Positions 1 through 64,000 of a stretch of 64,000 nt of DNA are shown here, in pieces. The number at the start of each line of letters is the position of its first letter. Position 1 is the stretch's first letter. The DNA is taken from the IMG/VR virus record IMGVR_UViG_3300030019_000028, positions 1-64,000 of that record; one strand, 5' to 3'. The notes beneath the pieces are model-generated. The model was given only the letters and a program-made list of their open reading frames with translations. It ran no database searches and had not been told where the DNA came from. The DNA is from a virus. Both the position numbers and the translations under genes were made by a program.

Positions 1-3000
1 TCTAATCCCTCAGTTGTAATAGGACTTGATAAAGATGGAGTATTAAAATCTGGAGAGATTGGAATCAATGGTAAGTCTACTTTATTCACTGTTTATAAAG
101 GAACTTTAGATGTCACTTCTCAATATAGTTTACGCTTAGGAAGTTATAGTGGAGTAACTTTAGATATCTTATCTAATAAATTATATATTAGTGCTCTTTC
201 TGATTTTACTCCAAAATCTTTATTAGTTACTTTAACAAAAGGTGGAGTAGATGTTAGAAGTTTGTTTTGGAGTCTTAGTTATTCAAAAGATGGACAAGCT
301 GGTGCTCCTGGAAATGATGGTGCACCTGGTAAAGATGGAACAAATGGTTCTCCTGGTGCAAAAGGAGATGTAGGGCCTTCTTTAACTTATGAGGGAGAAT
401 GGAGTTCTACAACACATTATTACAATAGAGTTACTGTACGCACTGTAGTTAAAAGAACTATTGCCTCAGTTATTACTTATTATATTACTAAGTTATCTAC
501 TACAGGAAATGATATAGATTTTGGCACTGCTCAGAATCCAGAAACACATCCAGCTTTATGGGAAACTTTTGCTGGACAATTTACTAGTGTAGCCACTGGT
601 TTATTATTAGCTGAGAATGCTGTAGTTAATATAGCTGCTAATAATACTTTGTACATAGGTGCAAGCGGTGCTGCAGGAATTTCAGCATTAGGATGGAAAG
701 GAGATAGTAATGGATTTCAATCTATGAGGACCGATAGTGGAGGAATAACTCCTTTAACTATTCTTAATGTAGATGGAAGTTTCATTACACAAAAAGGAAC
801 TATTGGAGGATGGACTATTGATGCTACTAGTATTTCTAGTCCTGGTAATTTAATTAAGTTAAATTCTGCGGGACATATTGATATTCAAAGTACTGGTTAT
901 TTAAACATTGGGAGTAATATCTCTTTAAAAGGAAATAGTGTCTCAAATTTTGGAGGGTTAAATATTGGAACTGATGGTACTTTATATGCTGATAAAGCTG
1001 GTACTCGCACATTTCAAATTAGTCCTAATGGGGATTTTCTATTCAATGGTAATTTTTATTTATCTAATCAGGCCGGTGGTAATGTTACTGCTGCATTCTC
1101 AGATTTATTTGATGTTATTTTAAACCCAGATGGTGTTACCATTAAAGTTTTAGTAAGTAAAGTAAATTTTGCTTCTAAAGGAGATATTACAGCATATCAA
1201 GTAGGTGCATTAGATTCTACTACAAATGGTGTCTTAGCTTTATTAACAGGGACAGGTCCTATTTATAAACCATCTGATACAGAAGTGGGTTTAAGATATG
1301 ATACAGGACAATTTCAATTATCAGGAGGAAATACTTTACAAATAATTCCTTCAGTTCTAATACCACAAAGTGCTTTAGATTTAAAATTAAACGTATCACT
1401 AAAAGGTTCTGCAAATGGTTTAGCAGAATTAGATGCGAGTGGATTTGTAAAGAACACACAGTTACCTAGTTATGTAGATGACGTTTTAGAGTTCTCAACA
1501 AAACCTTCTTTTCCTACAATAGGAGAGACTGGTAAAATTTATGTTGCATTAGATACAAATGTTACTTATAGATGGAGTGGTTCAGTATATGTTGTCATTG
1601 GTTCTGACTTAGCTCTTGGAGAAACTTCTGCTTCAGCTTATCGTGGAGATAGAGGAAAGATTGCTTATGACCATACATTCTTAACAACAAATCCTCATGG
1701 TGTTACTAAAGCACAAGTGGGTTTATCTTTAGTTGACAATACAGCCGATTCAACTAAATCAGTTAGTTATGCTTCAGCAGCAGGTACTGCAACAAATTGG
1801 AGTGGTTCGGGTGCATTAGGTTCAGCAGCATACGTTAACACTTCAAGTTTTGCACCTTCAGGTTATGGTGTTGGCGGTTCGCCTGTGGTTACAACTGATG
1901 CAGACAATTATAAATTAACTGGAGATTATTATTTTGTAACACCTATAGCACATTCACCACAAGCATATTTTCAAGCTCATGTTATGGGTTCAAGCAATGG
2001 CGACTTTGCTCAAATAGGAGTAGCTTCGACTAATGAATTTCATTTTAGATGGGGCACAGGTACATGGCACAAAGTATGGAATGATGGAAATTTAAACCGT
2101 TCAGACGTTGCTTTTGCTGCAAGTACAGGGTCATTTTATAGCAATGTGATAGTAAATAGCAATGCTGCTGATATTGTAGCATTAACACTAAACGCAAATA
2201 CAAATCACGGAGTCAGACAAAATTTTTATAATCAAAATGCTTCTGGTTTATATAATTTTCAGATTGGAAGTAATATAACTGCGAATAATGCTTTTGAAAT
2301 TTTAGCATCTACAGCATTGGACGGAAGCGGTTTTAGTAATGTTTTTAAAATTACAAATACAGGTGTAGCAACTTTTGCAAGTAGTATTAATCTTGGAGCA
2401 TTACAACAAATAATTTGGGGTGGTGGTTACGGTTCAGGCAAACCATTGATTGAAGGTTCAGCCGCTGGAATGAATGTTTATCCCAAAGGAAATTTAAATG
2501 ATGGTATATTTAACGTAATTGGTACAATTAGGGCAACTGTAGCGGCATCTGTTGGGGGGTTCAGGGTTGATGGGGGTAATCCGCCAGATGGTTATGGATT
2601 AGAAATATATTATGATGCCGCATCAAAGGAAACGAGATTTAATGCTCTTGATAGAGGTATAACCTATACTTGGCATCCAATGGTTTTTAATGCTTCAAAT
2701 TATGCATTTGGAGGTGTTGCAGTTTTTAATAATAGTGTTACTGTGCCTGTTTTACAAATTAATACAGCAGCTGGTGCAAATTCTCAAGATGCAATACTAT
2801 TAACAAAAGCAAATGGATATGGAACGGCAGCAATCCAACAGTATTATAGTACATATTTAGATTATGGTCTTGGATTATCAATACAAGGTGAAAATAAATT
2901 TACACTTAATCAATTAGGTAATGCAGTTTTTAATGGTTCAGTTGCAGCAAAAAATTTAGCATCAGTTGGTGATTCAGGTGTTGCAGCAGGTGTTGCAAGT

Positions 3001-3699
3001 AGCTCAATAAGATTACTAGGTAATGGTTTAGCACATTCAAATATTGCTTGGCAACCAAATGAAAGAACAATATCTTTTCATACATCAATAGCAGGATTGG
3101 GATTAGATGATTATTGGGGTGCTGTTAGTCTTTATGCAGGTGGCGTTATTACAACTAATTCATCTTTTAAAACGACTTCACCTGTTTCATTAGTCGGTAA
3201 TTATGATACAAATACAACAGAAGATAAATGTATTTGGACAATTGGAACAGGATGGAATACAGTTGCAACAATGTACGGTATTGGCTACGATTACGAAGTT
3301 CAATCAGGTTTTGGACATTCAATCTTTTTTAAAGCTGCTGGTAATAAGCATACTTGGATTAGTTTATCAACTGGTAATATCTATACAACTGGCTCATTTG
3401 TTGCAGGCGGTGAAATCACAGCCTATAGCGACAGACGTTTAAAATCAAACATTCAACCATTAACTTTAAGAGGTGATTTAAAACCAATGACATATGAAAA
3501 AGATGGTAAACAGTCAATTGGTTTTATTGCTCAGGACGTACAAGAACTTTATCCTGAGTTGGTGAAAGGTGAGGGTGAAGAAATGTTGAGTTTGAATTAT
3601 GGGCAATTAACAGCAGTTTTATATGCTGAGATATTAGAGTTAAAAAATAAGATTAAGAAACAAAATAAAAAACTTAAAAAATTAAAAAATGGAAAATGA
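1..3699 (+). CDS. Long tail fibre with collagen-like repeats and C-terminal peptidase S74 chaperone (5' end outside window)
   Basis: The reading frame is open from base 1 and has no convincing start in the window; the TTG at 262 is only an internal leucine, so at least 1232 residues of a longer protein are present. Ten Gly-X-Y triplets (292-381) form a collagen-like shaft, followed by glycine- and serine-rich beta-repeat sequence typical of trimeric phage fibres. The last ~90 residues match the intramolecular chaperone of peptidase S74 proteins: a Ser-Asp site (AYSDRRLKSNI, Ser codon at 3427), then GFIAQDVQELYPELV and a lysine-rich coiled-coil tail. In that family the domain trimerises the fibre and cuts itself off at the Ser. 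The role is host recognition at the virion surface. The half after about 1700 uses other synonymous codons than the first half, which suggests mosaic exchange. The 3' end overlaps the next gene by 11 bases. Confidence 0.9.
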   Translation, partial: SNPSVVIGLDKDGVLKSGEIGINGKSTLFTVYKGTLDVTSQYSLRLGSYSGVTLDILSNKLYISALSDFTPKSLLVTLTKGGVDVRSLFWSLSYSKDGQAGAPGNDGAPGKDGTNGSPGAKGDVGPSLTYEGEWSSTTHYYNRVTVRTVVKRTIASVITYYITKLSTTGNDIDFGTAQNPETHPALWETFAGQFTSVATGLLLAENAVVNIAANNTLYIGASGAAGISALGWKGDSNGFQSMRTDSGGITPLTILNVDGSFITQKGTIGGWTIDATSISSPGNLIKLNSAGHIDIQSTGYLNIGSNISLKGNSVSNFGGLNIGTDGTLYADKAGTRTFQISPNGDFLFNGNFYLSNQAGGNVTAAFSDLFDVILNPDGVTIKVLVSKVNFASKGDITAYQVGALDSTTNGVLALLTGTGPIYKPSDTEVGLRYDTGQFQLSGGNTLQIIPSVLIPQSALDLKLNVSLKGSANGLAELDASGFVKNTQLPSYVDDVLEFSTKPSFPTIGETGKIYVALDTNVTYRWSGSVYVVIGSDLALGETSASAYRGDRGKIAYDHTFLTTNPHGVTKAQVGLSLVDNTADSTKSVSYASAAGTATNWSGSGALGSAAYVNTSSFAPSGYGVGGSPVVTTDADNYKLTGDYYFVTPIAHSPQAYFQAHVMGSSNGDFAQIGVASTNEFHFRWGTGTWHKVWNDGNLNRSDVAFAASTGSFYSNVIVNSNAADIVALTLNANTNHGVRQNFYNQNASGLYNFQIGSNITANNAFEILASTALDGSGFSNVFKITNTGVATFASSINLGALQQIIWGGGYGSGKPLIEGSAAGMNVYPKGNLNDGIFNVIGTIRATVAASVGGFRVDGGNPPDGYGLEIYYDAASKETRFNALDRGITYTWHPMVFNASNYAFGGVAVFNNSVTVPVLQINTAAGANSQDAILLTKANGYGTAAIQQYYSTYLDYGLGLSIQGENKFTLNQLGNAVFNGSVAAKNLASVGDSGVAAGVASSSIRLLGNGLAHSNIAWQPNERTISFHTSIAGLGLDDYWGAVSLYAGGVITTNSSFKTTSPVSLVGNYDTNTTEDKCIWTIGTGWNTVATMYGIGYDYEVQSGFGHSIFFKAAGNKHTWISLSTGNIYTTGSFVAGGEITAYSDRRLKSNIQPLTLRGDLKPMTYEKDGKQSIGFIAQDVQELYPELVKGEGEEMLSLNYGQLTAVLYAEILELKNKIKKQNKKLKKLKNGK
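292..381 (+). repeat. Collagen-like Gly-X-Y coding repeat
   Basis: Ten consecutive glycine-initiated codon triplets, read as GQA GAP GND GAP GKD GTN and onward to GPS, lie inside the fibre gene. Such runs form triple-helical rods in phage fibres. Confidence 0.85.
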
Positions 3700-3991
3700 A
3701 GTAAGAACAGAAATTGTGAAAACAACATTAACAGGCACCATTGAAGGTAAGAGTGTTGTGATTAATTATGAGAATGAATTAGGAAAATTACCAACAAATG
3801 TAGGTGCTACTTGTAATATTCCAAATACAGAGAATCCTATGGAAAATACAAACATTAATGTTAGTGTAAATATTATGGGCAATAAAAATATCATTGTTAA
3901 TGGAGCTCCTGCTCTTGGAAATATTTCTATGATATTATCAGGAATAGAATCTACTATACAAGGAATTTTAACTAATCCTCCAGTAGTATAG
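3689..3991 (+). CDS. Small protein of unknown function after the fibre
   Basis: This 100-residue protein starts inside the last codons of the S74 fibre gene (11-base overlap), so it is probably translationally coupled to it. I do not recognise it. It is rich in Asn, Ile, Thr and Val (NINVSVNIMGNKNIIVNG), has no cysteine cluster or signal peptide, and looks like a small beta-rich protein. A strong hairpin terminator follows directly. A fibre chaperone or a small virion protein are possible by position only. Confidence 0.6.
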   Translation: MENEVRTEIVKTTLTGTIEGKSVVINYENELGKLPTNVGATCNIPNTENPMENTNINVSVNIMGNKNIIVNGAPALGNISMILSGIESTIQGILTNPPVV

Positions 3992-3999
3992 ATAAATTA

Positions 4000-4031
4000 A
4001 AATAAAGGGCACTTATGCGCTCTTTATTTTT
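4000..4031 (+). terminator. Rho-independent terminator after the fibre unit
   Basis: An 11-base stem with one G-U pair (AAATAAAGGGC at 4000-4010 against GCTCTTTATTT at 4019-4029) encloses an 8-base loop and is followed by T residues. Confidence 0.75.
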
Positions 4032-4041
4032 AAAATATTTG

Positions 4042-4049
4042 TATCTTTG
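4042..4049 (+). promoter_or_regulatory. Bacteroidota-type -7 element (TATCTTTG)
   Basis: TATCTTTG matches the Bacteroidota -7 consensus TAnnTTTG. It lies just after a terminator and 26 bases before the next ATG. I see no good -33 TTTG at 19-20 bp upstream, so strength is uncertain. Confidence 0.6.
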
Positions 4050-4075
4050 CACATTAATGAATTAATAATTTTAAT

Positions 4076-4516
4076 ATGACACACGCAGACATTAGATTCC
4101 TATGGGAAGCCTTGAACGTATTTATTAAATACGTCGCAGATAATGATATAAAAAATCACTATCTAAATTATGGATTAAAAAAGAATGGTATAATTCTTGA
4201 AAAAGAATTTAAGTTAATACAAGAAAGTACATCTCAGAGACTTATTGAATTAGAAAGAAAAGCTATTGAATTAGGTAATGCTAAACTATCTGATTCCACA
4301 GAAAGAACTGATAGTACTCCATACCTTTTAGGATATGTAGAATTAACAGAAGAAGAAAAAGTAGAACATACTGTATTAGCACAGGAATTCAACACATTTT
4401 TACAGACTAAAAATGACACAAAATTATATATGTTGAAGTTTAGTGTAGAAGAAATGAAGAAATTACCTTTAACTTGGCAAATGAGTAATATTTTAGCCAA
4501 TTTTGTAGAAGAATAA
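4076..4516 (+). CDS. Protein of unknown function, first gene of the lysozyme-portal unit
   Basis: This 146-residue, mostly helical and charged protein is the first gene behind the promoter at 4042. It begins MTHADIRFLWEALN and contains a heptad-like region (ERKAIELGNAKL) and a conserved-looking YLLGYVELTEEEK segment. There is no membrane segment or recognisable motif. Its position just before a lysozyme suggests a lysis or virion-assembly accessory, but nothing in the sequence proves this. The antisense frame over the same bases is a shadow. Confidence 0.6.
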   Translation: MTHADIRFLWEALNVFIKYVADNDIKNHYLNYGLKKNGIILEKEFKLIQESTSQRLIELERKAIELGNAKLSDSTERTDSTPYLLGYVELTEEEKVEHTVLAQEFNTFLQTKNDTKLYMLKFSVEEMKKLPLTWQMSNILANFVEE

Positions 4517-4543
4517 AATTAAACCCCTTAATACCAATTGATT

Positions 4544-5074
4544 ATGAAAGAATTTAATGATTATTTTACAGTAATATTAGGTCATGAAGGGGGATTAGTG
4601 AATAACCCAAATGATCCAGGAGGTCAAACTAAATATGGAATCTCTTTATTATTTATAAAGGGACTTACTTTAGCTGATGGAGATATAGATCATGATGGAG
4701 ATATAGATAGTAATGATATTAAAGCACTTACTATAGAAGATTCCAAGGAACTTTATAAAAAGTTCTTTTGGAATCCTTTGCATTTAGAGAAACTTGTAAA
4801 TGAGGAACTAAAACTAAATTTATTTGATCACGGAGTAAATGCAGGGACTAAAACAGCAGTTAAATTACTACAAAGGATCCTATCATTAGATGATGATGGA
4901 TCTATTGGTAACATGACTATTACTGCTGCCAATAATTACACAGGAAATATTATTGAGGAGTATAAGAAAGCACGAGAAAATTATTATTTAGCCATTATAG
5001 CTAAAAATCCTAAACTTAGTGTATTCAAAAATGGCTGGTTCAATAGAATAAAAACAACAAAATTTAACTCATGA
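4544..5074 (+). CDS. GH108-type lysozyme (N-acetylmuramidase) with EF-hand-like insert
   Basis: The ATG at 4544 is preferred over an in-frame TTG two codons earlier and gives 176 residues, normal for glycoside hydrolase family 108. The catalytic glutamate is in the N-terminal HEGG motif (Glu15), followed by VNNPNDPGGQTKYGIS, a hallmark of the family. These enzymes cleave the glycan strand of peptidoglycan. The C-terminal half, with FDHGVNAGTKTAVKLLQ and DDDGSIGNMT, corresponds to the family's peptidoglycan-binding part. Between the two is an insert whose residues 47-58 fit a 12-residue EF-hand or dockerin-type calcium loop: Asp at 1, 3, 5, 7, 9 and 12, Gly at 6, Ile at 8. No signal peptide is visible, so export would need a holin, or the enzyme may be virion-associated. 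The stop overlaps the portal start (ATGA). Confidence 0.9.
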   Translation: MKEFNDYFTVILGHEGGLVNNPNDPGGQTKYGISLLFIKGLTLADGDIDHDGDIDSNDIKALTIEDSKELYKKFFWNPLHLEKLVNEELKLNLFDHGVNAGTKTAVKLLQRILSLDDDGSIGNMTITAANNYTGNIIEEYKKARENYYLAIIAKNPKLSVFKNGWFNRIKTTKFNS

Positions 5075-7302
5075 ACATTTTCAACTACGATAGTTCCGCT
5101 ACTTATACTGAAAAAGAAAAACAATCTGAAGATTATCTAAAAGGATGTATTGATAAAGCTATTACAGAGTTAGTCTATGATAAAGACTATTTGCGTAAAG
5201 CATATAATTATTACAACTGTACTAGAGATAAAGATCAGTTCCGACATCTAGAAGAAAACTTTGGAATTGGAAGTTCTACAGCAGTAGAATTCATTCCTTT
5301 AGTACGTAGACATATTGATGCCCTAATTGGAGAATTACTTCAATCAAAACTTAGACCAAAAATTACATGTAAGGATTCAGAGACACTTTCTAAAATAGAA
5401 AGAGAGGCTCAAAAAGCTATTTACTCAGCAGAACTTAATAGAATTAAAATTCAACTCTCTGATAATATACAAGCTATATTTGGAGAAGGAAAAGAAGCAG
5501 TAGATAAAGCAAATGAAGAGGAACTTTCTAAACTAAAAGAAATTACTAAAAGGGATTTTATCTCAGAGTATGAAATAGCTGCTCAGAATATGATAGAATT
5601 TTTTTTACAATCAAGAGAAGTAAATCTTTCTTTAAAAAGAGAAAATCTTTTTAAGGATATTCTTATTGGAGGACAGTGTTATTATAAATCTAAAACTAAA
5701 AAAGGATCTCCTGTACCAACAGTAGAAGTATTAAATCCTTTTGATGTGTTTCCAGAGTTAAATGTAAACTCCACTTATATTAACAAAAGTAGAAGAATTG
5801 TATATGTGAAATACATGTGCAAGGAAGAAATTATAAACGAGTTTGGAGATGATATGTCTAAAGATGATTTAGATCTTTTACAAGATGTAAATCTAGATAG
5901 TTTCTCACATAATGTTTATTATATACGGGCTGAATCTGGCGGTATTGTTTCTAATGTAGAGGCTACTATTCCAGGAACTTATCCGTACTACAATGATAGT
6001 TATGCTGGAAATAATAGATATCCAGTTTACTACGTAGAATGGTTAGAAAATAATAAAGTAAAAGTGGGAGAAAAAACTTTCTTTAGAATGGACCGTTATA
6101 AAGGTGCTAGAATTGGAAGTGAAATTTATCTTAATATGGGAAAAGATGATACTGTATGTAGATCTATAGAAGATCCATATAATTGTACTCTCTCTATTAA
6201 TGGTGTACAATTAACTACACGTTCTGGTAAACCATTTTCCATGGTATTGTCCACTGCTAATCTACAGGATAAATATGATATACTTCATTGGTATCGTGAC
6301 ACTTTAATTGCAAATTCTGGAGTAAAAGGTGACTGGATTGATGTGGCTTTAGTTCCTACATTCTTAGGAAATACTCCTGAGGAAAGACTTCTAAAACATG
6401 CTGCTTATAAAAAAGCTGGAAAAGCTTTATTTAATTCTGCCCAAGAAGGTAGAGGTGTTCCTATGAATACTACATTTGCAGGATTTGATGATACTGTTTC
6501 AGGACAATCAATCCAGGCAATACAACTTGCTATTACACAAACAGAAGATATATGTAGTGCTATTACTGGAGTATTTAGAGAAAAACTAGGAGATATAGAA
6601 CAACATGATGCTGTAACGAATGTTGCGGTAGGAATGAGAAATTCTGCAGTAATTACAAAACAATATTTCAACACATTAAATGGAGTAGTAAAAGAGCTTC
6701 TCACAGATATGCTAAATCTATCAAAAGCTTCTTTAAAAAAAGAATTTAAAGGATCACTTATTTTAGGTAATAGATTAACTAGAATCTTTACAGTACTCCC
6801 AGAAAACATTTCTTTTACAGATCATGATATACATATTGGAGATTCTGAAGAAATTACTAGAGATATTGAGTTGATTAAAAATATGACTATGGAATTAATG
6901 AAAGCAGGTCTTGTGGAACCAGAACTTATGTTCGAGACAATCACAACAGAGAGCTTGACTGAGTTTAAAGAAACCGGCTTAAATTCACTACATAGACAGA
7001 AAGAGGCACAAGGAGTTATGGCAAATCTACAACAACAAGTTGCTCAATATGAACAACAAATGAAAGAAGCCCAAACTCAAATCCAACAACTTTCCTCTAA
7101 AGTACAAGAAAAGGAACAAGCTGAAATTCAATTAAAACAAGCAGAACTTAAGATGAAAACTGAACAAGGTGCTGCTAAAATAAAGAATGATAAAGACTTT
7201 AATGATCAGACTGTAGGATTAAAAGAAAAACAAATACAAGCTGAAGTTCTACAACTTGCAGATAGTAACAAGAAAAATGACGAAATTAAAAATATAGGAT
7301 GA
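5071..7302 (+). CDS. Portal protein (crAss-like)
   Basis: This 743-residue protein is the size expected for a crAss-like portal, the dodecameric ring through which DNA is packaged and ejected. The N-terminal half has the pattern of phage portals: a helical start, FGIGSSTAVEFIPLVRRHID, and a PTVEVLNPFDVFPELNVN segment. The C-terminal ~100 residues (from about residue 645) are a Gln/Glu/Lys-rich coiled coil such as forms portal barrels. It overlaps both neighbours by ATGA junctions (lysozyme before, 189-residue protein after), so the three genes are translationally coupled. The terminase gene expected near a portal is not in the window and may lie to the left. Confidence 0.85.
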   Translation: MNIFNYDSSATYTEKEKQSEDYLKGCIDKAITELVYDKDYLRKAYNYYNCTRDKDQFRHLEENFGIGSSTAVEFIPLVRRHIDALIGELLQSKLRPKITCKDSETLSKIEREAQKAIYSAELNRIKIQLSDNIQAIFGEGKEAVDKANEEELSKLKEITKRDFISEYEIAAQNMIEFFLQSREVNLSLKRENLFKDILIGGQCYYKSKTKKGSPVPTVEVLNPFDVFPELNVNSTYINKSRRIVYVKYMCKEEIINEFGDDMSKDDLDLLQDVNLDSFSHNVYYIRAESGGIVSNVEATIPGTYPYYNDSYAGNNRYPVYYVEWLENNKVKVGEKTFFRMDRYKGARIGSEIYLNMGKDDTVCRSIEDPYNCTLSINGVQLTTRSGKPFSMVLSTANLQDKYDILHWYRDTLIANSGVKGDWIDVALVPTFLGNTPEERLLKHAAYKKAGKALFNSAQEGRGVPMNTTFAGFDDTVSGQSIQAIQLAITQTEDICSAITGVFREKLGDIEQHDAVTNVAVGMRNSAVITKQYFNTLNGVVKELLTDMLNLSKASLKKEFKGSLILGNRLTRIFTVLPENISFTDHDIHIGDSEEITRDIELIKNMTMELMKAGLVEPELMFETITTESLTEFKETGLNSLHRQKEAQGVMANLQQQVAQYEQQMKEAQTQIQQLSSKVQEKEQAEIQLKQAELKMKTEQGAAKIKNDKDFNDQTVGLKEKQIQAEVLQLADSNKKNDEIKNIG

Positions 7303-7868
7303 ACATAACAAATTATAAAACAGGCTTTACTATTGCTCCGTCAATACTAACAAATCAAATGGCAGTTACTATTGTAACCTATTTGTCAACAACAAGTAGT
7401 ACTATATTAGCATCATTTGTTACTAATGATGAGATCAATTACGATTTTTTAAAAGACGGACTCTATGAGTTCTCCCAAATAATATTTTCTACTATAGTTA
7501 CTCCTACTGGATATTATATTGCTAATAACAAAGTGTATTTAAACACAGTACTTGTACCAGATATGGTTACCTTATTAGATAATACAGCTATCACTAAAGA
7601 CTCTGTAAAAATTGTAGTTATTAATGATATAGAAACTTGTTATTCTAATTTAATAAAAAAAGTCTTATCTAATAAATTATCTAAGATTTGTGATATTACA
7701 CATCATGAAGAAGAGATAAAAGATATTCTTCAAATGGCAATAACAGCCATCAAATATGCCTCAGAATTAGGTCTGATTTATCAAGCACAACGTATCGTTG
7801 AATCTATAATAAGTTCATGTGATATATGTGGTACTACTAATATTGAAAATTGCGGATGTAATGCGTGA
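7299..7868 (+). CDS. Unknown protein with a C-terminal four-cysteine tail
   Basis: The 189-residue protein follows the portal with an ATGA overlap. The N-terminal ~95 residues are Thr/Ile/Val-rich and look beta-sheet; the rest looks helical, ending in CDICGTTNIENCGC with cysteines at 174, 177, 185 and 187. CxxC plus CxC suggests a small zinc knuckle or disulfide cluster. I do not recognise the family. Its position between portal and head fibre suggests a capsid-vertex or fibre-attachment role, by inference only. Confidence 0.6.
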   Translation: MNITNYKTGFTIAPSILTNQMAVTIVTYLSTTSSTILASFVTNDEINYDFLKDGLYEFSQIIFSTIVTPTGYYIANNKVYLNTVLVPDMVTLLDNTAITKDSVKIVVINDIETCYSNLIKKVLSNKLSKICDITHHEEEIKDILQMAITAIKYASELGLIYQAQRIVESIISSCDICGTTNIENCGCNA

Positions 7869-8028
7869 ATTAGAACTTAAATTACTAAATAGTTTTATAA
7901 AAATTTTAGAATCTTATGAGGGAGGGAATCCCCTTCCTTATAAAAATTTAAAACTTTATATGGAATCTTATGAGATGAATATATTAACAGACCAAAAATA
8001 CTATGAATTCGTATGGGACAATTTATAA
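7861..8028 (+). CDS. Small 55-residue protein of unknown function
   Basis: I place the start at ATG 7861, which overlaps the previous stop by 8 bases, rather than at the GTG 42 bases earlier. The 55-residue product (MRELELKLLNSFIKILESY...) is helical and charged with no recognised motif. Its 3' end overlaps the following fibre gene by 16 bases. Tight overlaps on both sides support it being real and coupled, possibly as a fibre assembly factor. Confidence 0.5.
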   Translation: MRELELKLLNSFIKILESYEGGNPLPYKNLKLYMESYEMNILTDQKYYEFVWDNL

Positions 8029-10619
8029 CAACAGTTGGTAATGTTACAATTACCACTCCTACTAGTGTTTCTATGCCAGATTATAATCTAGCAGAGAGCA
8101 TTCTTATACCACTACAAAATCCTTATAATCCAGCTACTCTAAGTGTAACACAGGTTACAGGAACTTCCACAAAAGATCTAATGAGTCAAAAGGCTACTAC
8201 GGATGCAATTAATGGGGTACAAAATAATTTAACTAATGCTATTAATGCTTTACCTGCATTTCCACCAGAGACAGAGCCTGCATTTAATGCTTCTATTGCA
8301 TTTAATTTAACATCTTCTGATCTCACTAATTTTAGAACAGCTTATGGATGGGGTAATCATGCGGGATTATATAGACCGATTGGTTATGTACCAGCTTGGA
8401 GTGAAATTTCTTCTAAACCTGTCTTTGCTACAGTAGCTACTACAGGAAGTTACAATGATTTAATAAATAAACCTACACTATTTAATGGAACATGGACCAG
8501 TTTAACTGGAAAACCTACTGCCTTAAGTGCCTTTACTAATGATTTATTATTTATTTCATCTTATACGGAAACTGACCCAACAGTTCCTTCCTATGTAAAA
8601 TCAATTTCCTCTACTAATATAACCAATTGGAATACAGCAGTAACTAATTCGCATTTGCATGCTAATAAAACTGTACTTGATGGTATAGATGCTACGGCAG
8701 TAAGTAATTGGAATGGAAAACAACCTGCTGGGGCTTATTTAATTGCCTCTGATATTACAGGTAAAGAAAATATTTCTAACAAAGAAAATACAACTCTTGA
8801 TACTTCTATCACTAAATATCCCACAAATAATTTAATCAAAACTTATGTAGATAATAAAACCACATCTTTAATTCCTACAAATAGTAAAATAATTCCTACA
8901 GATTTTATATGGACTGGAGTTTTAACTGGATCAAATCAAACATGGATAATCACATTTAATCATGTTATTAGTGGAAATGTAACAATTCCTGCAAATGTAA
9001 CTTTATATTTTATGGGAGGGTCTATTACAGGTATTACTACATTAACAGGAAACAATACTAAAATTATTGCGGATGATGCTAATATAATTTCAGCCACAAC
9101 TATAGCTGGAACTTGGACCACAGATCATACGTGGTTTAGATGGTTTGGGGCCAAAGGTGATGCTGCTACAGATGATTATGTTAAAGGTCAGCAGTTGCTT
9201 GATTGGGCATATTCTAATAATAGGATGAAAGTATGGATGGGTACTGGACGTTATAGGGTAGCAACAAGTGGTTTTACAATAAAAGTAGATTTTGAAGGAC
9301 AAGGGAATCATACATATGGTAATTCTAGTGAAATATACAACAGAACTACAAGTGGTTATGGAGTAAAAGTAGCAGAAAATTACATTACCCTACAGAATTT
9401 TACAGTTTATGGAAATGCTACTGCTAATTTTGGAGTAGGTGCTACTTGTGGAGATGGTATATTAGTAGATGGTACAATCTATACTGGAATTCAGTATGTA
9501 ACTTTTAAGAATGTAATTGCAATAAGAAATAGTTATGGATTTAGATTTACTGCAGGTGCCTGGTTAATAAACTTTTATGATTGTTATGCAGTTGAGAATC
9601 TCTATGATGGATTTAATGCAGATTCAGGGGATGGTGGTGTAGTAAATACAGGTCAGAAAAATCATATAAATTGGTTTGGCTGTACATCTACTGGAAATGG
9701 TCGTAATGGCTGGACTCTATGGGGAATGTCACTTCATTTATATGGATGCGATGCTGAATTAAACTACGCTCAAGGAGTTGACTTGAATAATGTACTCTCA
9801 AAAGATAGAACTTTTGATGTAGATTGTTTAAATACAATGATTTCAGGTTGTCACTTTGAAGGCAATGGTTATGGGGCTATCCATGTTAGTGGTGGAATAT
9901 ATAATACACACTACATGTATGTTAGAGGATTGATTATAGAGGGATGTTATATTTATGATGGCACAGCTTTAATGAAAGATAGTAGAGTAAATTCTTTACT
10001 ATTTGAAAGTTATGGTGCAGTAAATGAAGGAACAGGTGCTATACGTAATGTCAGAGTAGCTAATAATACATTTGCGGGAGACATGGCTGTACTATGTAAT
10101 TTTAATGGATTACTTGATGCACAATCATATATCGATTTACCTACTGATACTCATTTTATAAACTTTGGTAGAGCTACTAATCCAAATCAATATCGTACTT
10201 TAGTTATTAATGGTTATTTTTATGCAAAAGGAGTTACTTGGACTAATCCATTAAGATCTGAGACAGTACCAACTGGAACTACAGTATCTTTTCCAATAAC
10301 ATTACCTTCAAATTGTAATATTCAACAATATAAAATTTGGGTACAAACAGATGCTACTAATTATACAATTACTTTTAATACAATGGCTCGTGATGGTTTA
10401 ACTGGAATTGGAGCATATGGTAATTCATTGATTTATACAGATGCTATTGCAGGAAATTCAGGAAGTAAACTTATAAACTCTTCCACTACTGGATCATACA
10501 CAGCTTCTAATAGAGTTATTGAGAGTAAAAATGATATGTATCTTAACATTACTGTTACGATTACTACTCCTGGAACTTATCTTTATTTAGGTAATCCTGT
10601 TATACTTTACAAACCTTAA
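8013..10619 (+). CDS. Beta-helix fibre or tailspike (pectate-lyase-like fold)
   Basis: The 868-residue protein has an N-terminal virion-attachment style region (TSTKDLMSQKATTDAIN, about residues 52-68), then fibre repeats often seen in phages (GWGNHAGLYRP near residue 112 and two copies of a W-x-x-[IL]-x-x-KP module near 130-170). From about residue 372 (WFRWFGAKGDAATDD) it has the hallmark start of a pectate-lyase-type right-handed beta-helix, which continues with NFTVYGN and YVTFKN rungs to about residue 700. A C-terminal beta domain ends the chain. Such proteins bind or cut host polysaccharides. In the crAss-like phage whose virion structure is known, genes between portal and capsid encode head fibres, so this may decorate the head rather than the tail. 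It is closed by a strong terminator. Confidence 0.8.
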   Translation: MGQFITTVGNVTITTPTSVSMPDYNLAESILIPLQNPYNPATLSVTQVTGTSTKDLMSQKATTDAINGVQNNLTNAINALPAFPPETEPAFNASIAFNLTSSDLTNFRTAYGWGNHAGLYRPIGYVPAWSEISSKPVFATVATTGSYNDLINKPTLFNGTWTSLTGKPTALSAFTNDLLFISSYTETDPTVPSYVKSISSTNITNWNTAVTNSHLHANKTVLDGIDATAVSNWNGKQPAGAYLIASDITGKENISNKENTTLDTSITKYPTNNLIKTYVDNKTTSLIPTNSKIIPTDFIWTGVLTGSNQTWIITFNHVISGNVTIPANVTLYFMGGSITGITTLTGNNTKIIADDANIISATTIAGTWTTDHTWFRWFGAKGDAATDDYVKGQQLLDWAYSNNRMKVWMGTGRYRVATSGFTIKVDFEGQGNHTYGNSSEIYNRTTSGYGVKVAENYITLQNFTVYGNATANFGVGATCGDGILVDGTIYTGIQYVTFKNVIAIRNSYGFRFTAGAWLINFYDCYAVENLYDGFNADSGDGGVVNTGQKNHINWFGCTSTGNGRNGWTLWGMSLHLYGCDAELNYAQGVDLNNVLSKDRTFDVDCLNTMISGCHFEGNGYGAIHVSGGIYNTHYMYVRGLIIEGCYIYDGTALMKDSRVNSLLFESYGAVNEGTGAIRNVRVANNTFAGDMAVLCNFNGLLDAQSYIDLPTDTHFINFGRATNPNQYRTLVINGYFYAKGVTWTNPLRSETVPTGTTVSFPITLPSNCNIQQYKIWVQTDATNYTITFNTMARDGLTGIGAYGNSLIYTDAIAGNSGSKLINSSTTGSYTASNRVIESKNDMYLNITVTITTPGTYLYLGNPVILYKP

Positions 10620-10634
10620 AACTACAAATAAAAA

Positions 10635-10690
10635 ATCCATGGTTGTTTATTTTAAAAAGTAAATAATCATGGATAAATTAAATTTTTTTT
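10635..10690 (+). terminator. Strong hairpin terminator after the beta-helix fibre
   Basis: A 15-base-pair stem with two G-U pairs (10635-10649 against 10660-10674, ATCCATGGTTGTTTA with TAAATAATCATGGAT) is followed by a run of eight T at 10683-10690. Confidence 0.85.
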
Positions 10691-10698
10691 AAATAAAG

Positions 10699-10730
10699 TT
10701 TGTGTTTGTAAATTAAAAAGTTTACATTTG
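10699..10730 (+). promoter_or_regulatory. Bacteroidota-type promoter (TTTG-N20-TACATTTG) for scaffold and capsid
   Basis: A -33 TTTG at 10699-10702 and a -7 TACATTTG at 10723-10730 are separated by 20 bases, matching the Bacteroidota primary sigma consensus. The ATG follows 24 bases after the -7 element. It drives the scaffold candidate and the major capsid gene. Confidence 0.8.
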
Positions 10731-10754
10731 CAAAATTAATTAATAGGAAATAAT

Positions 10755-11876
10755 ATGACACAACCCACAATGAAAGTTCTTGATGATAGTTATCTCACGG
10801 ACGACGATGATTTTGCAACTGGAAATCAAGATTTAAGTCCCATCGAACTAGACCCTATAGATCCTATAGAGGAAGGTGATGAAGGAGATATGACCATCCG
10901 CCAACTAAGCGCAGATGAACGTGATGCACCAGCACCCATACAAACACCCATAGACACAGATATTGTAGCACTTTTACTTAAAAATAAAGGTATAGTAGAT
11001 CCTACTCAAATTCTTTTTGAAGAAGAAGATGGTACTGAAACTACTCGTGATTTTAACACTTTAACTCAAGAAGAACAATTAGAACTTCTAGAAGCTAATG
11101 ATAGTGAAATTAATTACGGCCTGGAAGATACAGAAGTAGAAGCTGTAAATTATTTGAGAGAAAATAATGTAACTCTAGATGAACTTATTGCTTATCATAG
11201 AAGAACAGCAGTAGAAGAATTTCAAAACTCAGGAGAAACCTCTTTTGAAATTGACGCCTTCACAGATGAAGAATTATATGTATTAGATTTAAAAGCTGAA
11301 TTTGAAGATTTTACTAATGAAGAATTAGAAATCAAGTTGACTAAAGCTTTAGAAAGCCCTGATTTATTCAAAAAGGAAATAGATAAAATAAGGAGTAAAT
11401 ATAAAACCTTAGAAGAAGAAGATAGAACAGCCTCTGCCGCCCTATTAACACAGGAACAAGAAGAAGCTTTTCAACAGATTACAAATGCTATAAGTGACGT
11501 GGCAGCACGTACAGACGATATGTATGGCATAGACCTAGAAGAATCCGATAAGGAAGATATAATTAATTTAATAACAGATAGAGATTTAAACGGTGTAACT
11601 CCGTTAGTTAAGGCACTTGATGATCCTGATAAATTATTTAAAGCAGCTTGGTTTATTGCCAAGGGAGAAGAGGCTTTTGATATTCTGCATAAATATTACA
11701 CAAAGCAGATTGAAGAAGTTAGAAAAACCTCACTACAAAAAGGAAGAGAAGAAGTTACGAAAGGTTTACAAACTAAACCTGTAAATAGAATTCCAACTAC
11801 CTCTACTACTAGACAAACTGCTCCAGCTAAAAAAGTCATGACAATGGATGACCTCTACAATAATATAAACGATTAA
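10755..11876 (+). CDS. Capsid scaffolding protein (candidate)
   Basis: This 373-residue protein is strongly acidic (LTDDDDF, IEEGDEGD, LEEEDRTAS) and predicted largely helical, and it lies 19 bases before the major capsid gene behind a shared promoter. These are the usual features of tailed-phage scaffold proteins, which direct procapsid assembly and then leave the head. The C-terminal ~60 residues are basic and Thr-rich (KPVNRIPTTSTTRQTAPAKK) and end with a short helical tail, a plausible capsid-binding end. There is no protease signature in it, and no separate prohead protease is seen nearby. The call rests on position and composition. Confidence 0.65.
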   Translation: MTQPTMKVLDDSYLTDDDDFATGNQDLSPIELDPIDPIEEGDEGDMTIRQLSADERDAPAPIQTPIDTDIVALLLKNKGIVDPTQILFEEEDGTETTRDFNTLTQEEQLELLEANDSEINYGLEDTEVEAVNYLRENNVTLDELIAYHRRTAVEEFQNSGETSFEIDAFTDEELYVLDLKAEFEDFTNEELEIKLTKALESPDLFKKEIDKIRSKYKTLEEEDRTASAALLTQEQEEAFQQITNAISDVAARTDDMYGIDLEESDKEDIINLITDRDLNGVTPLVKALDDPDKLFKAAWFIAKGEEAFDILHKYYTKQIEEVRKTSLQKGREEVTKGLQTKPVNRIPTTSTTRQTAPAKKVMTMDDLYNNIND

Positions 11877-11895
11877 TAACGTAACAAATTAAATT

Positions 11896-13320
11896 ATGGC
11901 TTTAGTAACAAGTTTTGTTAGTCAAGGTCCCTCAATGGGCCAAACTAAGACTTATGAAGACTTTGGAAAATTCCTTGGACTTCGCCCTCATAGACTAGGT
12001 ATCGTCTCTAAAATGTATCCAAATCTAACAGCGTCATTCTTAACTGAATCGCTTATGAACATCTACTACAATGAAAACAAAGCTTCCAAATTCCAAAACA
12101 TTGATGCAATGGTATTTGAGTGGGAGATTGATGTTAACTTCATCAAACGTGTAGAATTTGCAGCTGTACCTACGGGAACAGGATTGAATGGTTCAGATAT
12201 TATCATGCCATTCAAAGAAAGATATTACGAAAAATATGATACTTTTCGTATCGAAGGTTCTCGTCAGCAATGTTTTGTAAAGAGTTCTCCTATTCGTAAA
12301 GCTGATAACTACTGGGAAGTTGTTGTACAGTTAATCGATGCTGATTATTCATCAGTTCTTGATACTACTGCTACACAAGTAGGAAATACAACTCGTTGGA
12401 TTTCTAACTACCATCCTGAATTATCAGAAGAAGGTTACACTAAGTATCAATCAAATATTGAAAGACATAGAAATCACATTTCTCTTCATAGAAATGATGT
12501 ATCTTTCTCTAGTCAGTTCGCTGCTTTAGAAGATGTATTTATTTCAATTGGACAACCAGATGCTGCTAATAACGGTAACTTCAAAGAAGTGGTTTACAAG
12601 ATGAAGAAAAAAGAACAAGAATGTCTTGAATCTTTCATGTTGGCTAGAAATCAAGGAATGCTCTTTGGGAAATCTAACTTTGATAAGAATGGTAAATGCA
12701 CCATTACTGATCCTAAAACAGGACGTGCTATCCCAATGGGAGATGGTCTTATTGCTCAAATTGAAAGATATGCTAACAAATATGCTTATGCTAAGTTAAC
12801 TATCAATGCATTCGATACGATGATTGAAACCATGCGTGAACGTGCAAAAGAACCAACGGGCAACCAATGGGTATTCGTTTGTAACGAGAAAATGTGGACA
12901 CAAATCCAAAGAACTCTTAGAGATTATCTTAAAGACTGGAAAACAAATGGTGTGTTCTTCTACTCGAAGAAAGCCGGTGGTATGGTAGAAGTAGGGGCAA
13001 CCTTCGATACTTATAACTTCGGTGGTAACCAATTAACTTTCCACGTTGATAGAAGTTTAACATACGAATATCCTGATAAAGGCTACGGTTTATGTATTGA
13101 CTTAACATCAGATAAAACTTCAGGTGTTCCTGCAGCTCAGATGTTCACACTTAAGGGTGGTGAATTCATCAGAGGCGTACTAAAAGGTGTTGGTGGAATG
13201 GATGGTGTAACTTCAGGTGATGTAAATACTGCTGTCGCAGGTAGTAAGATTATTCACATGGGTTATGCAGGTATTGGAATTTACAATCCTTACCGTTCAT
13301 TTATCATGATGGAACAGTAA
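11896..13320 (+). CDS. Major capsid protein, HK97 fold (crAss-like)
   Basis: The 474-residue length and opening (MALVTSFVSQGPSMGQ, then FGKFLGLRPHRLGIVSKMYPNLTASFLTESLMN) fit crAss-like major capsid proteins. Hundreds of copies build the icosahedral head. The protein ends GMDGVTSGDVNTAVAGSKIIHMGYAGIGIYNPYRSFIMM, a Gly-rich C-terminal part as in that family. Codon choice differs from most neighbours, with more C-ending codons (AAC, TTC, TAC) and CGT arginines, as expected for the most highly expressed phage gene. It is promoted from 10699 and ended by the terminator at 13336. Both long antisense frames over it are shadows. Confidence 0.88.
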   Translation: MALVTSFVSQGPSMGQTKTYEDFGKFLGLRPHRLGIVSKMYPNLTASFLTESLMNIYYNENKASKFQNIDAMVFEWEIDVNFIKRVEFAAVPTGTGLNGSDIIMPFKERYYEKYDTFRIEGSRQQCFVKSSPIRKADNYWEVVVQLIDADYSSVLDTTATQVGNTTRWISNYHPELSEEGYTKYQSNIERHRNHISLHRNDVSFSSQFAALEDVFISIGQPDAANNGNFKEVVYKMKKKEQECLESFMLARNQGMLFGKSNFDKNGKCTITDPKTGRAIPMGDGLIAQIERYANKYAYAKLTINAFDTMIETMRERAKEPTGNQWVFVCNEKMWTQIQRTLRDYLKDWKTNGVFFYSKKAGGMVEVGATFDTYNFGGNQLTFHVDRSLTYEYPDKGYGLCIDLTSDKTSGVPAAQMFTLKGGEFIRGVLKGVGGMDGVTSGDVNTAVAGSKIIHMGYAGIGIYNPYRSFIMMEQ

Positions 13321-13335
13321 TATATACAATAGATA

Positions 13336-13367
13336 AAAGGGGGCAGAAATGCTCCCTTTCTTTTTTT
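13336..13367 (+). terminator. Rho-independent terminator after the major capsid gene
   Basis: A 10-bp stem with one G-U pair (AAAGGGGGCA, 13336-13345, with TGCTCCCTTT, 13350-13359) closes a GAAA tetraloop and is followed by a T tract. Confidence 0.88.
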
Positions 13368-13410
13368 ATAAATTTTTTACAAATCCTGCATCTATTTGAA
13401 AAATAATTCT

Positions 13411-13418
13411 TATATTTG
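13411..13418 (+). promoter_or_regulatory. Bacteroidota-type -7 element (TATATTTG)
   Basis: TATATTTG fits TAnnTTTG and lies between a terminator and the ATG at 13446, 27 bases upstream of it. The -33 element at the expected spacing is poor. Confidence 0.65.
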
Positions 13419-13445
13419 CGGAATTAACAATAATATTGAACTAAT

Positions 13446-14309
13446 ATGGAAAACAGAATTATTATTCGTAGTGTCTTTAAAATTACGAAATGTTACATGG
13501 AACCTGCTAAGGATCCAAAAACCAACCGATTCCCTGACTCAGTAAGAGAAGTGAATTCTGCTGGTGATATGATCCTCTCAGAAGAAGATCGTAAATCAGG
13601 AAAATTTTTCGTGAAATCTACGGATGTCATTGAAATTACTGATGGTAAAGAATTTAACTTGGATGACCCAATCGATGTAGCACAGTGGGATTCTATTAAA
13701 TTCTCAAAAAGAATTGCACAGGATAGAATGGAAAAAGATATCTTAGGAAATCTTTCAATTGATGGAAATGCATTACGTTATGGTACTGCAGAATTTTACA
13801 TCGAACATCCTGGACAAGAAACAAAACAAAAAATCAACAGAAAACTTATTATACACAAGGCCATTGGTTTTATCTTTGGAGATTCTCCAGAAGGTTTATA
13901 TCAGAAAGTTAGAATTCTAGGTCATGAAATGAAGGGCAGCTCAATTAGTGATGTGCAAGATTACTTGCATGCTATCGCAGAGAAAGATCCCGAAAAAGTA
14001 ATTGATCTATATACAGGAGGTGATACTCAACTAAGAATTTTCTTGTTAGACTCAATTGATAAGAATGTAATCTTAAACAGAAATGGTTTATTCTATTATG
14101 CTGATACTATTTTAGGAAGTGCTGATTCTGCAGTAATTAACTGGTTCAAGCAACCTGCTAACAAGACAATGGTAAACATTATTAAAGCAGAGACTTATCC
14201 AGATTTAGTACTAAAAAATTATGCTACTAAACAAGAAGGAGTAACAGAATCTTTACCAATTAAAGAAGAAGTTTCTAATACTCAAACAACAAAACCAATT
14301 AAAAAATAA
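13446..14309 (+). CDS. Conserved-looking virion-module protein, function unknown
   Basis: The 287-residue protein is the first gene of the unit behind the major capsid terminator. I do not recognise a family. It begins with MENRIIIRSVFKITKCYME, a beta strand-rich stretch, carries GTAEFYIEHPGQETKQKINRK near the middle, then a helical domain (SSISDVQDYLHAIAEKDPEKVIDLY) and a Lys/Thr-rich disordered end. It has no membrane segment, signal peptide or Cys cluster. Its place between capsid and connector genes suggests a head vertex, head completion or connector function; this is inferred only from synteny. Confidence 0.6.
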   Translation: MENRIIIRSVFKITKCYMEPAKDPKTNRFPDSVREVNSAGDMILSEEDRKSGKFFVKSTDVIEITDGKEFNLDDPIDVAQWDSIKFSKRIAQDRMEKDILGNLSIDGNALRYGTAEFYIEHPGQETKQKINRKLIIHKAIGFIFGDSPEGLYQKVRILGHEMKGSSISDVQDYLHAIAEKDPEKVIDLYTGGDTQLRIFLLDSIDKNVILNRNGLFYYADTILGSADSAVINWFKQPANKTMVNIIKAETYPDLVLKNYATKQEGVTESLPIKEEVSNTQTTKPIKK

Positions 14310-14314
14310 GAATT

Positions 14315-15085
14315 ATGACAGTAAGAGAAGTTTATGATTATCTTTTGACCGAGAGCAATAAAGTAGAAGCTCCTTCTATATTACTGGATTCTTTCAATTA
14401 TTTTTTAGGGAAAGCAATAAATGAAACAACTAATCAATGGTATGCTTTTTATGAGCAAAACCAATTAGTTACTGATAACTTAAGGGTACTCACACGCCCG
14501 GCCACATTAGTTAATGCAAATATATCTACGGGAGACTTTTACAAGCTTCCTGTAGATTACTGGCATCTTTTACCAGGTGGTATAGTGAATTTTGTACAAG
14601 CAGATGGAGCAACTCCCTGTGATGCAACTTGGCAATCAACTCCTATTAAATTAGATAGTCAAATAAACTCAGGTATACTTAAAGATTATTATACAAAGCC
14701 ATCTTATAAGAGGCCCTATTTGTATATGCATGAGTTTCATAACACTACAACAGTTGGAGGAGTTACTACCACAACCATTTATGAAATTGAGATTAAAGCC
14801 GGTAAAAAAAATATTTATAAACCGACTACTCTATATATAGATTATTTAAAAAAGCCCAATCTCCCTAATAAAACTCTAAAGGAGACGGACCCAACTAACC
14901 TCTACCTTACATTTGAAGAGTTAGAGTCAGATACAGATATCTCTCAAAAACTAGAATTCCCAGAGAATTATTGTTATGAGATTGTCAACAAATTAACAGC
15001 ACTTGTTCTGGAGCAAACTGGAGATCCTAGATTGCAAAACAATATTCCATTAAATCAAACAATGGTGCCTCCAAAACAGGGATAG
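14315..15085 (+). CDS. Head-tail connector or ring protein (candidate)
   Basis: The 256-residue protein starts 5 bases after the previous stop. It opens with a helical segment (TVREVYDYLLTESNKVEAPSILLDSFNYFLGKAINE) followed by a beta-rich part (DFYKLPVDYWHLLPGGIVNF) and a second helical part near the C-terminus (YCYEIVNKLTALVLEQTGDPRLQ). This helix-beta-helix layout resembles head completion and adaptor proteins that form rings beneath the portal, and crAss-like phages carry several ring proteins encoded in this place. The stop is TAG. The specific ring assignment cannot be made from sequence alone. Confidence 0.55.
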   Translation: MTVREVYDYLLTESNKVEAPSILLDSFNYFLGKAINETTNQWYAFYEQNQLVTDNLRVLTRPATLVNANISTGDFYKLPVDYWHLLPGGIVNFVQADGATPCDATWQSTPIKLDSQINSGILKDYYTKPSYKRPYLYMHEFHNTTTVGGVTTTTIYEIEIKAGKKNIYKPTTLYIDYLKKPNLPNKTLKETDPTNLYLTFEELESDTDISQKLEFPENYCYEIVNKLTALVLEQTGDPRLQNNIPLNQTMVPPKQG

Positions 15086-15118
15086 ATAATGCTTTATTAA
15101 TTTAAAATATTTTAAACT

Positions 15119-16096
15119 ATGTTTAATTTTACAACTGAAACAATTTTAAACGACCTATCTAAAGTTAAAGGTCTAATTGGAGCTCTTACTGCTCCAGCAT
15201 CAGGATTCAACTGGGATCCAGGTATTGAAGCTACTAAAAAAGCTCTTTACGTAGAACGTATTAACAAATTTATCGTTGGTGGTACTGACGATTACGTTAA
15301 AGGTGCAAAAGTATACAAACGTGTAGCCACTGCTGCTACTCTTGCTCAAAGTAAGATCACTATTCCAACAGTCGTTGTTGGTAATCTATACAGAGTTGGT
15401 GTACAAGTTTCTACAAACGGATATGCAGACGGACAATTTGCTCGTGACAGGACTACTTATGGTAAACCTTTCTACATTGAGCAAATAGCTACTGCTACTA
15501 CTGCTGCTACTTTAGCTACAGCTCTTGCTGCTGCTTGGAACAAGACTTTTGCAACTTATGATAACTTTATCACTGCTACAGTTTCCACAGCTGATTTGAT
15601 TTTTACCTCACTAGGTAATCCATTCATTCAGTTCAAAACAATTACATTTGAACAATTAGATTTAATCACAGGATTAGCAACTGATCAAGGACTTGCTGTT
15701 ACTAACGTTGCTGTAGGACAAGCTTCTTTCGGAGATTACACAGATTTACTTAGAAATCATAGATTACCTACTCTTGATAATTTCCGTCCATTTGGTGAAA
15801 ACCAGGAAGAATTACCAGCAGTTGGAGCAACCTATAATCAATATACTTTAGAGTATATTGCAGCACGTGGATCTATGGACCCATCTAGTGTTGGTGGACT
15901 TGCAACTTCTAAAACAACACACGTTTTCTATGTAAACGCAGCTGCTCCAACAGTTATTCGTCACTTACAAGGAACTACAGGACAGACAGGAGCATATTCT
16001 TTTGATATGATTCTAAAAGCACAGGGTTTAAGCATCATTGATGCACAGACTGGAGCTGATTTAACTGCAGGTGTTACTCTTCCAACTGAAGCATAA
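15119..16096 (+). CDS. Abundant virion protein, possibly auxiliary capsid protein
   Basis: The 325-residue protein is rich in Ala, Thr and Val (TATTAATLATALAAAWNKTF) and looks beta-rich, with GNLYRVGVQVSTNGYADGQF and a YTLEYIAARGSMD segment. Codon use resembles the major capsid gene (AAC, TTC, CGT), which argues for very high expression and many copies per virion. crAss-like phages carry an auxiliary capsid protein near this position, so that is my leading guess; a connector or tail-tube protein is the alternative. It is the last gene before a strong terminator at 16123. Confidence 0.6.
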   Translation: MFNFTTETILNDLSKVKGLIGALTAPASGFNWDPGIEATKKALYVERINKFIVGGTDDYVKGAKVYKRVATAATLAQSKITIPTVVVGNLYRVGVQVSTNGYADGQFARDRTTYGKPFYIEQIATATTAATLATALAAAWNKTFATYDNFITATVSTADLIFTSLGNPFIQFKTITFEQLDLITGLATDQGLAVTNVAVGQASFGDYTDLLRNHRLPTLDNFRPFGENQEELPAVGATYNQYTLEYIAARGSMDPSSVGGLATSKTTHVFYVNAAAPTVIRHLQGTTGQTGAYSFDMILKAQGLSIIDAQTGADLTAGVTLPTEA

Positions 16097-16122
16097 GATT
16101 ATTTTTATAGACTAATTAACCG

Positions 16123-16155
16123 AAAGGTAGGTAGGGTAACCTATCTACCTTTTTT
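16123..16155 (+). terminator. Strong terminator after the 325-residue virion gene
   Basis: A 13-bp stem with one G-U pair (16123-16135, AAAGGTAGGTAGG, with 16140-16152, CCTATCTACCTTT) encloses a GTAA loop and ends in a T tract. Confidence 0.9.
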
Positions 16156-16167
16156 AATATAACACCA

Positions 16168-16845
16168 ATGACACTAGAACAATTAACTTCTGCTGTATAT
16201 AATAACATAGTCTCTGGTTTAAAAGGAACAAATGCTAACGTACCTGTGGCACATGAACATATAGAAGATTCAATCATTGCGGAGAGGCTTTTAATAATCA
16301 AGGAATATATGATTAAGGGAATTCTCCCAAGAAGGGATCTTTTAATTACAATTCCTTGTTTAGCATTAGAGTGTTTTCCAATAGAGAGATGTCCAGCTTC
16401 ATGTGGAGTAACTAAAGCTGGGACTAATTATTTACATTTTGAACTTCCACAAATTATACAAGACTTTGGAGAAGAAGCTATCGATTTTATAGGTTCTAAG
16501 GACCATATGAATCCTTTTAAAGTTTACTTGGACAATAGTTTCATCTATAATAAATATCGCACTAGAAGGTCTAATAAGCCCTACGTTTGGGTAGATACTA
16601 CTCCTAATAGAAATGGAAAATATGATGTATATGTATTTAATGCACCTTTGATGAAGGAAATTACAGCAGTGATTATTCCAAAGGATCCTAGGCAAATTTC
16701 TGAGTATGCTTGTTGTCCAGATGAACTTGACTACTTCTCATTCTTTTCTGCTGATATAGAGAAAAGAGTATCCGAAAAGTTTTTGAGATATTACAGAGAA
16801 GTCGTATATTTGCATCAACCAAGTGATAATTCAATTAAACCTTAA
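16168..16845 (+). CDS. Connector or ring protein candidate
   Basis: The 225-residue protein begins 12 bases after a terminator, so its transcription must rely on read-through or on a promoter I cannot see. The N-terminal helix (LEQLTSAVYNNIVSGLKG) is followed by a conserved-looking ERLLIIKEYMIKGILPRRDL segment, a Cys-containing stretch (ALECFPIERCPASCG), beta strands and a C-terminal helix (ADIEKRVSEKFLRYYREV). It has the size and helix-beta-helix layout of the connector genes that surround it. A good promoter for the next gene is embedded in its last 65 bases. Assignment is by context. Confidence 0.55.
   Translation: MTLEQLTSAVYNNIVSGLKGTNANVPVAHEHIEDSIIAERLLIIKEYMIKGILPRRDLLITIPCLALECFPIERCPASCGVTKAGTNYLHFELPQIIQDFGEEAIDFIGSKDHMNPFKVYLDNSFIYNKYRTRRSNKPYVWVDTTPNRNGKYDVYVFNAPLMKEITAVIIPKDPRQISEYACCPDELDYFSFFSADIEKRVSEKFLRYYREVVYLHQPSDNSIKP
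16782..16812 (+). promoter_or_regulatory. Bacteroidota-type promoter inside the end of the preceding gene (TTTG-N19-TATATTTG)
   Basis: A -33 TTTG at 16782-16785 and a -7 TATATTTG at 16805-16812 are 19 bases apart, matching the consensus. The next ATG is at 16848, 35 bases after the -7 element, a spacing close to the other promoters in the window. Confidence 0.6.
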
Positions 16846-16847
16846 CT

Positions 16848-17537
16848 ATGGAAAAATTTCCCTTTTATACTGCAATGACTATGGTAAAAGATTTCTGGGG
16901 AGTCTCTTTAACTCCCGATGATTTTGAATCTTATGCTTACAATGCATGGAACCACATAGGTAATAAAGACACTAAACTTTATAGATATACCACAACTATT
17001 TCTGGGGGATATATAGATCTCCCTTGTAATGTAGATATTATAGAATCTGTAAACTCTACTATGGAAGATTTTTACAAACCAGAAAATGTTACTAGAGAAG
17101 ACTATTCTAATTTAACAGCACAGTCCTATATAGAAAGTAGAAAAACAGATCAATCTCCTTATTATCAAAGAGGAAAACAACTTAAATATGAGCGCTCAGG
17201 TAATACATTGTATTTTCCCACAGCAAATCAAATAGACGTTGTTATACTTTATAAAGGAGTGCTAGTAGATGATGATGGATTACCTTCATTAAATTTTAAA
17301 GAAATTGAAGCAATTGCAAACTATTGTGCTTTTATATATTACAGAAAAAAAGGATCAATGACTAAAGATAGTGCTCTGTTGCAAGTATCACAATTAGCCC
17401 AAACAGCTTGGCAAAAAAGCTGTGATGATGCCAGAACTCCTATTGAATTATCTCAAAACTTTATGAATGATCTTTTAGATGTACAATCTAGTTGGGATCG
17501 TAAACGTTTTGGTAAATCATTTAAACCACTTAAATAA
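16848..17537 (+). CDS. Connector / tail accessory factor candidate (P22 gp4-like role)
   Basis: The 229-residue protein lies two bases after the previous stop. It starts with a helical segment including FPFYTAMTMVKDFWGVSLTPDDFESYAYNAWNHIG, has a central beta part (YIDLPCNVDIIESVNST) and a helical end (FKEIEAIANYCAFIYYRKKGSM...LLQVSQLAQTAWQKSC). This is the layout of head-tail adaptor rings such as P22 gp4, and crAss-like phages have a protein annotated with that role here. Its stop shares a base with the next start (TAATG). Confidence 0.6.
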   Translation: MEKFPFYTAMTMVKDFWGVSLTPDDFESYAYNAWNHIGNKDTKLYRYTTTISGGYIDLPCNVDIIESVNSTMEDFYKPENVTREDYSNLTAQSYIESRKTDQSPYYQRGKQLKYERSGNTLYFPTANQIDVVILYKGVLVDDDGLPSLNFKEIEAIANYCAFIYYRKKGSMTKDSALLQVSQLAQTAWQKSCDDARTPIELSQNFMNDLLDVQSSWDRKRFGKSFKPLK

Positions 17538-17986
17538 TGTATAGACAAGCACACGCTTTTTCTCAACTAGATTTATTTCATACTTATGATGTTAATAATT
17601 TAAAGTTTAAGGAAAATTGTGGAACACATAGAGAAATCAAAGCAATTTATAAATACGAATCAAAAAGTAACTTAGTTGCTAAGATTTTTCTAGCTTTAAT
17701 AAAGCTAATAATAAAAGATATGGTTAAGGGTGGGCATACATTTCATTTACCTACTAAAACTATAGCAATGTTTACCTGGAAGAAAATGCAAGATGATAGA
17801 TTTAAAAGAGCATATACGGGAGGTAATTTTCCTAATTTAGATTTCATACAGGCCAATTTTACAATATTTACTCCTATTATGAAATTCTATTATAGAAAAC
17901 AATTTGTAGAAAAAGATATGATTCCTTCGTCAGATTTAAAAGGAGAAATTATAGAAAAAACTAATAATGGATTTAAATATTGTTGA
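17537..17986 (+). CDS. Small basic protein of unknown function in connector module
   Basis: The 149-residue basic protein overlaps the stop of the previous gene by one base. It has a hydrophobic helix in the middle (NLVAKIFLALIKLIIKDMV), a GGHTFHLPTK turn, and a YCxx end. It is not long or hydrophobic enough to call a membrane protein with confidence. The family is not recognised. It is followed two bases later by another small basic gene, and both sit right before the tail stabilisation gene, so a tail assembly role is plausible. Confidence 0.55.
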   Translation: MYRQAHAFSQLDLFHTYDVNNLKFKENCGTHREIKAIYKYESKSNLVAKIFLALIKLIIKDMVKGGHTFHLPTKTIAMFTWKKMQDDRFKRAYTGGNFPNLDFIQANFTIFTPIMKFYYRKQFVEKDMIPSSDLKGEIIEKTNNGFKYC

Positions 17987-17988
17987 GG

Positions 17989-18546
17989 ATGGCACAAAAA
18001 AAATATGAAGATTATGCACAAGAACTCTATAAATTATTCCCGCACATAGAAGAAAAATCTATAGATGATATAGCAAATTTTGGATTAAAAAAAATTTATC
18101 ATTATGCAAAAACAGGAGGAGATATATTCTTAAGAGTTCTATCATTTTATTTATTTATTGGGAATTATAAAAAAGAGGGAGAAAATCAGTGGATTAGTAG
18201 TACACACAGAGAACATATTAAAAGAAGAAAGCTATTTAAAGAGAAAAAAATTGCTTGGAATAGAAAGCATTATTTTGGACTCACAGAAGAAGAAAACTCT
18301 GAGTTTTTGAAAAATAAAACTCTTCCCATTATTTCTCTTTATAAATTAATGAAAGAATGTGCTATAAGAAAGGATATTAGATATATCTATCAAACTGATT
18401 TAGGTTACACACAAATTGATAAAAAAGTCCTTTGGTCTGAAAAAAGAGAAAACTTTTCCATAGATGATTGTATTCCCTCTAAAGAAGGGACTATACTATT
18501 AGAGAAAAGAAAGAATAATAGGGAGTTAAAATTAAAAACTTTATAA
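17989..18546 (+). CDS. Basic protein of unknown function before the tail stabilisation gene
   Basis: I choose ATG 17989 (185 residues) over the TTG at 17980. The protein is very rich in Lys, Glu and Tyr, with a predicted helical N-terminus (KKYEDYAQELYKLFPHIEE), a SSTHREHIKRRKLFKEKKIAWNRKHYFGLTEEEN segment and a Lys/Arg-rich end. The basic composition could mean nucleic acid binding, but no known fold is evident. Its stop abuts the next ATG (TAAATG), indicating coupling to the large tail gene. Confidence 0.55.
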   Translation: MAQKKYEDYAQELYKLFPHIEEKSIDDIANFGLKKIYHYAKTGGDIFLRVLSFYLFIGNYKKEGENQWISSTHREHIKRRKLFKEKKIAWNRKHYFGLTEEENSEFLKNKTLPIISLYKLMKECAIRKDIRYIYQTDLGYTQIDKKVLWSEKRENFSIDDCIPSKEGTILLEKRKNNRELKLKTL

Positions 18547-21500
18547 ATGAAAAAAATCACACAGAATAGTTTTGGTAAAGGCATGAACATGGATCTTAAT
18601 CCATTATCTACACCAAAGGATGTACTAACAGACTGCTTAAATGGAACTATCATCACATATAATGGAGATGAATTTAATCTTCAGACTGAATTAGGAAATG
18701 TACAAGTAAGAGTTACTGGTGCAGACACAGAAGATCCAGATGCTCTTCCACAAGGATTTATTCCTCTGGGAATTAAAGAGTATAATGGAATCATGTATAT
18801 AGTAGCCCATAATCCATTTACCAAGGAAACGAGAGTTGGAAGTTTACCTTCTCCTCAAAGATATGTGGTTGTTAGTGATGGTGATAACTTAACTACTAAA
18901 ACTATAGCTGATTTATGGGGAGATTCTGCTGGACTAAAACAATCTATTAGTATAAACCATGGAATGAATTTATTAACTTCATTTATTACAAGTGGAGATA
19001 AATTTAGAATTGCTTTAACTCTTGATGGATTAACTTGGGCTCATGCACACGAACTTTTAACTAAGTTTGTGAATAACTATGCCCCTACCTCAGTAAATGG
19101 AAAAGACAGGGGAACTGGTTATTTTAACTTCAACTATTATGTCATGGACATAGATGGTAATTTAACTCCTATTCCATTAAGTCTTTCTCCTAATTTTACA
19201 GGTGATTATTCTGATATAGATTTCACACCATCTCCTGGTTTAGGTGGAATAAATGGTGTTTATAAAGTATACAAAGATGATGCTAAGGCTGTTATTGTAG
19301 TGATAATGACTCCATGTACTTTAGAGGCATTTGATTTTACACTTGCTGGGGATAATACAGGAAATATTTTAAAATCTAAAATTATTTTCAATAAAAGTTC
19401 TATTATTGAGAACTCTGCTATTAAAGTCAAGACAATAAAAATAAAAACAACTAGTTCTGAGGGAACTACTATTGCTGATAAATATTTTGATTATGAAGCA
19501 TATCAAAATGGCACAATGGAAGTTATCATTACTAAAGAAGATGTGCCAAATACTGCTGTGTCTTTTACAGCAGGTACTGTATTAACAGTAACTTGCACTC
19601 CTATAGATCAATTTGGTAGAGAATTGATTGATCTTACTGTGACCAAAACTTATGAGATCAGTTCTTTACCTTTAGGTATAGACGCTCATAGTCATTTTAC
19701 TTACGTTTTAAATGATAATGATACTATTACAATAAAATATAATTTCTTGTATAAAGGACAGGTAGGAATTGTAAATACGAATATTGAGTTTTATGATTTT
19801 TGGTCCAACATAAGTACTTTAAAGATGGATATACCAATAGTAGATGGTGAATGCTCAGTGACCCTTTCTTTATCTGCTGCTCCTGCTTCTAAAATATTTG
19901 ATGGAACTACACAAGGTGGTTATCCTACCTCAGGTATAGAAACTTCTGTATCTACTCAAAAAATAATGGCCTCTGGTAATAGAAAAACTAGAACAACTAT
20001 TCTTAGAAAAAATCACTGTTACTTAATTAGAATATTTGGAACAGAAACTGTTGATTATAATATCTTTCAGTTATTATATACCTTACCAATTCCTAAATTT
20101 GTAAATACAAATGCTAAGAATTTTGGTTCAATTGATATTGTACAAGGTTTACTTCAAAATGGCAATTATGATCTTGATTTTGTAGGAACACAATTAGCAG
20201 ACAGTACTCAGGGACTATTAACATTAACAAATACTCCAGTTTTTACTGCCAATACAACAAATTATAATCCAATTTCTGGAGATCCTACAGATGCATATCG
20301 TTTATATGGTGGCCCAGTTTTTAATGAATATTACAAACCATCTACAGAAGCTTTAAAAAAGACAAATTGGTCTTATGTGGACTCTTATTATAGAAATCCA
20401 TATGATGGACTTTTCTATAACGGATTAGATAGTGTTATTACTAATATAGGATATCATAATTTCTCAGAAATATCAATGAAGTTAGGATTTACAAATTCTA
20501 ATGTAACTTTTAGTCCAACTTTATTTCCAGCTGGTAATGCATATCTTTCAACTCCTTTAAGTACTGGAGGATCTCCTAAAGACTTTAAATTTAAACTCTT
20601 AAGTAATTGTAATATTACCACTGCAAATCAAACAGGAACTATTAAATTAATACCTTATAGTAAAGTGAATTCTGGTACTCCTCTTTTATTTGGAGAAGTG
20701 GACCATACTTTATTTAAAAAGAGTATACAAATAAAAGGGAACTTAATAAATTTTACCACTAACATATTTGATAAAGACTTTACTTATAGTAATTTCCCAG
20801 ACATAGTTACTAATTTTACTTGGTTAAAAGGAGGGGTAGATAATACTGCTAGTACTTCAGCTACAGTAAAAGCAAGTTTAACTACAACTGATATTTTAGA
20901 CACAGTTACTCTCTCAAATATTACCTTAGCATCACAAAGATTAACCACTGCCCCATCTCTATTCTCTTCTTATAATAAAACTTTTGCAAGAAATAAGAAC
21001 TTTAGATATTTTACATGGGAATCTGCTCAAACTGCTAAATCTAAAAGATACAATGCTAACTCATATGCTACATTAAGTGATTATACTGATTTTAAATTAG
21101 TTGGAGGAGATGATAATGCCAGAAGTTTTACTATTATAGTTCCACCGACTGGATCATTAGTAAATAAAATTGTTACATATGCTTGTACCTTAGGTATAGA
21201 TATTAATCTTTCTTTAGAATTATCTGATATTTATAGTACAGATTTAATTTACACAGCTATTCAAAATATAGGAGTGCTTGTAGATCAAATTACTGGAAAT
21301 AAAATCTCAGAAGTTAGAACAGGTGTTACCTTTACTCCTACTCAATTCGTAATTGGTTGTAACTCATCTTCTGCGGGAAATAATGTTTTGCAAACTATTT
21401 ACCAAGTATACAAAACTAATACTCCTATTTATGTAGATCTATTAGTATCAGATCCAGCAATAGCATTAAATGTCTACAATCAATTATGGCTTTCTGATTT

Positions 21501-22740
21501 AGTAACTAGACCTTATATTGGTATGGTAGGGTCAACTTATTTAGATGATCTATGTGTATATCAAAGTTATAAGGAAACTATCTTAGCACAATATGCTGAT
21601 AGTGCAAATATTGATTATGTGTCTACAGGAACAGATACTTTAGATTTAACGGCCAATAATGTAATTTATAATACTAATACTCCAGTAATAGATAAGTCTC
21701 TTAGATACTTAACTAAAACTTGTTTTGGATCTGCTACTTTAATGCCATTTACTCTTAAATCCATGGATGATATTATAACTAATTGGAAGAGTAATAACGC
21801 AAGTTTCCAAATTTTGTATAACTTTGCCAAAGTAGATGGGGGAGATAGAAACATTCCTTGGAATTATATAAGTCTTCCTATCTGCACAGTACCTCTTAGA
21901 AACACTAGAATACAATTGAATGCTGGAAGTCCTGTAGCAATGCAAAATATCTTTACAAATAGTAAAACACGATTAGAAGCTTCTACTCCTTTAATTTCAC
22001 AAACAGGAATTACTCCAGTAATTAAATCGGTATTATCAGGTGATCTATATACAGTACAAACTACAAATCCTTATTTCTCTTTAATAGATAGTAATGCCTC
22101 AAATAATATAAATAATACTGTACTAAAAATTCCTGTAATTAATACCACAACTTTAGCTGGTAGAATTATGCAAACAGAAAATGCATATGGAATTGACAAA
22201 TATTTAGTAGATCCTCCAAGTATAACAGAAATTACAAATGGAAGAACCTATACAGCAGGAGAAAGTTTTGGAGGAGGAATTATATTTTATGTAGATGGCA
22301 CAGGAAAACATGGTTTAATAGTAGCAAAAGAAGATTGCAGTGTTGGTATATTCTGGGCTAGAAATTCTGGATGTACTTGTGGAGCAACTTATACAACAGG
22401 AGCTTCAGGTACAGTCATTGGAACTGGTTATACAAATACAAATATTATTAGTGCTAATTGTTGTGCTAGTCCATATGCAGTTTCAACTTGTTTGAGTTAC
22501 AGTTCTAATGGTTACATTGATTGGTTTTTTCCAAGTGTCTCTGAGATGCAAAGAATGTATACTGCAGGAATGTTAAGTAAAGGAATTGGAATTAGTACAA
22601 GTCAAGATTACTGGACTTCAAGTGAATCTACTGGAGGTACAAGTGACCATTATGCTTTTATGTATAATTTTGGAAGTAATACTTCTGCAGCAGTATTAAA
22701 AAATAATGATCGTAGAGTAAGAGCAATTAGAAAATTTTAA
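18547..22740 (+). CDS. Tail stabilisation protein (crAss-like) with C-terminal DUF1566-type lectin-like domain
   Basis: The 1397-residue protein opens with the pattern seen in crAss-like tail stabilisation proteins: KITQNSFGKGMNMDLNPLSTP, DCLNGTIITYNGDEF, then GFIPLGIKEYNGIMYIVAHNP within the first ~90 residues. The long middle is beta-rich with many Thr and Asn. From about residue 1235 to the end a separate domain appears: GESFGGGIIFYVDGTGKHGLIVA, then NGYIDWFFPSVSEMQRMY, YWTSSES and a final DRRVRAIRKF. This is the order of motifs of DUF1566/Lcl-type C-type-lectin-like domains, often found on receptor-binding proteins and on variable proteins of diversity-generating retroelements. I infer a tail-tip location with a receptor-binding head. 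Two clusters of Cys (CTCG, CCAS) lie in it. Confidence 0.75.
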   Translation: MKKITQNSFGKGMNMDLNPLSTPKDVLTDCLNGTIITYNGDEFNLQTELGNVQVRVTGADTEDPDALPQGFIPLGIKEYNGIMYIVAHNPFTKETRVGSLPSPQRYVVVSDGDNLTTKTIADLWGDSAGLKQSISINHGMNLLTSFITSGDKFRIALTLDGLTWAHAHELLTKFVNNYAPTSVNGKDRGTGYFNFNYYVMDIDGNLTPIPLSLSPNFTGDYSDIDFTPSPGLGGINGVYKVYKDDAKAVIVVIMTPCTLEAFDFTLAGDNTGNILKSKIIFNKSSIIENSAIKVKTIKIKTTSSEGTTIADKYFDYEAYQNGTMEVIITKEDVPNTAVSFTAGTVLTVTCTPIDQFGRELIDLTVTKTYEISSLPLGIDAHSHFTYVLNDNDTITIKYNFLYKGQVGIVNTNIEFYDFWSNISTLKMDIPIVDGECSVTLSLSAAPASKIFDGTTQGGYPTSGIETSVSTQKIMASGNRKTRTTILRKNHCYLIRIFGTETVDYNIFQLLYTLPIPKFVNTNAKNFGSIDIVQGLLQNGNYDLDFVGTQLADSTQGLLTLTNTPVFTANTTNYNPISGDPTDAYRLYGGPVFNEYYKPSTEALKKTNWSYVDSYYRNPYDGLFYNGLDSVITNIGYHNFSEISMKLGFTNSNVTFSPTLFPAGNAYLSTPLSTGGSPKDFKFKLLSNCNITTANQTGTIKLIPYSKVNSGTPLLFGEVDHTLFKKSIQIKGNLINFTTNIFDKDFTYSNFPDIVTNFTWLKGGVDNTASTSATVKASLTTTDILDTVTLSNITLASQRLTTAPSLFSSYNKTFARNKNFRYFTWESAQTAKSKRYNANSYATLSDYTDFKLVGGDDNARSFTIIVPPTGSLVNKIVTYACTLGIDINLSLELSDIYSTDLIYTAIQNIGVLVDQITGNKISEVRTGVTFTPTQFVIGCNSSSAGNNVLQTIYQVYKTNTPIYVDLLVSDPAIALNVYNQLWLSDLVTRPYIGMVGSTYLDDLCVYQSYKETILAQYADSANIDYVSTGTDTLDLTANNVIYNTNTPVIDKSLRYLTKTCFGSATLMPFTLKSMDDIITNWKSNNASFQILYNFAKVDGGDRNIPWNYISLPICTVPLRNTRIQLNAGSPVAMQNIFTNSKTRLEASTPLISQTGITPVIKSVLSGDLYTVQTTNPYFSLIDSNASNNINNTVLKIPVINTTTLAGRIMQTENAYGIDKYLVDPPSITEITNGRTYTAGESFGGGIIFYVDGTGKHGLIVAKEDCSVGIFWARNSGCTCGATYTTGASGTVIGTGYTNTNIISANCCASPYAVSTCLSYSSNGYIDWFFPSVSEMQRMYTAGMLSKGIGISTSQDYWTSSESTGGTSDHYAFMYNFGSNTSAAVLKNNDRRVRAIRKF

Positions 22741-22749
22741 AAATAAAAT

Positions 22750-25700
22750 ATGATAAAACTTTATTACACAGGGTTAGATCTACCTGAAATAGATCCAAAT
22801 ACATATACTACTCTGTTATTAGATTTAGCTAGTAGACTTTCTTACACTTTACCAGTGGATTTTAAGTTTGAATTTAATGTATTACTAGATAAAAATTTAA
22901 TTGAGGGAGATCTCTCTTATGTTTTTAAACCATTCCAAAACATTAGATATTCTGGAAATACTGATGAAATAGCTGGGAAAATTAGTGGAGAGTTAATTGA
23001 TTTTTCTACTACTAAATTGGATTATTCTATTAACTATCCAGTAGAAATTGAAATTCAACCCTCATATGATGGAACTGTAAACTTAATTCTCTCTGATAAT
23101 CACACTCCTCCTAGGTTAATTAACTCTAGATTTAGTGTAACTGAGGGTCGTCGTTTCTATATTGTAGATAGAGAAGGTAATAAAGATACTAATATTTATG
23201 ATGATGATAAAATTGATAATCAAACTCGCTTATATAAAACCATTAATAGAATTCCCAAACTTGAATTTTTAGGATTAGATAATGATGGTAAATTAAATGT
23301 GGGTAATTATGTTTTTTATTTTAGATTAGTAGATGCTGATGGAAATGAAACTGATATAATCACAGAAAGTGGTATAATTAGTTGCCACATTGGTAATATT
23401 AATGATCCTAAATCTATTAGAGGAGGAATGGGTAATGAAAACAGTGGTAAAGCATTAACATTTAGACTGACCAATCTAGATAGTAATTATAATTTTTTAA
23501 ACATTTATTACTCACGTAGTACCTCAGATTATTCTGAAAAAGAGATTACTACTTATTATAAAATTGATACTAAATTTACTATTAAATCTCAGTCTATTGA
23601 TTTAAAGATTACTGGTTTTGAAGCCATTTCTCCAATTACTAAAGAGAGTATTAATGTTCAATATAATATAATTGATAGAAATAAAACTCTAGCTCAAGCT
23701 CAGAATATGTTATTTCTCTCAAATATTCATAGAACTACAATTCCATATAGAGAATTAAAGGACCTATCTTTAAGAATTTTACCTTTTCCAGAACAATCTA
23801 TGAATATTGGGGCATTAACTCCAGAATACACACCAATTTCTGAGGGTAAATTTGCTTATTTTGATAGTAATAATGTGTATGAATACACAGGATATTGGGA
23901 TGAGGAAATGTATAGATTAGCTATAGTCTACATTATGAAAGATTATTCTTTATCTGATCCTTACAATATTAGAGGTAAAGATTTTAGTAATAATTCAGTT
24001 ATGACTATTTCCCCAAGTAATCCTTACACTAATTTCTATTCAGAAAAACCTTTATATGATGGTAAAGGAAATAGACTTTATATTGAGGAAGAAGATAATT
24101 TATTAGTGGGATCTAAATATAAATTGGAGAATACTAAAGGTGTAATTAAAATTGGAGGTATGGGAATTACCTCACAAATTACCAATTCTGAAACTAAACC
24201 TATTACTATTAAAGTAGTGGTTCCAATTGATGTACAAACAGAATTAAAAAAATATACTAAAGGTTTCTTTCTTGTAAGACAAAAAAGGATCCCAACTATC
24301 TTGTGCCAAGGTTTATCTATTGGCCATGATAAAATGTCTGGATTACCTTTACTTCCTGAATATAGTAATGACGTTAAAAAATTAGTACATACTGTACAAG
24401 GAGTTCATATTTATAAACCAAAATACTCTTCAAATTATGCAAATACTTCTTATACAAGTATTAATGCAGCTTTAAAAGACACTTCTTTCTATAGACTTCC
24501 TTCAAAAGGCGAGAGTTTTTTTACCTTTGTAAATGATAGTATTTTAAAGAGTGCCTCTATAGAAAATCTAAATCCAGGAGGTGCACTTTTAGTACCAGAT
24601 GCTTTATTAAATTCTGAGTATCTCTCACAAATGTTTAGCGGTTCAGATTTCTCATTAACAAGTGCTAAATTTAAAACTATAAGTGGTGGATTTCAAAGAT
24701 ACTTCTCAGCCACAGATGTTCCTGTAAATAAAACTTTAGAGGAATTAGATGATTTAGCCACACATTTCGTAATTACTGATTACACTGAAAACTTAATACC
24801 TTCCTCAGAAAAATCAAAATTAATTTTAGTTCCTGAGGATACTACTTCTATTAGTTTGGATACTTCCTACTATTCTACACGCGCTGGAGAAGCAGAGGAA
24901 GCTTGGAGATTTTCTGCATTCTTAAAAAAAGAATTAGAAATTGTTGAAACTGATGTAACTCTAGATGGAGTTACTTATAAAAAAGAATCTAATGATTTAA
25001 TTAGAGGAGTATTTACACCTTTTATTGGAGCTTTGGGTACTTTAAAAACTTCCGGGGGTTTTTATAATATTAGAACACTTGGTTACTCAGATAATAATGT
25101 CTCTGATTATTTCAAAGTACGTTATAATGATAATTCTCCATTCATGGCTATTTCAGATAGATATGATTGGGATCGTTTTGATATAGATGCTGTCCCACAA
25201 GACACTTATAAAACTTTAAGTTTATACAGAGGAGATTGTTTTATTAACCAGGTTTCTGTAAGAATGTTAAGAAATTTTCAAGATCCTGAATCACCTGTAA
25301 ATGATATAATAGTAGATGTTAATACTTTAGAAAATTTTAAAGGATATGGAGTAAAACTTACTGATACATTAGAGCTTAATAAAGAAAGTCTTGAGAAAAT
25401 TAATAGAGGAGATGTAAATGCTGTTAGATTAGGATACTGGGCAACTTTTAAATTTTGTAGTAACATTAATTTTGCTTTTAGATGTGTTGATCCTACTTAT
25501 ATCTCAGAGTATGCTCTAGCAGGCAGGCCCAGGTCATTCCATCCTTTATATAGTAGAAGTTTGTCGGGTACAGCTAAGATAGCAGATTCTGGAGCTATGA
25601 ATGTAGGTTATAACTCAACTACTTCTGATAAATATTATTATTCAGTCACAGACATTCCTGCTATTAAAAATGATTTTACAAATCGTGTAATGTACTCACA

Positions 25701-28083
25701 AGTACATGTAACAGATGCTTTTAAAAATGGTTTTAGAATTTTTGAAGGATTAAATTATAGAGATTATACAATTGAATTTGGAGCTATTACTAAGATTATT
25801 TCTTGGTTTGGTAACTTAATAGTTGTGTTTGAAGCTGGTGTAGGTATTCTCCCAATCAATGAGAGAACTTTAGCTGGACAATCTGAAGGTGAGAATGTTT
25901 ATCTTCGTAATGCTGGTGTACTTCCAGAAAAACCAATGATGGTTTCTCATGGTATAGGCAGTGCTTGGTCTGATTCTATTCAGATTTCTAAAAATTATAT
26001 TTATGGAGTAGATGCTGTTGCAAAAAAAATCTGGAGAACTGATGGTAAGAAATTCGAAGTAGTTTCTGATTTTAGAGTACAAAAATTCTTGAATGATAAT
26101 ATCTCTTTTACTATTTATGATAAAACTCCTTTAATTGGTTTACGTAATGTAGTTACCCATTATAATATATTTAAAAATGACTTAATGTTTACCTTCTATG
26201 ATCAAACATTTAATGAGGAGGAAAAAGCATGGAGTTTATGTTACAATGAACAATTAAATAATTGGGTTACAAGATTTTCTTGGATGCCTGCATTCTCTGA
26301 GAATATTAGCAACACCTTCTTTACATTTGCTAGAGGTACTTGTAAAGTGACTTCAATGATTTCTAAATCAATTGATACAGCAGATGGTCTTGGTAATATC
26401 TATATTAATTCTATACAAGAGAACAAATTAAATACAGGAGATTATCTCTCATTATTTTATGAGAAAAATTTAGAGGACACTCTCCCAGTTGTTACCGGCA
26501 CAATAGTACAAGGAACTGTTTTATCAACTCCTCTCTCTATTGTAGAAACTACTCCAATTTTATTTTCAGATGGGCCTTCTTCTAATAAACATCCTATGTA
26601 TTCTGGAACTAATTACTCTTCTGGATATGATAAAGTTTGGACATTTACTCCAGAATCAGGGAAATTACTAACAGTATATGATAAACAGAATATATTATTA
26701 GCTCTTTCTGATAATAGTAAACTGTATTTTTACAGGTCTGCTAATAGTTTAAATACAATAACTTATGGACAAGATGAATTAATAGATATTCACGTTAATG
26801 GTGATGTAATTTCCAATATGCAAACTACTTTAGCTAAGCCTAATTTAAAAATTAATTTTGTAGTAGCTCCTGTTACTTTATACAGTACTCCAGAGTTAAA
26901 TAAAGTACAGGCAGACTCCATTGCAAGAGATGGATGGTTATTTGCAATAGGTTGTATAAATTCTGCATCTGCTTCCCTTGATACTCAGGAATATTTCCTA
27001 ACTTTGCAGGGAAAAGAATTGTATAAGAATCCTACTTTTAATTATAGTTTCGCAGGTAATGCCAGTACAACTGTTTATGATAATCAGTATTTTGAAATTA
27101 ATAAAAACACAGCTATTGTAGATGGTAAAACTGTAGAGAGTAGTTATATAGCTATTAATCCACAAGCACTTTATGCAGATACTCCTGATGTGAAATTTAC
27201 AAAATTGCTAAACTTCTTTGATAGAATATATTTTGCATTTTTAGTAAACTTAAATGTAATTTTAAATCCTCTCGGAAATCAAGGTACTACTGGAGTTTCT
27301 GGAAGTGATAAATTTCAAGATTCTTTATATATTAGACCTAGTTTAGAAACATTAACTAGCTTACTTACTTTATTTAGTAATAGTTTAACTTGTCCTCCTT
27401 TAAGAGGAACTAGAGGTGTTTTAGCCCCTGATATTCCATTAACAGAAACTCAAAGACTTGCTTTAGTAAGTTCATTAACAAAAACTATTGAGAGATATAA
27501 AGCTAATACTACTACTAATTTGTGGAAACATGGACAATCAGGTATTTTTGAGCACGAAGGAGAATTTCTTCCAGCTAATTGGTATGGTGAACAACATCCT
27601 TTTGAATTTGAGTTTGTAGTAAATGGTGATGAATTAGGTATACATAAAATGTTTGATAATCTTAAAATTATCTCTAATAAAGTACAACCTTCTTCCTTTG
27701 AATTTCAAATAGTAGGAGATGTTTATGATTTTACCTCAAATAATGGAGAAATAACTAAAGATCCTATGTTCCCATATGGAGATAAATATACTTTAATGAA
27801 TGCTTTACAAGTAGAATATGTAAAGACAAAAGAAAAGAGATTGCTCATGCATCAACCCGCAATTAATGTAGATACAGTGGGTTTACGTAAAGGAAATGTT
27901 TATTATAAAGAAGATATGTGGGAAGTTCAAATACAACCTATTAAAGTTAAAAAAGTATCTTCTGGAAAAATGACAGAAACTAAAATCAGAGATAAATATT
28001 GTATAGTAAAAATACAATATACTGGAGATCAGTTAGCAATCATTACTGCACTCCAGACTTTATATACATTAAGTTACTCATAA
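22750..28083 (+). CDS. Giant structural tail protein (hub, nozzle or muzzle candidate)
   Basis: The 1777-residue protein starts 9 bases after the tail stabilisation gene. The N-terminal part has patterns seen in large crAss-like tail proteins: DLPEIDPNTYTTLLLDLASRL, EIEIQPSYDGTVNLILSDN followed by PPRLINSRFS, and LNVGNYVFYFRLVDADGNETD, an immunoglobulin-like stretch near residue 200. The rest is long beta-rich sequence with YGVDAVAKKIWRTDGKKFEVVSDF near residue 1085, reminiscent of beta-propeller blades in T7-type nozzle proteins. No enzyme motif is seen. It most likely forms the tail barrel below the connector rings. Which of the hub or muzzle components it corresponds to cannot be settled from sequence. 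Confidence 0.7.
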   Translation: MIKLYYTGLDLPEIDPNTYTTLLLDLASRLSYTLPVDFKFEFNVLLDKNLIEGDLSYVFKPFQNIRYSGNTDEIAGKISGELIDFSTTKLDYSINYPVEIEIQPSYDGTVNLILSDNHTPPRLINSRFSVTEGRRFYIVDREGNKDTNIYDDDKIDNQTRLYKTINRIPKLEFLGLDNDGKLNVGNYVFYFRLVDADGNETDIITESGIISCHIGNINDPKSIRGGMGNENSGKALTFRLTNLDSNYNFLNIYYSRSTSDYSEKEITTYYKIDTKFTIKSQSIDLKITGFEAISPITKESINVQYNIIDRNKTLAQAQNMLFLSNIHRTTIPYRELKDLSLRILPFPEQSMNIGALTPEYTPISEGKFAYFDSNNVYEYTGYWDEEMYRLAIVYIMKDYSLSDPYNIRGKDFSNNSVMTISPSNPYTNFYSEKPLYDGKGNRLYIEEEDNLLVGSKYKLENTKGVIKIGGMGITSQITNSETKPITIKVVVPIDVQTELKKYTKGFFLVRQKRIPTILCQGLSIGHDKMSGLPLLPEYSNDVKKLVHTVQGVHIYKPKYSSNYANTSYTSINAALKDTSFYRLPSKGESFFTFVNDSILKSASIENLNPGGALLVPDALLNSEYLSQMFSGSDFSLTSAKFKTISGGFQRYFSATDVPVNKTLEELDDLATHFVITDYTENLIPSSEKSKLILVPEDTTSISLDTSYYSTRAGEAEEAWRFSAFLKKELEIVETDVTLDGVTYKKESNDLIRGVFTPFIGALGTLKTSGGFYNIRTLGYSDNNVSDYFKVRYNDNSPFMAISDRYDWDRFDIDAVPQDTYKTLSLYRGDCFINQVSVRMLRNFQDPESPVNDIIVDVNTLENFKGYGVKLTDTLELNKESLEKINRGDVNAVRLGYWATFKFCSNINFAFRCVDPTYISEYALAGRPRSFHPLYSRSLSGTAKIADSGAMNVGYNSTTSDKYYYSVTDIPAIKNDFTNRVMYSQVHVTDAFKNGFRIFEGLNYRDYTIEFGAITKIISWFGNLIVVFEAGVGILPINERTLAGQSEGENVYLRNAGVLPEKPMMVSHGIGSAWSDSIQISKNYIYGVDAVAKKIWRTDGKKFEVVSDFRVQKFLNDNISFTIYDKTPLIGLRNVVTHYNIFKNDLMFTFYDQTFNEEEKAWSLCYNEQLNNWVTRFSWMPAFSENISNTFFTFARGTCKVTSMISKSIDTADGLGNIYINSIQENKLNTGDYLSLFYEKNLEDTLPVVTGTIVQGTVLSTPLSIVETTPILFSDGPSSNKHPMYSGTNYSSGYDKVWTFTPESGKLLTVYDKQNILLALSDNSKLYFYRSANSLNTITYGQDELIDIHVNGDVISNMQTTLAKPNLKINFVVAPVTLYSTPELNKVQADSIARDGWLFAIGCINSASASLDTQEYFLTLQGKELYKNPTFNYSFAGNASTTVYDNQYFEINKNTAIVDGKTVESSYIAINPQALYADTPDVKFTKLLNFFDRIYFAFLVNLNVILNPLGNQGTTGVSGSDKFQDSLYIRPSLETLTSLLTLFSNSLTCPPLRGTRGVLAPDIPLTETQRLALVSSLTKTIERYKANTTTNLWKHGQSGIFEHEGEFLPANWYGEQHPFEFEFVVNGDELGIHKMFDNLKIISNKVQPSSFEFQIVGDVYDFTSNNGEITKDPMFPYGDKYTLMNALQVEYVKTKEKRLLMHQPAINVDTVGLRKGNVYYKEDMWEVQIQPIKVKKVSSGKMTETKIRDKYCIVKIQYTGDQLAIITALQTLYTLSYS

Positions 28084-28097
28084 TAAATTAAATAAAT

Positions 28098-29135
28098 ATG
28101 GCAGATCCATTGACATCAGATCCTAAACAGCAACAATATACACCATTTAAAGCTTCCGATATTTTAAGTATCGGGAGCATATTTGGAGATGGTTCAGCTG
28201 GAGGAGGAAAAAGAGCATCATTAGTAGACGGATTAATTAATTCTGGAGTTACAGGAGCAATGGCTTATGAACAGAATAACACTAAAGGTGGTACTAAATT
28301 TCAACAAGGTTTAAATAAGAACGCTGCTATTTTTAGTGGCGTTACTGGAGCAATTAGTATGATTCCAGGCGTAGGTACTGCTATTAGTGCAGGATTAACA
28401 GGAGCAAATTATTTATTAGGTAAAACAGCTAAAAATGCCAATAGAATTGGATTAGGTTCTACTTTAGGAACTTCTTCTGGATACGGGGGAACTGCTTCTA
28501 ATATAGGAGAGCAGGCTAGTAACATTTCTGCTTATAATAATGCAGGAGGTACTAAATTGTTTGGGGGAAATAGAGGAAAACTTAATGAAATTACAAAAAA
28601 ACTAAAAGGATTTCAAAGTACAGCAACAGGAATAGTACAAAATGCTCAAAGACAAATGGCAGCAATTCCAGGAGCAGCACAAAATATTGGTATGCAAAAT
28701 GAAATTAATTTTAAAGGCCTCCCAGAAGTAGCAATTGGTAAAAAAGGATTAAAATTAAATACAGAATTCTTAAAAGAATTTAGAGCTTTTAAAGCTGGCG
28801 GTAGTATTGAACTTATTAAAGGTTCTCCTCAAAATGTGATTGTTGATGGTAAACTTCATAAAGAGTTAAATCACATGGAAGATGTTACTGATACTGAAAT
28901 TACTAAAAAAGGGGTTCCTGTTTTAGAAATGGAAGAGGGAGGTCAACTAGGAGAGCAGACTGCTGAGTTAGAAAGAGATGAAATTATTTTTCATCTTCAA
29001 TTAACAAGAACTCTAGAAGAACTAGAAAAAGAAGGTACAGATGAGGCTATGATTAAAGCTGGTAAGATTCTTGCAAAAGAAATCTTAAAAAATACCAAAG
29101 ACTCTAGAAGTAAACTATTAAAAAATATACAATGA
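28098..29135 (+). CDS. Glycine-rich virion cargo or ejection protein candidate
   Basis: The 345-residue protein has a Gly/Ala/Ser-rich N-terminal half with a hydrophobic stretch around residues 78-112 (FSGVTGAISMIPGVGTAISAGLTG), typical of proteins ejected into or through the host envelope. The C-terminal third has a distinct module: FKAGGSIELIKGSPQNVIVDG, GVPVLEMEEGGQLGEQTAELERD and EIIFHLQLTRTLEELEKEG, then KAGKILAKEIL. A similar module recurs at the end of the next gene, which starts in its stop codon (ATGA overlap). The FKAGG motif belongs to a short motif found repeatedly in the downstream proteins. No enzyme motif is present. Confidence 0.6.
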   Translation: MADPLTSDPKQQQYTPFKASDILSIGSIFGDGSAGGGKRASLVDGLINSGVTGAMAYEQNNTKGGTKFQQGLNKNAAIFSGVTGAISMIPGVGTAISAGLTGANYLLGKTAKNANRIGLGSTLGTSSGYGGTASNIGEQASNISAYNNAGGTKLFGGNRGKLNEITKKLKGFQSTATGIVQNAQRQMAAIPGAAQNIGMQNEINFKGLPEVAIGKKGLKLNTEFLKEFRAFKAGGSIELIKGSPQNVIVDGKLHKELNHMEDVTDTEITKKGVPVLEMEEGGQLGEQTAELERDEIIFHLQLTRTLEELEKEGTDEAMIKAGKILAKEILKNTKDSRSKLLKNIQ

Positions 29136-29734
29136 TAACAATAGAAGTTAACGATAAAGTCTATAAAGTAGAAGTGGCTCAAACAGATGAAGAAAAAGAA
29201 AAGGGATTACAAAATGTACAAAGTCTCCCAGAAGATGAAGGATTACTATTTGATTATGGTGAACCACAATCTGTGTCTTTTTGGATGGACCAGACTTTAA
29301 TTCCCCTGGATATCATCTTTATTGATGAGTATGGAGAAGTAATATCAGTAATAGAAGGAAAACCAAATGATAGAACTCCTATTACAGAGGAAAACGTATG
29401 TTATGTATTGGAATTAAATGCAGGATCAGGTGTTAGTAAAGGAGATGATGTAGATCTTTCTGAATTAGAAGAGGATTATCAAGACGAAGAAGATGAAGAA
29501 ACTGCAGAACCTACACCTAATAAAATGCATGTATTAACTGAGAATGGGGAATCTCAGATGGAATTGGACGGTGGAGAAAGAATCTTTTCTAGAATTCACA
29601 CTAGAAAATTAATATCTCTCTCAAAAAAAGCTACTAAATCTAAGAAAGATTCAGATTATAAAAAATTAGGTAAAAAAGTTTTCGATTATATTGACAAACA
29701 AAATACTCAGAAACAGGAATTCACGCAAGTATAA
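29132..29734 (+). CDS. DUF192-domain protein with C-terminal module shared with the preceding gene
   Basis: Residues 1-110 of 200 match the DUF192 pattern: short beta strand (IEVNDKVYKVEVAQ), ERxKGL-like EEKEKGLQNV, LLFDYGEPQSVSFWMDQTLIPLDIIFID, then YVLELNAGSGVSKGDDVD. DUF192 is a small beta-barrel domain of unknown biochemical role, normally a stand-alone secreted bacterial protein. No signal peptide is seen here. An acidic linker (LEEDYQDEEDEETAE) follows, then a C-terminal part with MELDGGERIFSRIHTRKLISLSKK and KKLGKKVFDYID that parallels the end of the previous protein. The fusion and the place among cargo genes suggest a virion-packaged protein. It is followed by a hairpin terminator. 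Confidence 0.75.
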   Translation: MITIEVNDKVYKVEVAQTDEEKEKGLQNVQSLPEDEGLLFDYGEPQSVSFWMDQTLIPLDIIFIDEYGEVISVIEGKPNDRTPITEENVCYVLELNAGSGVSKGDDVDLSELEEDYQDEEDEETAEPTPNKMHVLTENGESQMELDGGERIFSRIHTRKLISLSKKATKSKKDSDYKKLGKKVFDYIDKQNTQKQEFTQV

Positions 29735-29741
29735 ACGAGAA

Positions 29742-29775
29742 AAGCCGGAGACTTTACTCCGGCTTATTGCTTTGA
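29742..29775 (+). terminator. Hairpin terminator after the DUF192 gene
   Basis: A perfect 9-bp GC-rich stem (AAGCCGGAG, 29742-29750, with CTCCGGCTT, 29757-29765) is followed by a weak T tract, so it may stop transcription only partly. Confidence 0.7.
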
Positions 29776-29901
29776 GATATTTAAATGGGTTAAAGAGAGT
29801 CTATTAAGACATACCTACTTTCTGTTTTGTAAACTCAAAGTCTATACCACAAATATAAGTATTATTTTCAAGTAACCTCTTGAAAATATTATTTATTTAC
29901 T

Positions 29902-29933
29902 ATTGTACTTTACCAAAAATTTGAGTACTTTTG
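29902..29933 (+). promoter_or_regulatory. Bacteroidota-type promoter (ATTG-N20-TACTTTTG)
   Basis: The -7 TACTTTTG at 29926-29933 is preceded by ATTG at 29902-29905 with 20 bases between, one mismatch from the -33 TTTG. It sits in the ~245-base gap after a terminator and 46 bases before the ATG at 29980. I see no gene in the rest of this gap (29766-29900). Confidence 0.65.
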
Positions 29934-29979
29934 GCATCGTATATATACAACAGAATGTTTAATTAAACTATTATTTACT

Positions 29980-30411
29980 ATGAAATTTAAAGTCAAGTAT
30001 TTACAAGAAGGAGGCCCAGTTGCCCCAGAACAAGGTGGAGCACCTGCTGCACCAGAACAAGGTGGAGCTCCCGCAGAAGGCGGGGCACCAGCTGAAGGAG
30101 GTGGTGGACAAGATCCTCTAATGCAAATTGCAGAAATGTTTTCACAAGCACTACAATCACAAGATTGCGCAGCGTTATCACAAGGAGCTCAAATGTTTCT
30201 ACAGTTGATTTCTCAAGCACAAGGTGGTGGCGCAGGCGGAGCACAAGGTGGAGCACCTCCAGAACAACCAGTCTATATGAAAAAAGGTGGAAAATTTGTT
30301 CTAAAAGGTAAAAAACCCGGAAAATTTACTAAGTTCCAAGATGACGGAACTAAAGGGGCCAATTCTACAGAAATGGAGAAAAAAGGTGGTAAAATGAGCA
30401 AAAAATGCTAA
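29980..30411 (+). CDS. Gly/Ala/Pro/Gln-rich low-complexity virion protein candidate
   Basis: The 143-residue protein starts MKFKVKYLQEGGPV, then has tandem PEQGGAPA and AEGGAPA repeats, a short helix (PLMQIAEMFSQALQSQDCAALSQGAQMFLQLI), a second Gly-rich run, and a basic end (YMKKGGKFVLKGKKPGKF). The YLQEGG and YMKKGG motifs match a short motif found in neighbouring large proteins. It has its own promoter and terminator, which suggests high expression compared with the giant genes. I do not recognise a fold; a flexible packaged protein or capsid-interior DNA-binding protein is possible given the basic tail. Confidence 0.6.
   Translation: MKFKVKYLQEGGPVAPEQGGAPAAPEQGGAPAEGGAPAEGGGGQDPLMQIAEMFSQALQSQDCAALSQGAQMFLQLISQAQGGGAGGAQGGAPPEQPVYMKKGGKFVLKGKKPGKFTKFQDDGTKGANSTEMEKKGGKMSKKC
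30013..30108 (+). repeat. In-frame GGAP-type low-complexity coding repeat
   Basis: Degenerate DNA repeats encode GGP/GGAP units separated by APEQ or AEGG. Synonymous codons vary between units, so the peptide rather than the DNA seems conserved. Confidence 0.7.
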
Positions 30412-30430
30412 TTATTAAAACAAGGAAAGA

Positions 30431-30457
30431 GAGCAGGGAAATATCTCTGCTTTTTTT
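30431..30457 (+). terminator. Hairpin terminator between the low-complexity gene and the giant-protein array
   Basis: An 8-bp stem with one G-U pair (AGCAGGGA, 30432-30439, with TCTCTGCT, 30444-30451) and an AATA loop is followed by seven T. It lies only 20 bases before the next ATG. Confidence 0.8.
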
Positions 30458-30476
30458 CTATTAAATTAATTTCACT

Positions 30477-33400
30477 ATGGGACAAGTACCAAAAAATATA
30501 ATATATGCTGAAGCCGGGACTAAATTAACTTTTAATGTTAATGGAAAGGATGTTGCTTTAGATAAAGAAGCAGTTGAAGCTGCAGGAGCACAGAGTTTTG
30601 ATGAATTGGTAAAAGCAGGAGAATTGACTGAGAGGGATCGTCCTTCTTTTATGAAAACTGTTGGAAATTTTTCTTCACAAGCTCAAACTGGTAAATATAA
30701 ATTAAATACAGCAGGACCATCTTCTCTTATATCTATGGATTATGAAGGCCCTACTACTAATGCATTAATGGGAAAAACAGAAACTGGAGAAGCTTCTGAG
30801 AGAACCGCTGCTGGCAGATTTCTTTCTAAAAGACTTAAAAATGATGAGGCTAGCCATATGGGTAGACTTAATACTATTTTAGGCACTAAGATAGGCGCAA
30901 TGGCATTAGGAGAACAAGAAAAAACTAATAAAGCTGAGGAAGCTACAAAAGTTAAAGCTGATTTACAAGCTAAAACTGCAGCTGATGCAGAAATTACAAA
31001 ATATGCAGGAAAACCTCAACAATTTGCTGAGTATATGAATGCAAAATTAGGAGGTGGTCATAATGATGCTGTTGTTGCAGCAATGTCTCCTGATGAAAAA
31101 TTAAGACATGCCAAAGAATATTTTGAAACTGTTTATCCTCAAGTGGGTAAATATGAAAAAAGTAAAGGCATTGATTTCTCAGAAATTGAAAAAAGTAAGA
31201 AACCTGATGGAACCTATGATTACAATTCAGATTTCTTTACCAACTTTTATGGTAGATTATATGAGGATGAGGGTAGAAAACAAATGCAAGATTATTTTGG
31301 AATCTCTCCAGTTCAAAAAGAACAAGAGACTCAAGATTTACTTAAAAAAGCCACAGAAGAAGCAGATGCAAATGCAGCAACAGCTAATCCTAATTATCAT
31401 GCAGTTGGAGAAAATTTAGTAAGTAAATCTCCCCGTATTAATATAGGAGGTTTAAATTATCATGCAGTACTTTCTAAGGATCCTAAAACAGGCAAACAAT
31501 CTTTAGAGTATGTAAGTCTCCCTGAAAATTTAGCTAGTGCTAAACATGATGCAATGTATACAGAATTAAAATCTGCTAAACGTATTCAAACTACACCGGG
31601 AGCTAATGGGGAAATCTTATTAAGAATGGATGGCAAATTATATCATATTCCAAAAGTAGGAGAAAATATTAAAGCAAGGCCTTCTGAAACATTTACAGGA
31701 GAAAGTCCAATTAAAACTGATATAACACAGTTAGTTCCTAGTTTAAAAAATTTTAGTTTAAACCCAACTAATGCTAATATTGCTAAACCTACAAAAAAAT
31801 ATACACGCACAGAAGATCCAGTTAATAAATGGTTGCATTCTGCAATAGGGATGGATAAAGATGGGGGAGTTATTACCTTACAAGCAGGTGGTGTTTTTGA
31901 AAATAATATTCAAAAAAGACTTGCTGAAGAAGATGCTTATGAAGCAACTTTAAATAAACCTGAAACTACAACATCTCCAGAAACTTCTCCAGCAGCACAA
32001 GTAATTGCTAGTACAAAAGGAAAGACTTTACCAGGAGTAAAAGGAAAAGGAGCTCCTACTATTAAAGATTTATATGGAGCAGCTACTGATGATAATGTAG
32101 AATTATCTGAGGCAGATAAACTAGATGCAGGAGCATTAGCCAGTGACTTTGCAGGTCTTGTTATAGGACTTACAGCAGGTGGAATAGGTGGATCTGCAGT
32201 ATCATCTGGTTTAGGATTAGCCTCTACTATTGCTACTGCTAAAGCTGATTATTTAAGGGATGGTACTTTTGGTATGGATGATCTTATTAAAACGGGTCTA
32301 TCTTTAACAGCTGATGCTGCCACTTTATTTCCTTATTTAGGAGAAGGAGCTCAATCTTTAAAAATTGTACAACATCTTCCCAAAGTTGCTAAACTTTTAA
32401 AATATGCTGGTTATGCAGGATTAGGAGCAGGAGCTTTGCAATTAGCTGATAAAATTCAATCTGGAGAAAAATCTATTACAGACTTAGATACTAATGATTT
32501 AAAATTAATTATTGGTGGTTTAAGAATGGCTTCTGCTGGAACTAGTATGGGAAAAACTGTTAAAAGTCAACCTGTAGAAGAGTTTGAGGGAAGAGTTATA
32601 AATCCTGCAGGACAAGAAGTTCCAGCTACTTTTAAAAGAGTTGGAGATAGTTTTGTAACAGCTGATGAGGCTTTAAAAGATATGAAACCTGTGATGGAAA
32701 AAACTAAATTTGGTTTAGGTAAACCTAGAATTGCAGGAAGTGCTGCTAGTGAAGTAAAAGTAACTCCAGAAGAAACAGAATCCTCTTCTTTCTTAGGAAG
32801 AAAAGCTATGGAAAGAAGGAATACTATGAGGACTGGTTTGAATAAAGAAGATAAAGCTAAAGAAATTGAATCTTTAATGCAGACTCAAAAAGCTAAAGAT
32901 TTAGAAGCAATGACTACTAGAAAAGCAAAAAGTGCAGAAGGAGAAGCTCTTAAAAAAGAACCACCTAAAACACCTATCCCTACTATTATTAGAAGTAATA
33001 AACGTGTTCCTCCTGTAGATAAAACGCCTATTACACCAGCACCTACTAGAGAAAATATTTTACAAGATATTTCTAAACAACCATTATCTCCTAAAGTACA
33101 ACAAATATTAGATAGAGTATCAGTACCAGTTCCTACCACTTCATCTGTGAATAAACCTACAGTGAAAGTTCCTAGAGTTAGTCCTGGTTCTAAAAAAGAG
33201 TGGGAAGCTGCAAAACAGTCTGAAAAAGAAACTGTTAAAATGCATAAAGCAGAAAGAAAAGGAATTAAAAACAAAACAATAGCTCCTAGACATCAAGATT
33301 CTACATTAGCTTCTATTAATAGAAAATATCATAAAGGTGGTATCTTATATGCACAAGCTGGTACTACATTAGGAATGCAGTATGATCCAGAATCAGATTA

Positions 33401-34571
33401 TATAACACCAGGAACTGGAAAGTCTAATTTTATAATGAATACTTTAATTCCTAAATTAGCAGGATTTTCTATTAAACAACCTTTAAATACTAAAACTCCA
33501 GACACCTTACTAGAATCTACAGCAAGAACTAGAAGGGCCACAGCAAATGGTGGATTCCCAACTTTAATGCAACAAAGATTAACACCTCAACCGATTGTAT
33601 CACATCCAGTTATACCAACAAAAAGTAGTGCTTTAGTGCAACCAAGTTCTGGGGGTTTAGGTAATTTAAAAGTAAATCTTAATAATAAATCTGCTATACA
33701 AGCAGCAGAAGCTATGAGAGTACTACTTTTAAATAAAAAAATAGGTCAGAGAGACACAAGAGTAGAAGCTCCTTTAGTATCAGCACCAGCCGAGGTAGCA
33801 ATGCCTGTGAGAGGTGATATGTTAACAGAAGCTGCTTTTGAGCAACAAGCCAATCAAATTAGAGGAAGTTATAGACCTACTTCAGATGCTACTAGAAATT
33901 TAGCAGAACGTTCTTCTTTAGAACAACAAGCTGGACAACGAATGGCACAAGGAGTTGCAGCTGATGCACAAGCTAGACAAACTTCTCAAGGTAGATCTAT
34001 AGAAAATCTACTAAGAAATAATGAATTAAGATCTAGAACAACTGGTCAAAATACAGAGAGTTTAGCTAGAGCAGTACAAGGACAAAGACAAGCAGAAATT
34101 GCAAAAGGAGAAGAACAGACTGCAAATACAGATACTCTTTTGGCTTCTCAAATAACTGATAAGAAAAGTGAGATGCAACAAAAAGAGGGAATCATTAAAA
34201 AGATGAAGATGGATCAACTCCAAAGGACTCTTGATATGTCCCCTGAATTTAGAGGATTACAACAACAATATTATCAAGAAAGTTTAAAGGGACAAGTTTC
34301 TCCTGAAACTCAAGCACGTTATGATAGATACCAACAAGCATTAGATAGAGGTACTAGCCAAGTTTATGGTTTACCTACATTTAAAACTGGAGGTTCTACT
34401 GATGAAGTAGCCAAGTATGAAATGGATATGTATAAAGAAAGAAAAAAAGATAATAAAGAAGTAAATCAAATTTCTAATAAGTGGAAAGAAAAAGTTTCTG
34501 ATAAAAAACAAGATATCTCTGTTAAAGTTTCTAAAGAACTCACAGATTTTATCGCAAAAATTTTGAAATAA
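30477..34571 (+). CDS. Large virion cargo (ejection) protein candidate, 1364 residues
   Basis: The protein starts IIYAEAGTKLTFNVNGKDVALD and is rich in Ala, Lys, Thr and Gln. A hydrophobic Gly-rich segment near residues 557-583 (FAGLVIGLTAGGIGGSAVSSG) continues into LSLTADAATLFPYLGEGAQ and further small-residue helices to about 660. The C-terminal half is disordered and Pro/Thr-rich, then helical and Gln-rich (RSSLEQQAGQRMAQGVAADAQARQ). Four short motifs of the form x-[QKE]-A/T-G-G/T recur at its start, at LQAGGVF (~residue 469), AQAGTT (~959) and FKTGGS (~1302). There is no enzyme motif. The mixture of membrane-active stretches and flexible helices is what phage inner-core or cargo proteins look like. 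Its stop abuts the next ATG. Confidence 0.6.
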   Translation: MGQVPKNIIYAEAGTKLTFNVNGKDVALDKEAVEAAGAQSFDELVKAGELTERDRPSFMKTVGNFSSQAQTGKYKLNTAGPSSLISMDYEGPTTNALMGKTETGEASERTAAGRFLSKRLKNDEASHMGRLNTILGTKIGAMALGEQEKTNKAEEATKVKADLQAKTAADAEITKYAGKPQQFAEYMNAKLGGGHNDAVVAAMSPDEKLRHAKEYFETVYPQVGKYEKSKGIDFSEIEKSKKPDGTYDYNSDFFTNFYGRLYEDEGRKQMQDYFGISPVQKEQETQDLLKKATEEADANAATANPNYHAVGENLVSKSPRINIGGLNYHAVLSKDPKTGKQSLEYVSLPENLASAKHDAMYTELKSAKRIQTTPGANGEILLRMDGKLYHIPKVGENIKARPSETFTGESPIKTDITQLVPSLKNFSLNPTNANIAKPTKKYTRTEDPVNKWLHSAIGMDKDGGVITLQAGGVFENNIQKRLAEEDAYEATLNKPETTTSPETSPAAQVIASTKGKTLPGVKGKGAPTIKDLYGAATDDNVELSEADKLDAGALASDFAGLVIGLTAGGIGGSAVSSGLGLASTIATAKADYLRDGTFGMDDLIKTGLSLTADAATLFPYLGEGAQSLKIVQHLPKVAKLLKYAGYAGLGAGALQLADKIQSGEKSITDLDTNDLKLIIGGLRMASAGTSMGKTVKSQPVEEFEGRVINPAGQEVPATFKRVGDSFVTADEALKDMKPVMEKTKFGLGKPRIAGSAASEVKVTPEETESSSFLGRKAMERRNTMRTGLNKEDKAKEIESLMQTQKAKDLEAMTTRKAKSAEGEALKKEPPKTPIPTIIRSNKRVPPVDKTPITPAPTRENILQDISKQPLSPKVQQILDRVSVPVPTTSSVNKPTVKVPRVSPGSKKEWEAAKQSEKETVKMHKAERKGIKNKTIAPRHQDSTLASINRKYHKGGILYAQAGTTLGMQYDPESDYITPGTGKSNFIMNTLIPKLAGFSIKQPLNTKTPDTLLESTARTRRATANGGFPTLMQQRLTPQPIVSHPVIPTKSSALVQPSSGGLGNLKVNLNNKSAIQAAEAMRVLLLNKKIGQRDTRVEAPLVSAPAEVAMPVRGDMLTEAAFEQQANQIRGSYRPTSDATRNLAERSSLEQQAGQRMAQGVAADAQARQTSQGRSIENLLRNNELRSRTTGQNTESLARAVQGQRQAEIAKGEEQTANTDTLLASQITDKKSEMQQKEGIIKKMKMDQLQRTLDMSPEFRGLQQQYYQESLKGQVSPETQARYDRYQQALDRGTSQVYGLPTFKTGGSTDEVAKYEMDMYKERKKDNKEVNQISNKWKEKVSDKKQDISVKVSKELTDFIAKILK

Positions 34572-36389
34572 ATGAGAATAAATATACAGAAATTACAAGC
34601 AGGAGGAGGTCTATTAACTTATAGACCAACTCCTTCCTTTCAGCAACAAGAAGCTCCTCCTGCTCCTCCAGCAGAAGCTCCAATCAGTGATGATCTATTA
34701 GATAAGATGGTAGGAGCTGGTATCACTAATGATGTTATGGAATATGCTAATGAGGTCAATGCAAAATTTAATGCTTATAGTACAATGCCTGAGTCATTAA
34801 GAAATTCTAGTGTGGGACGTACCATCAGACAGAGTTTAAAGGGAGATAGAGGAAGACTAAATGAAATTCTTAGGTCTAAAAAATACTTTGATGATACTAT
34901 TGAAACTAAGAAAAAGGCTATGTCAGAGTACGCTATTAAAGATGGCCAAGTACTTGTAAAAGATGCTGATAATAATATAGCCAATATGTCTTTAGCCCAA
35001 TACTCTCAAAATCTTCAAAGTGAAGAACCTAAATATAAAGCAATGACTAATGATGAGTTAAGAATTGCTAGAGAAACTGATCCCAGATTTGCTGGTAATA
35101 ACACATTAATTGATATACTCTCCCATGCTACATCTACAGATGAAGTTACTGAAAGAGTTAGGAAAGCTTTAACTGATATAGGTAGTTTTACTAAAGGTCA
35201 AGCAGATGTATCTTATGAGCAACAGCAGATAGCAGATGGAGCCAATGCAGCTCTTAATAAAGGACTATCTTACGTTAAAACATCAGAGGGTGAATTTAAG
35301 CAATCTAACGCTGAGAATTTAAAAAGAGCTGGTAATGCTATGTGGGCTAATTTGGATCCAGATTCTAAGGATTTACTTAGAATGAAAGTAGTTCAAACTA
35401 ATTTGTATAAACCTGAACAAATAGAGAGCGCGGCAATGGGATTAGCGTTATCTTTGTTGCACCCAAAAGAAACCGAAATAGACAAATCAACTTCTGGGGA
35501 AGGTAAACCTGGTACTACTAAAACTGGTGGTGCAGGTTCTGCTAATAAAGCAATCTTAGGATATTGGAAAGCTTCCGTTACGGGAGAAGGAGTTCCTGAA
35601 GAAATTTCTGTATTAAATGGAGATAGTAATAGAGTAGTGATGAAGGGTTGGACTATGGGACCTATGGAGACTGATAAAAAAATGCTAAAAGGTCCAACAA
35701 GTATTGATAAAATTCCTGAATTAGGAAGTATTGGTGAGATGAATAGTGTATACTTCGGTGATAAACGAGTAGATTCAAGTAAATTTGATTCAGTTATATA
35801 TGATAATACTAAACCAGCTATAGTCATGATGCCTTTTAAAGAACAGGATGATGGAAGCATTATGCCAGACTTAGAAAGAGCTAGTGATTTAGAAGATGCT
35901 CAACAAATCATCAAAAAACAAAATATTACATCACCAGAGATTAAAAAAGAAATTTACAGACAGCATAATTTTAATAGTTTTGATAGTAAAGGAGAACCTA
36001 CACAAGATGTAGAAGTAAGACCTTTCTTTACTTTCTCTGCTTTTTCAAATTCTAATGCTATTGAAGGAGATTCTAAATGGTTTAGTCCAAAAGATGATAG
36101 ATATGATTGGTATAAAAAACAATTCGAAGAAGGTCCTAAAAAGACGGTTTCCTCTTCTTATTTTGACACCTCAATGTTTGCAGGATGGGCTAAACCAGAT
36201 GTATTAAAAGGAATGATTTATATACCAGTAAGAAAGGGAGCTGCATTCCTCTCAAATTATGCAGATCAAACAGAAGTTAAATTGCCTACTGAATTTGAAA
36301 CAAATGAAGCATACGCAGGAAGCAAAAGAGCAGCTCCTGAATTTAGACAATTAGACAAAAAAACAAACTTAAGTTCAAGCACATTATAA
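34572..36389 (+). CDS. Virion cargo protein candidate, 605 residues
   Basis: It starts RINIQKLQAGGGLLTYRPTP with a Pro/Gln-rich linker, then a helical domain (DLLDKMVGAGITNDVMEYANEVNAKFNAY and RTIRQSLKGDRGRLNEILRSKKYF), matching the style of conserved crAss-like proteins placed before the polymerase genes. Later regions include LLRMKVVQTNLYKPEQIESAAMGLALSLLHP and a C-terminal beta part. No catalytic motif is visible. It abuts the upstream gene and is one base from the 2718-residue gene. Packaging with the giant proteins is inferred from this position and from the shared QAGG motif at the N-terminus. Confidence 0.6.
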   Translation: MRINIQKLQAGGGLLTYRPTPSFQQQEAPPAPPAEAPISDDLLDKMVGAGITNDVMEYANEVNAKFNAYSTMPESLRNSSVGRTIRQSLKGDRGRLNEILRSKKYFDDTIETKKKAMSEYAIKDGQVLVKDADNNIANMSLAQYSQNLQSEEPKYKAMTNDELRIARETDPRFAGNNTLIDILSHATSTDEVTERVRKALTDIGSFTKGQADVSYEQQQIADGANAALNKGLSYVKTSEGEFKQSNAENLKRAGNAMWANLDPDSKDLLRMKVVQTNLYKPEQIESAAMGLALSLLHPKETEIDKSTSGEGKPGTTKTGGAGSANKAILGYWKASVTGEGVPEEISVLNGDSNRVVMKGWTMGPMETDKKMLKGPTSIDKIPELGSIGEMNSVYFGDKRVDSSKFDSVIYDNTKPAIVMMPFKEQDDGSIMPDLERASDLEDAQQIIKKQNITSPEIKKEIYRQHNFNSFDSKGEPTQDVEVRPFFTFSAFSNSNAIEGDSKWFSPKDDRYDWYKKQFEEGPKKTVSSSYFDTSMFAGWAKPDVLKGMIYIPVRKGAAFLSNYADQTEVKLPTEFETNEAYAGSKRAAPEFRQLDKKTNLSSSTL

Positions 36390-36390
36390 T

Positions 36391-39300
36391 ATGGAAAATA
36401 CTAAAGATACCAATGATTGGGTAGCCGCTAATTTAGCATTACCTGGAGCTCCTATAGAGGAATTTAAACAGAATAATATCACTCCAGAGAATACTACTTT
36501 AAAAGACAAAGACTTCTATAAAGGGACAAAAACAATACAAGAAACTTTCACTAATCCCGAGAATGGTAAATTTGATGATGATAAATACAATCAATTTTAT
36601 AATTCTATGCTATTCACTTATAATGAATATGCTAATCAAGATGCAGTAGGTAAAGCAGATAAAGACTTTGACTACGCACCCTTTGACATGTTTGCACCGC
36701 AAAATGCCAAAAGAGTACAGGATTTATATAAAATAGAAAAAGTAAGAAATCCTTTTAAAACAAAAGTTGGTATTGAGGATTTTAATTATAAAAGTAAACC
36801 CGCACTTTCTTTAGAGGAAATAGCTCAGGATAATAATGTTAGAGACCATCTTACTGGAAAAGTATTAGATTGGACTCCTAATGATGATAGTGCCACAGGT
36901 ATTTTTGATTTTCTAAAAAGACCTACTTTAGTAGTGGGGCAATATGATGAAGATGGGGAACACTATGATGAGTTTGAAGGAAGAAAAATTAAACACAGAA
37001 AAGGCGATTATAAATTAGATGCAGATGGTAAACCTTATTTTGAAACTTTAGGAGATAGAGAAGTTTATAATAGAGAAGTTTTAAATTGGTCTGATACTCT
37101 AACAAAAGAAGGTACTTGGTTAAATAAGTATGACTTCATGGATTCAGATGGTTTAGATAAATCTCATATTGGCAGTGTTATGAAAATGGCTGCCAAAGTA
37201 ACTCCTTTATTCATACCTGGCGTGGGTGAAATTTATGCTGCTGGTATTTTAGGAGTAGATTTAATGAATGTAGTCCCAATTCTATTAAAAGCTGGAATAG
37301 GTTCTGTAATTGGAGATAGAGATACTGATAAAGATTACTGGAAAACAATGAATAAAGTACAAGGAGTTGGTAAAACTCTCTCTGCTAATTCTGTTTCAGA
37401 TTACGCTAAAACCAGTACATTTTCTTTTGAGAATATAAGTTCTATGTTGGGTGATGTATTTACACAATTATACACACAAAGAGCTATAGCCTCTATTCCT
37501 AAATATATAGGAATGAATAAAGCTAGTGTAGAACCTTTAAAAGAAGTAGCTGAGCATTTTGATGATGCTACTATAGCTAAAATATTTGAGGGGTCTCTTA
37601 CCACTGGTGAACGTCATATGATACTTGAAAAAGTACCAGAAGCTGCTAATTACATTGATAGGGCAGTTAAATCTGCTAAGTTATCTAGAGCACTAGCTAC
37701 AACTTATATGTCAGCTACGTCGGCTGCAGGTGTCGCAGATCAAGCCAAAGCAATAGGTCTTGATGAGAGAGACACAGGTCTTTTATATTTAGGAACTTCT
37801 TTAGGCTTTTTTGGTATGATGACTTCATTGCCAATTGGAGAATGGGCTTTGAAAGGAATTGGTCTTGAAGAAACTGGTTTATTAGTTAATAGAGGTATTA
37901 AAGATGCTGCACAACCTTTTGTAGAGGATCTTAAGAAACTAGGTAGTACTATGGTAAAAACACCAAGAGATTTTCAAAAAATCTTTAAAATAGGTAAAGC
38001 CATTGGTGATGCTGTAGGAAAAAAACTTAGTCATGTGGATGGTTATTTAGGAGCTATGGCTTCTGAGGGAACAGAAGAAGTCACAGAACAAGTTATGCAA
38101 GATTCTATTACTAATATTTATAATGGATTAGCTTCCTTAGGAATAACTTCAACTCAAGATCCTAAAAAACAGTTTACTTACGGAGATACCTCTGATATAG
38201 TTGCAAACTATGCCATGAACTTTTTTGGTGGTGTAGCAGGTGGAGCTATGTTTAGATTTCATGATCAAATTGCAAATGGCAGTAGAGAAAATGATGAATC
38301 TACTAAAGATATTTACTGGTTAATTAGAAATGGTTATAAAGATAAATTAGATGCTGCTACTAATAAATTAATTCAAAAGGGATACTTTGGAAGTACTACA
38401 TTAACAGCTGAACAGGTAGATATAGATCTTCCAGGAGCTGGGAGAAAGACAGTTATGCGTCCTAAAAGAGATGGTGATTTATCTCAAAATGAAGTTATAG
38501 GTAGAACTATGTTGGGGCTATTTAATAATGTCCAGAATCAAATATTTCAAGAAGGAATTCAACCTGATAGTGCTCTTACCAGAGTGCTTGATGCTAGATA
38601 CGATTTAATAGTAAAAGATTTAAAAGTGAATAGTTCTCTTTATGAGGACCATACTGCTCTTGTAAATGATATTTTAGGATTAAATAATGATATTGCTAAA
38701 GCTTTAGCAGTTCCAGCAGATTTAAACTCTCCTGAATCAACTGTATTAGCTACTGCAGAATCTGTAAATGCTATGCAGATAAAATTAGCAGAAAAAAGAG
38801 AAGCTTTAAAGTTGATTACTTCAGGAGAGGCCTTTCCCTCATATCAAAGCCAGGCTTTATTTAATATGAGTCAGGTACTTAATGGTGCTTTTGGAAATAC
38901 ATCTGCTGATGATTTAGCTTGGAATAAATATAAAAAACATTATAGAGGACTTAATGAAACTGAGAAGAAAGACATTGATGAAGAATATGTTGCTTGGAAA
39001 GCTGCTAATAAAAAAGATGCACTTAAATCGGGTTATCGTACATTTAATTTTCTTAATGAAAAATTCTCTCCTAGATTAGCAGAACTAGCTAAATATGCAG
39101 AACAAAGAAAAGGACACTATACATTAGTAGATGAATTAGGTAATAAAAATAAGTTTAATCTCTCTGCAAATACATTAGCTGAGATTAGCAAATCTAAAAG
39201 TTATTTAGGTAAAACTTTAACTGTTAGTGAAGCATTAAATGATGCTATTAAAGGAAAAAAAGATGTTAATTCTATTTTAAAAGCAGTGGATGATATTATG

Positions 39301-42300
39301 GGATTTGTTACCAATCCTAGTATTGACAGACTTGATAAGAATTTTACCAATGAAATGAGGGATGTATTTGACGGGCTCACTTTAAATGATTTAATTGGAG
39401 AAAATGCATCTTTATTTGATACATTAAGTGAGGATGAAAACTTTAATGAAGAGGGATTACCTGGAACTGATTATGACTTATTAAGTATAGATGATCTTTT
39501 AAATGAGAATCTTACAAGTGTTTTTAATAAACTAGACGCTGCTAAATTACATAATAAAGATAATCAACGTGCATTAAATACAATCACTAAAATCACTTCT
39601 TATATATTAGGTAATCCTAATGTTAATTTGATGAATAGTAAAAAAGCAGAATTTGAACAAGCTGTGCACGGAAGAACTATTAATACTTTAAATGAATTAT
39701 TAGACCAGTTTGATTTTTTACAAAATGGAACTAAATCTACTATTACTCAATTATTAACAAATGAGTTTGAAGCTTTAGGAAAAGTAAATGATATCAATGA
39801 TTATCAAATATATAATCCTAATACTATTGAAAATTTAGAAAGTGCTAAAGTATTACTTGAACGTTTACAAGCTTTAGTTATTGCCTCAACAGAATATGAT
39901 CATAAAAAACATGGTATCTCAGGTTATAATAGTATAATCAATAATACATTTAAAGGATCTCAATTAGGAATTATCACACAAGAACAAGCTACTCCTTTAT
40001 TAAAAGAAATTCAACAAATTAATGCAAAAATTGAATTATTTTTAACACTCTCTGCATTTAATAAAGAGAGTAAAGTGAAAAATAATATAGCTTCTGGTAT
40101 AAATATGGAGACTCTGTTCTTTGGACATTTACAAGAAGGTTCTTTTAGAAATATGTTGGATAGTTTAAAAATAGAAGAAGAAGAATTCATTACTCCTGAT
40201 ATGGCTAAATCTATCGAGGATGCTAAAACCATAAAAAGATCTTTAGAAATTAAACAATCTAAAGAAGGAGAACTTCCATCTTCAGATGAAGAAGTATTTC
40301 AATTTGAAGCAGAACGTTTAAAAATAAATAAAGTATTCTTTGAGAGAGTAAAAGAACTTAATTTAAAATATGGAGAAGATAAAATACACGAATTACTCTT
40401 TAATAATACGTTAGCTAAACAATTATTTCCAGTAGCACAAATGAGTCATGCTACTCCTACTAATTTTAATACTACTACAACTCAAATTCAACCTTTAGAT
40501 TTATTTATATGGTGGAATACAATGGTTACAGAGGATCCTGCAGAATTCTATACTGAATTAAGAGGAGATGAAACAGAACCAGGTAAATATGATGGAATAG
40601 AAACAAGTAAATATGTTCCATTTTATGCACAAGAGTATTCTGCTAAAATTATATTAAGTTTTCTTGATAATAAAAGTTGGATAAATAAATCTCTTAATTA
40701 TTTAGGAGGAGTTGATACAGAAGGCGCTGCTATTACTGGTACTTTTATGGGTAAATTACATGAAACCTTTAAAAATCTGGTATTTGTAAATGGTGTTCCT
40801 GGTGCTGGTAAATCATCTGCTGTTGGTTATACCGTAGCTAAAATATTGAAAAAGAGAGGTAAAACTTTCTGGACTGCTGGCGCTTATGATACACAAGCAA
40901 AACAATTGGAAACTCTATTAGAAAATCCAACTGCAAATGTTTCTTTTAATAAAACACGCTTATTAGCACAATTTCTTATTCCAGAAGCTGTTACAGAAAT
41001 TACTAATTCTAATGCTTCTTGTTTAGGCAAAGGAAGTATGACTGATATTGTAACTAAATTAGCTGAAAATAAATTAATTAAACTTAATAGAGTAGTAGAG
41101 AAACAAGAGGGAAAAGAATATGAAAAACTTAAGGTAGGTGAAATTAAACCAGAAGCATTCTTAGAAATAAACAGAAGTACTTTACCAGCAGCAATTTTTT
41201 TAGATGAGATTACTCATTTATCTATGATTGAATTAGAAGCATTACGTCAATCCTTAATACGTTTAGGAGAAGATGCTCCTCTTATAATAGGTTTAGGAGA
41301 TTCACTTCAAAATGGTTTTAGAATTGCAGGGGAAGATCATAATATGGATATGTTTAGAACTTGGAATACTCCAAAATTAGCCGGATCATTAAGAACATCT
41401 AATGATTTAAAGAATACTAATCTTATCAATACAGTTGCTAGATATAGTATGATTACAGAGGCTTATGATAAAGTATTTACTGAACAAAGTGTAGACTATG
41501 CTGCAGTTAAAGCTAATATTGAAAGCATGCATAATCCTGATGATGAATCTACTTGGTATAAATTAGGTCACCATACTAATGAGATGGGAATTGTATTTGG
41601 AGAAAAGGTATCTAATGCTTTAGGAGTGTCTAAAGATTTAAAAAATATCTTAGATAATACAATTGGAACTGTGGGATTTATCACTGATAATAATACCTCA
41701 GAAAATGAAATTTTATCTGGATTAACTCCTTCTCAAAAAAGTAGATTAGACATTAAAAGTATAACTGATGTACAAGGTTTAGAATATGATCACATAGTAA
41801 TAGATGTGGATTGGAATGCTTTAGCTCAAGATACTCCTATGGGTCCGCTTAACTTTATTTCAAATGTTTATACTTTAACTACTCGTTCTAGAGTTGGGAG
41901 TTTAATATTGGATAGAAATTTTAGTACCAACAATTATTTAGTAGTTAAATCTCAAGAAGCTAATCAAGTAATTGATGTTACTTTAGATAAAGAAATTCTT
42001 AAAAAATTTAAAGAAAAAAGAGTAGAAGATGTAACTAAATTAGCTAATTTTTTTGAAGGTACTACTTCTGTGACTCCTAAGATTAAATCTAAAGACGTTA
42101 CTCCAGCTATTCTTCCTGTATCTGCTACTGAAAGTTTTGCTCAAGAAATTAAGAGAATGGACGAGGAAATTGAGGCAGCTGAAGCTGGTAATAGTTCTAC
42201 AAATAGACAAATGCCCACATTAGATCTAGCTCAAAAAAATACTCATTTAATGACTTACCCTTACTATGAGAGAGTAGGAGTTCCTGGAGAAGATGCTCTT

Positions 42301-44547
42301 ATCTTTGGTTTAGAAGATGGAGAAAAACCTGATTTAAAATTCCTTATGGATATTAAAAACTCTGTATTCTATGGGGCAGGTGAAGATAAAATTATGGAAA
42401 TCCTTAAAAATAAAGGAATTGATAATATTGATAGTTTAAAAGTAGTTGTGAGAGCTTCTATGTATAATCCTGTTACCGATACTGACAATTCTAAAGTTGT
42501 AAGTGGTAAAAGGGATGCTGATCAAGAGTTAACTACAAAAGATGTGTTTTTAAGGACGGCTTTAAGAATTGAACGTTCTGATAATACTGGAAAGTTATCG
42601 CCCTTTTATATTACTTTAGGTGTATTTTCTTCTCCTAAAAGTACTTCAAAATATGATTATAAAAATGATGCTAAATTAAGTGATGTACTTAAAGATGTTA
42701 CTGCTAAAGCAGAATTAGCTTTAAAAACTTCACCTAGTGTTGATTTAACAATTAATCATAGTAATCCTCTTGAGTTATTAAAATATACTACTAATATTCA
42801 ACTTGATTATTTAGAAAATCCAATTAGTTTTAAAGATTTTAAAGAAGATCTTAGTAGATCAGCTGTAGTTTCTCCTATTCATATTTTTACTGGACATAAC
42901 AGTGCAGTAGCAGGCAGTCCCTCACAAAATCAGAGATTAAATGAGTGGATTAAAAAGGGAAATAACTCAGCTAAAGAAAGATCATTGGCCGGGAGGGCAG
43001 TAGTATTTGTATCTTTTGATAATAATTTAAAGTCTAGTGAATTAGCAGATAAATTTGCAGAAGAGATTATGACTAATAGTCCTAATCCTAGAGTAAAAGC
43101 TGTGATGTTAAATTCTAAAGGAACTGATCCTAAAATTTGGTTCGAAAATGCTTGGAATACTTTAGCAGATGCTAAAAAGAAACCTACTGAAAGAGTTGCG
43201 ATGGGAACTTTAGCATCTCAACATATGGCTACTTTTATGGCTAGTACTATTAAAATGATGGCAGACTCTTCTAAATATACAGGAAAAACAGAGATCATTA
43301 AGACTATTGCAAAGACTATAATTGAGAGACTTGGTACTGGTGAGGGTAATATGAATATTTTAGAAATAGATAGAAATGCAGAAGAAGCATTTAGATGTAA
43401 AGTTAAAGCTTATACGGATGATAAAATTAAAAATCCAGAAGAGTACTTAGCCTCAGCTGCTGCTGGTTATCTTAAATTAAAACCAAATCAAAGAATCTCT
43501 GCTTTTAACTTTAACCATACTTATAGATTATTAGTAGGCATGGGTATAGCAATGAATGGAGGTTTACACTCTGAAAGTGCAGAAGTTAAGCAGTATTTTG
43601 AACCTATTTCTAAATATACAACTCAATATGGAGAATTTTTAGAAGAATTTTATAGTTTACTTAGAAAGGAATTTGTACATGGTATATTTTCACATCCTTC
43701 TTATAATATTAGAGGGCCACGTACTAATAATGATTATGCTCAAATAGTAGAAAATGAAGAGGATGATTTTGAAGTAACAGCTCGTGCTACACTTCCTAAT
43801 TCACTTTTAAATCTTCAATTAGTTATGGATAATAAACAGTCTTTAAATAAAGAACAAACTGAAAAATCTAGAAATTTATCAAGTATCTCTGATTATATAA
43901 CTTTAAGACAAAATAGTATGTCTACAGAAATGATTGAGGAATTTATTAGAGGAGCTGGTGCCATTAGAAACTTATATGATGTAGGAAAAGAAACCTCTGT
44001 TGCTGCAATTATGTCAAATATTGACGCTCTTTATGATAAATTATCAAAAGCAGTGTATACTACCTCTAATTTAATAGACGGTATTAATAAAATGCAATGG
44101 ACTAATACTGAAGTCTCTCAAAAAGATGTAAGTAATCCTGAGAATAAAATTCAGAATAATGGGGATGGTTCTTTTGTAGTTACAGGAAATAATGGTAAAT
44201 TTGACTTCGAAATAAAATATAATATGAATGAATCAATCGAAGAAAATAAAATGAAAATCACTACTAATGAAAGACCTATTCCTTTAGAAGAAGTTGGTAA
44301 CCTTATACAAAAAACTACTGATTTAGTAAATAAATTTAAAATGCAATACTCAGACATTATTCCTGAGGATATATTTGCAAATGTATTAAGTGCTCTATCA
44401 ACAGGAACAAGAGAAATAGTACCAGGAAGTGCAATGCAAATGGCATTTGCACAATTATCTGCACAAGCTCTTACATTAGATGATGAAGCATTACTAAAAA
44501 CTTTACATGACTACACTAATACAAAAGACATCAATACTTGTAACTAA
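36391..44547 (+). CDS. Giant polyvalent protein (2718 residues) with embedded SF1-type helicase core
   Basis: The first ~1450 residues are mostly helical with hydrophobic stretches near 270-309 (VTPLFIPGVGEIYAAGILGV), 462-484 (GLLYLGTSLGFFGMMTSLPIG) and about 607 (NFFGGVAGGAMF). A superfamily 1 helicase core follows: Walker A GVPGAGKSS (Lys1474), Walker B FLDEITHL (Asp1605-Glu1606), a GLGDSLQ motif III about 30 residues later, motif V-like DVQGLEYDHIVID (from 1793) and motif VI-like TLTTRSRVG (Arg1832, Arg1834). Such cores couple ATP hydrolysis to translocation on nucleic acid. The final ~870 residues are not recognised. Its stop overlaps the start of the RNA polymerase gene by one base. I infer that it is packaged and injected, and that the helicase acts on entering phage DNA or on host nucleic acid. 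Confidence 0.75.
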   Translation: MENTKDTNDWVAANLALPGAPIEEFKQNNITPENTTLKDKDFYKGTKTIQETFTNPENGKFDDDKYNQFYNSMLFTYNEYANQDAVGKADKDFDYAPFDMFAPQNAKRVQDLYKIEKVRNPFKTKVGIEDFNYKSKPALSLEEIAQDNNVRDHLTGKVLDWTPNDDSATGIFDFLKRPTLVVGQYDEDGEHYDEFEGRKIKHRKGDYKLDADGKPYFETLGDREVYNREVLNWSDTLTKEGTWLNKYDFMDSDGLDKSHIGSVMKMAAKVTPLFIPGVGEIYAAGILGVDLMNVVPILLKAGIGSVIGDRDTDKDYWKTMNKVQGVGKTLSANSVSDYAKTSTFSFENISSMLGDVFTQLYTQRAIASIPKYIGMNKASVEPLKEVAEHFDDATIAKIFEGSLTTGERHMILEKVPEAANYIDRAVKSAKLSRALATTYMSATSAAGVADQAKAIGLDERDTGLLYLGTSLGFFGMMTSLPIGEWALKGIGLEETGLLVNRGIKDAAQPFVEDLKKLGSTMVKTPRDFQKIFKIGKAIGDAVGKKLSHVDGYLGAMASEGTEEVTEQVMQDSITNIYNGLASLGITSTQDPKKQFTYGDTSDIVANYAMNFFGGVAGGAMFRFHDQIANGSRENDESTKDIYWLIRNGYKDKLDAATNKLIQKGYFGSTTLTAEQVDIDLPGAGRKTVMRPKRDGDLSQNEVIGRTMLGLFNNVQNQIFQEGIQPDSALTRVLDARYDLIVKDLKVNSSLYEDHTALVNDILGLNNDIAKALAVPADLNSPESTVLATAESVNAMQIKLAEKREALKLITSGEAFPSYQSQALFNMSQVLNGAFGNTSADDLAWNKYKKHYRGLNETEKKDIDEEYVAWKAANKKDALKSGYRTFNFLNEKFSPRLAELAKYAEQRKGHYTLVDELGNKNKFNLSANTLAEISKSKSYLGKTLTVSEALNDAIKGKKDVNSILKAVDDIMGFVTNPSIDRLDKNFTNEMRDVFDGLTLNDLIGENASLFDTLSEDENFNEEGLPGTDYDLLSIDDLLNENLTSVFNKLDAAKLHNKDNQRALNTITKITSYILGNPNVNLMNSKKAEFEQAVHGRTINTLNELLDQFDFLQNGTKSTITQLLTNEFEALGKVNDINDYQIYNPNTIENLESAKVLLERLQALVIASTEYDHKKHGISGYNSIINNTFKGSQLGIITQEQATPLLKEIQQINAKIELFLTLSAFNKESKVKNNIASGINMETLFFGHLQEGSFRNMLDSLKIEEEEFITPDMAKSIEDAKTIKRSLEIKQSKEGELPSSDEEVFQFEAERLKINKVFFERVKELNLKYGEDKIHELLFNNTLAKQLFPVAQMSHATPTNFNTTTTQIQPLDLFIWWNTMVTEDPAEFYTELRGDETEPGKYDGIETSKYVPFYAQEYSAKIILSFLDNKSWINKSLNYLGGVDTEGAAITGTFMGKLHETFKNLVFVNGVPGAGKSSAVGYTVAKILKKRGKTFWTAGAYDTQAKQLETLLENPTANVSFNKTRLLAQFLIPEAVTEITNSNASCLGKGSMTDIVTKLAENKLIKLNRVVEKQEGKEYEKLKVGEIKPEAFLEINRSTLPAAIFLDEITHLSMIELEALRQSLIRLGEDAPLIIGLGDSLQNGFRIAGEDHNMDMFRTWNTPKLAGSLRTSNDLKNTNLINTVARYSMITEAYDKVFTEQSVDYAAVKANIESMHNPDDESTWYKLGHHTNEMGIVFGEKVSNALGVSKDLKNILDNTIGTVGFITDNNTSENEILSGLTPSQKSRLDIKSITDVQGLEYDHIVIDVDWNALAQDTPMGPLNFISNVYTLTTRSRVGSLILDRNFSTNNYLVVKSQEANQVIDVTLDKEILKKFKEKRVEDVTKLANFFEGTTSVTPKIKSKDVTPAILPVSATESFAQEIKRMDEEIEAAEAGNSSTNRQMPTLDLAQKNTHLMTYPYYERVGVPGEDALIFGLEDGEKPDLKFLMDIKNSVFYGAGEDKIMEILKNKGIDNIDSLKVVVRASMYNPVTDTDNSKVVSGKRDADQELTTKDVFLRTALRIERSDNTGKLSPFYITLGVFSSPKSTSKYDYKNDAKLSDVLKDVTAKAELALKTSPSVDLTINHSNPLELLKYTTNIQLDYLENPISFKDFKEDLSRSAVVSPIHIFTGHNSAVAGSPSQNQRLNEWIKKGNNSAKERSLAGRAVVFVSFDNNLKSSELADKFAEEIMTNSPNPRVKAVMLNSKGTDPKIWFENAWNTLADAKKKPTERVAMGTLASQHMATFMASTIKMMADSSKYTGKTEIIKTIAKTIIERLGTGEGNMNILEIDRNAEEAFRCKVKAYTDDKIKNPEEYLASAAAGYLKLKPNQRISAFNFNHTYRLLVGMGIAMNGGLHSESAEVKQYFEPISKYTTQYGEFLEEFYSLLRKEFVHGIFSHPSYNIRGPRTNNDYAQIVENEEDDFEVTARATLPNSLLNLQLVMDNKQSLNKEQTEKSRNLSSISDYITLRQNSMSTEMIEEFIRGAGAIRNLYDVGKETSVAAIMSNIDALYDKLSKAVYTTSNLIDGINKMQWTNTEVSQKDVSNPENKIQNNGDGSFVVTGNNGKFDFEIKYNMNESIEENKMKITTNERPIPLEEVGNLIQKTTDLVNKFKMQYSDIIPEDIFANVLSALSTGTREIVPGSAMQMAFAQLSAQALTLDDEALLKTLHDYTNTKDINTCN

Positions 44548-47500
44548 TGAGAAATAACTGCGGTTTAATATCAACGAACGCGTCCATCGAACTGATGGGC
44601 GTGTTTAATAATTTTATAAAAACACTCTATAAAAAAGGAGCAAAAAATAACTATGCAAGATTAGAGGATAAAATTGCAGAATATCTATATGACAAACATA
44701 GGAAAGACGACAAAAATGATGCTTTAACTCCTGAGGAGAGTCATTTTATTGAACAACAGTTTATTTTATATACAGCTGCTGTTAAACCTATTTTAACTAA
44801 AAGTAGAATAGATACAAAATTTGCAGAAAAAATATGGGGAGATTCTACAGCCGTTAAACCTATAGAATTGTTTTTGGCTGATGTACAGAAAGCATTAATA
44901 GAGGGGAGTGAAACTACATTAACAGAAAAAGTTAAAAATTTATATGAAGTTTCTCCAGAAGATACTTCTTTAATTCCAGCTCCTAAAGAAGAATTAATTC
45001 CAACACCTCCATTAGAAGGTGAAACTAAAATTACTAAATTCACAGATATTAGTAATAAAATGGATTTAAAAGAAGTTTTTGCAAATGCAAATACTGCTTA
45101 TTTATTATTAGAGAGAAGAGTTTCTAATCATATTGTTAGGAATTATTTAATCAATCAAGAAACAGGAGTGTATAACTCTTCAAGTAATTCTGTTGATAAA
45201 TCTGTAAAAGCTAATAAAACAAGAATCTATAAAGAACTTATTAAGAATTTTGAGCAAAAGGGAATTAAATTTGTTGATAGTGAGAGAGATTATTACGTTA
45301 ATGGAAGAATTAATGATAACATTAAGAGTGTATTAGATAGAATTGCTGATTATTATAAAAAATATGATGGGACTGGTATAACTAATATCAAATTAGAAGA
45401 ATGGACACAAAATAATATAAATGAGATTTCTGATTTTATAAATTTTGTTACTATCTCTAACTTTGATAATTTGCTTTTATCTTATGGGAAAGGTATATTC
45501 AAAATTTCTGATAGTTACCTAAACTCAGCTAATGAAAAGTATGATGAACCTAAATATGTTTTAGATATTGCTAGTAATATCAATGATAGTATATTTCAAA
45601 CAGGTGAATATAACTTATCTGATGAACAATCATCATTGTTTAAGATGTTTATCTCATCTATGCCTTCTGTTACATTTGATAAACAAGTTTCTCATGATAA
45701 AGAAATTGATTTGAATACTGTAAATACAGTAATGGCTAAATTATTACATGGAAATCTATTAGAAGGGGCTCCTATATATGATCCAACAAATAGTATGGAA
45801 AGTATGAAAGCTTTACTTGAATTTGCCATCAATAATTTTACAGGAGAAGGTAAAAAAATAAAGAGTTTTGATAAAATTGAAAAAGACACTTTACTCTCAG
45901 TTTATATGTACTTTTTCAGAAATAATGATGAACTTACTACTAAACATCCTAAAGTTCTATTAAATAACTCATTAAGATCAGCTATACAAGTAGCTTATGG
46001 TAATGATACTGAATCTGGATTTAAAAATATCCCCTCATTTTATCATTTAGCCTCAAATAGTGAAGTTATTTCTGGGATGGACTACTTTAATGTTATAGTA
46101 AGTAACTTTGATAAAACATACTTAAATGAGTACACAGAGTATACCTACGATAAAGACCGAGGAACCATTACTGTAAATAGTCCTACTGAAAGATTAATTA
46201 ATAGTTCAGAAATTCAATTCACTAATAATTTAAATAATTTTATTAATCAAGAGTTTAATAAGACTTTCTTAGAAAATAGATATAAAGATGTTACTATTGA
46301 AGGTAAAGAGTCTGATATGCCTACAGTAAGATTTGAATTATCTAAAGGAGTATTTATTACAGCTAATTTAGCAAACGGTGGTATCTCAATTACAGATGGT
46401 ATTAAAACTACTGATTCTAAAGCACTTGATTTTAAAATAAGTCCTATACAAGAACAAAAATTAGTAGAAATTTTAAATAAAATCTTACCCCAATTACAAT
46501 TAAGAGATGATAAAGGAAATGACTTTTATTATCCTCTTTTTACTCAAGTATTTTCTCCTACTCTGGATGATCATGTAGAAGCATTAACAGCTCTAGCTAA
46601 AGTGGCTGGATATGTAGCTTATACTTCATCTATGGTTAATGAAATAGGTAAAGATGGTTTATTAGGTAGTAAATGGATGAAAAATTTTGGAGCAGACAAG
46701 TCACCTTATATTAAAGATGATGAGGAGTTTTCTATTGCCAGAATGTTTCCAGGTTATAGTGATATAGCTAAAAATATTGGTAAAGGACTCTCTATTATTA
46801 ATGGTGAAACACATAAAGCTGTAATTAAAGTAGGTAATGTTACTGTTCCTACAATTGGAGAAGTAAGACATTTATATGCTCTTCCTAAATGGAGGAATTG
46901 GTTAATCAAGCAAAATGGTAATAAATTAACTGGAATGCCTATTGCTAGTAATCTATTTATGAGAAATCCTGATTTTTTAAAAGGATTTAAAATTAGAAGT
47001 TTTGTAAAATCAGGTGATAATGTGAAACATTCCTCAGAGATGGCACCACTTGAAATAGCAACTACTTTCATAATGCATGACTATATAGCAGCTGCTAATA
47101 AATACAATGAAGTTTACATTCAATCTACAGTATTCGCTGATAAAAATAGCCATAATAGTGTAGTTGTAAAACTAAATGAAGAAATTCAAATCCCAGGAAT
47201 TACTAATAAAATCTCTCTCTCAAATGTAACAGCTACTGAATTAAAACAAGCTGCTTTTTTGAATAATGCTACTTATTATAAAGCTATCTCAGATAAGTTA
47301 ACTTCTACTTATATACCAGTGCTACAGACTCTATTGCCTGGGACTACAATTGAATCTACTTTACAAGGAGTTCATGATGCCATGAGCAAAGTTCAAGAAC
47401 AGGATTTTAGAAATGCTTTTTATAAACATTATAATGGAAGTGAGTATATTATTGAAGATTTAGGAATAGAAAAGAATAAAAAAGATGGCACATGTGGTTT

Positions 47501-50500
47501 ATCTCCTTTATTAATTTACTATACTGAAATGTATACTGATAAATCAAAAACTACTCCTGCTTTTACAAAAATGATGAAAGCTAACGAATTGCTTTTTGCT
47601 AAAAGTTTAAACTCATATAATATGAATATTGAGTACATGGATGGTAAAGGAAGTCTTAATCCTTTATTTATTCGTAAGGGTACCTCAACTATTTTTGATA
47701 CTTTAAAAATAGCAGATGAAAAAACAGGAGATAGAATTACTAAAGAGAATTTTGAAAAAAATTGGGTAGATCCTTCTACAAAATACTTAACCATTTATAA
47801 AGGAGGAGAATTAAATCCTTTGCTTAGACATTATTTTTACATGGATAACTATATTTCTGAGAATTTATCTCAAGCTAGTATGGGGACTATTCATAATCAT
47901 CCATTTAAAGGAAAAGCTAAGGCTAAACCTGGTACTTTTGAGTTCTTTACTGAAATAGAATCTGCTAAAACAGCTGCTATGTATAAAAGACAACTTCAAG
48001 GTACTCCCATGAAACCTTTGAATTTAAATTTAATCAATGGTGTACGTGAAACTATGAGTTCTGTATTTTTAACTGATATAAATAATCCAGTTTATACTAG
48101 TTTTGGAATTAAAGATAAGATGACAGTAACTGACGGTTCAGCGCAAGTAACCCCTTTACAATATATTCTACAAAACAATTCATTACTAGAAAATTCAGTT
48201 GGTCCTAATGCTAAGATGTTTAGTTTATTTATGGATCCAAAGTATAACTCATATGGTTTAACTAAATATGCAGAATTTGGTATTACTAATGAAATGATTC
48301 AAAATTCTAAAGGTTCTACTTATGATCTTATGAATTTAATAGAAAAAAGTTACAGGTATAAACCTTTTACTAGGAGTATTACTATTGAGGAATTTAATCC
48401 TAATACATTTGATTATGATAAAACTTTAGTACAATATACTCCAGATATCTTAAAAGATTTTAAGGGTAATAATATAACTATTGAAACAATTGCTCCTAAT
48501 GGATTATTCTATGTAAAAAATGATCAAGTATATGAGATTAAATCTTTAACAAGAGGTACTACTATAACTCAACCTTCTGGAGAAGTAATAGTAGCAAAAG
48601 GAGAATCAAATGATTTTCAGGTGCAGGCTATAAATTTAACCACTGGAATGGCCGAAGTTCCTAAATCTGTTAAAATAAATGATTTATTTGATTTATGGCA
48701 AGCTTTGGGGGCCGAAAATTCAGTATCTATTGATAAAGAAGGACAATATTCTGGTAGTAGAAATCCTGGAGAGACATTAAACTTTACTGAATCTGATGCT
48801 TCTCATTATGCTTTAGCAGAATTTGTAAATAGAGTAGGCCATAAAATGGATTCTAATCAAAAGGTTAATTTAATCAATAAATATGGTTTAAGAGATCTAT
48901 CAGATCCACATACTAATGCTATATACTCTAAAGAAACTGAGGCTAATTTTGTAAAATTATTTCCAGAGTTTAAAGTAAATAAAACTGACTTTAAAGTACA
49001 CAATCAGACAAATACATGGCAACCTTTAAAAGCAATGTTCATTGGAAAATATATCCACACATCTGCACAAAAGTCAGGTGCTATAAATGTGCATAATATC
49101 GATGATGTGTATAACCAAACAAAACCAATTTATCCAGTAGATGTTCCAGCAATTTCTACAGGATTACTTATGACTACAGAGCATGAAGTAGAAGGCTCAG
49201 AGATCACTAAAATGACTCAAATCTATAGTGCTATAGAATTTATGGGTGATTCACATAATGTGTCTAGTGGGGTTTATAATGCCATTGCTGACGTCTTAAA
49301 TATTAAACTTAAATCTTTATTTGATGCTACTGAATTCCAAAATGTAAATAAAGAGGCATTATATAAAGAAGTTACTGACAATTTGATTCGCACATTTAAC
49401 TCTAAAGACCAACAATCTATTGGTAAGTTCATTGGACAGATGGTAGAAAGAAATTCAGACGAGATAAAAGCATTTACAGCTCAAGCCAAAGAAGCCGAAG
49501 CTATCACAGAAGATGCTACAGGTGAAGAGCCTGGAGTAGCTAGTACTATGAGTATGAGTATAGTTAGAGATGGTAAAAGAATGCCTTTTAGTACTTATAT
49601 GTACAGTTCTTTTATATCTCTTATGAGTAATTTTTTAAATAAAGAGGCTATTAAAGATAAACAGTCTGGCATTGCCTCTCCTATTAAACCTTCTGGAGGT
49701 ATGCTTCAAGTGTATGATTCAGAAGATATTAATGGTAAAAAAGATGTACTTTTAAGAAAAAATTACGATAAATTAAATGCTGCTGAAAATATAGTGGAAG
49801 CCCCAATTACTATTGGAGAGATTTCTTTAAATGATTGGGTAAGAGAAAGTGATGGTAAAACTATGAAAGAGTATCAAGTAAATACTCCAGAAAAGTTAAT
49901 TGCACTTAAAAGAAAGGATACAGGAGAATCTGTTCCAGTTCAAACTTTTAAAGGATTTTGGACAAGAGGTACAGTACAAAATGATACTAATAATGTTTAT
50001 CTATTTGGCGATAATACTAACGATAGGATGGTTACTAAATATATTCCTGGGGCAACCCAAGCTGTTATTAGAGGACTTCCTAATGCTATAGGAATTGATA
50101 CAAAGAGAGATAGAGGTACTACAAGTAAATCATTCTTAACAGATGCTGATCTTCCTTGGTTTAAATCACATGTAGACGAGCAATTAAAGAAAGCACAAGC
50201 TTTAGGTAAACCTATTATCCTTCCAGAAGATGGAATTGGAACTGGAAAAGCTATGTTAAAAGAGAAAGCTCCTGCATTATTTGCATACTTAAATGAGGCT
50301 CTATCTAAATTAGAAACAACTAAACCTTCAAAAGTAAAATTTGTAAAATTATATGGTAAACCAAGAGATTTACAACCACCACTTTTAACTTTTAAAGTTA
50401 TAGGTAAAGGAATGAAAGAATCTCCTATGTCTATTTATGAATTACCTGATTTTGCAATGGTTTATGACTATAAAGAAATTTTGGAAGATAAAAAACCCAT

Positions 50501-52151
50501 GACTGCAGAGTTAGGTTCTTTTTTAACTAAGAGATTTCCAGGAGAAAATATTGAGAAATTAATGAAGAATACCAAATTAGTAAACAATGCTTTACGAGTT
50601 AATATTCAAAGTATTTTTAATAGAATTGATACTCAACATAATGTCTTAATTAACGGAAAAGAGTATCCAGTAGAAGTGTTAACACGTTCTTCTGGGGAAG
50701 CCATTGGCCCAAATATTTATAGAACTATGTTTGACTTACCTAAGGGAACTTCAGTTAATCAAGTTACTGAAGATTTCTTATTTCAAAGAATGTATGATAA
50801 ATCTAAACCTGCTATCAATGATAAAAGTTGTTATGCTTACGTACAGAATCCAAATGGAAATCATATCTACATTTTTAATAAAGTTCCAACTGAATTTACA
50901 GAATATACTCAAGGTAAACAGATAAAAGAAATTAATGGACAGTATTGGGTAGTAGATGGTAATGGTGATCCCAGATATATAGCCCCATCAGGTCTTACAG
51001 GTACAGCACTTATTGGTGGAAAAAGAGTAGAAGTAATTGTCACTAATGATTTACCAAGTCTTCAAAAAACTCTTCAAGAGACTAAAAATTATGACAAAAG
51101 TTTACAAACTGGTAGAATTTATAATGTCAACGAAAATAATGATGCTATTCTTAAAGAAGAGTGTGCTATTCTAGCTAAAAAAAGATTTTCTAGTTTTAGA
51201 ACCACTTTAAATTATATTGCAGCACGTATTCCCGGACAAGGTTTCCAATCATTTACTGATTTAAAACTTGTAGACTTTATTCATACAGAAGGTAATACAG
51301 TTATGACTAACCATTTTACTTCCTGGTTAAAAGGAGAGGATTATGATATTGATAAAGGATTCTGGCTTGGATTAACTCTTAAAAATGGAATTGTAGTAGG
51401 TTGGGCTAATGAATTTGATTATAGCTCAGAAGAATCTCTTATAGCTTCTATGTCTCTGCCTTATCCTGATAAAAAATGGAGAAGTTTAGACACAGAAGAT
51501 AGTATTGATGATCCTGCAGAAGTTACACTTACTAACGAAGAAGTAGATAGCCTATTTGAAGAAAATATGTCCAAATTACGTAGTGATACTTTAGTTAAAT
51601 TAGGTAATATTGATAATTATAATTTCTTAGGAGAAAATCACACAGCTTATGAAGTACAAGAAAAAGTTAATGAATACTTTATGCAAACTATACCTTTAAA
51701 TGCTATGGAAGATGCTGTTAAGAATAAAATGGCTTGGGGTATTAGAGATGCTGTAGTTAAACCTGTAAACTTAAATCATACAGAGTCTCCTATTGGAATG
51801 GAAGAACTTAGAGATGAAGCCACGGAAGCTAATAGAGTTGTAAGTAATAATAATCCAATGAGTAAGGCTGATTTTCAATATGCAAACATGGTTGGTAAGA
51901 ATGTAATTGGTATTGCAGCTGTTGCATTAAAGATTTGGAGTGCTGCTTCTTTCTACGGAAATGATAAAGTAAAAAAGGGAGAATTTGCTTCTATATTAAT
52001 GGATAAAAATCTCAAAATTAACGGAAAAAATCGTTATATTGCGAGCCAAGCAAACCTTAACTTTAGTGCGAAGGCTTCTACTGTAATTACAGATGAATAT
52101 ATTGCTGATCAAGTAGGTAAAAATAATATTGAGGAAAATTGTAATGGATAA
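44547..52151 (+). CDS. Giant RNA polymerase protein (2534 residues), DxDxD catalytic barrel, plus LFGDN/GIGTG domain
   Basis: Near the C-terminus is the signature of the two-barrel RNA polymerase/RNA-silencing polymerase superfamily: ARIPGQGFQSF (Arg2227) followed by GEDYDIDKGF with Asp2265, Asp2267 and Asp2269, which in related enzymes hold the catalytic magnesium. Single-chain polymerases of this type are known in crAss-like phages and are packaged to transcribe early genes. Upstream, about residues 1810-1925, is an embedded domain with LFGDN, QAVIRGLPNAIGIDTKR and LPEDGIGTGKAML, a pattern I know from stand-alone phage and bacterial proteins of unknown function (probably DUF7831). The first ~1800 residues have no motif I recognise. 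The gene overlaps its predecessor by one base and its successor by eight. Confidence 0.8.
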   Translation: MRNNCGLISTNASIELMGVFNNFIKTLYKKGAKNNYARLEDKIAEYLYDKHRKDDKNDALTPEESHFIEQQFILYTAAVKPILTKSRIDTKFAEKIWGDSTAVKPIELFLADVQKALIEGSETTLTEKVKNLYEVSPEDTSLIPAPKEELIPTPPLEGETKITKFTDISNKMDLKEVFANANTAYLLLERRVSNHIVRNYLINQETGVYNSSSNSVDKSVKANKTRIYKELIKNFEQKGIKFVDSERDYYVNGRINDNIKSVLDRIADYYKKYDGTGITNIKLEEWTQNNINEISDFINFVTISNFDNLLLSYGKGIFKISDSYLNSANEKYDEPKYVLDIASNINDSIFQTGEYNLSDEQSSLFKMFISSMPSVTFDKQVSHDKEIDLNTVNTVMAKLLHGNLLEGAPIYDPTNSMESMKALLEFAINNFTGEGKKIKSFDKIEKDTLLSVYMYFFRNNDELTTKHPKVLLNNSLRSAIQVAYGNDTESGFKNIPSFYHLASNSEVISGMDYFNVIVSNFDKTYLNEYTEYTYDKDRGTITVNSPTERLINSSEIQFTNNLNNFINQEFNKTFLENRYKDVTIEGKESDMPTVRFELSKGVFITANLANGGISITDGIKTTDSKALDFKISPIQEQKLVEILNKILPQLQLRDDKGNDFYYPLFTQVFSPTLDDHVEALTALAKVAGYVAYTSSMVNEIGKDGLLGSKWMKNFGADKSPYIKDDEEFSIARMFPGYSDIAKNIGKGLSIINGETHKAVIKVGNVTVPTIGEVRHLYALPKWRNWLIKQNGNKLTGMPIASNLFMRNPDFLKGFKIRSFVKSGDNVKHSSEMAPLEIATTFIMHDYIAAANKYNEVYIQSTVFADKNSHNSVVVKLNEEIQIPGITNKISLSNVTATELKQAAFLNNATYYKAISDKLTSTYIPVLQTLLPGTTIESTLQGVHDAMSKVQEQDFRNAFYKHYNGSEYIIEDLGIEKNKKDGTCGLSPLLIYYTEMYTDKSKTTPAFTKMMKANELLFAKSLNSYNMNIEYMDGKGSLNPLFIRKGTSTIFDTLKIADEKTGDRITKENFEKNWVDPSTKYLTIYKGGELNPLLRHYFYMDNYISENLSQASMGTIHNHPFKGKAKAKPGTFEFFTEIESAKTAAMYKRQLQGTPMKPLNLNLINGVRETMSSVFLTDINNPVYTSFGIKDKMTVTDGSAQVTPLQYILQNNSLLENSVGPNAKMFSLFMDPKYNSYGLTKYAEFGITNEMIQNSKGSTYDLMNLIEKSYRYKPFTRSITIEEFNPNTFDYDKTLVQYTPDILKDFKGNNITIETIAPNGLFYVKNDQVYEIKSLTRGTTITQPSGEVIVAKGESNDFQVQAINLTTGMAEVPKSVKINDLFDLWQALGAENSVSIDKEGQYSGSRNPGETLNFTESDASHYALAEFVNRVGHKMDSNQKVNLINKYGLRDLSDPHTNAIYSKETEANFVKLFPEFKVNKTDFKVHNQTNTWQPLKAMFIGKYIHTSAQKSGAINVHNIDDVYNQTKPIYPVDVPAISTGLLMTTEHEVEGSEITKMTQIYSAIEFMGDSHNVSSGVYNAIADVLNIKLKSLFDATEFQNVNKEALYKEVTDNLIRTFNSKDQQSIGKFIGQMVERNSDEIKAFTAQAKEAEAITEDATGEEPGVASTMSMSIVRDGKRMPFSTYMYSSFISLMSNFLNKEAIKDKQSGIASPIKPSGGMLQVYDSEDINGKKDVLLRKNYDKLNAAENIVEAPITIGEISLNDWVRESDGKTMKEYQVNTPEKLIALKRKDTGESVPVQTFKGFWTRGTVQNDTNNVYLFGDNTNDRMVTKYIPGATQAVIRGLPNAIGIDTKRDRGTTSKSFLTDADLPWFKSHVDEQLKKAQALGKPIILPEDGIGTGKAMLKEKAPALFAYLNEALSKLETTKPSKVKFVKLYGKPRDLQPPLLTFKVIGKGMKESPMSIYELPDFAMVYDYKEILEDKKPMTAELGSFLTKRFPGENIEKLMKNTKLVNNALRVNIQSIFNRIDTQHNVLINGKEYPVEVLTRSSGEAIGPNIYRTMFDLPKGTSVNQVTEDFLFQRMYDKSKPAINDKSCYAYVQNPNGNHIYIFNKVPTEFTEYTQGKQIKEINGQYWVVDGNGDPRYIAPSGLTGTALIGGKRVEVIVTNDLPSLQKTLQETKNYDKSLQTGRIYNVNENNDAILKEECAILAKKRFSSFRTTLNYIAARIPGQGFQSFTDLKLVDFIHTEGNTVMTNHFTSWLKGEDYDIDKGFWLGLTLKNGIVVGWANEFDYSSEESLIASMSLPYPDKKWRSLDTEDSIDDPAEVTLTNEEVDSLFEENMSKLRSDTLVKLGNIDNYNFLGENHTAYEVQEKVNEYFMQTIPLNAMEDAVKNKMAWGIRDAVVKPVNLNHTESPIGMEELRDEATEANRVVSNNNPMSKADFQYANMVGKNVIGIAAVALKIWSAASFYGNDKVKKGEFASILMDKNLKINGKNRYIASQANLNFSAKASTVITDEYIADQVGKNNIEENCNG

Positions 52152-54651
52152 AGGATGTATACATACATACAAAGGCGTAGAATATAGGAATTATCAAGAT
52201 TTAAAAAATGCATTAATTGAGGAGCAGAGTAGTCACTACTTTGCTCCTTTTATGGCTGCAGTTTTAGAAAAATTAAAGAATAATCCCGATATAACGGGCG
52301 TGCAAGAGATTGAAAAGGTCGTGAAAGAAATTTCTGATCAATTTATGTTGAAAGAAGATGTTAGTTTAACTTTGAGTCAGTTATTAAGTGCTGCTACTGA
52401 TAATGCTAAAGAATTAATCTTAGCTAAAATTAATGCAGGACCTGAAACTGCTGGAGTTTATGCATACTTAACCATGTTAGGAGTTCCTTTTAAAGAAATT
52501 GCTCAAATGATGAAGAGTGATGCAGTTAAATGGGTTATTGAGAATTCTCGTAAAAATATTTTTGATAAACAAACTGATTTTAATAGTATTAAAAGTTCTA
52601 TTAAAGAGTTTGAAAATGGCCCTAACGTATATAAATATTTAGATTTTGATAGGGCCAATATTTTTTCTAATATTCTAAGAGATAGTTTAAAAAATAGTAC
52701 TTTTTTAGGAGCACTTCCTTATGGTAATATATTTAAAGATCCCGAAGTAATTAAGATTCTCTCTAATACTGATAAAAAGAAAGGCCCAGTCGTAAAAATG
52801 CATTCTATAGGTGCTTTAATGTCTCCTATAGATATTACAAGTAAAGTTGGAGATACAATAGTAACTAAATCTTTAGATTTTAATATTTCTAGAGAAGATA
52901 TTAGTGAATTTTACAAAACTTTGCAAGAAGGTAATTTTATAAAAGAGTCATATGAACCTGTAGTTAATAAATATACAGAAGACGAGGATATGGATATGGG
53001 TTGGGAAGATGGTGAAATTAGAAGTAATAAAATTCCTGTAAAAATTGAGGTATCTAGATTTATACAAAAAATGATAGAATATTTAGATAAAGCTCCAGAA
53101 GGAGACATATCTGAATTTGCTAATATTATGGAAGATTCAAAAGAAGTTCTTATCTTAGGTAGAATGCTTTCTATAAATCAAGGTATTAAAACTGATAGTT
53201 ACTCTCAATATGCTTTTTTTCAGAGAGTTACTGATTATATAATTGAAAAAAGCAAAGGTAAAATGTCTTTAGAAACTCCAGAGAAAATGATGTCTGAGAT
53301 GATGGAAGAAATGCCTACTCATAGAGTAGACCCTAAATTTTTAGAAGAAGTTATGAAAAGATTCGATTTTAAAAAATTTTTAGGGATAGGTTTAACACAA
53401 GAAGACGCTACTATTTATAGAGAAACTAGTAAATTGTGGTATAATAAGATTAAATCCTCCTTTAATATTTTAGCTATTGTCTCTGATACTCCCCATTTTA
53501 ATGCAATGCTAGGAGTTTCCTCTTTAATGGAAAATATGAAAAGCATGCTCTCAGTTAAAGCAAAATTAGTTGATAAATTAATTAAAGATGTTTATGATAA
53601 ACATATTATAGCTTCAGATTTAACTGAGGAACAGATGGAGTATAAAACAATTGCTGATAAGGACTATTTTAAAATTATGGATTTTGCAAATGATTCTATT
53701 ATATTAAAGTGGATTCGTTCTTTAGACGACTCTAAGAGAATTTTTGCACATGATTCAAATACTTATCACACTATTGTTGATAATAAGATTGTTAAAGTTA
53801 CTGAAGAAAATAGGGAGAGATATCCACGTAAAATTGATGTTAGTAGTGCTGAGGGAAGACTAGATTTTATAGACATGGTTCATGAGATGATGTCTGTGTT
53901 AAAAGATGGAAAATTCTTAGTTAATGGTGAGTATAAAGAACATCCTCTTCTAAAAAACAATGCTTTTATACATTCATTCGATATTGATAAGAAAAGAGAT
54001 CCTTTAACTGGTAAAAACAATAAGTTCTATAAGCTTCCTATGAATATATTAAATGTAAATGAAGCTAATACTCATAAGTTTAATAGTTACTTAATTGGAT
54101 TTTCAGACTTAGCTAAAATTGAGTATAATGGAGTTAATATACAGAATTTATTATTCTTATATAATACTTTTATTCACAGGGATAAAATTAATAGAGACTC
54201 TTTAACAAAATTGTTTGAATCTTCTACCTCTGGTATTGAACATACTATGATGGGTGATTTTATTAAATGGGCTGGAGATTTTGATTGGAATGAAAAAGAA
54301 TTACAATCTTTATCCGAATCTAAAGAGTATGATTATGATATAGACGATATTATAATTAAAGGATTGGCTACTAAGATCTTCTCAAAAAACTTGGATAGAA
54401 ATGTAGGAAAATATGCTTATGCAGTCTTGTATAATGCTTCTACAGGAGAGTCTACAAAGCAATATTATGAGTGGAACAATAGTGCTAGTACTTATCAAAA
54501 ATATGATCACTTTAGTAGTGATTTAGCAATAGCTTCTAGTGCGGGATCACAAATTGGAGTACAAAGAGGAAATGCAAATGACTTTAATGCTACTTTAAGA
54601 GAAATCTCAAATAGAGGAATAATAATAAACAATGTAAAAATAGAATGTTAA
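52144..54651 (+). CDS. Large protein directly after the RNA polymerase gene, possible polymerase C-terminal part
   Basis: I take ATG 52144 (835 residues), which overlaps the previous stop by 8 bases (ATGGATAA), rather than the TTG at 52129. The N-terminal region is helical and includes LSQLLSAATDNAKELILAKINAG and TAGVYAYLTMLGVPFKEIAQMM. The rest is helical and charged, with an acidic loop (EDEDMDMGWEDGE) and many Met-rich helices. No catalytic motif is seen. In multisubunit polymerases the bridge helix and trigger loop lie after the DxDxD barrel; here only ~265 residues follow that motif, so those elements could be in this second chain. That is a hypothesis from position. Confidence 0.6.
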   Translation: MDKGCIHTYKGVEYRNYQDLKNALIEEQSSHYFAPFMAAVLEKLKNNPDITGVQEIEKVVKEISDQFMLKEDVSLTLSQLLSAATDNAKELILAKINAGPETAGVYAYLTMLGVPFKEIAQMMKSDAVKWVIENSRKNIFDKQTDFNSIKSSIKEFENGPNVYKYLDFDRANIFSNILRDSLKNSTFLGALPYGNIFKDPEVIKILSNTDKKKGPVVKMHSIGALMSPIDITSKVGDTIVTKSLDFNISREDISEFYKTLQEGNFIKESYEPVVNKYTEDEDMDMGWEDGEIRSNKIPVKIEVSRFIQKMIEYLDKAPEGDISEFANIMEDSKEVLILGRMLSINQGIKTDSYSQYAFFQRVTDYIIEKSKGKMSLETPEKMMSEMMEEMPTHRVDPKFLEEVMKRFDFKKFLGIGLTQEDATIYRETSKLWYNKIKSSFNILAIVSDTPHFNAMLGVSSLMENMKSMLSVKAKLVDKLIKDVYDKHIIASDLTEEQMEYKTIADKDYFKIMDFANDSIILKWIRSLDDSKRIFAHDSNTYHTIVDNKIVKVTEENRERYPRKIDVSSAEGRLDFIDMVHEMMSVLKDGKFLVNGEYKEHPLLKNNAFIHSFDIDKKRDPLTGKNNKFYKLPMNILNVNEANTHKFNSYLIGFSDLAKIEYNGVNIQNLLFLYNTFIHRDKINRDSLTKLFESSTSGIEHTMMGDFIKWAGDFDWNEKELQSLSESKEYDYDIDDIIIKGLATKIFSKNLDRNVGKYAYAVLYNASTGESTKQYYEWNNSASTYQKYDHFSSDLAIASSAGSQIGVQRGNANDFNATLREISNRGIIINNVKIEC

Positions 54652-54652
54652 C

Positions 54653-57600
54653 ATGGCATGTACACTAACGTTCACTTTAGGTGGAATAAAATATAATATA
54701 CCTGCAGAAGGTAATCTTGCTGATTATGACGGAAAAAACCTCACAGATATATTAGGATCTTTAGATTCTCATACACAAATTAATTTATTAGAGAATATTT
54801 TAAAATATTCTAACATTCAGCCGTATGATTATGAAGAAAATCCAACTGTAACTAATTTAATAGCTTCTAATAATATTCCGAATATTAGTGTAAGCAAGTT
54901 AACAGAAAAATTAGGAGATTTAGTTTTACCTGATGGATCTAATCATTTTAAATTACGTCAAGTAGTTTTAAGTATGTTAAATGAAAAGACTGATAAAATA
55001 TCTTTAGTTTCTGCACAAATCACAGATGGTTCCAAAAAAGGACATGGAGTATTTATTTCACAAACTGGAAGTATCTATGTGCATGCTAAACCTAATGATA
55101 AAATTGATACTCTTGAGGATTATTTTTTAGGAAAGGATAGCAAAGTCTTACTAGAACGTCTTGCTCATGAATTAACTCATAGTAAATTAGATGCATTAAT
55201 GGTTAATCAACCAGAACTTGCCAAGGAATTAGTTGAGGAATGGAATTCAAAAAAAGGAGGATTATCTGATGAATTTAAGAGTATTAAAAGTAGTATTGAC
55301 AAGTTAAAAACAAATGAAGCAAAAGCAAACGAAATTATTGCTTATTACTTTAGTGATTTCCAATTACAAGGGGCTTATCAAAGTAAAACACTAGAAGATG
55401 CTTTTAAAAGTATGGTTTCAAATATAATTCCATTAGAAACAATAGTTTCTACTTCTACTCCTGGCTATTTTGATTCTTCCAATCCATATGAGGATTATGA
55501 CCATTCTAGATATAAGAATCATTGGGATGATCCTGTTTGGCAATATAGACATCCTGAATTAGAACCTCCATTCACAGGAGATACTAATGCTTCTCTTCAA
55601 AAAATGGTTGCAGAGATAGATCCAACTTCTGAGAATTACCAAGCAGATAAAGCTAAACAAATCTTAGCTAGATTTAATGCTAATACCTCTGATATTCAAG
55701 AAAATTCTGAATTTAAATACCAGAAATATGATGTTTCTTATGGAGCACCTATTGTTATTGATGATTTTAATAGAGATATTCAAATCTTAAGATTAGCAGA
55801 AAATGACTTGGTATTAGTAAGTAAAGATATCTTCCTAAATCCCAAAACAAAAGAATGGGAAGCTAGGCCTACTAAAAAAGGTGAGGAAAAGTCTTCATAT
55901 CGTCCTGTTATTAGTACTTATATTAATGCTAATAATGAAGTAATGATTAATCTACCTATTAAAGATGGTAGTGGTAAAACATATTCTCTACCAGCTAAGT
56001 TTGTAGAAAGTTTACGTAAATATGATGGAGATTTAATAGATACTCCTTATAATAAAGAAAAAGCTAAAGAATATGCAGATTGGATGGTTGCTAATGTAAA
56101 TTCAGCATATGGTGATGATCCTGCCGATAGTTCTATAATTAGAACTATAGATATTACTTCTAAAACTGGAAAAAGCTTTCAAATTTCAGTGGCTTCTAAC
56201 TATGAATCTTATGGATTTAAATTTTATAACCAAGAATCTGCTAGAGAAATCTATGATGGAGCTGAAGTTGGAGATGTAGTTAAAGTGTTTATAAAAGAAA
56301 AAGGAGATAAGAAAGCGGGAGGATATCGCGCTAAAATACTACGTAAATTTGGAAACTCAGTTGAAGTAGTTACTTCTAAAGGTGCTGTACTTATTGTAAA
56401 ACCCTCTGCTATCAATGAGGTAATCTATTTAAAAGAAAATCATCCAGACTTTTTATCACAAGTAGAAAATATTGATAAAGGGACTATTAGCCAAGATCTT
56501 ATTGATGATGGTAATAGTCAATTTAGAAAATATCGTAAAGTAAATTTTGTATCACAAAATAAAAAAGATGGGGAATTTCAAGATAAGATTAATGATTATT
56601 TTGATATTTATTCAAAAGAAGATTCTGCTATTAAAGTAGAGAGACGTCGCGCTGAAGTTAAAAAACTTAAAGCCGGAGATCTTATAAAGGTTAAATGGTA
56701 TTACACAGATACAAAAACTAAAGAAGATAGAGAAGTGTCACACTGGTATCCAGTAGTTACTAAAACCTCTGATTTAGTTTACTATTACAATTCTACTTCT
56801 GAGAAAGTATCTTCTGTGAATATTTTAGATGGTAAAGGATATGAAATCTATGGATTAGCTATAAATAATACAAATTCTTCTAAATTATTTGATGAATTTA
56901 ATGAAATCAGAAAAAGTATAGAAGGATTACGTAGAGATGATACTGGTACATTACTCTCAGATGATGCTATTAAAAATAACTTAGGAGAAGCTCTTAGAAA
57001 TGCAGAACCATCTAGTTTACAAGACATTTATCATATCACAGAAATAGAAGATGTAGATGAAGTAGCAGCTGGAGAAGATAATGACCTTAAATTATCAGTA
57101 TCTCAAGTACAAAGAGGTAGTATTGTTAAAGCCTATGTATTTGATATAGATGAAGAAGGTAGAGACAAAAAAACTAAAATTTATAAATGGTTTGTAGTAA
57201 CTGGCTTTGATGAAAACACTGGAAGACCTATATGTGTTACACAAACTAAAGATAAAAATGGTAAAACTGGTGTATATAAAGAATATCCAATTGAATTTCA
57301 GAATATTAAAGCAATAGGTCATAGATTAACTGATAATGCTGATTTAGGAATTTATGGAAATAAAACTCTAAAAGAATACTTAGATAAGTTAAGAAAAACT
57401 TTTGATACTATTAGTGAACCTATTTTTATTACTCAAGCTGAAACTCCTAAATATGAGAGATCAAATAGAACTTTTAACACAGCTTTATATGGTTTACTTA
57501 AAAACGGAAAGATGGGTTATGCAGTGTCTGATAAATATGTAATAGAACAATTTAAAGATAAGACTGATTTTGAAGAATGGAAGAAAAATACACCAGAAGC

Positions 57601-58837
57601 TAAAGGATTAACCTGGACTTATACTGAACCTAAGTTGTATATTTTAAGAGGTAAACAATATATGAAGAAACTCTATATGAATTACTTAGAAGTACACGGT
57701 TTACTTAATTATGAACCCAACATACATGATAGTGTAAGAATTGGTGATATAGTTACTGAAACATGGAAGTACCAAGGAGATGATGTTAAAATGGACTCTA
57801 TGATTACTGCTAAAACTCCTACAGGATTATGGGTGGAACGTTTAGGAAAAAGTCCTTCAGGGGATTCTATTTCGGTTAGAAAAAAGATATATAGACATAG
57901 AGAAGGAGTTGAATATCCTCAGATCTCAGATGTATACTTACATAAAAAACGTGATACTACCTCAACTTCTAGAGAAGACGCTAAAAGTAGACAAACTAAT
58001 CTTTTAATTGGTAATACTCAGTATGAAGAGAAGATTAAAAATCTAGATCAGGAAACTAAAGAAAGAAAAGCAAGTACTTTAAAAAAACCACTTAAAGCTT
58101 CTTTAGATACTGATAATTTCTATAAGAGTAGAGATTCGGAAAGTAAGATTATGGAAATTGTAGATAAACTACAATCTACTTATAATGTGCCTATTATAAT
58201 GCTTAGAACTAATGAGATTGCTCAAAGTTTTGGTGATATTTTAGGAACTGATGCTACTAAAGTTAGAGGATTTATAAATGAGGGTAAAGTTTATATAAAT
58301 TTAGATAAAGCTTCTTCTGCAGAACCTCTACATGAGATGGCACATATTATATTAGAGAGTATTAAAGCCAATGACTATAATTTATATCAAACGGTTATTA
58401 ATTCTGTTAAGTCTCATCCATACTATGATGCTATAGCTAAAAATTATCCTAATAGGGCCCCGGAAGACTTAGATGAAGAAGTATTTGTTTCTATTTTTGG
58501 AGAAAAATATAGAACAGTTACTCATAATCAATATAATAAGTCTTGGTATGATCAAAATGAAAGTATATTTACAAATATCTGGAATTATATGAAAAATACT
58601 TTTGCTTCTATTTTTGACAATAAATCTATCTTGGATATTCCAAATGAAAAGCTTGCTATGATGCCTTTAGACGAATTAATTAGTACCTTTGGGGACAATT
58701 TGATGGAAGGTAAATTTAAACACGTTTTAAATTATGATACATCAACTCTTGAGAGAAAAGTGACCAATTTAAAGACAAATCTTTTATCAAATGAAGATGA
58801 ATCAGAAAGTTACCTTAGAAAAACTTGTAATACTTAA
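54653..58837 (+). CDS. Giant protein (1394 residues) with two HExxH metallopeptidase motifs and SH3-like repeats
   Basis: Two separate zinc-peptidase motifs are visible. The first, LAHELTHSKLDAL, has His172-Glu173 and His176, with a possible third ligand in NEAKANEIIAYYF about 55 residues on. The second, EPLHEMAHIILES, has His1227-Glu1228 and His1231, with the acidic DEEVFVSIFGE at 1274-1284, a typical gluzincin arrangement. Between them are four similar beta modules beginning near 534 (GDVVKVFIKE), 672 (GDLIKVKWYY), 815 (RGSIVKAYVFD) and 1028 (GDIVTETWKY), each with the look of an SH3/KOW barrel. Phage giant proteins with peptidases may process packaged polyproteins or attack host proteins. 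No separate prohead protease is visible in the window, so a maturation role is possible. It starts one base after the upstream stop. Confidence 0.75.
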   Translation: MACTLTFTLGGIKYNIPAEGNLADYDGKNLTDILGSLDSHTQINLLENILKYSNIQPYDYEENPTVTNLIASNNIPNISVSKLTEKLGDLVLPDGSNHFKLRQVVLSMLNEKTDKISLVSAQITDGSKKGHGVFISQTGSIYVHAKPNDKIDTLEDYFLGKDSKVLLERLAHELTHSKLDALMVNQPELAKELVEEWNSKKGGLSDEFKSIKSSIDKLKTNEAKANEIIAYYFSDFQLQGAYQSKTLEDAFKSMVSNIIPLETIVSTSTPGYFDSSNPYEDYDHSRYKNHWDDPVWQYRHPELEPPFTGDTNASLQKMVAEIDPTSENYQADKAKQILARFNANTSDIQENSEFKYQKYDVSYGAPIVIDDFNRDIQILRLAENDLVLVSKDIFLNPKTKEWEARPTKKGEEKSSYRPVISTYINANNEVMINLPIKDGSGKTYSLPAKFVESLRKYDGDLIDTPYNKEKAKEYADWMVANVNSAYGDDPADSSIIRTIDITSKTGKSFQISVASNYESYGFKFYNQESAREIYDGAEVGDVVKVFIKEKGDKKAGGYRAKILRKFGNSVEVVTSKGAVLIVKPSAINEVIYLKENHPDFLSQVENIDKGTISQDLIDDGNSQFRKYRKVNFVSQNKKDGEFQDKINDYFDIYSKEDSAIKVERRRAEVKKLKAGDLIKVKWYYTDTKTKEDREVSHWYPVVTKTSDLVYYYNSTSEKVSSVNILDGKGYEIYGLAINNTNSSKLFDEFNEIRKSIEGLRRDDTGTLLSDDAIKNNLGEALRNAEPSSLQDIYHITEIEDVDEVAAGEDNDLKLSVSQVQRGSIVKAYVFDIDEEGRDKKTKIYKWFVVTGFDENTGRPICVTQTKDKNGKTGVYKEYPIEFQNIKAIGHRLTDNADLGIYGNKTLKEYLDKLRKTFDTISEPIFITQAETPKYERSNRTFNTALYGLLKNGKMGYAVSDKYVIEQFKDKTDFEEWKKNTPEAKGLTWTYTEPKLYILRGKQYMKKLYMNYLEVHGLLNYEPNIHDSVRIGDIVTETWKYQGDDVKMDSMITAKTPTGLWVERLGKSPSGDSISVRKKIYRHREGVEYPQISDVYLHKKRDTTSTSREDAKSRQTNLLIGNTQYEEKIKNLDQETKERKASTLKKPLKASLDTDNFYKSRDSESKIMEIVDKLQSTYNVPIIMLRTNEIAQSFGDILGTDATKVRGFINEGKVYINLDKASSAEPLHEMAHIILESIKANDYNLYQTVINSVKSHPYYDAIAKNYPNRAPEDLDEEVFVSIFGEKYRTVTHNQYNKSWYDQNESIFTNIWNYMKNTFASIFDNKSILDIPNEKLAMMPLDELISTFGDNLMEGKFKHVLNYDTSTLERKVTNLKTNLLSNEDESESYLRKTCNT

Positions 58838-58847
58838 AATAATATAA

Positions 58848-61800
58848 ATGAGTAAATGTAAATTCACCTTAACAGTAAAAGGTAATAATATAGAATTTGA
58901 TACTGAAGAACAATTAAATTCATATCTTAAAACCAATTATGACACTCTTTCTAGAGGTCATATTGGCGGAGATGTGGAATTATCTACTGTATTAGAAGGG
59001 AAAGAAAAGACAAAATTAGAACAAACTGTGGCTAAATTACAAACCATTGCTTCAAAGACTCCTGAGATAACTACTGTAGAGTTTAACGAGAATGGTGAGA
59101 GAGTAATTAAATCAGCCTATGAAGGTGTTACTAAAAGAATAAAGCGTCTTGCAAAAGCCGGGGGATTACCTGTGACTTATTATGATGAAAAAAATTATAT
59201 TGATAATAGATTGATTCAAATACGAAGCGCACTTCGTAGGGGGGTAGGTCCGGAAACTTTAAAGGCAGACTATGCTAATATTATCTCTAAATTTACCACA
59301 GGAGTTGAGCAATTAAAAGGAGCAGAGTCTGAAACTTATGATAAGCTAACTAAAGCTCTTATTATGCCTTTAATTATTAAAGAACAGGCACAAAGAAAAT
59401 TATTGGGAACATTTGGAACAAACTTACATAGAATGGCAGAGACATACTTTGCAAACAGATTAGAAAACTCAGATAAGTCTTTTTCCATTGGTAATTTCCC
59501 CGCAGGTATTACAAATCTTTCTACAGAAGGAAAAGAAAATTATTTACAGTATTTAAAAGAATTAACTAACTTTTTAAAGTCAGAACATGGAGATGATGTA
59601 GTTCTTCTCCCAGAATATAAAATATTTGATGATGCTACCAAATTAGTAGGAATTATTGACTTATTAGCAATAGATAGTATGGGTAAAGTTCATATTTATG
59701 ACTTTAAAGCCTCATATAAAGATCCTTCTGATTGGCATTCAGCTAAACAGATTGAATTTAAATATCAATTAGGCATTTATTCTAATATGTTGAAAAATAA
59801 AGGATTTGATGTACGTGGAATACAGGTTTTACCTATTACCATGCTTGATATTAATTTTGATGATGAAACTATTCCAAGATTAGCCGAACATCTTCCTTTT
59901 GATGCAAGTCCCTCTGAAGATATTAAATATAATATCAATAATAGTGTTATTCCTTTAACAACTGCTGCTTTCTTTGAATCTACATCTAATAGTCATGCTA
60001 TTATCACTGAAAATCTAAAAAAGGCTTGGGGATACAATTTAAAATTAAAATCATCCTACGCTAATGTTCAAGCTTTTAAAGATAGTAGTAGAGTTACAAC
60101 TGATATAAATAAACCTGGAGTATTCACTTTCTGGGATAATATTAAACGTAAGTTTATTGATAATACTGCTGAGAGTTTAGATAAAAACATTGAGAATTAC
60201 TTAAAATCAGAAGCTGAGGCAACCTCTTCTGAGTTACTCCGTTTTAAAGATTGGATGATTGCCTCTATTGCTGGGAAAAAACAACTTATAGACTTCAAAA
60301 GAAGAAGTGAGATAGGTAATATTCATATGGTAAGAGCTTTTGAAAAATATACTAAAGGAGGATGGACTTTAGTTGCAGATGATGCAGATCTAGATAGTTT
60401 AGGACTTTTAATGTTTGTAAATGAATCTAATAAGTCCGTAGAATTTGTATCTTATACAGTAAATGCTTTAAATAAAAAGGTTAAACTTCCAATTGGTTCT
60501 ACTATAGTAGGAAACTTTATTTCTGATGGTAAAGGACTTGAATTACCTGATTTATTACCAGCTACAAATGGCAACATAGAATTATTAAAGACTTATTTCT
60601 ATATTAATGAAAATGCAGAAAAATTAAAAGATTTTACTGTAGGTAGAGTTATGGCTTATAATCCAATTAATTCTGAATTTGTAGTAAATAACAATGATGT
60701 GCTTAAAACTAATTTTGGATATTTAATCTCTAGATTAGAAGGTAAAAATACAACTTTAGAAGTAAATACTACTGATAAATTATTAGCTCTTCATAATCAA
60801 TTTGTTGAAATTATAACTGAACCTTCTACTTCACAATCAGAAAAAGATTTAGTGAATAAATACTTAACCACTTTAAATGATTACCAGAACACTGGCCGTA
60901 TGGAGAGTCTTAAAATTATACAAAAAGATTTACATATGTTATTGAACAAATATGGTCAACATAAAGTAAATAGTTTTATGTTATTTGAGGAAAAACTCTA
61001 TGGTATGATCAGTGAGGCTATTGTAGCAGAAGCTGACTTAAGAATTTCTACCTCAGAAAAAGATATTCCTAAATATAGTGCAAATGGTACTATGCTTTCT
61101 AATCCTGGAAGTATTGGCTCTCGTAATTTACGTGTATTTGTGGATGTAATTAAGTTATCTATGCATAAAATACGTAGAAGACAAACTGAATTCAAAGCAA
61201 CTAACGTTGAGATCTTTGATAAGTATCTAACTTCTAAAGGAAAAACTAATTTACGTAGAGCTACTGTTGGAGACAACATTAGGGCTTATGATTCTTTGTT
61301 TGAGGGAAATTCTCCTAATAAAGAACTTATTTTAAAGAATCCATATGATAAAAATACTCCACTAAATAATGAGGAAAGAGAATTTTTAAAGTATTTCTTA
61401 AAAGAAATTAATTTTAGAAGATTTAACACTCAATCTCTTGATTCTGAAACAGCTCAAGACATGATTTCAAGTAAGGAATGGTTTAAATTGCCTTTATTAA
61501 GAGCATCTAGTTCTTCAAAAGCTTCTAATATGAGTCTTAAAGGATTAAGAGATGCTACTACAGAAAATTGGAATAGTTTCTTAAATACTAATCACTTATT
61601 TGATGAGAAAGATGAACAAGCTGTAAAAAACAGAAGTGAGGATATGTTTACTATGTTTAATGAGTTTAATTTTCATGCACATCCTGATGCTCGTATGAAA
61701 TTGATCGAGCAGCAGAGTCCTAATGCATTTGAAACTAATTTAGAGAGAGTTTTAGACAATTTTGTATTTTCCGCTATTAGAAAAGAAGAATATGATGACA

Positions 61801-63278
61801 TGTTACCTATTGCTAATGCTGTACGTACTACTATCGCTTATAATGGATTTGGAGTAAACATTCCAGTTCCTAATGCCTTAGAATTTATGGATAAGTACTC
61901 ACAAGCAGCTGTTTTCAATGAAAAATCTATACCACCTGAATTAAGAGGAGTATACAAAGGGATTAGTATAATTAAGGATATTACTAGTAAAATGAACTTA
62001 GGTATTAACCCATTAAGTGGTTTTGTTAATACTTTACAGGGTTTATGGGGTAATGTGTCTAGAATTACTGCTGGTAAGTACCCAAACATGTTCGGAAAAG
62101 AAGATTATTTTTGGGCTTTGAATCATTTTTGCAAAGATTCCTCTGAATCTATGACTAAATTGACTGTTTTGGAGAATTTAAACATGATTTATGGTATCAA
62201 TAATATGGATATTAATATCCTCTCAGAGGTCATGTCAAAGAATAATAGTGGTCTTTTAAACTTCAAATCCAAGTATTTATACTGGATGGCGTATGCTCCT
62301 GACTATTTTAATCGTATGACTCTTTTTATTGCTCAAATGCATAAAGATGGTTGTTTTGAAGCTCATAAGATGGTTGGAAACCAAATGGTATATGATTGGA
62401 CACTTGATAAAAGATTCTCTGAGTATGCTAAAGGAAACACTTCACACCCAGACTATAATAATCAATTCTCTTTATATATGGCTGTTTTAGCTGATTTTAA
62501 TAAAGAAGGGTATGCCTTAACAAAAGGACAAGCACTACCTTATGCTTATACTGGAGCGCAAAGAGAGAGTATGAAAATGTTCTCTGATAGTATTCATGGT
62601 TACTATGACCATGAAAGTAAAACACTTGCAAATAATACTATTTTAGGGGTTTTATTCTTTCAGTTTAAGACCTGGATTACTGCTAAAAAAGATCAATGGG
62701 CTCTTCATCCTGATACATATGCTATTGGGGATTATGGACCACTTGTCTTAGATGGGGTAAAGCAATTTATAGATAAAGATGGAAATCAGACTACTGAAGA
62801 TACTGGTATGCCTATGATGAAAATGCAAGGCTCTTTTCAAGAGGGTATATTATATTCATTAAAAGGTATGGCTCAAGATTTTCAAGAAGCTAAATGGGAT
62901 ATTGGTAAATTATGGGAAATGACGAAAGAACATCCTGAGAGAATGTCTAATATGAAATTAATGCTTTTTGATTTAGGAGTAGTTATAGCTATGGCAATTA
63001 CAACAGGTCTTATTGATTGGGATCAACTAAAAAAAGATGACACTTATGCTTATACTATGTATAGAGCCATTATCAGATCTAGTTCAGATTTAAATGTTTT
63101 AAATAACGTTACCACTGTATTAGATATGAAAAAGTCACCATTTATGTCGTTTAACTATATGGGAGATTTAATTTATGGGATGGGACCTGTATTAACAGGT
63201 GATCAAGATTTCTCTAAATATCTCTTCACAAATACTGGTCTTTTGAGGCCGTTTACACCGCTGCTTGCAACAAAGTAA
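58848..63278 (+). CDS. Giant protein (1476 residues) with PD-(D/E)XK nuclease domain and long membrane-active-looking C-terminus
   Basis: An N-terminal PD-(D/E)XK nuclease of RecB/Cas4 type is clear: GTNLHRMAETYF (His194), LLPEYKIF (Glu256), GIIDLLAID (Asp271), IYDFKAS (Asp285, Lys287) and the following YQLGIYSNML (QxxxY-like motif). These residues form the metal site for DNA cleavage. The middle is helical and unrecognised. The last ~450 residues hold aromatic and hydrophobic helices (GVLFFQFKTWITAKKDQW; LMLFDLGVVIAMAITTGLI near 1370-1388) like those of phage injected proteins. Nuclease action could serve host DNA breakdown or processing of incoming DNA. It is the last gene of the array, ended by a bidirectional terminator. 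Confidence 0.75.
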   Translation: MSKCKFTLTVKGNNIEFDTEEQLNSYLKTNYDTLSRGHIGGDVELSTVLEGKEKTKLEQTVAKLQTIASKTPEITTVEFNENGERVIKSAYEGVTKRIKRLAKAGGLPVTYYDEKNYIDNRLIQIRSALRRGVGPETLKADYANIISKFTTGVEQLKGAESETYDKLTKALIMPLIIKEQAQRKLLGTFGTNLHRMAETYFANRLENSDKSFSIGNFPAGITNLSTEGKENYLQYLKELTNFLKSEHGDDVVLLPEYKIFDDATKLVGIIDLLAIDSMGKVHIYDFKASYKDPSDWHSAKQIEFKYQLGIYSNMLKNKGFDVRGIQVLPITMLDINFDDETIPRLAEHLPFDASPSEDIKYNINNSVIPLTTAAFFESTSNSHAIITENLKKAWGYNLKLKSSYANVQAFKDSSRVTTDINKPGVFTFWDNIKRKFIDNTAESLDKNIENYLKSEAEATSSELLRFKDWMIASIAGKKQLIDFKRRSEIGNIHMVRAFEKYTKGGWTLVADDADLDSLGLLMFVNESNKSVEFVSYTVNALNKKVKLPIGSTIVGNFISDGKGLELPDLLPATNGNIELLKTYFYINENAEKLKDFTVGRVMAYNPINSEFVVNNNDVLKTNFGYLISRLEGKNTTLEVNTTDKLLALHNQFVEIITEPSTSQSEKDLVNKYLTTLNDYQNTGRMESLKIIQKDLHMLLNKYGQHKVNSFMLFEEKLYGMISEAIVAEADLRISTSEKDIPKYSANGTMLSNPGSIGSRNLRVFVDVIKLSMHKIRRRQTEFKATNVEIFDKYLTSKGKTNLRRATVGDNIRAYDSLFEGNSPNKELILKNPYDKNTPLNNEEREFLKYFLKEINFRRFNTQSLDSETAQDMISSKEWFKLPLLRASSSSKASNMSLKGLRDATTENWNSFLNTNHLFDEKDEQAVKNRSEDMFTMFNEFNFHAHPDARMKLIEQQSPNAFETNLERVLDNFVFSAIRKEEYDDMLPIANAVRTTIAYNGFGVNIPVPNALEFMDKYSQAAVFNEKSIPPELRGVYKGISIIKDITSKMNLGINPLSGFVNTLQGLWGNVSRITAGKYPNMFGKEDYFWALNHFCKDSSESMTKLTVLENLNMIYGINNMDINILSEVMSKNNSGLLNFKSKYLYWMAYAPDYFNRMTLFIAQMHKDGCFEAHKMVGNQMVYDWTLDKRFSEYAKGNTSHPDYNNQFSLYMAVLADFNKEGYALTKGQALPYAYTGAQRESMKMFSDSIHGYYDHESKTLANNTILGVLFFQFKTWITAKKDQWALHPDTYAIGDYGPLVLDGVKQFIDKDGNQTTEDTGMPMMKMQGSFQEGILYSLKGMAQDFQEAKWDIGKLWEMTKEHPERMSNMKLMLFDLGVVIAMAITTGLIDWDQLKKDDTYAYTMYRAIIRSSSDLNVLNNVTTVLDMKKSPFMSFNYMGDLIYGMGPVLTGDQDFSKYLFTNTGLLRPFTPLLATK

Positions 63279-63320
63279 AAAAATAGCCCCTTAGAAATTT
63301 CTTTCTAAGGGGCTTTTAAT
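63279..63320. terminator. Bidirectional terminator between convergent genes
   Basis: A perfect 13-bp stem (63285-63297, AGCCCCTTAGAAA, with 63302-63314, TTTCTAAGGGGCT) has an A-rich left flank and a T-rich right flank, so it serves both the + strand array and the - strand lysozyme gene. Confidence 0.92.
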
Positions 63321-63321
63321 T

Positions 63322-64000
63322 TTATGAGGAAAACATTTTAAAATATTCAGTGATTGAGGTACCTAAAGCATCTACAAAACCTTTTTTAGCTCGATCTGAA
63401 TGTTTAGTACCATCAAACCAATCTTTTACTGTACCTGTGCCAAGTAAATGAGCTGCAGCAGCCATTCCATTCTCTGTAATTGGTATTCCTTTGAAACTAG
63501 TGCCTATATACTTCAAGTAAGGGGTCAACTTTTTAAGATTAATAGTTTTATAATTCAAAGCAGCATTATGTTGTGCATTTAAATCTGTATCATAATCTTG
63601 AGCAAGAATACCCACAGTTTTTAAACTATCATCATTAAATTGATATAGTCCTCTGTAAGATCCTTGTGTAGCAGTAGGTATTAAAGAGGATTCTCTTAAT
63701 CCTAATTTATATAAATAGTCTTTATTATACTCAGAAGTAGGTAACTGCTTTATTGATTGTATACTCTGTTGGACAGTTGGATTATTGGTATTAAAAGGGA
63801 CTTTTTTCTTTACAGGATAAGGAGTTTCTTCAGTAGGTCCATCTATTTCAGTCGATCCACCAGCTATTCCAGGTAATCCTGCCATAAAGTCCATATATTC
63901 TTTTAAATAAGGAGAGGGTTCTGGTATAGTAGAATCTATGCTTGTGGGTTTCACACCATTACGATAATTATTGATTTTTTCTTTAGAGGATTGATTAAGT
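63322..64000 (-). CDS. Lysozyme-like (lytic transglycosylase-type) protein, 5' end outside window
   Basis: This is the only minus-strand gene seen. The frame is open to the right edge; a GTG at 63954 could be a start but the coding-like sequence before it (QSSKEKINNYRNG) suggests it continues. The C-terminal ~130 residues have the pattern of the goose-lysozyme/SLT fold: KLGLRESSL with the putative catalytic Glu, GSYRGLYQFNDDSL, NAQHNAALNY and a closing MAAAAHLLGTGTVKDWFDG, as in tail-associated peptidoglycan hydrolases. The N-terminal part is a Pro/Gly-rich linker. It would locally cut peptidoglycan, as a virion or lysis enzyme. It is a second cell-wall enzyme besides the GH108 lysozyme at 4544 and lies in the opposite transcription unit. 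Confidence 0.75.
   Translation of the reverse strand, partial: LNQSSKEKINNYRNGVKPTSIDSTIPEPSPYLKEYMDFMAGLPGIAGGSTEIDGPTEETPYPVKKKVPFNTNNPTVQQSIQSIKQLPTSEYNKDYLYKLGLRESSLIPTATQGSYRGLYQFNDDSLKTVGILAQDYDTDLNAQHNAALNYKTINLKKLTPYLKYIGTSFKGIPITENGMAAAAHLLGTGTVKDWFDGTKHSDRAKKGFVDALGTSITEYFKMFSS

Follow-up and report, generated by a model that had tools for sequence, protein, structure and literature searches.

The virions of crAss-like phages contain large RNA polymerases (PMC10172136, PMC10136315), with chains of up to about 6000 amino acids (PMC10136315), and the cargo proteins described for phiCrAss001 offer an analogy for the packaging of such a polymerase (PMC10172136). DarTG is a DNA-modifying phage defence in which the antitoxins are macrodomain or NADAR proteins, and NADAR enzymes undo the ADP-ribosylation of guanosine in nucleic acids (PMC11833690, PMC11481870). 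Viral Macro, NADAR, SLOG and DUF4326 domains are reported to co-occur; as described in the same review, the Macro and NADAR domains of RNA viruses lie in polyproteins together with the polymerase, and viral versions elsewhere are typically stand-alone (PMC9503650). These polyproteins unite an ADP-ribose-type domain and a viral polymerase in one chain, as may also be the case at the locus described here, which, however, belongs to a dsDNA phage and has a double-psi barrel polymerase. A further comparison is with the polyvalent proteins, described as very long chains of mixed enzymatic domains (PMC5512222); one of the proteins in our set (L095) has a sub-threshold ART-PolyVal match, whereas the chain studied here is built on a polymerase core.

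The window analysed, a stretch of 64,000 nucleotides that forms part of a 66,997-base virus record, contains an open reading frame of 2534 codons without a stop (44547..52151, + strand), which we assign to a crAss-like phage RNA polymerase chain bearing a DUF7831 domain. The domain occupies residues 1800-1917 (49944..50297, +) and matched Pfam PF25176 with an E value of 9.3e-25 when the whole 2534-residue protein was searched (87.2 bits against a cut-off of 27, profile positions 2-117 of 118); a 148-residue segment alone gave 1.9e-26, values well beyond chance, and a match was obtained at the same place in G000 (E 7.8e-28). The family name given in a sequence-only reading of this DNA was thus correct, and the stand-alone relatives that it had mentioned do exist in phages and bacteria; the window domain matches the profile of this family, PF25176, over its full length and has the same GDN, NA.G..TK and P..G.GTG motifs. 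These motifs, together with GxGGQA, were read from the present alignment and are not a published definition. All of the sequence elements noted at the outset were found where that reading had put them. LFGDN (residues 1819-1823, 50001..50015, +) has its F, G, D and N invariant or at least 90% conserved among 104 aligned members; TQAVIRGLPNAIGIDTKR (residues 1837-1854, 50055..50108, +) keeps the conserved Q, A, R, N, G, T and K and has an altered version of the GxGGQA loop of the family; the LPEDGIGTG loop (residues 1892-1900, 50220..50246, +) conserves the P and the G.GTG pattern; it is followed by the predicted C-terminal helices of the domain (residues 1904-1923, 50256..50315, +; residues 114-117 and 119-133 of the AlphaFold model); and DYDID (residues 2265-2269) lies 348 residues past the end of the Pfam match. 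The alignment used for these counts (A2) comprised 103 of 137 loci and the window, the 34 others being near-duplicates, fragments, broken frames (L071, L089, L120, L157 and L136, the last interrupted by a stop), the insert-bearing L034, and further loci left out to limit redundancy; alignment A6 comprised 95 sequences. No Pfam family besides DUF7831 was detected in the chain at E<=1, so that by Pfam and motif HMM the polymerase block and DUF7831 are the only domains recognised. Rfam and tRNA scans of the window gave no match.

DYDID closes a block, RIPGQG...GEDYDID (residues 2227-2269, 51225..51353, +), assigned to the RNA polymerase active site. The reference for this assignment is gene g066 of phi14:2, the product of which is called "gp66" here; it is annotated as the catalytic RNA polymerase subunit, an annotation that derives from proteomics according to the record note, and contains the block RIPNQG...GSDFDIDK, so that an RxP...DxDID active-site block is common to both chains. 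Comparison of a profile of the window group with the gp66 group (hhalign) aligned 60 columns at this block with an E value of 2.6e-6 and a probability of 89%, and a second region further upstream gave no alignment. A motif HMM of six crAss-like polymerases, with the window excluded from the seed, detected the window chain with an E value of 1.7e-8 (hmmsearch), the best of 760 shuffled proteins reaching 0.68. A pattern made up of R.P, a spacer of 25-60 residues and G.D.D[GIVL]D was present in 14 of 38 real proteins, a set that contains the window chain twice (as L026 and as itself) and includes gp66 and three other reference polymerases, and in none of 1900 shuffles. With plain BLASTP, gp66 gave no significant match to the window chain (E 0.53). 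The portal protein encoded in the window matched that of cr50_1 (E 3e-22) and other crAss-like portals, its closest matches being unannotated gut-phage records (MT835470, E 8e-168). Judged from its sequence, the window chain is a crAss-like RNA polymerase, and the earlier claim that the domain is embedded in a polymerase chain holds.

Other crAss-like polymerases were compared for the same insert, as the sequence-only reading had suggested, and the comparison indicates that DUF7831 is an add-on and not a fixed polymerase part. An integral role in the polymerase barrel was rejected because homologous polymerases either have no DUF7831 or bear it elsewhere in the chain. Unlike the window chain, gp66 has no DUF7831 at E<=1, and none was detected at this limit in L013 or in the five open reading frame pieces of L012 that were searched. 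L013, a 3401-residue chain (with TAG read as Q), comes from MT835492, a record of a human-gut phage, and shares 30% identity with the window chain when the two are aligned globally; BLAST matched them in three collinear segments (best E 1e-30), of which one precedes the domain and one follows it, the segment of L013 equivalent to the window domain has no DUF7831, and no Pfam family was found in this polymerase at E<=0.1. Between the segments that flank the domain lie 475 residues in L013 and 487 in the window, which points to other, unrecognised sequence at this place in L013 and argues against a clean insertion. Chains that do bear the domain matched gp66 in BLASTP with E values of 3e-49 (L034), 3e-43 (L039), 3e-40 (L042), 4e-25 (L029) and 2.5e-10 (L028), and its location among them varies: at the N-terminus in L029 (residues 59-179), after the active site of about residue 1420 in L028 (1758-1879) and at the C-terminus in L034 (3004-3193), L039 (3006-3120) and L042, as against residues 1801-1923, before the active site at residue 2265, in the window. 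In the Oafivirinae phages cr130_1 and cr272_1 the polymerase chain itself bears a diverged DUF7831 that follows the active site, and in cr131_1 the domain is encoded in the next open reading frame, onto which the active-site motif is split. Since the positions differ among homologous polymerases, DUF7831 may either have been acquired several times or have moved. A family-B DNA polymerase, L072, carries it at residues 370-485 between the exonuclease (215-324) and palm (616-930) domains recognised by Pfam, and L073 and L102, from the same BLAST cluster, have it at about the same place.

The search of IMG/VR found 217 relatives, from which the 79 loci closest to the window sequence were taken. 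The DUF7831 match lay in an open reading frame of more than 600 residues in 33 of these 79 and in one of 231-600 residues in two; L071 was left out of the length classes because its open frame stops where the match begins. By comparison, none of 58 bacterial loci had the domain in a frame of more than 600 residues and two had it in a frame of more than 230. Eight of the 33 giant frames (L026, L027, L033, L028, L029, L034, L039 and L042) were recognised as polymerases by gp66 similarity or by the motif profile. For L045, L060, L065 and L095 such an assignment is suggestive only: L045 and L060 have a region of about 600 residues in common with an RxP...DxDGD block, which gave no hhalign alignment to the gp66 group and no PDB chain at E<=1, and L065 and L095 are in register with the active-site block in an alignment that is not significant. 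Similarity to gp66 was found in 139 named-phage records and crAss-type DUF7831 in at least three; the records considered for the window domain were 60 of 100. In this sample DUF7831 is therefore an accessory and not a core part.

A Pfam scan of 20 of the 33 DUF7831-bearing giant frames, the window chain (L026) included, was made with E limits from 0.01 to 1. Partners connected with ADP-ribose or nucleotide-glycosyl chemistry were found in six (L037, L035, L064, L049, L054 and L095) and in none of the other 14. In L037 a 2OG-Fe(II) oxygenase (1343-1474) and a NADAR match (1631-1725) enclose DUF7831 (1500-1604), and in L035 NADAR precedes it, both NADAR matches falling below the Pfam cut-off. 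L064 has a cpYpsA SLOG domain (1017-1174), well above the cut-off, followed 50 residues on by DUF7831 (1225-1335); the cpYpsA partner of L049 is just above the curated cut-off, and Nuc_deoxyrib_tr in L054 and ART-PolyVal in L095 are below theirs. L037, L054 and L064 fall into a single BLAST cluster. The polymerase of cr130_1 has NADAR (E 4.6e-7, below the cut-off) 37 residues ahead of a DUF7831 match that is itself just above the cut-off (28.5 bits), and that of cr126_1 has an N-terminal NADAR above the cut-off and no DUF7831. On the evidence of domain profiles, ADP-ribose-network domains have entered crAss-like RNA polymerases on more than one occasion and at differing sites in the chain. The cr130_1 and cr113_1 polymerase genes are labelled as DprA-like in their records, an identity that is not supported, as a Pfam scan of the two at E<=0.05 found no DprA domain. 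In bacteria, the protein L159 has DUF7831 followed by a YAcAr SLOG domain above the cut-off, and a SLOG-like gene lies near six of the 58 bacterial loci and a DUF4326-like gene near five, all acidobacterial, with the labels of these neighbours read from their sequences. Against an ADP-ribose association, the genes found most often beside bacterial DUF7831 are of other kinds: an SSB-like gene (20 of the 58 loci), an RNase-H-like gene (16 of 58) and, in Hymenobacter, apparent housekeeping genes (up to ten loci), these labels too being read from the sequences.

AlphaFold predicted the Hymenobacter stand-alone protein as an alpha/beta domain with four strands (pLDDT 96.1, pTM 0.89) and gave a model of the window domain with a pLDDT of 88.9 and a pTM of 0.82. 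Foldseek returned nine matches in a viral library at E<=0.001, six named DUF7831 (three from giant viruses, two from phages and that of cr131_1), the copies of cr130_1 and cr272_1, and one nameless protein; against the PDB neither model gave a match at this limit. VIA-align, applied as a re-ranking of Foldseek's own first 1000 chains and with a tool requirement of Z 8, placed macro domains in the first six rows for the stand-alone model (Z 5.1-5.7, 105-109 of 129 residues aligned). The Getah virus macro domain was at the top (Z 5.7, 108 residues aligned, 3.9 A), followed by TARG1/C6orf130 (5.5, 5.5 and 5.3) and the chikungunya nsP3 macro domain (5.2 and 5.1); the first non-macro row was CbiL (Z 4.9), and unrelated rows scored within 1 of these. 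With the window model, TsaC2 and a vaccinia polymerase chain, which are not macro domains, took the first three rows (Z 5.1-4.9), and macro folds made up nine of the first 18 rows, namely eight OSH55 designed hydrolases (Z 4.9 and down), which have macro-domain scaffolds, and C6orf130 (Z 3.9), with a coronavirus Nsp3 fragment as a tenth. The P..G.GTG loop of DUF7831 is similar to the GLGTG loop seen in some macro proteins of bacteria; homologues of this type were few, occurring in 3 of 148 and in 1 of 142 genomes with the query genome included. Against this, four strands are predicted in DUF7831 and six are described for macro domains (PMC9503650), and no significant sequence match between the two was obtained: profile comparison with nine macro sequences was weak or nil (best single E 0.0017, probability 15%), and with a three-sequence set one of 150 column shuffles reached the real score and the reversed control came close to it (23.5 against 26.6). 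When the domain or its profiles were searched against PDB sequences, only chance-level matches came up, for example to triosephosphate isomerase. As these Z values fall short of the safe level and unrelated rows score about equally, a macro-like fold is a leading guess only, made with moderate confidence.

We tentatively propose, as the preferred reading but one that falls somewhat short of being probable, that DUF7831 is a mobile, probably macro-like ADP-ribose-processing domain on an injected polymerase, directed against host ADP-ribose-based defence. The compact module would bind, and most likely hydrolyse, an ADP-ribose-containing substrate, and would be joined to the RNA polymerase that is packaged in crAss-like virions and injected from them. 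It would enter with the polymerase and act before any phage gene is made, the covalent linkage providing one domain copy per injected polymerase ahead of phage gene expression, and its likeliest purpose would be to remove or neutralise host-made ADP-ribose adducts or signals where and when transcription first takes place. Delivery of the chain with the virion is inferred by analogy with phi14:2 and phiCrAss001. ADP-ribose chemistry is inferred with moderate confidence; the nucleotide-linked activity that the sequence-only reading had suggested gains favour indirectly, through the macro-like model and the ADP-ribose-network partners, NADAR or SLOG domains lying next to DUF7831 in a number of unrelated proteins. 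With respect to the target, the occurrence of the domain in RNA as well as DNA polymerases tends to favour adducts, and the argument made in PMC9503650 leans to soluble signals. According to the latter (Iyer et al. 2022), the main role of Macro, NADAR and SLOG domains in phages is to counteract soluble derivatives of ADPr, and a rival explanation is that the targets are small molecules such as cyclic ADP-ribose signals or the ADPr-1''-phosphate of RNA repair, the polymerase fusion being merely a ride into the cell. RNA-repair or NAD genes do lie nearby in three of ten annotated phage regions around stand-alone copies, with a tRNA nucleotidyltransferase in RpAliso and MD18 and a tRNA splicing ligase and NAD salvage genes in Cp1R7A-A1. 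However, a soluble target leaves unexplained both the repeated placement in polymerases and the position between exonuclease and palm in a DNA polymerase, and we regard this explanation as rather unlikely.

Somewhat less likely still is that DUF7831 serves to regulate or stabilise the polymerase, either as a module that binds a ligand or nucleic acid and has no enzymatic role or as a degenerate passenger. Compared with stand-alone members, the window copy is polymerase-embedded, has the altered GxGGQA loop and has extra residues between GDN and TQA. It retains 21 of 24 invariant or nearly invariant columns, including GDN, QA, NA.G..TK and P..G.GTG, but two near-invariant glycines in the GxGGQA loop are missing from it, and position 1856 has R in place of P. 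The same changes are found in all five crAss-type copies; in addition, GIGTG is lost in cr130_1 and an insert of 60-odd residues lies inside the domain of L034. In macro domains a GxG loop is described as binding substrate (PMC9503650), and if the glycine loop of DUF7831 does so too, the crAss-type copies may have another substrate or be inactive. Set against a non-enzymatic module or a degenerate passenger is that all five keep the family residue at 20 of the 21 key positions tabulated. The pairwise dN/dS of the domain was 0.19, with 0.10 for the N-terminal and 0.17 for the C-terminal flank, in one pair in which synonymous differences (0.47-0.56) are near saturation; such purifying selection argues that the crAss-type domain still has some function. 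A regulatory element, moreover, is difficult to reconcile with a position in the chain that is not conserved.

A more specific version of the proposed ADP-ribose chemistry would make DUF7831 a minimal and divergent de-ADP-ribosylase of macro type that acts on nucleic acids, wired repeatedly by large DNA phages into their polymerases (injected RNA polymerase, family-B DNA polymerase) and sometimes beside NADAR. An enzyme moving along its template would then erase DarT-like ADP-ribose lesions on that same template, a polymerase-coupled counter-defence that would be convergent with the macro and NADAR domains of RNA virus polyproteins. We consider this doubtful, and a little more so than a non-enzymatic role. 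Another possibility is a nucleotide- or phosphate-processing enzyme of other fold, for example phosphatase-like, with no relation to ADP-ribose. Protein phosphatases were the top Foldseek rows in the PDB (E 0.03 and up) and also appear among the VIA-align rows, but their Foldseek TM-scores were about 0.24-0.37 with an rmsd of mostly 6-11 A, no cysteine is present among the invariant or nearly invariant columns of DUF7831, and VIA-align of the better model puts macro domains first; such an enzyme is therefore improbable. That two genes were joined by an assembly or gene-calling artefact can be dismissed, since the fusion is unbroken by stops in other contigs, L001 (100%), L002 and the contig of L006/L033 (83%, whole protein). 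The identical protein (100%) is encoded on a 115.6-kb contig, and a relative 83% identical across the whole protein has DUF7831 at the same place.

The UniProt name of a protein of the crAss-like phage cr131_1 already carries DUF7831, a family that was not named in the open-licence literature searched. Among the literature matches listed (by title, start of abstract and word counts) none joined crAss-like phages with DprA, NADAR, SLOG or macro domains, which is weak evidence of absence, and crAss does not occur in the main text of the review of viral ADP-ribose systems (PMC9503650). On these grounds we rate the domain family and the effector logic as known and the physical context as new. That a virus of gut-phage type has a small, probably ADP-ribose-handling domain in a giant RNA polymerase which it likely injects, and that related phages have it elsewhere in the protein, suggests a tool for disarming bacterial defence as transcription starts, and provides a testable hypothesis for DUF7831. 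If the proposed chemistry is true, the first wave of phage transcription would bring its own counter-defence, part of the size of crAss-like polymerases would be explained, and the domain could be assayed as a 129-residue stand-alone bacterial protein.

In cr131_1 (locus L183, 8275-9069) the RNA polymerase active-site motif is divided over two ORFs that are separated by a 729-bp ORF, and both the end of the first ORF and the start of the second were matched by the polymerase motif HMM, a profile of the RxP...DxDID block built from six crAss-like polymerases. This split of the active-site motif resembles an intron or homing insertion. The crAss-like RNA polymerase of cr126_1 (L181, 6322-13530) carries a NADAR domain at its N-terminus, and its gene is named as a DUF1768 domain-containing protein in the record.

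Among the DUF7831-bearing chains with similarity to gp66 of phage phi14:2, the L028 ORF contains a P-loop kinase domain, AAA_33 (residues 1461-1573; Pfam, E 1.4e-15), which starts approximately 40 residues C-terminal to the polymerase DFDID motif. In the L034 ORF, DUF7831 is broken at residues 3066-3127 by an insert of 60-odd residues, with the TK motif before it and the conserved Asp after it. The giant DUF7831 proteins of L045 and L060 have in common a region of approximately 600 amino acids with RxP...DxDGD, which is possibly a separate type of RNA polymerase.

DUF7831 also lies within a family-B DNA polymerase at locus L072 (2710-5829), with the exonuclease on one side and the palm on the other (Pfam); a shared BLAST cluster with L072 suggests the same arrangement in L073 and L102. 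The giant viruses Tupanvirus, Hyperionvirus and Yasminevirus (BFVD entries A0A6N1NMG5, A0A3G5ADK8 and A0A5K0U977) have DUF7831 as well.

Elsewhere in the window, the 2718-aa ORF adjoining the polymerase ORF (36391-44547) gave only weak, sub-threshold P-loop matches in Pfam near residue 1460 (E 0.016), and residues 379-446 of a 1145-aa tail-fibre-like protein (262-3699) match a peptidase in PHROG.
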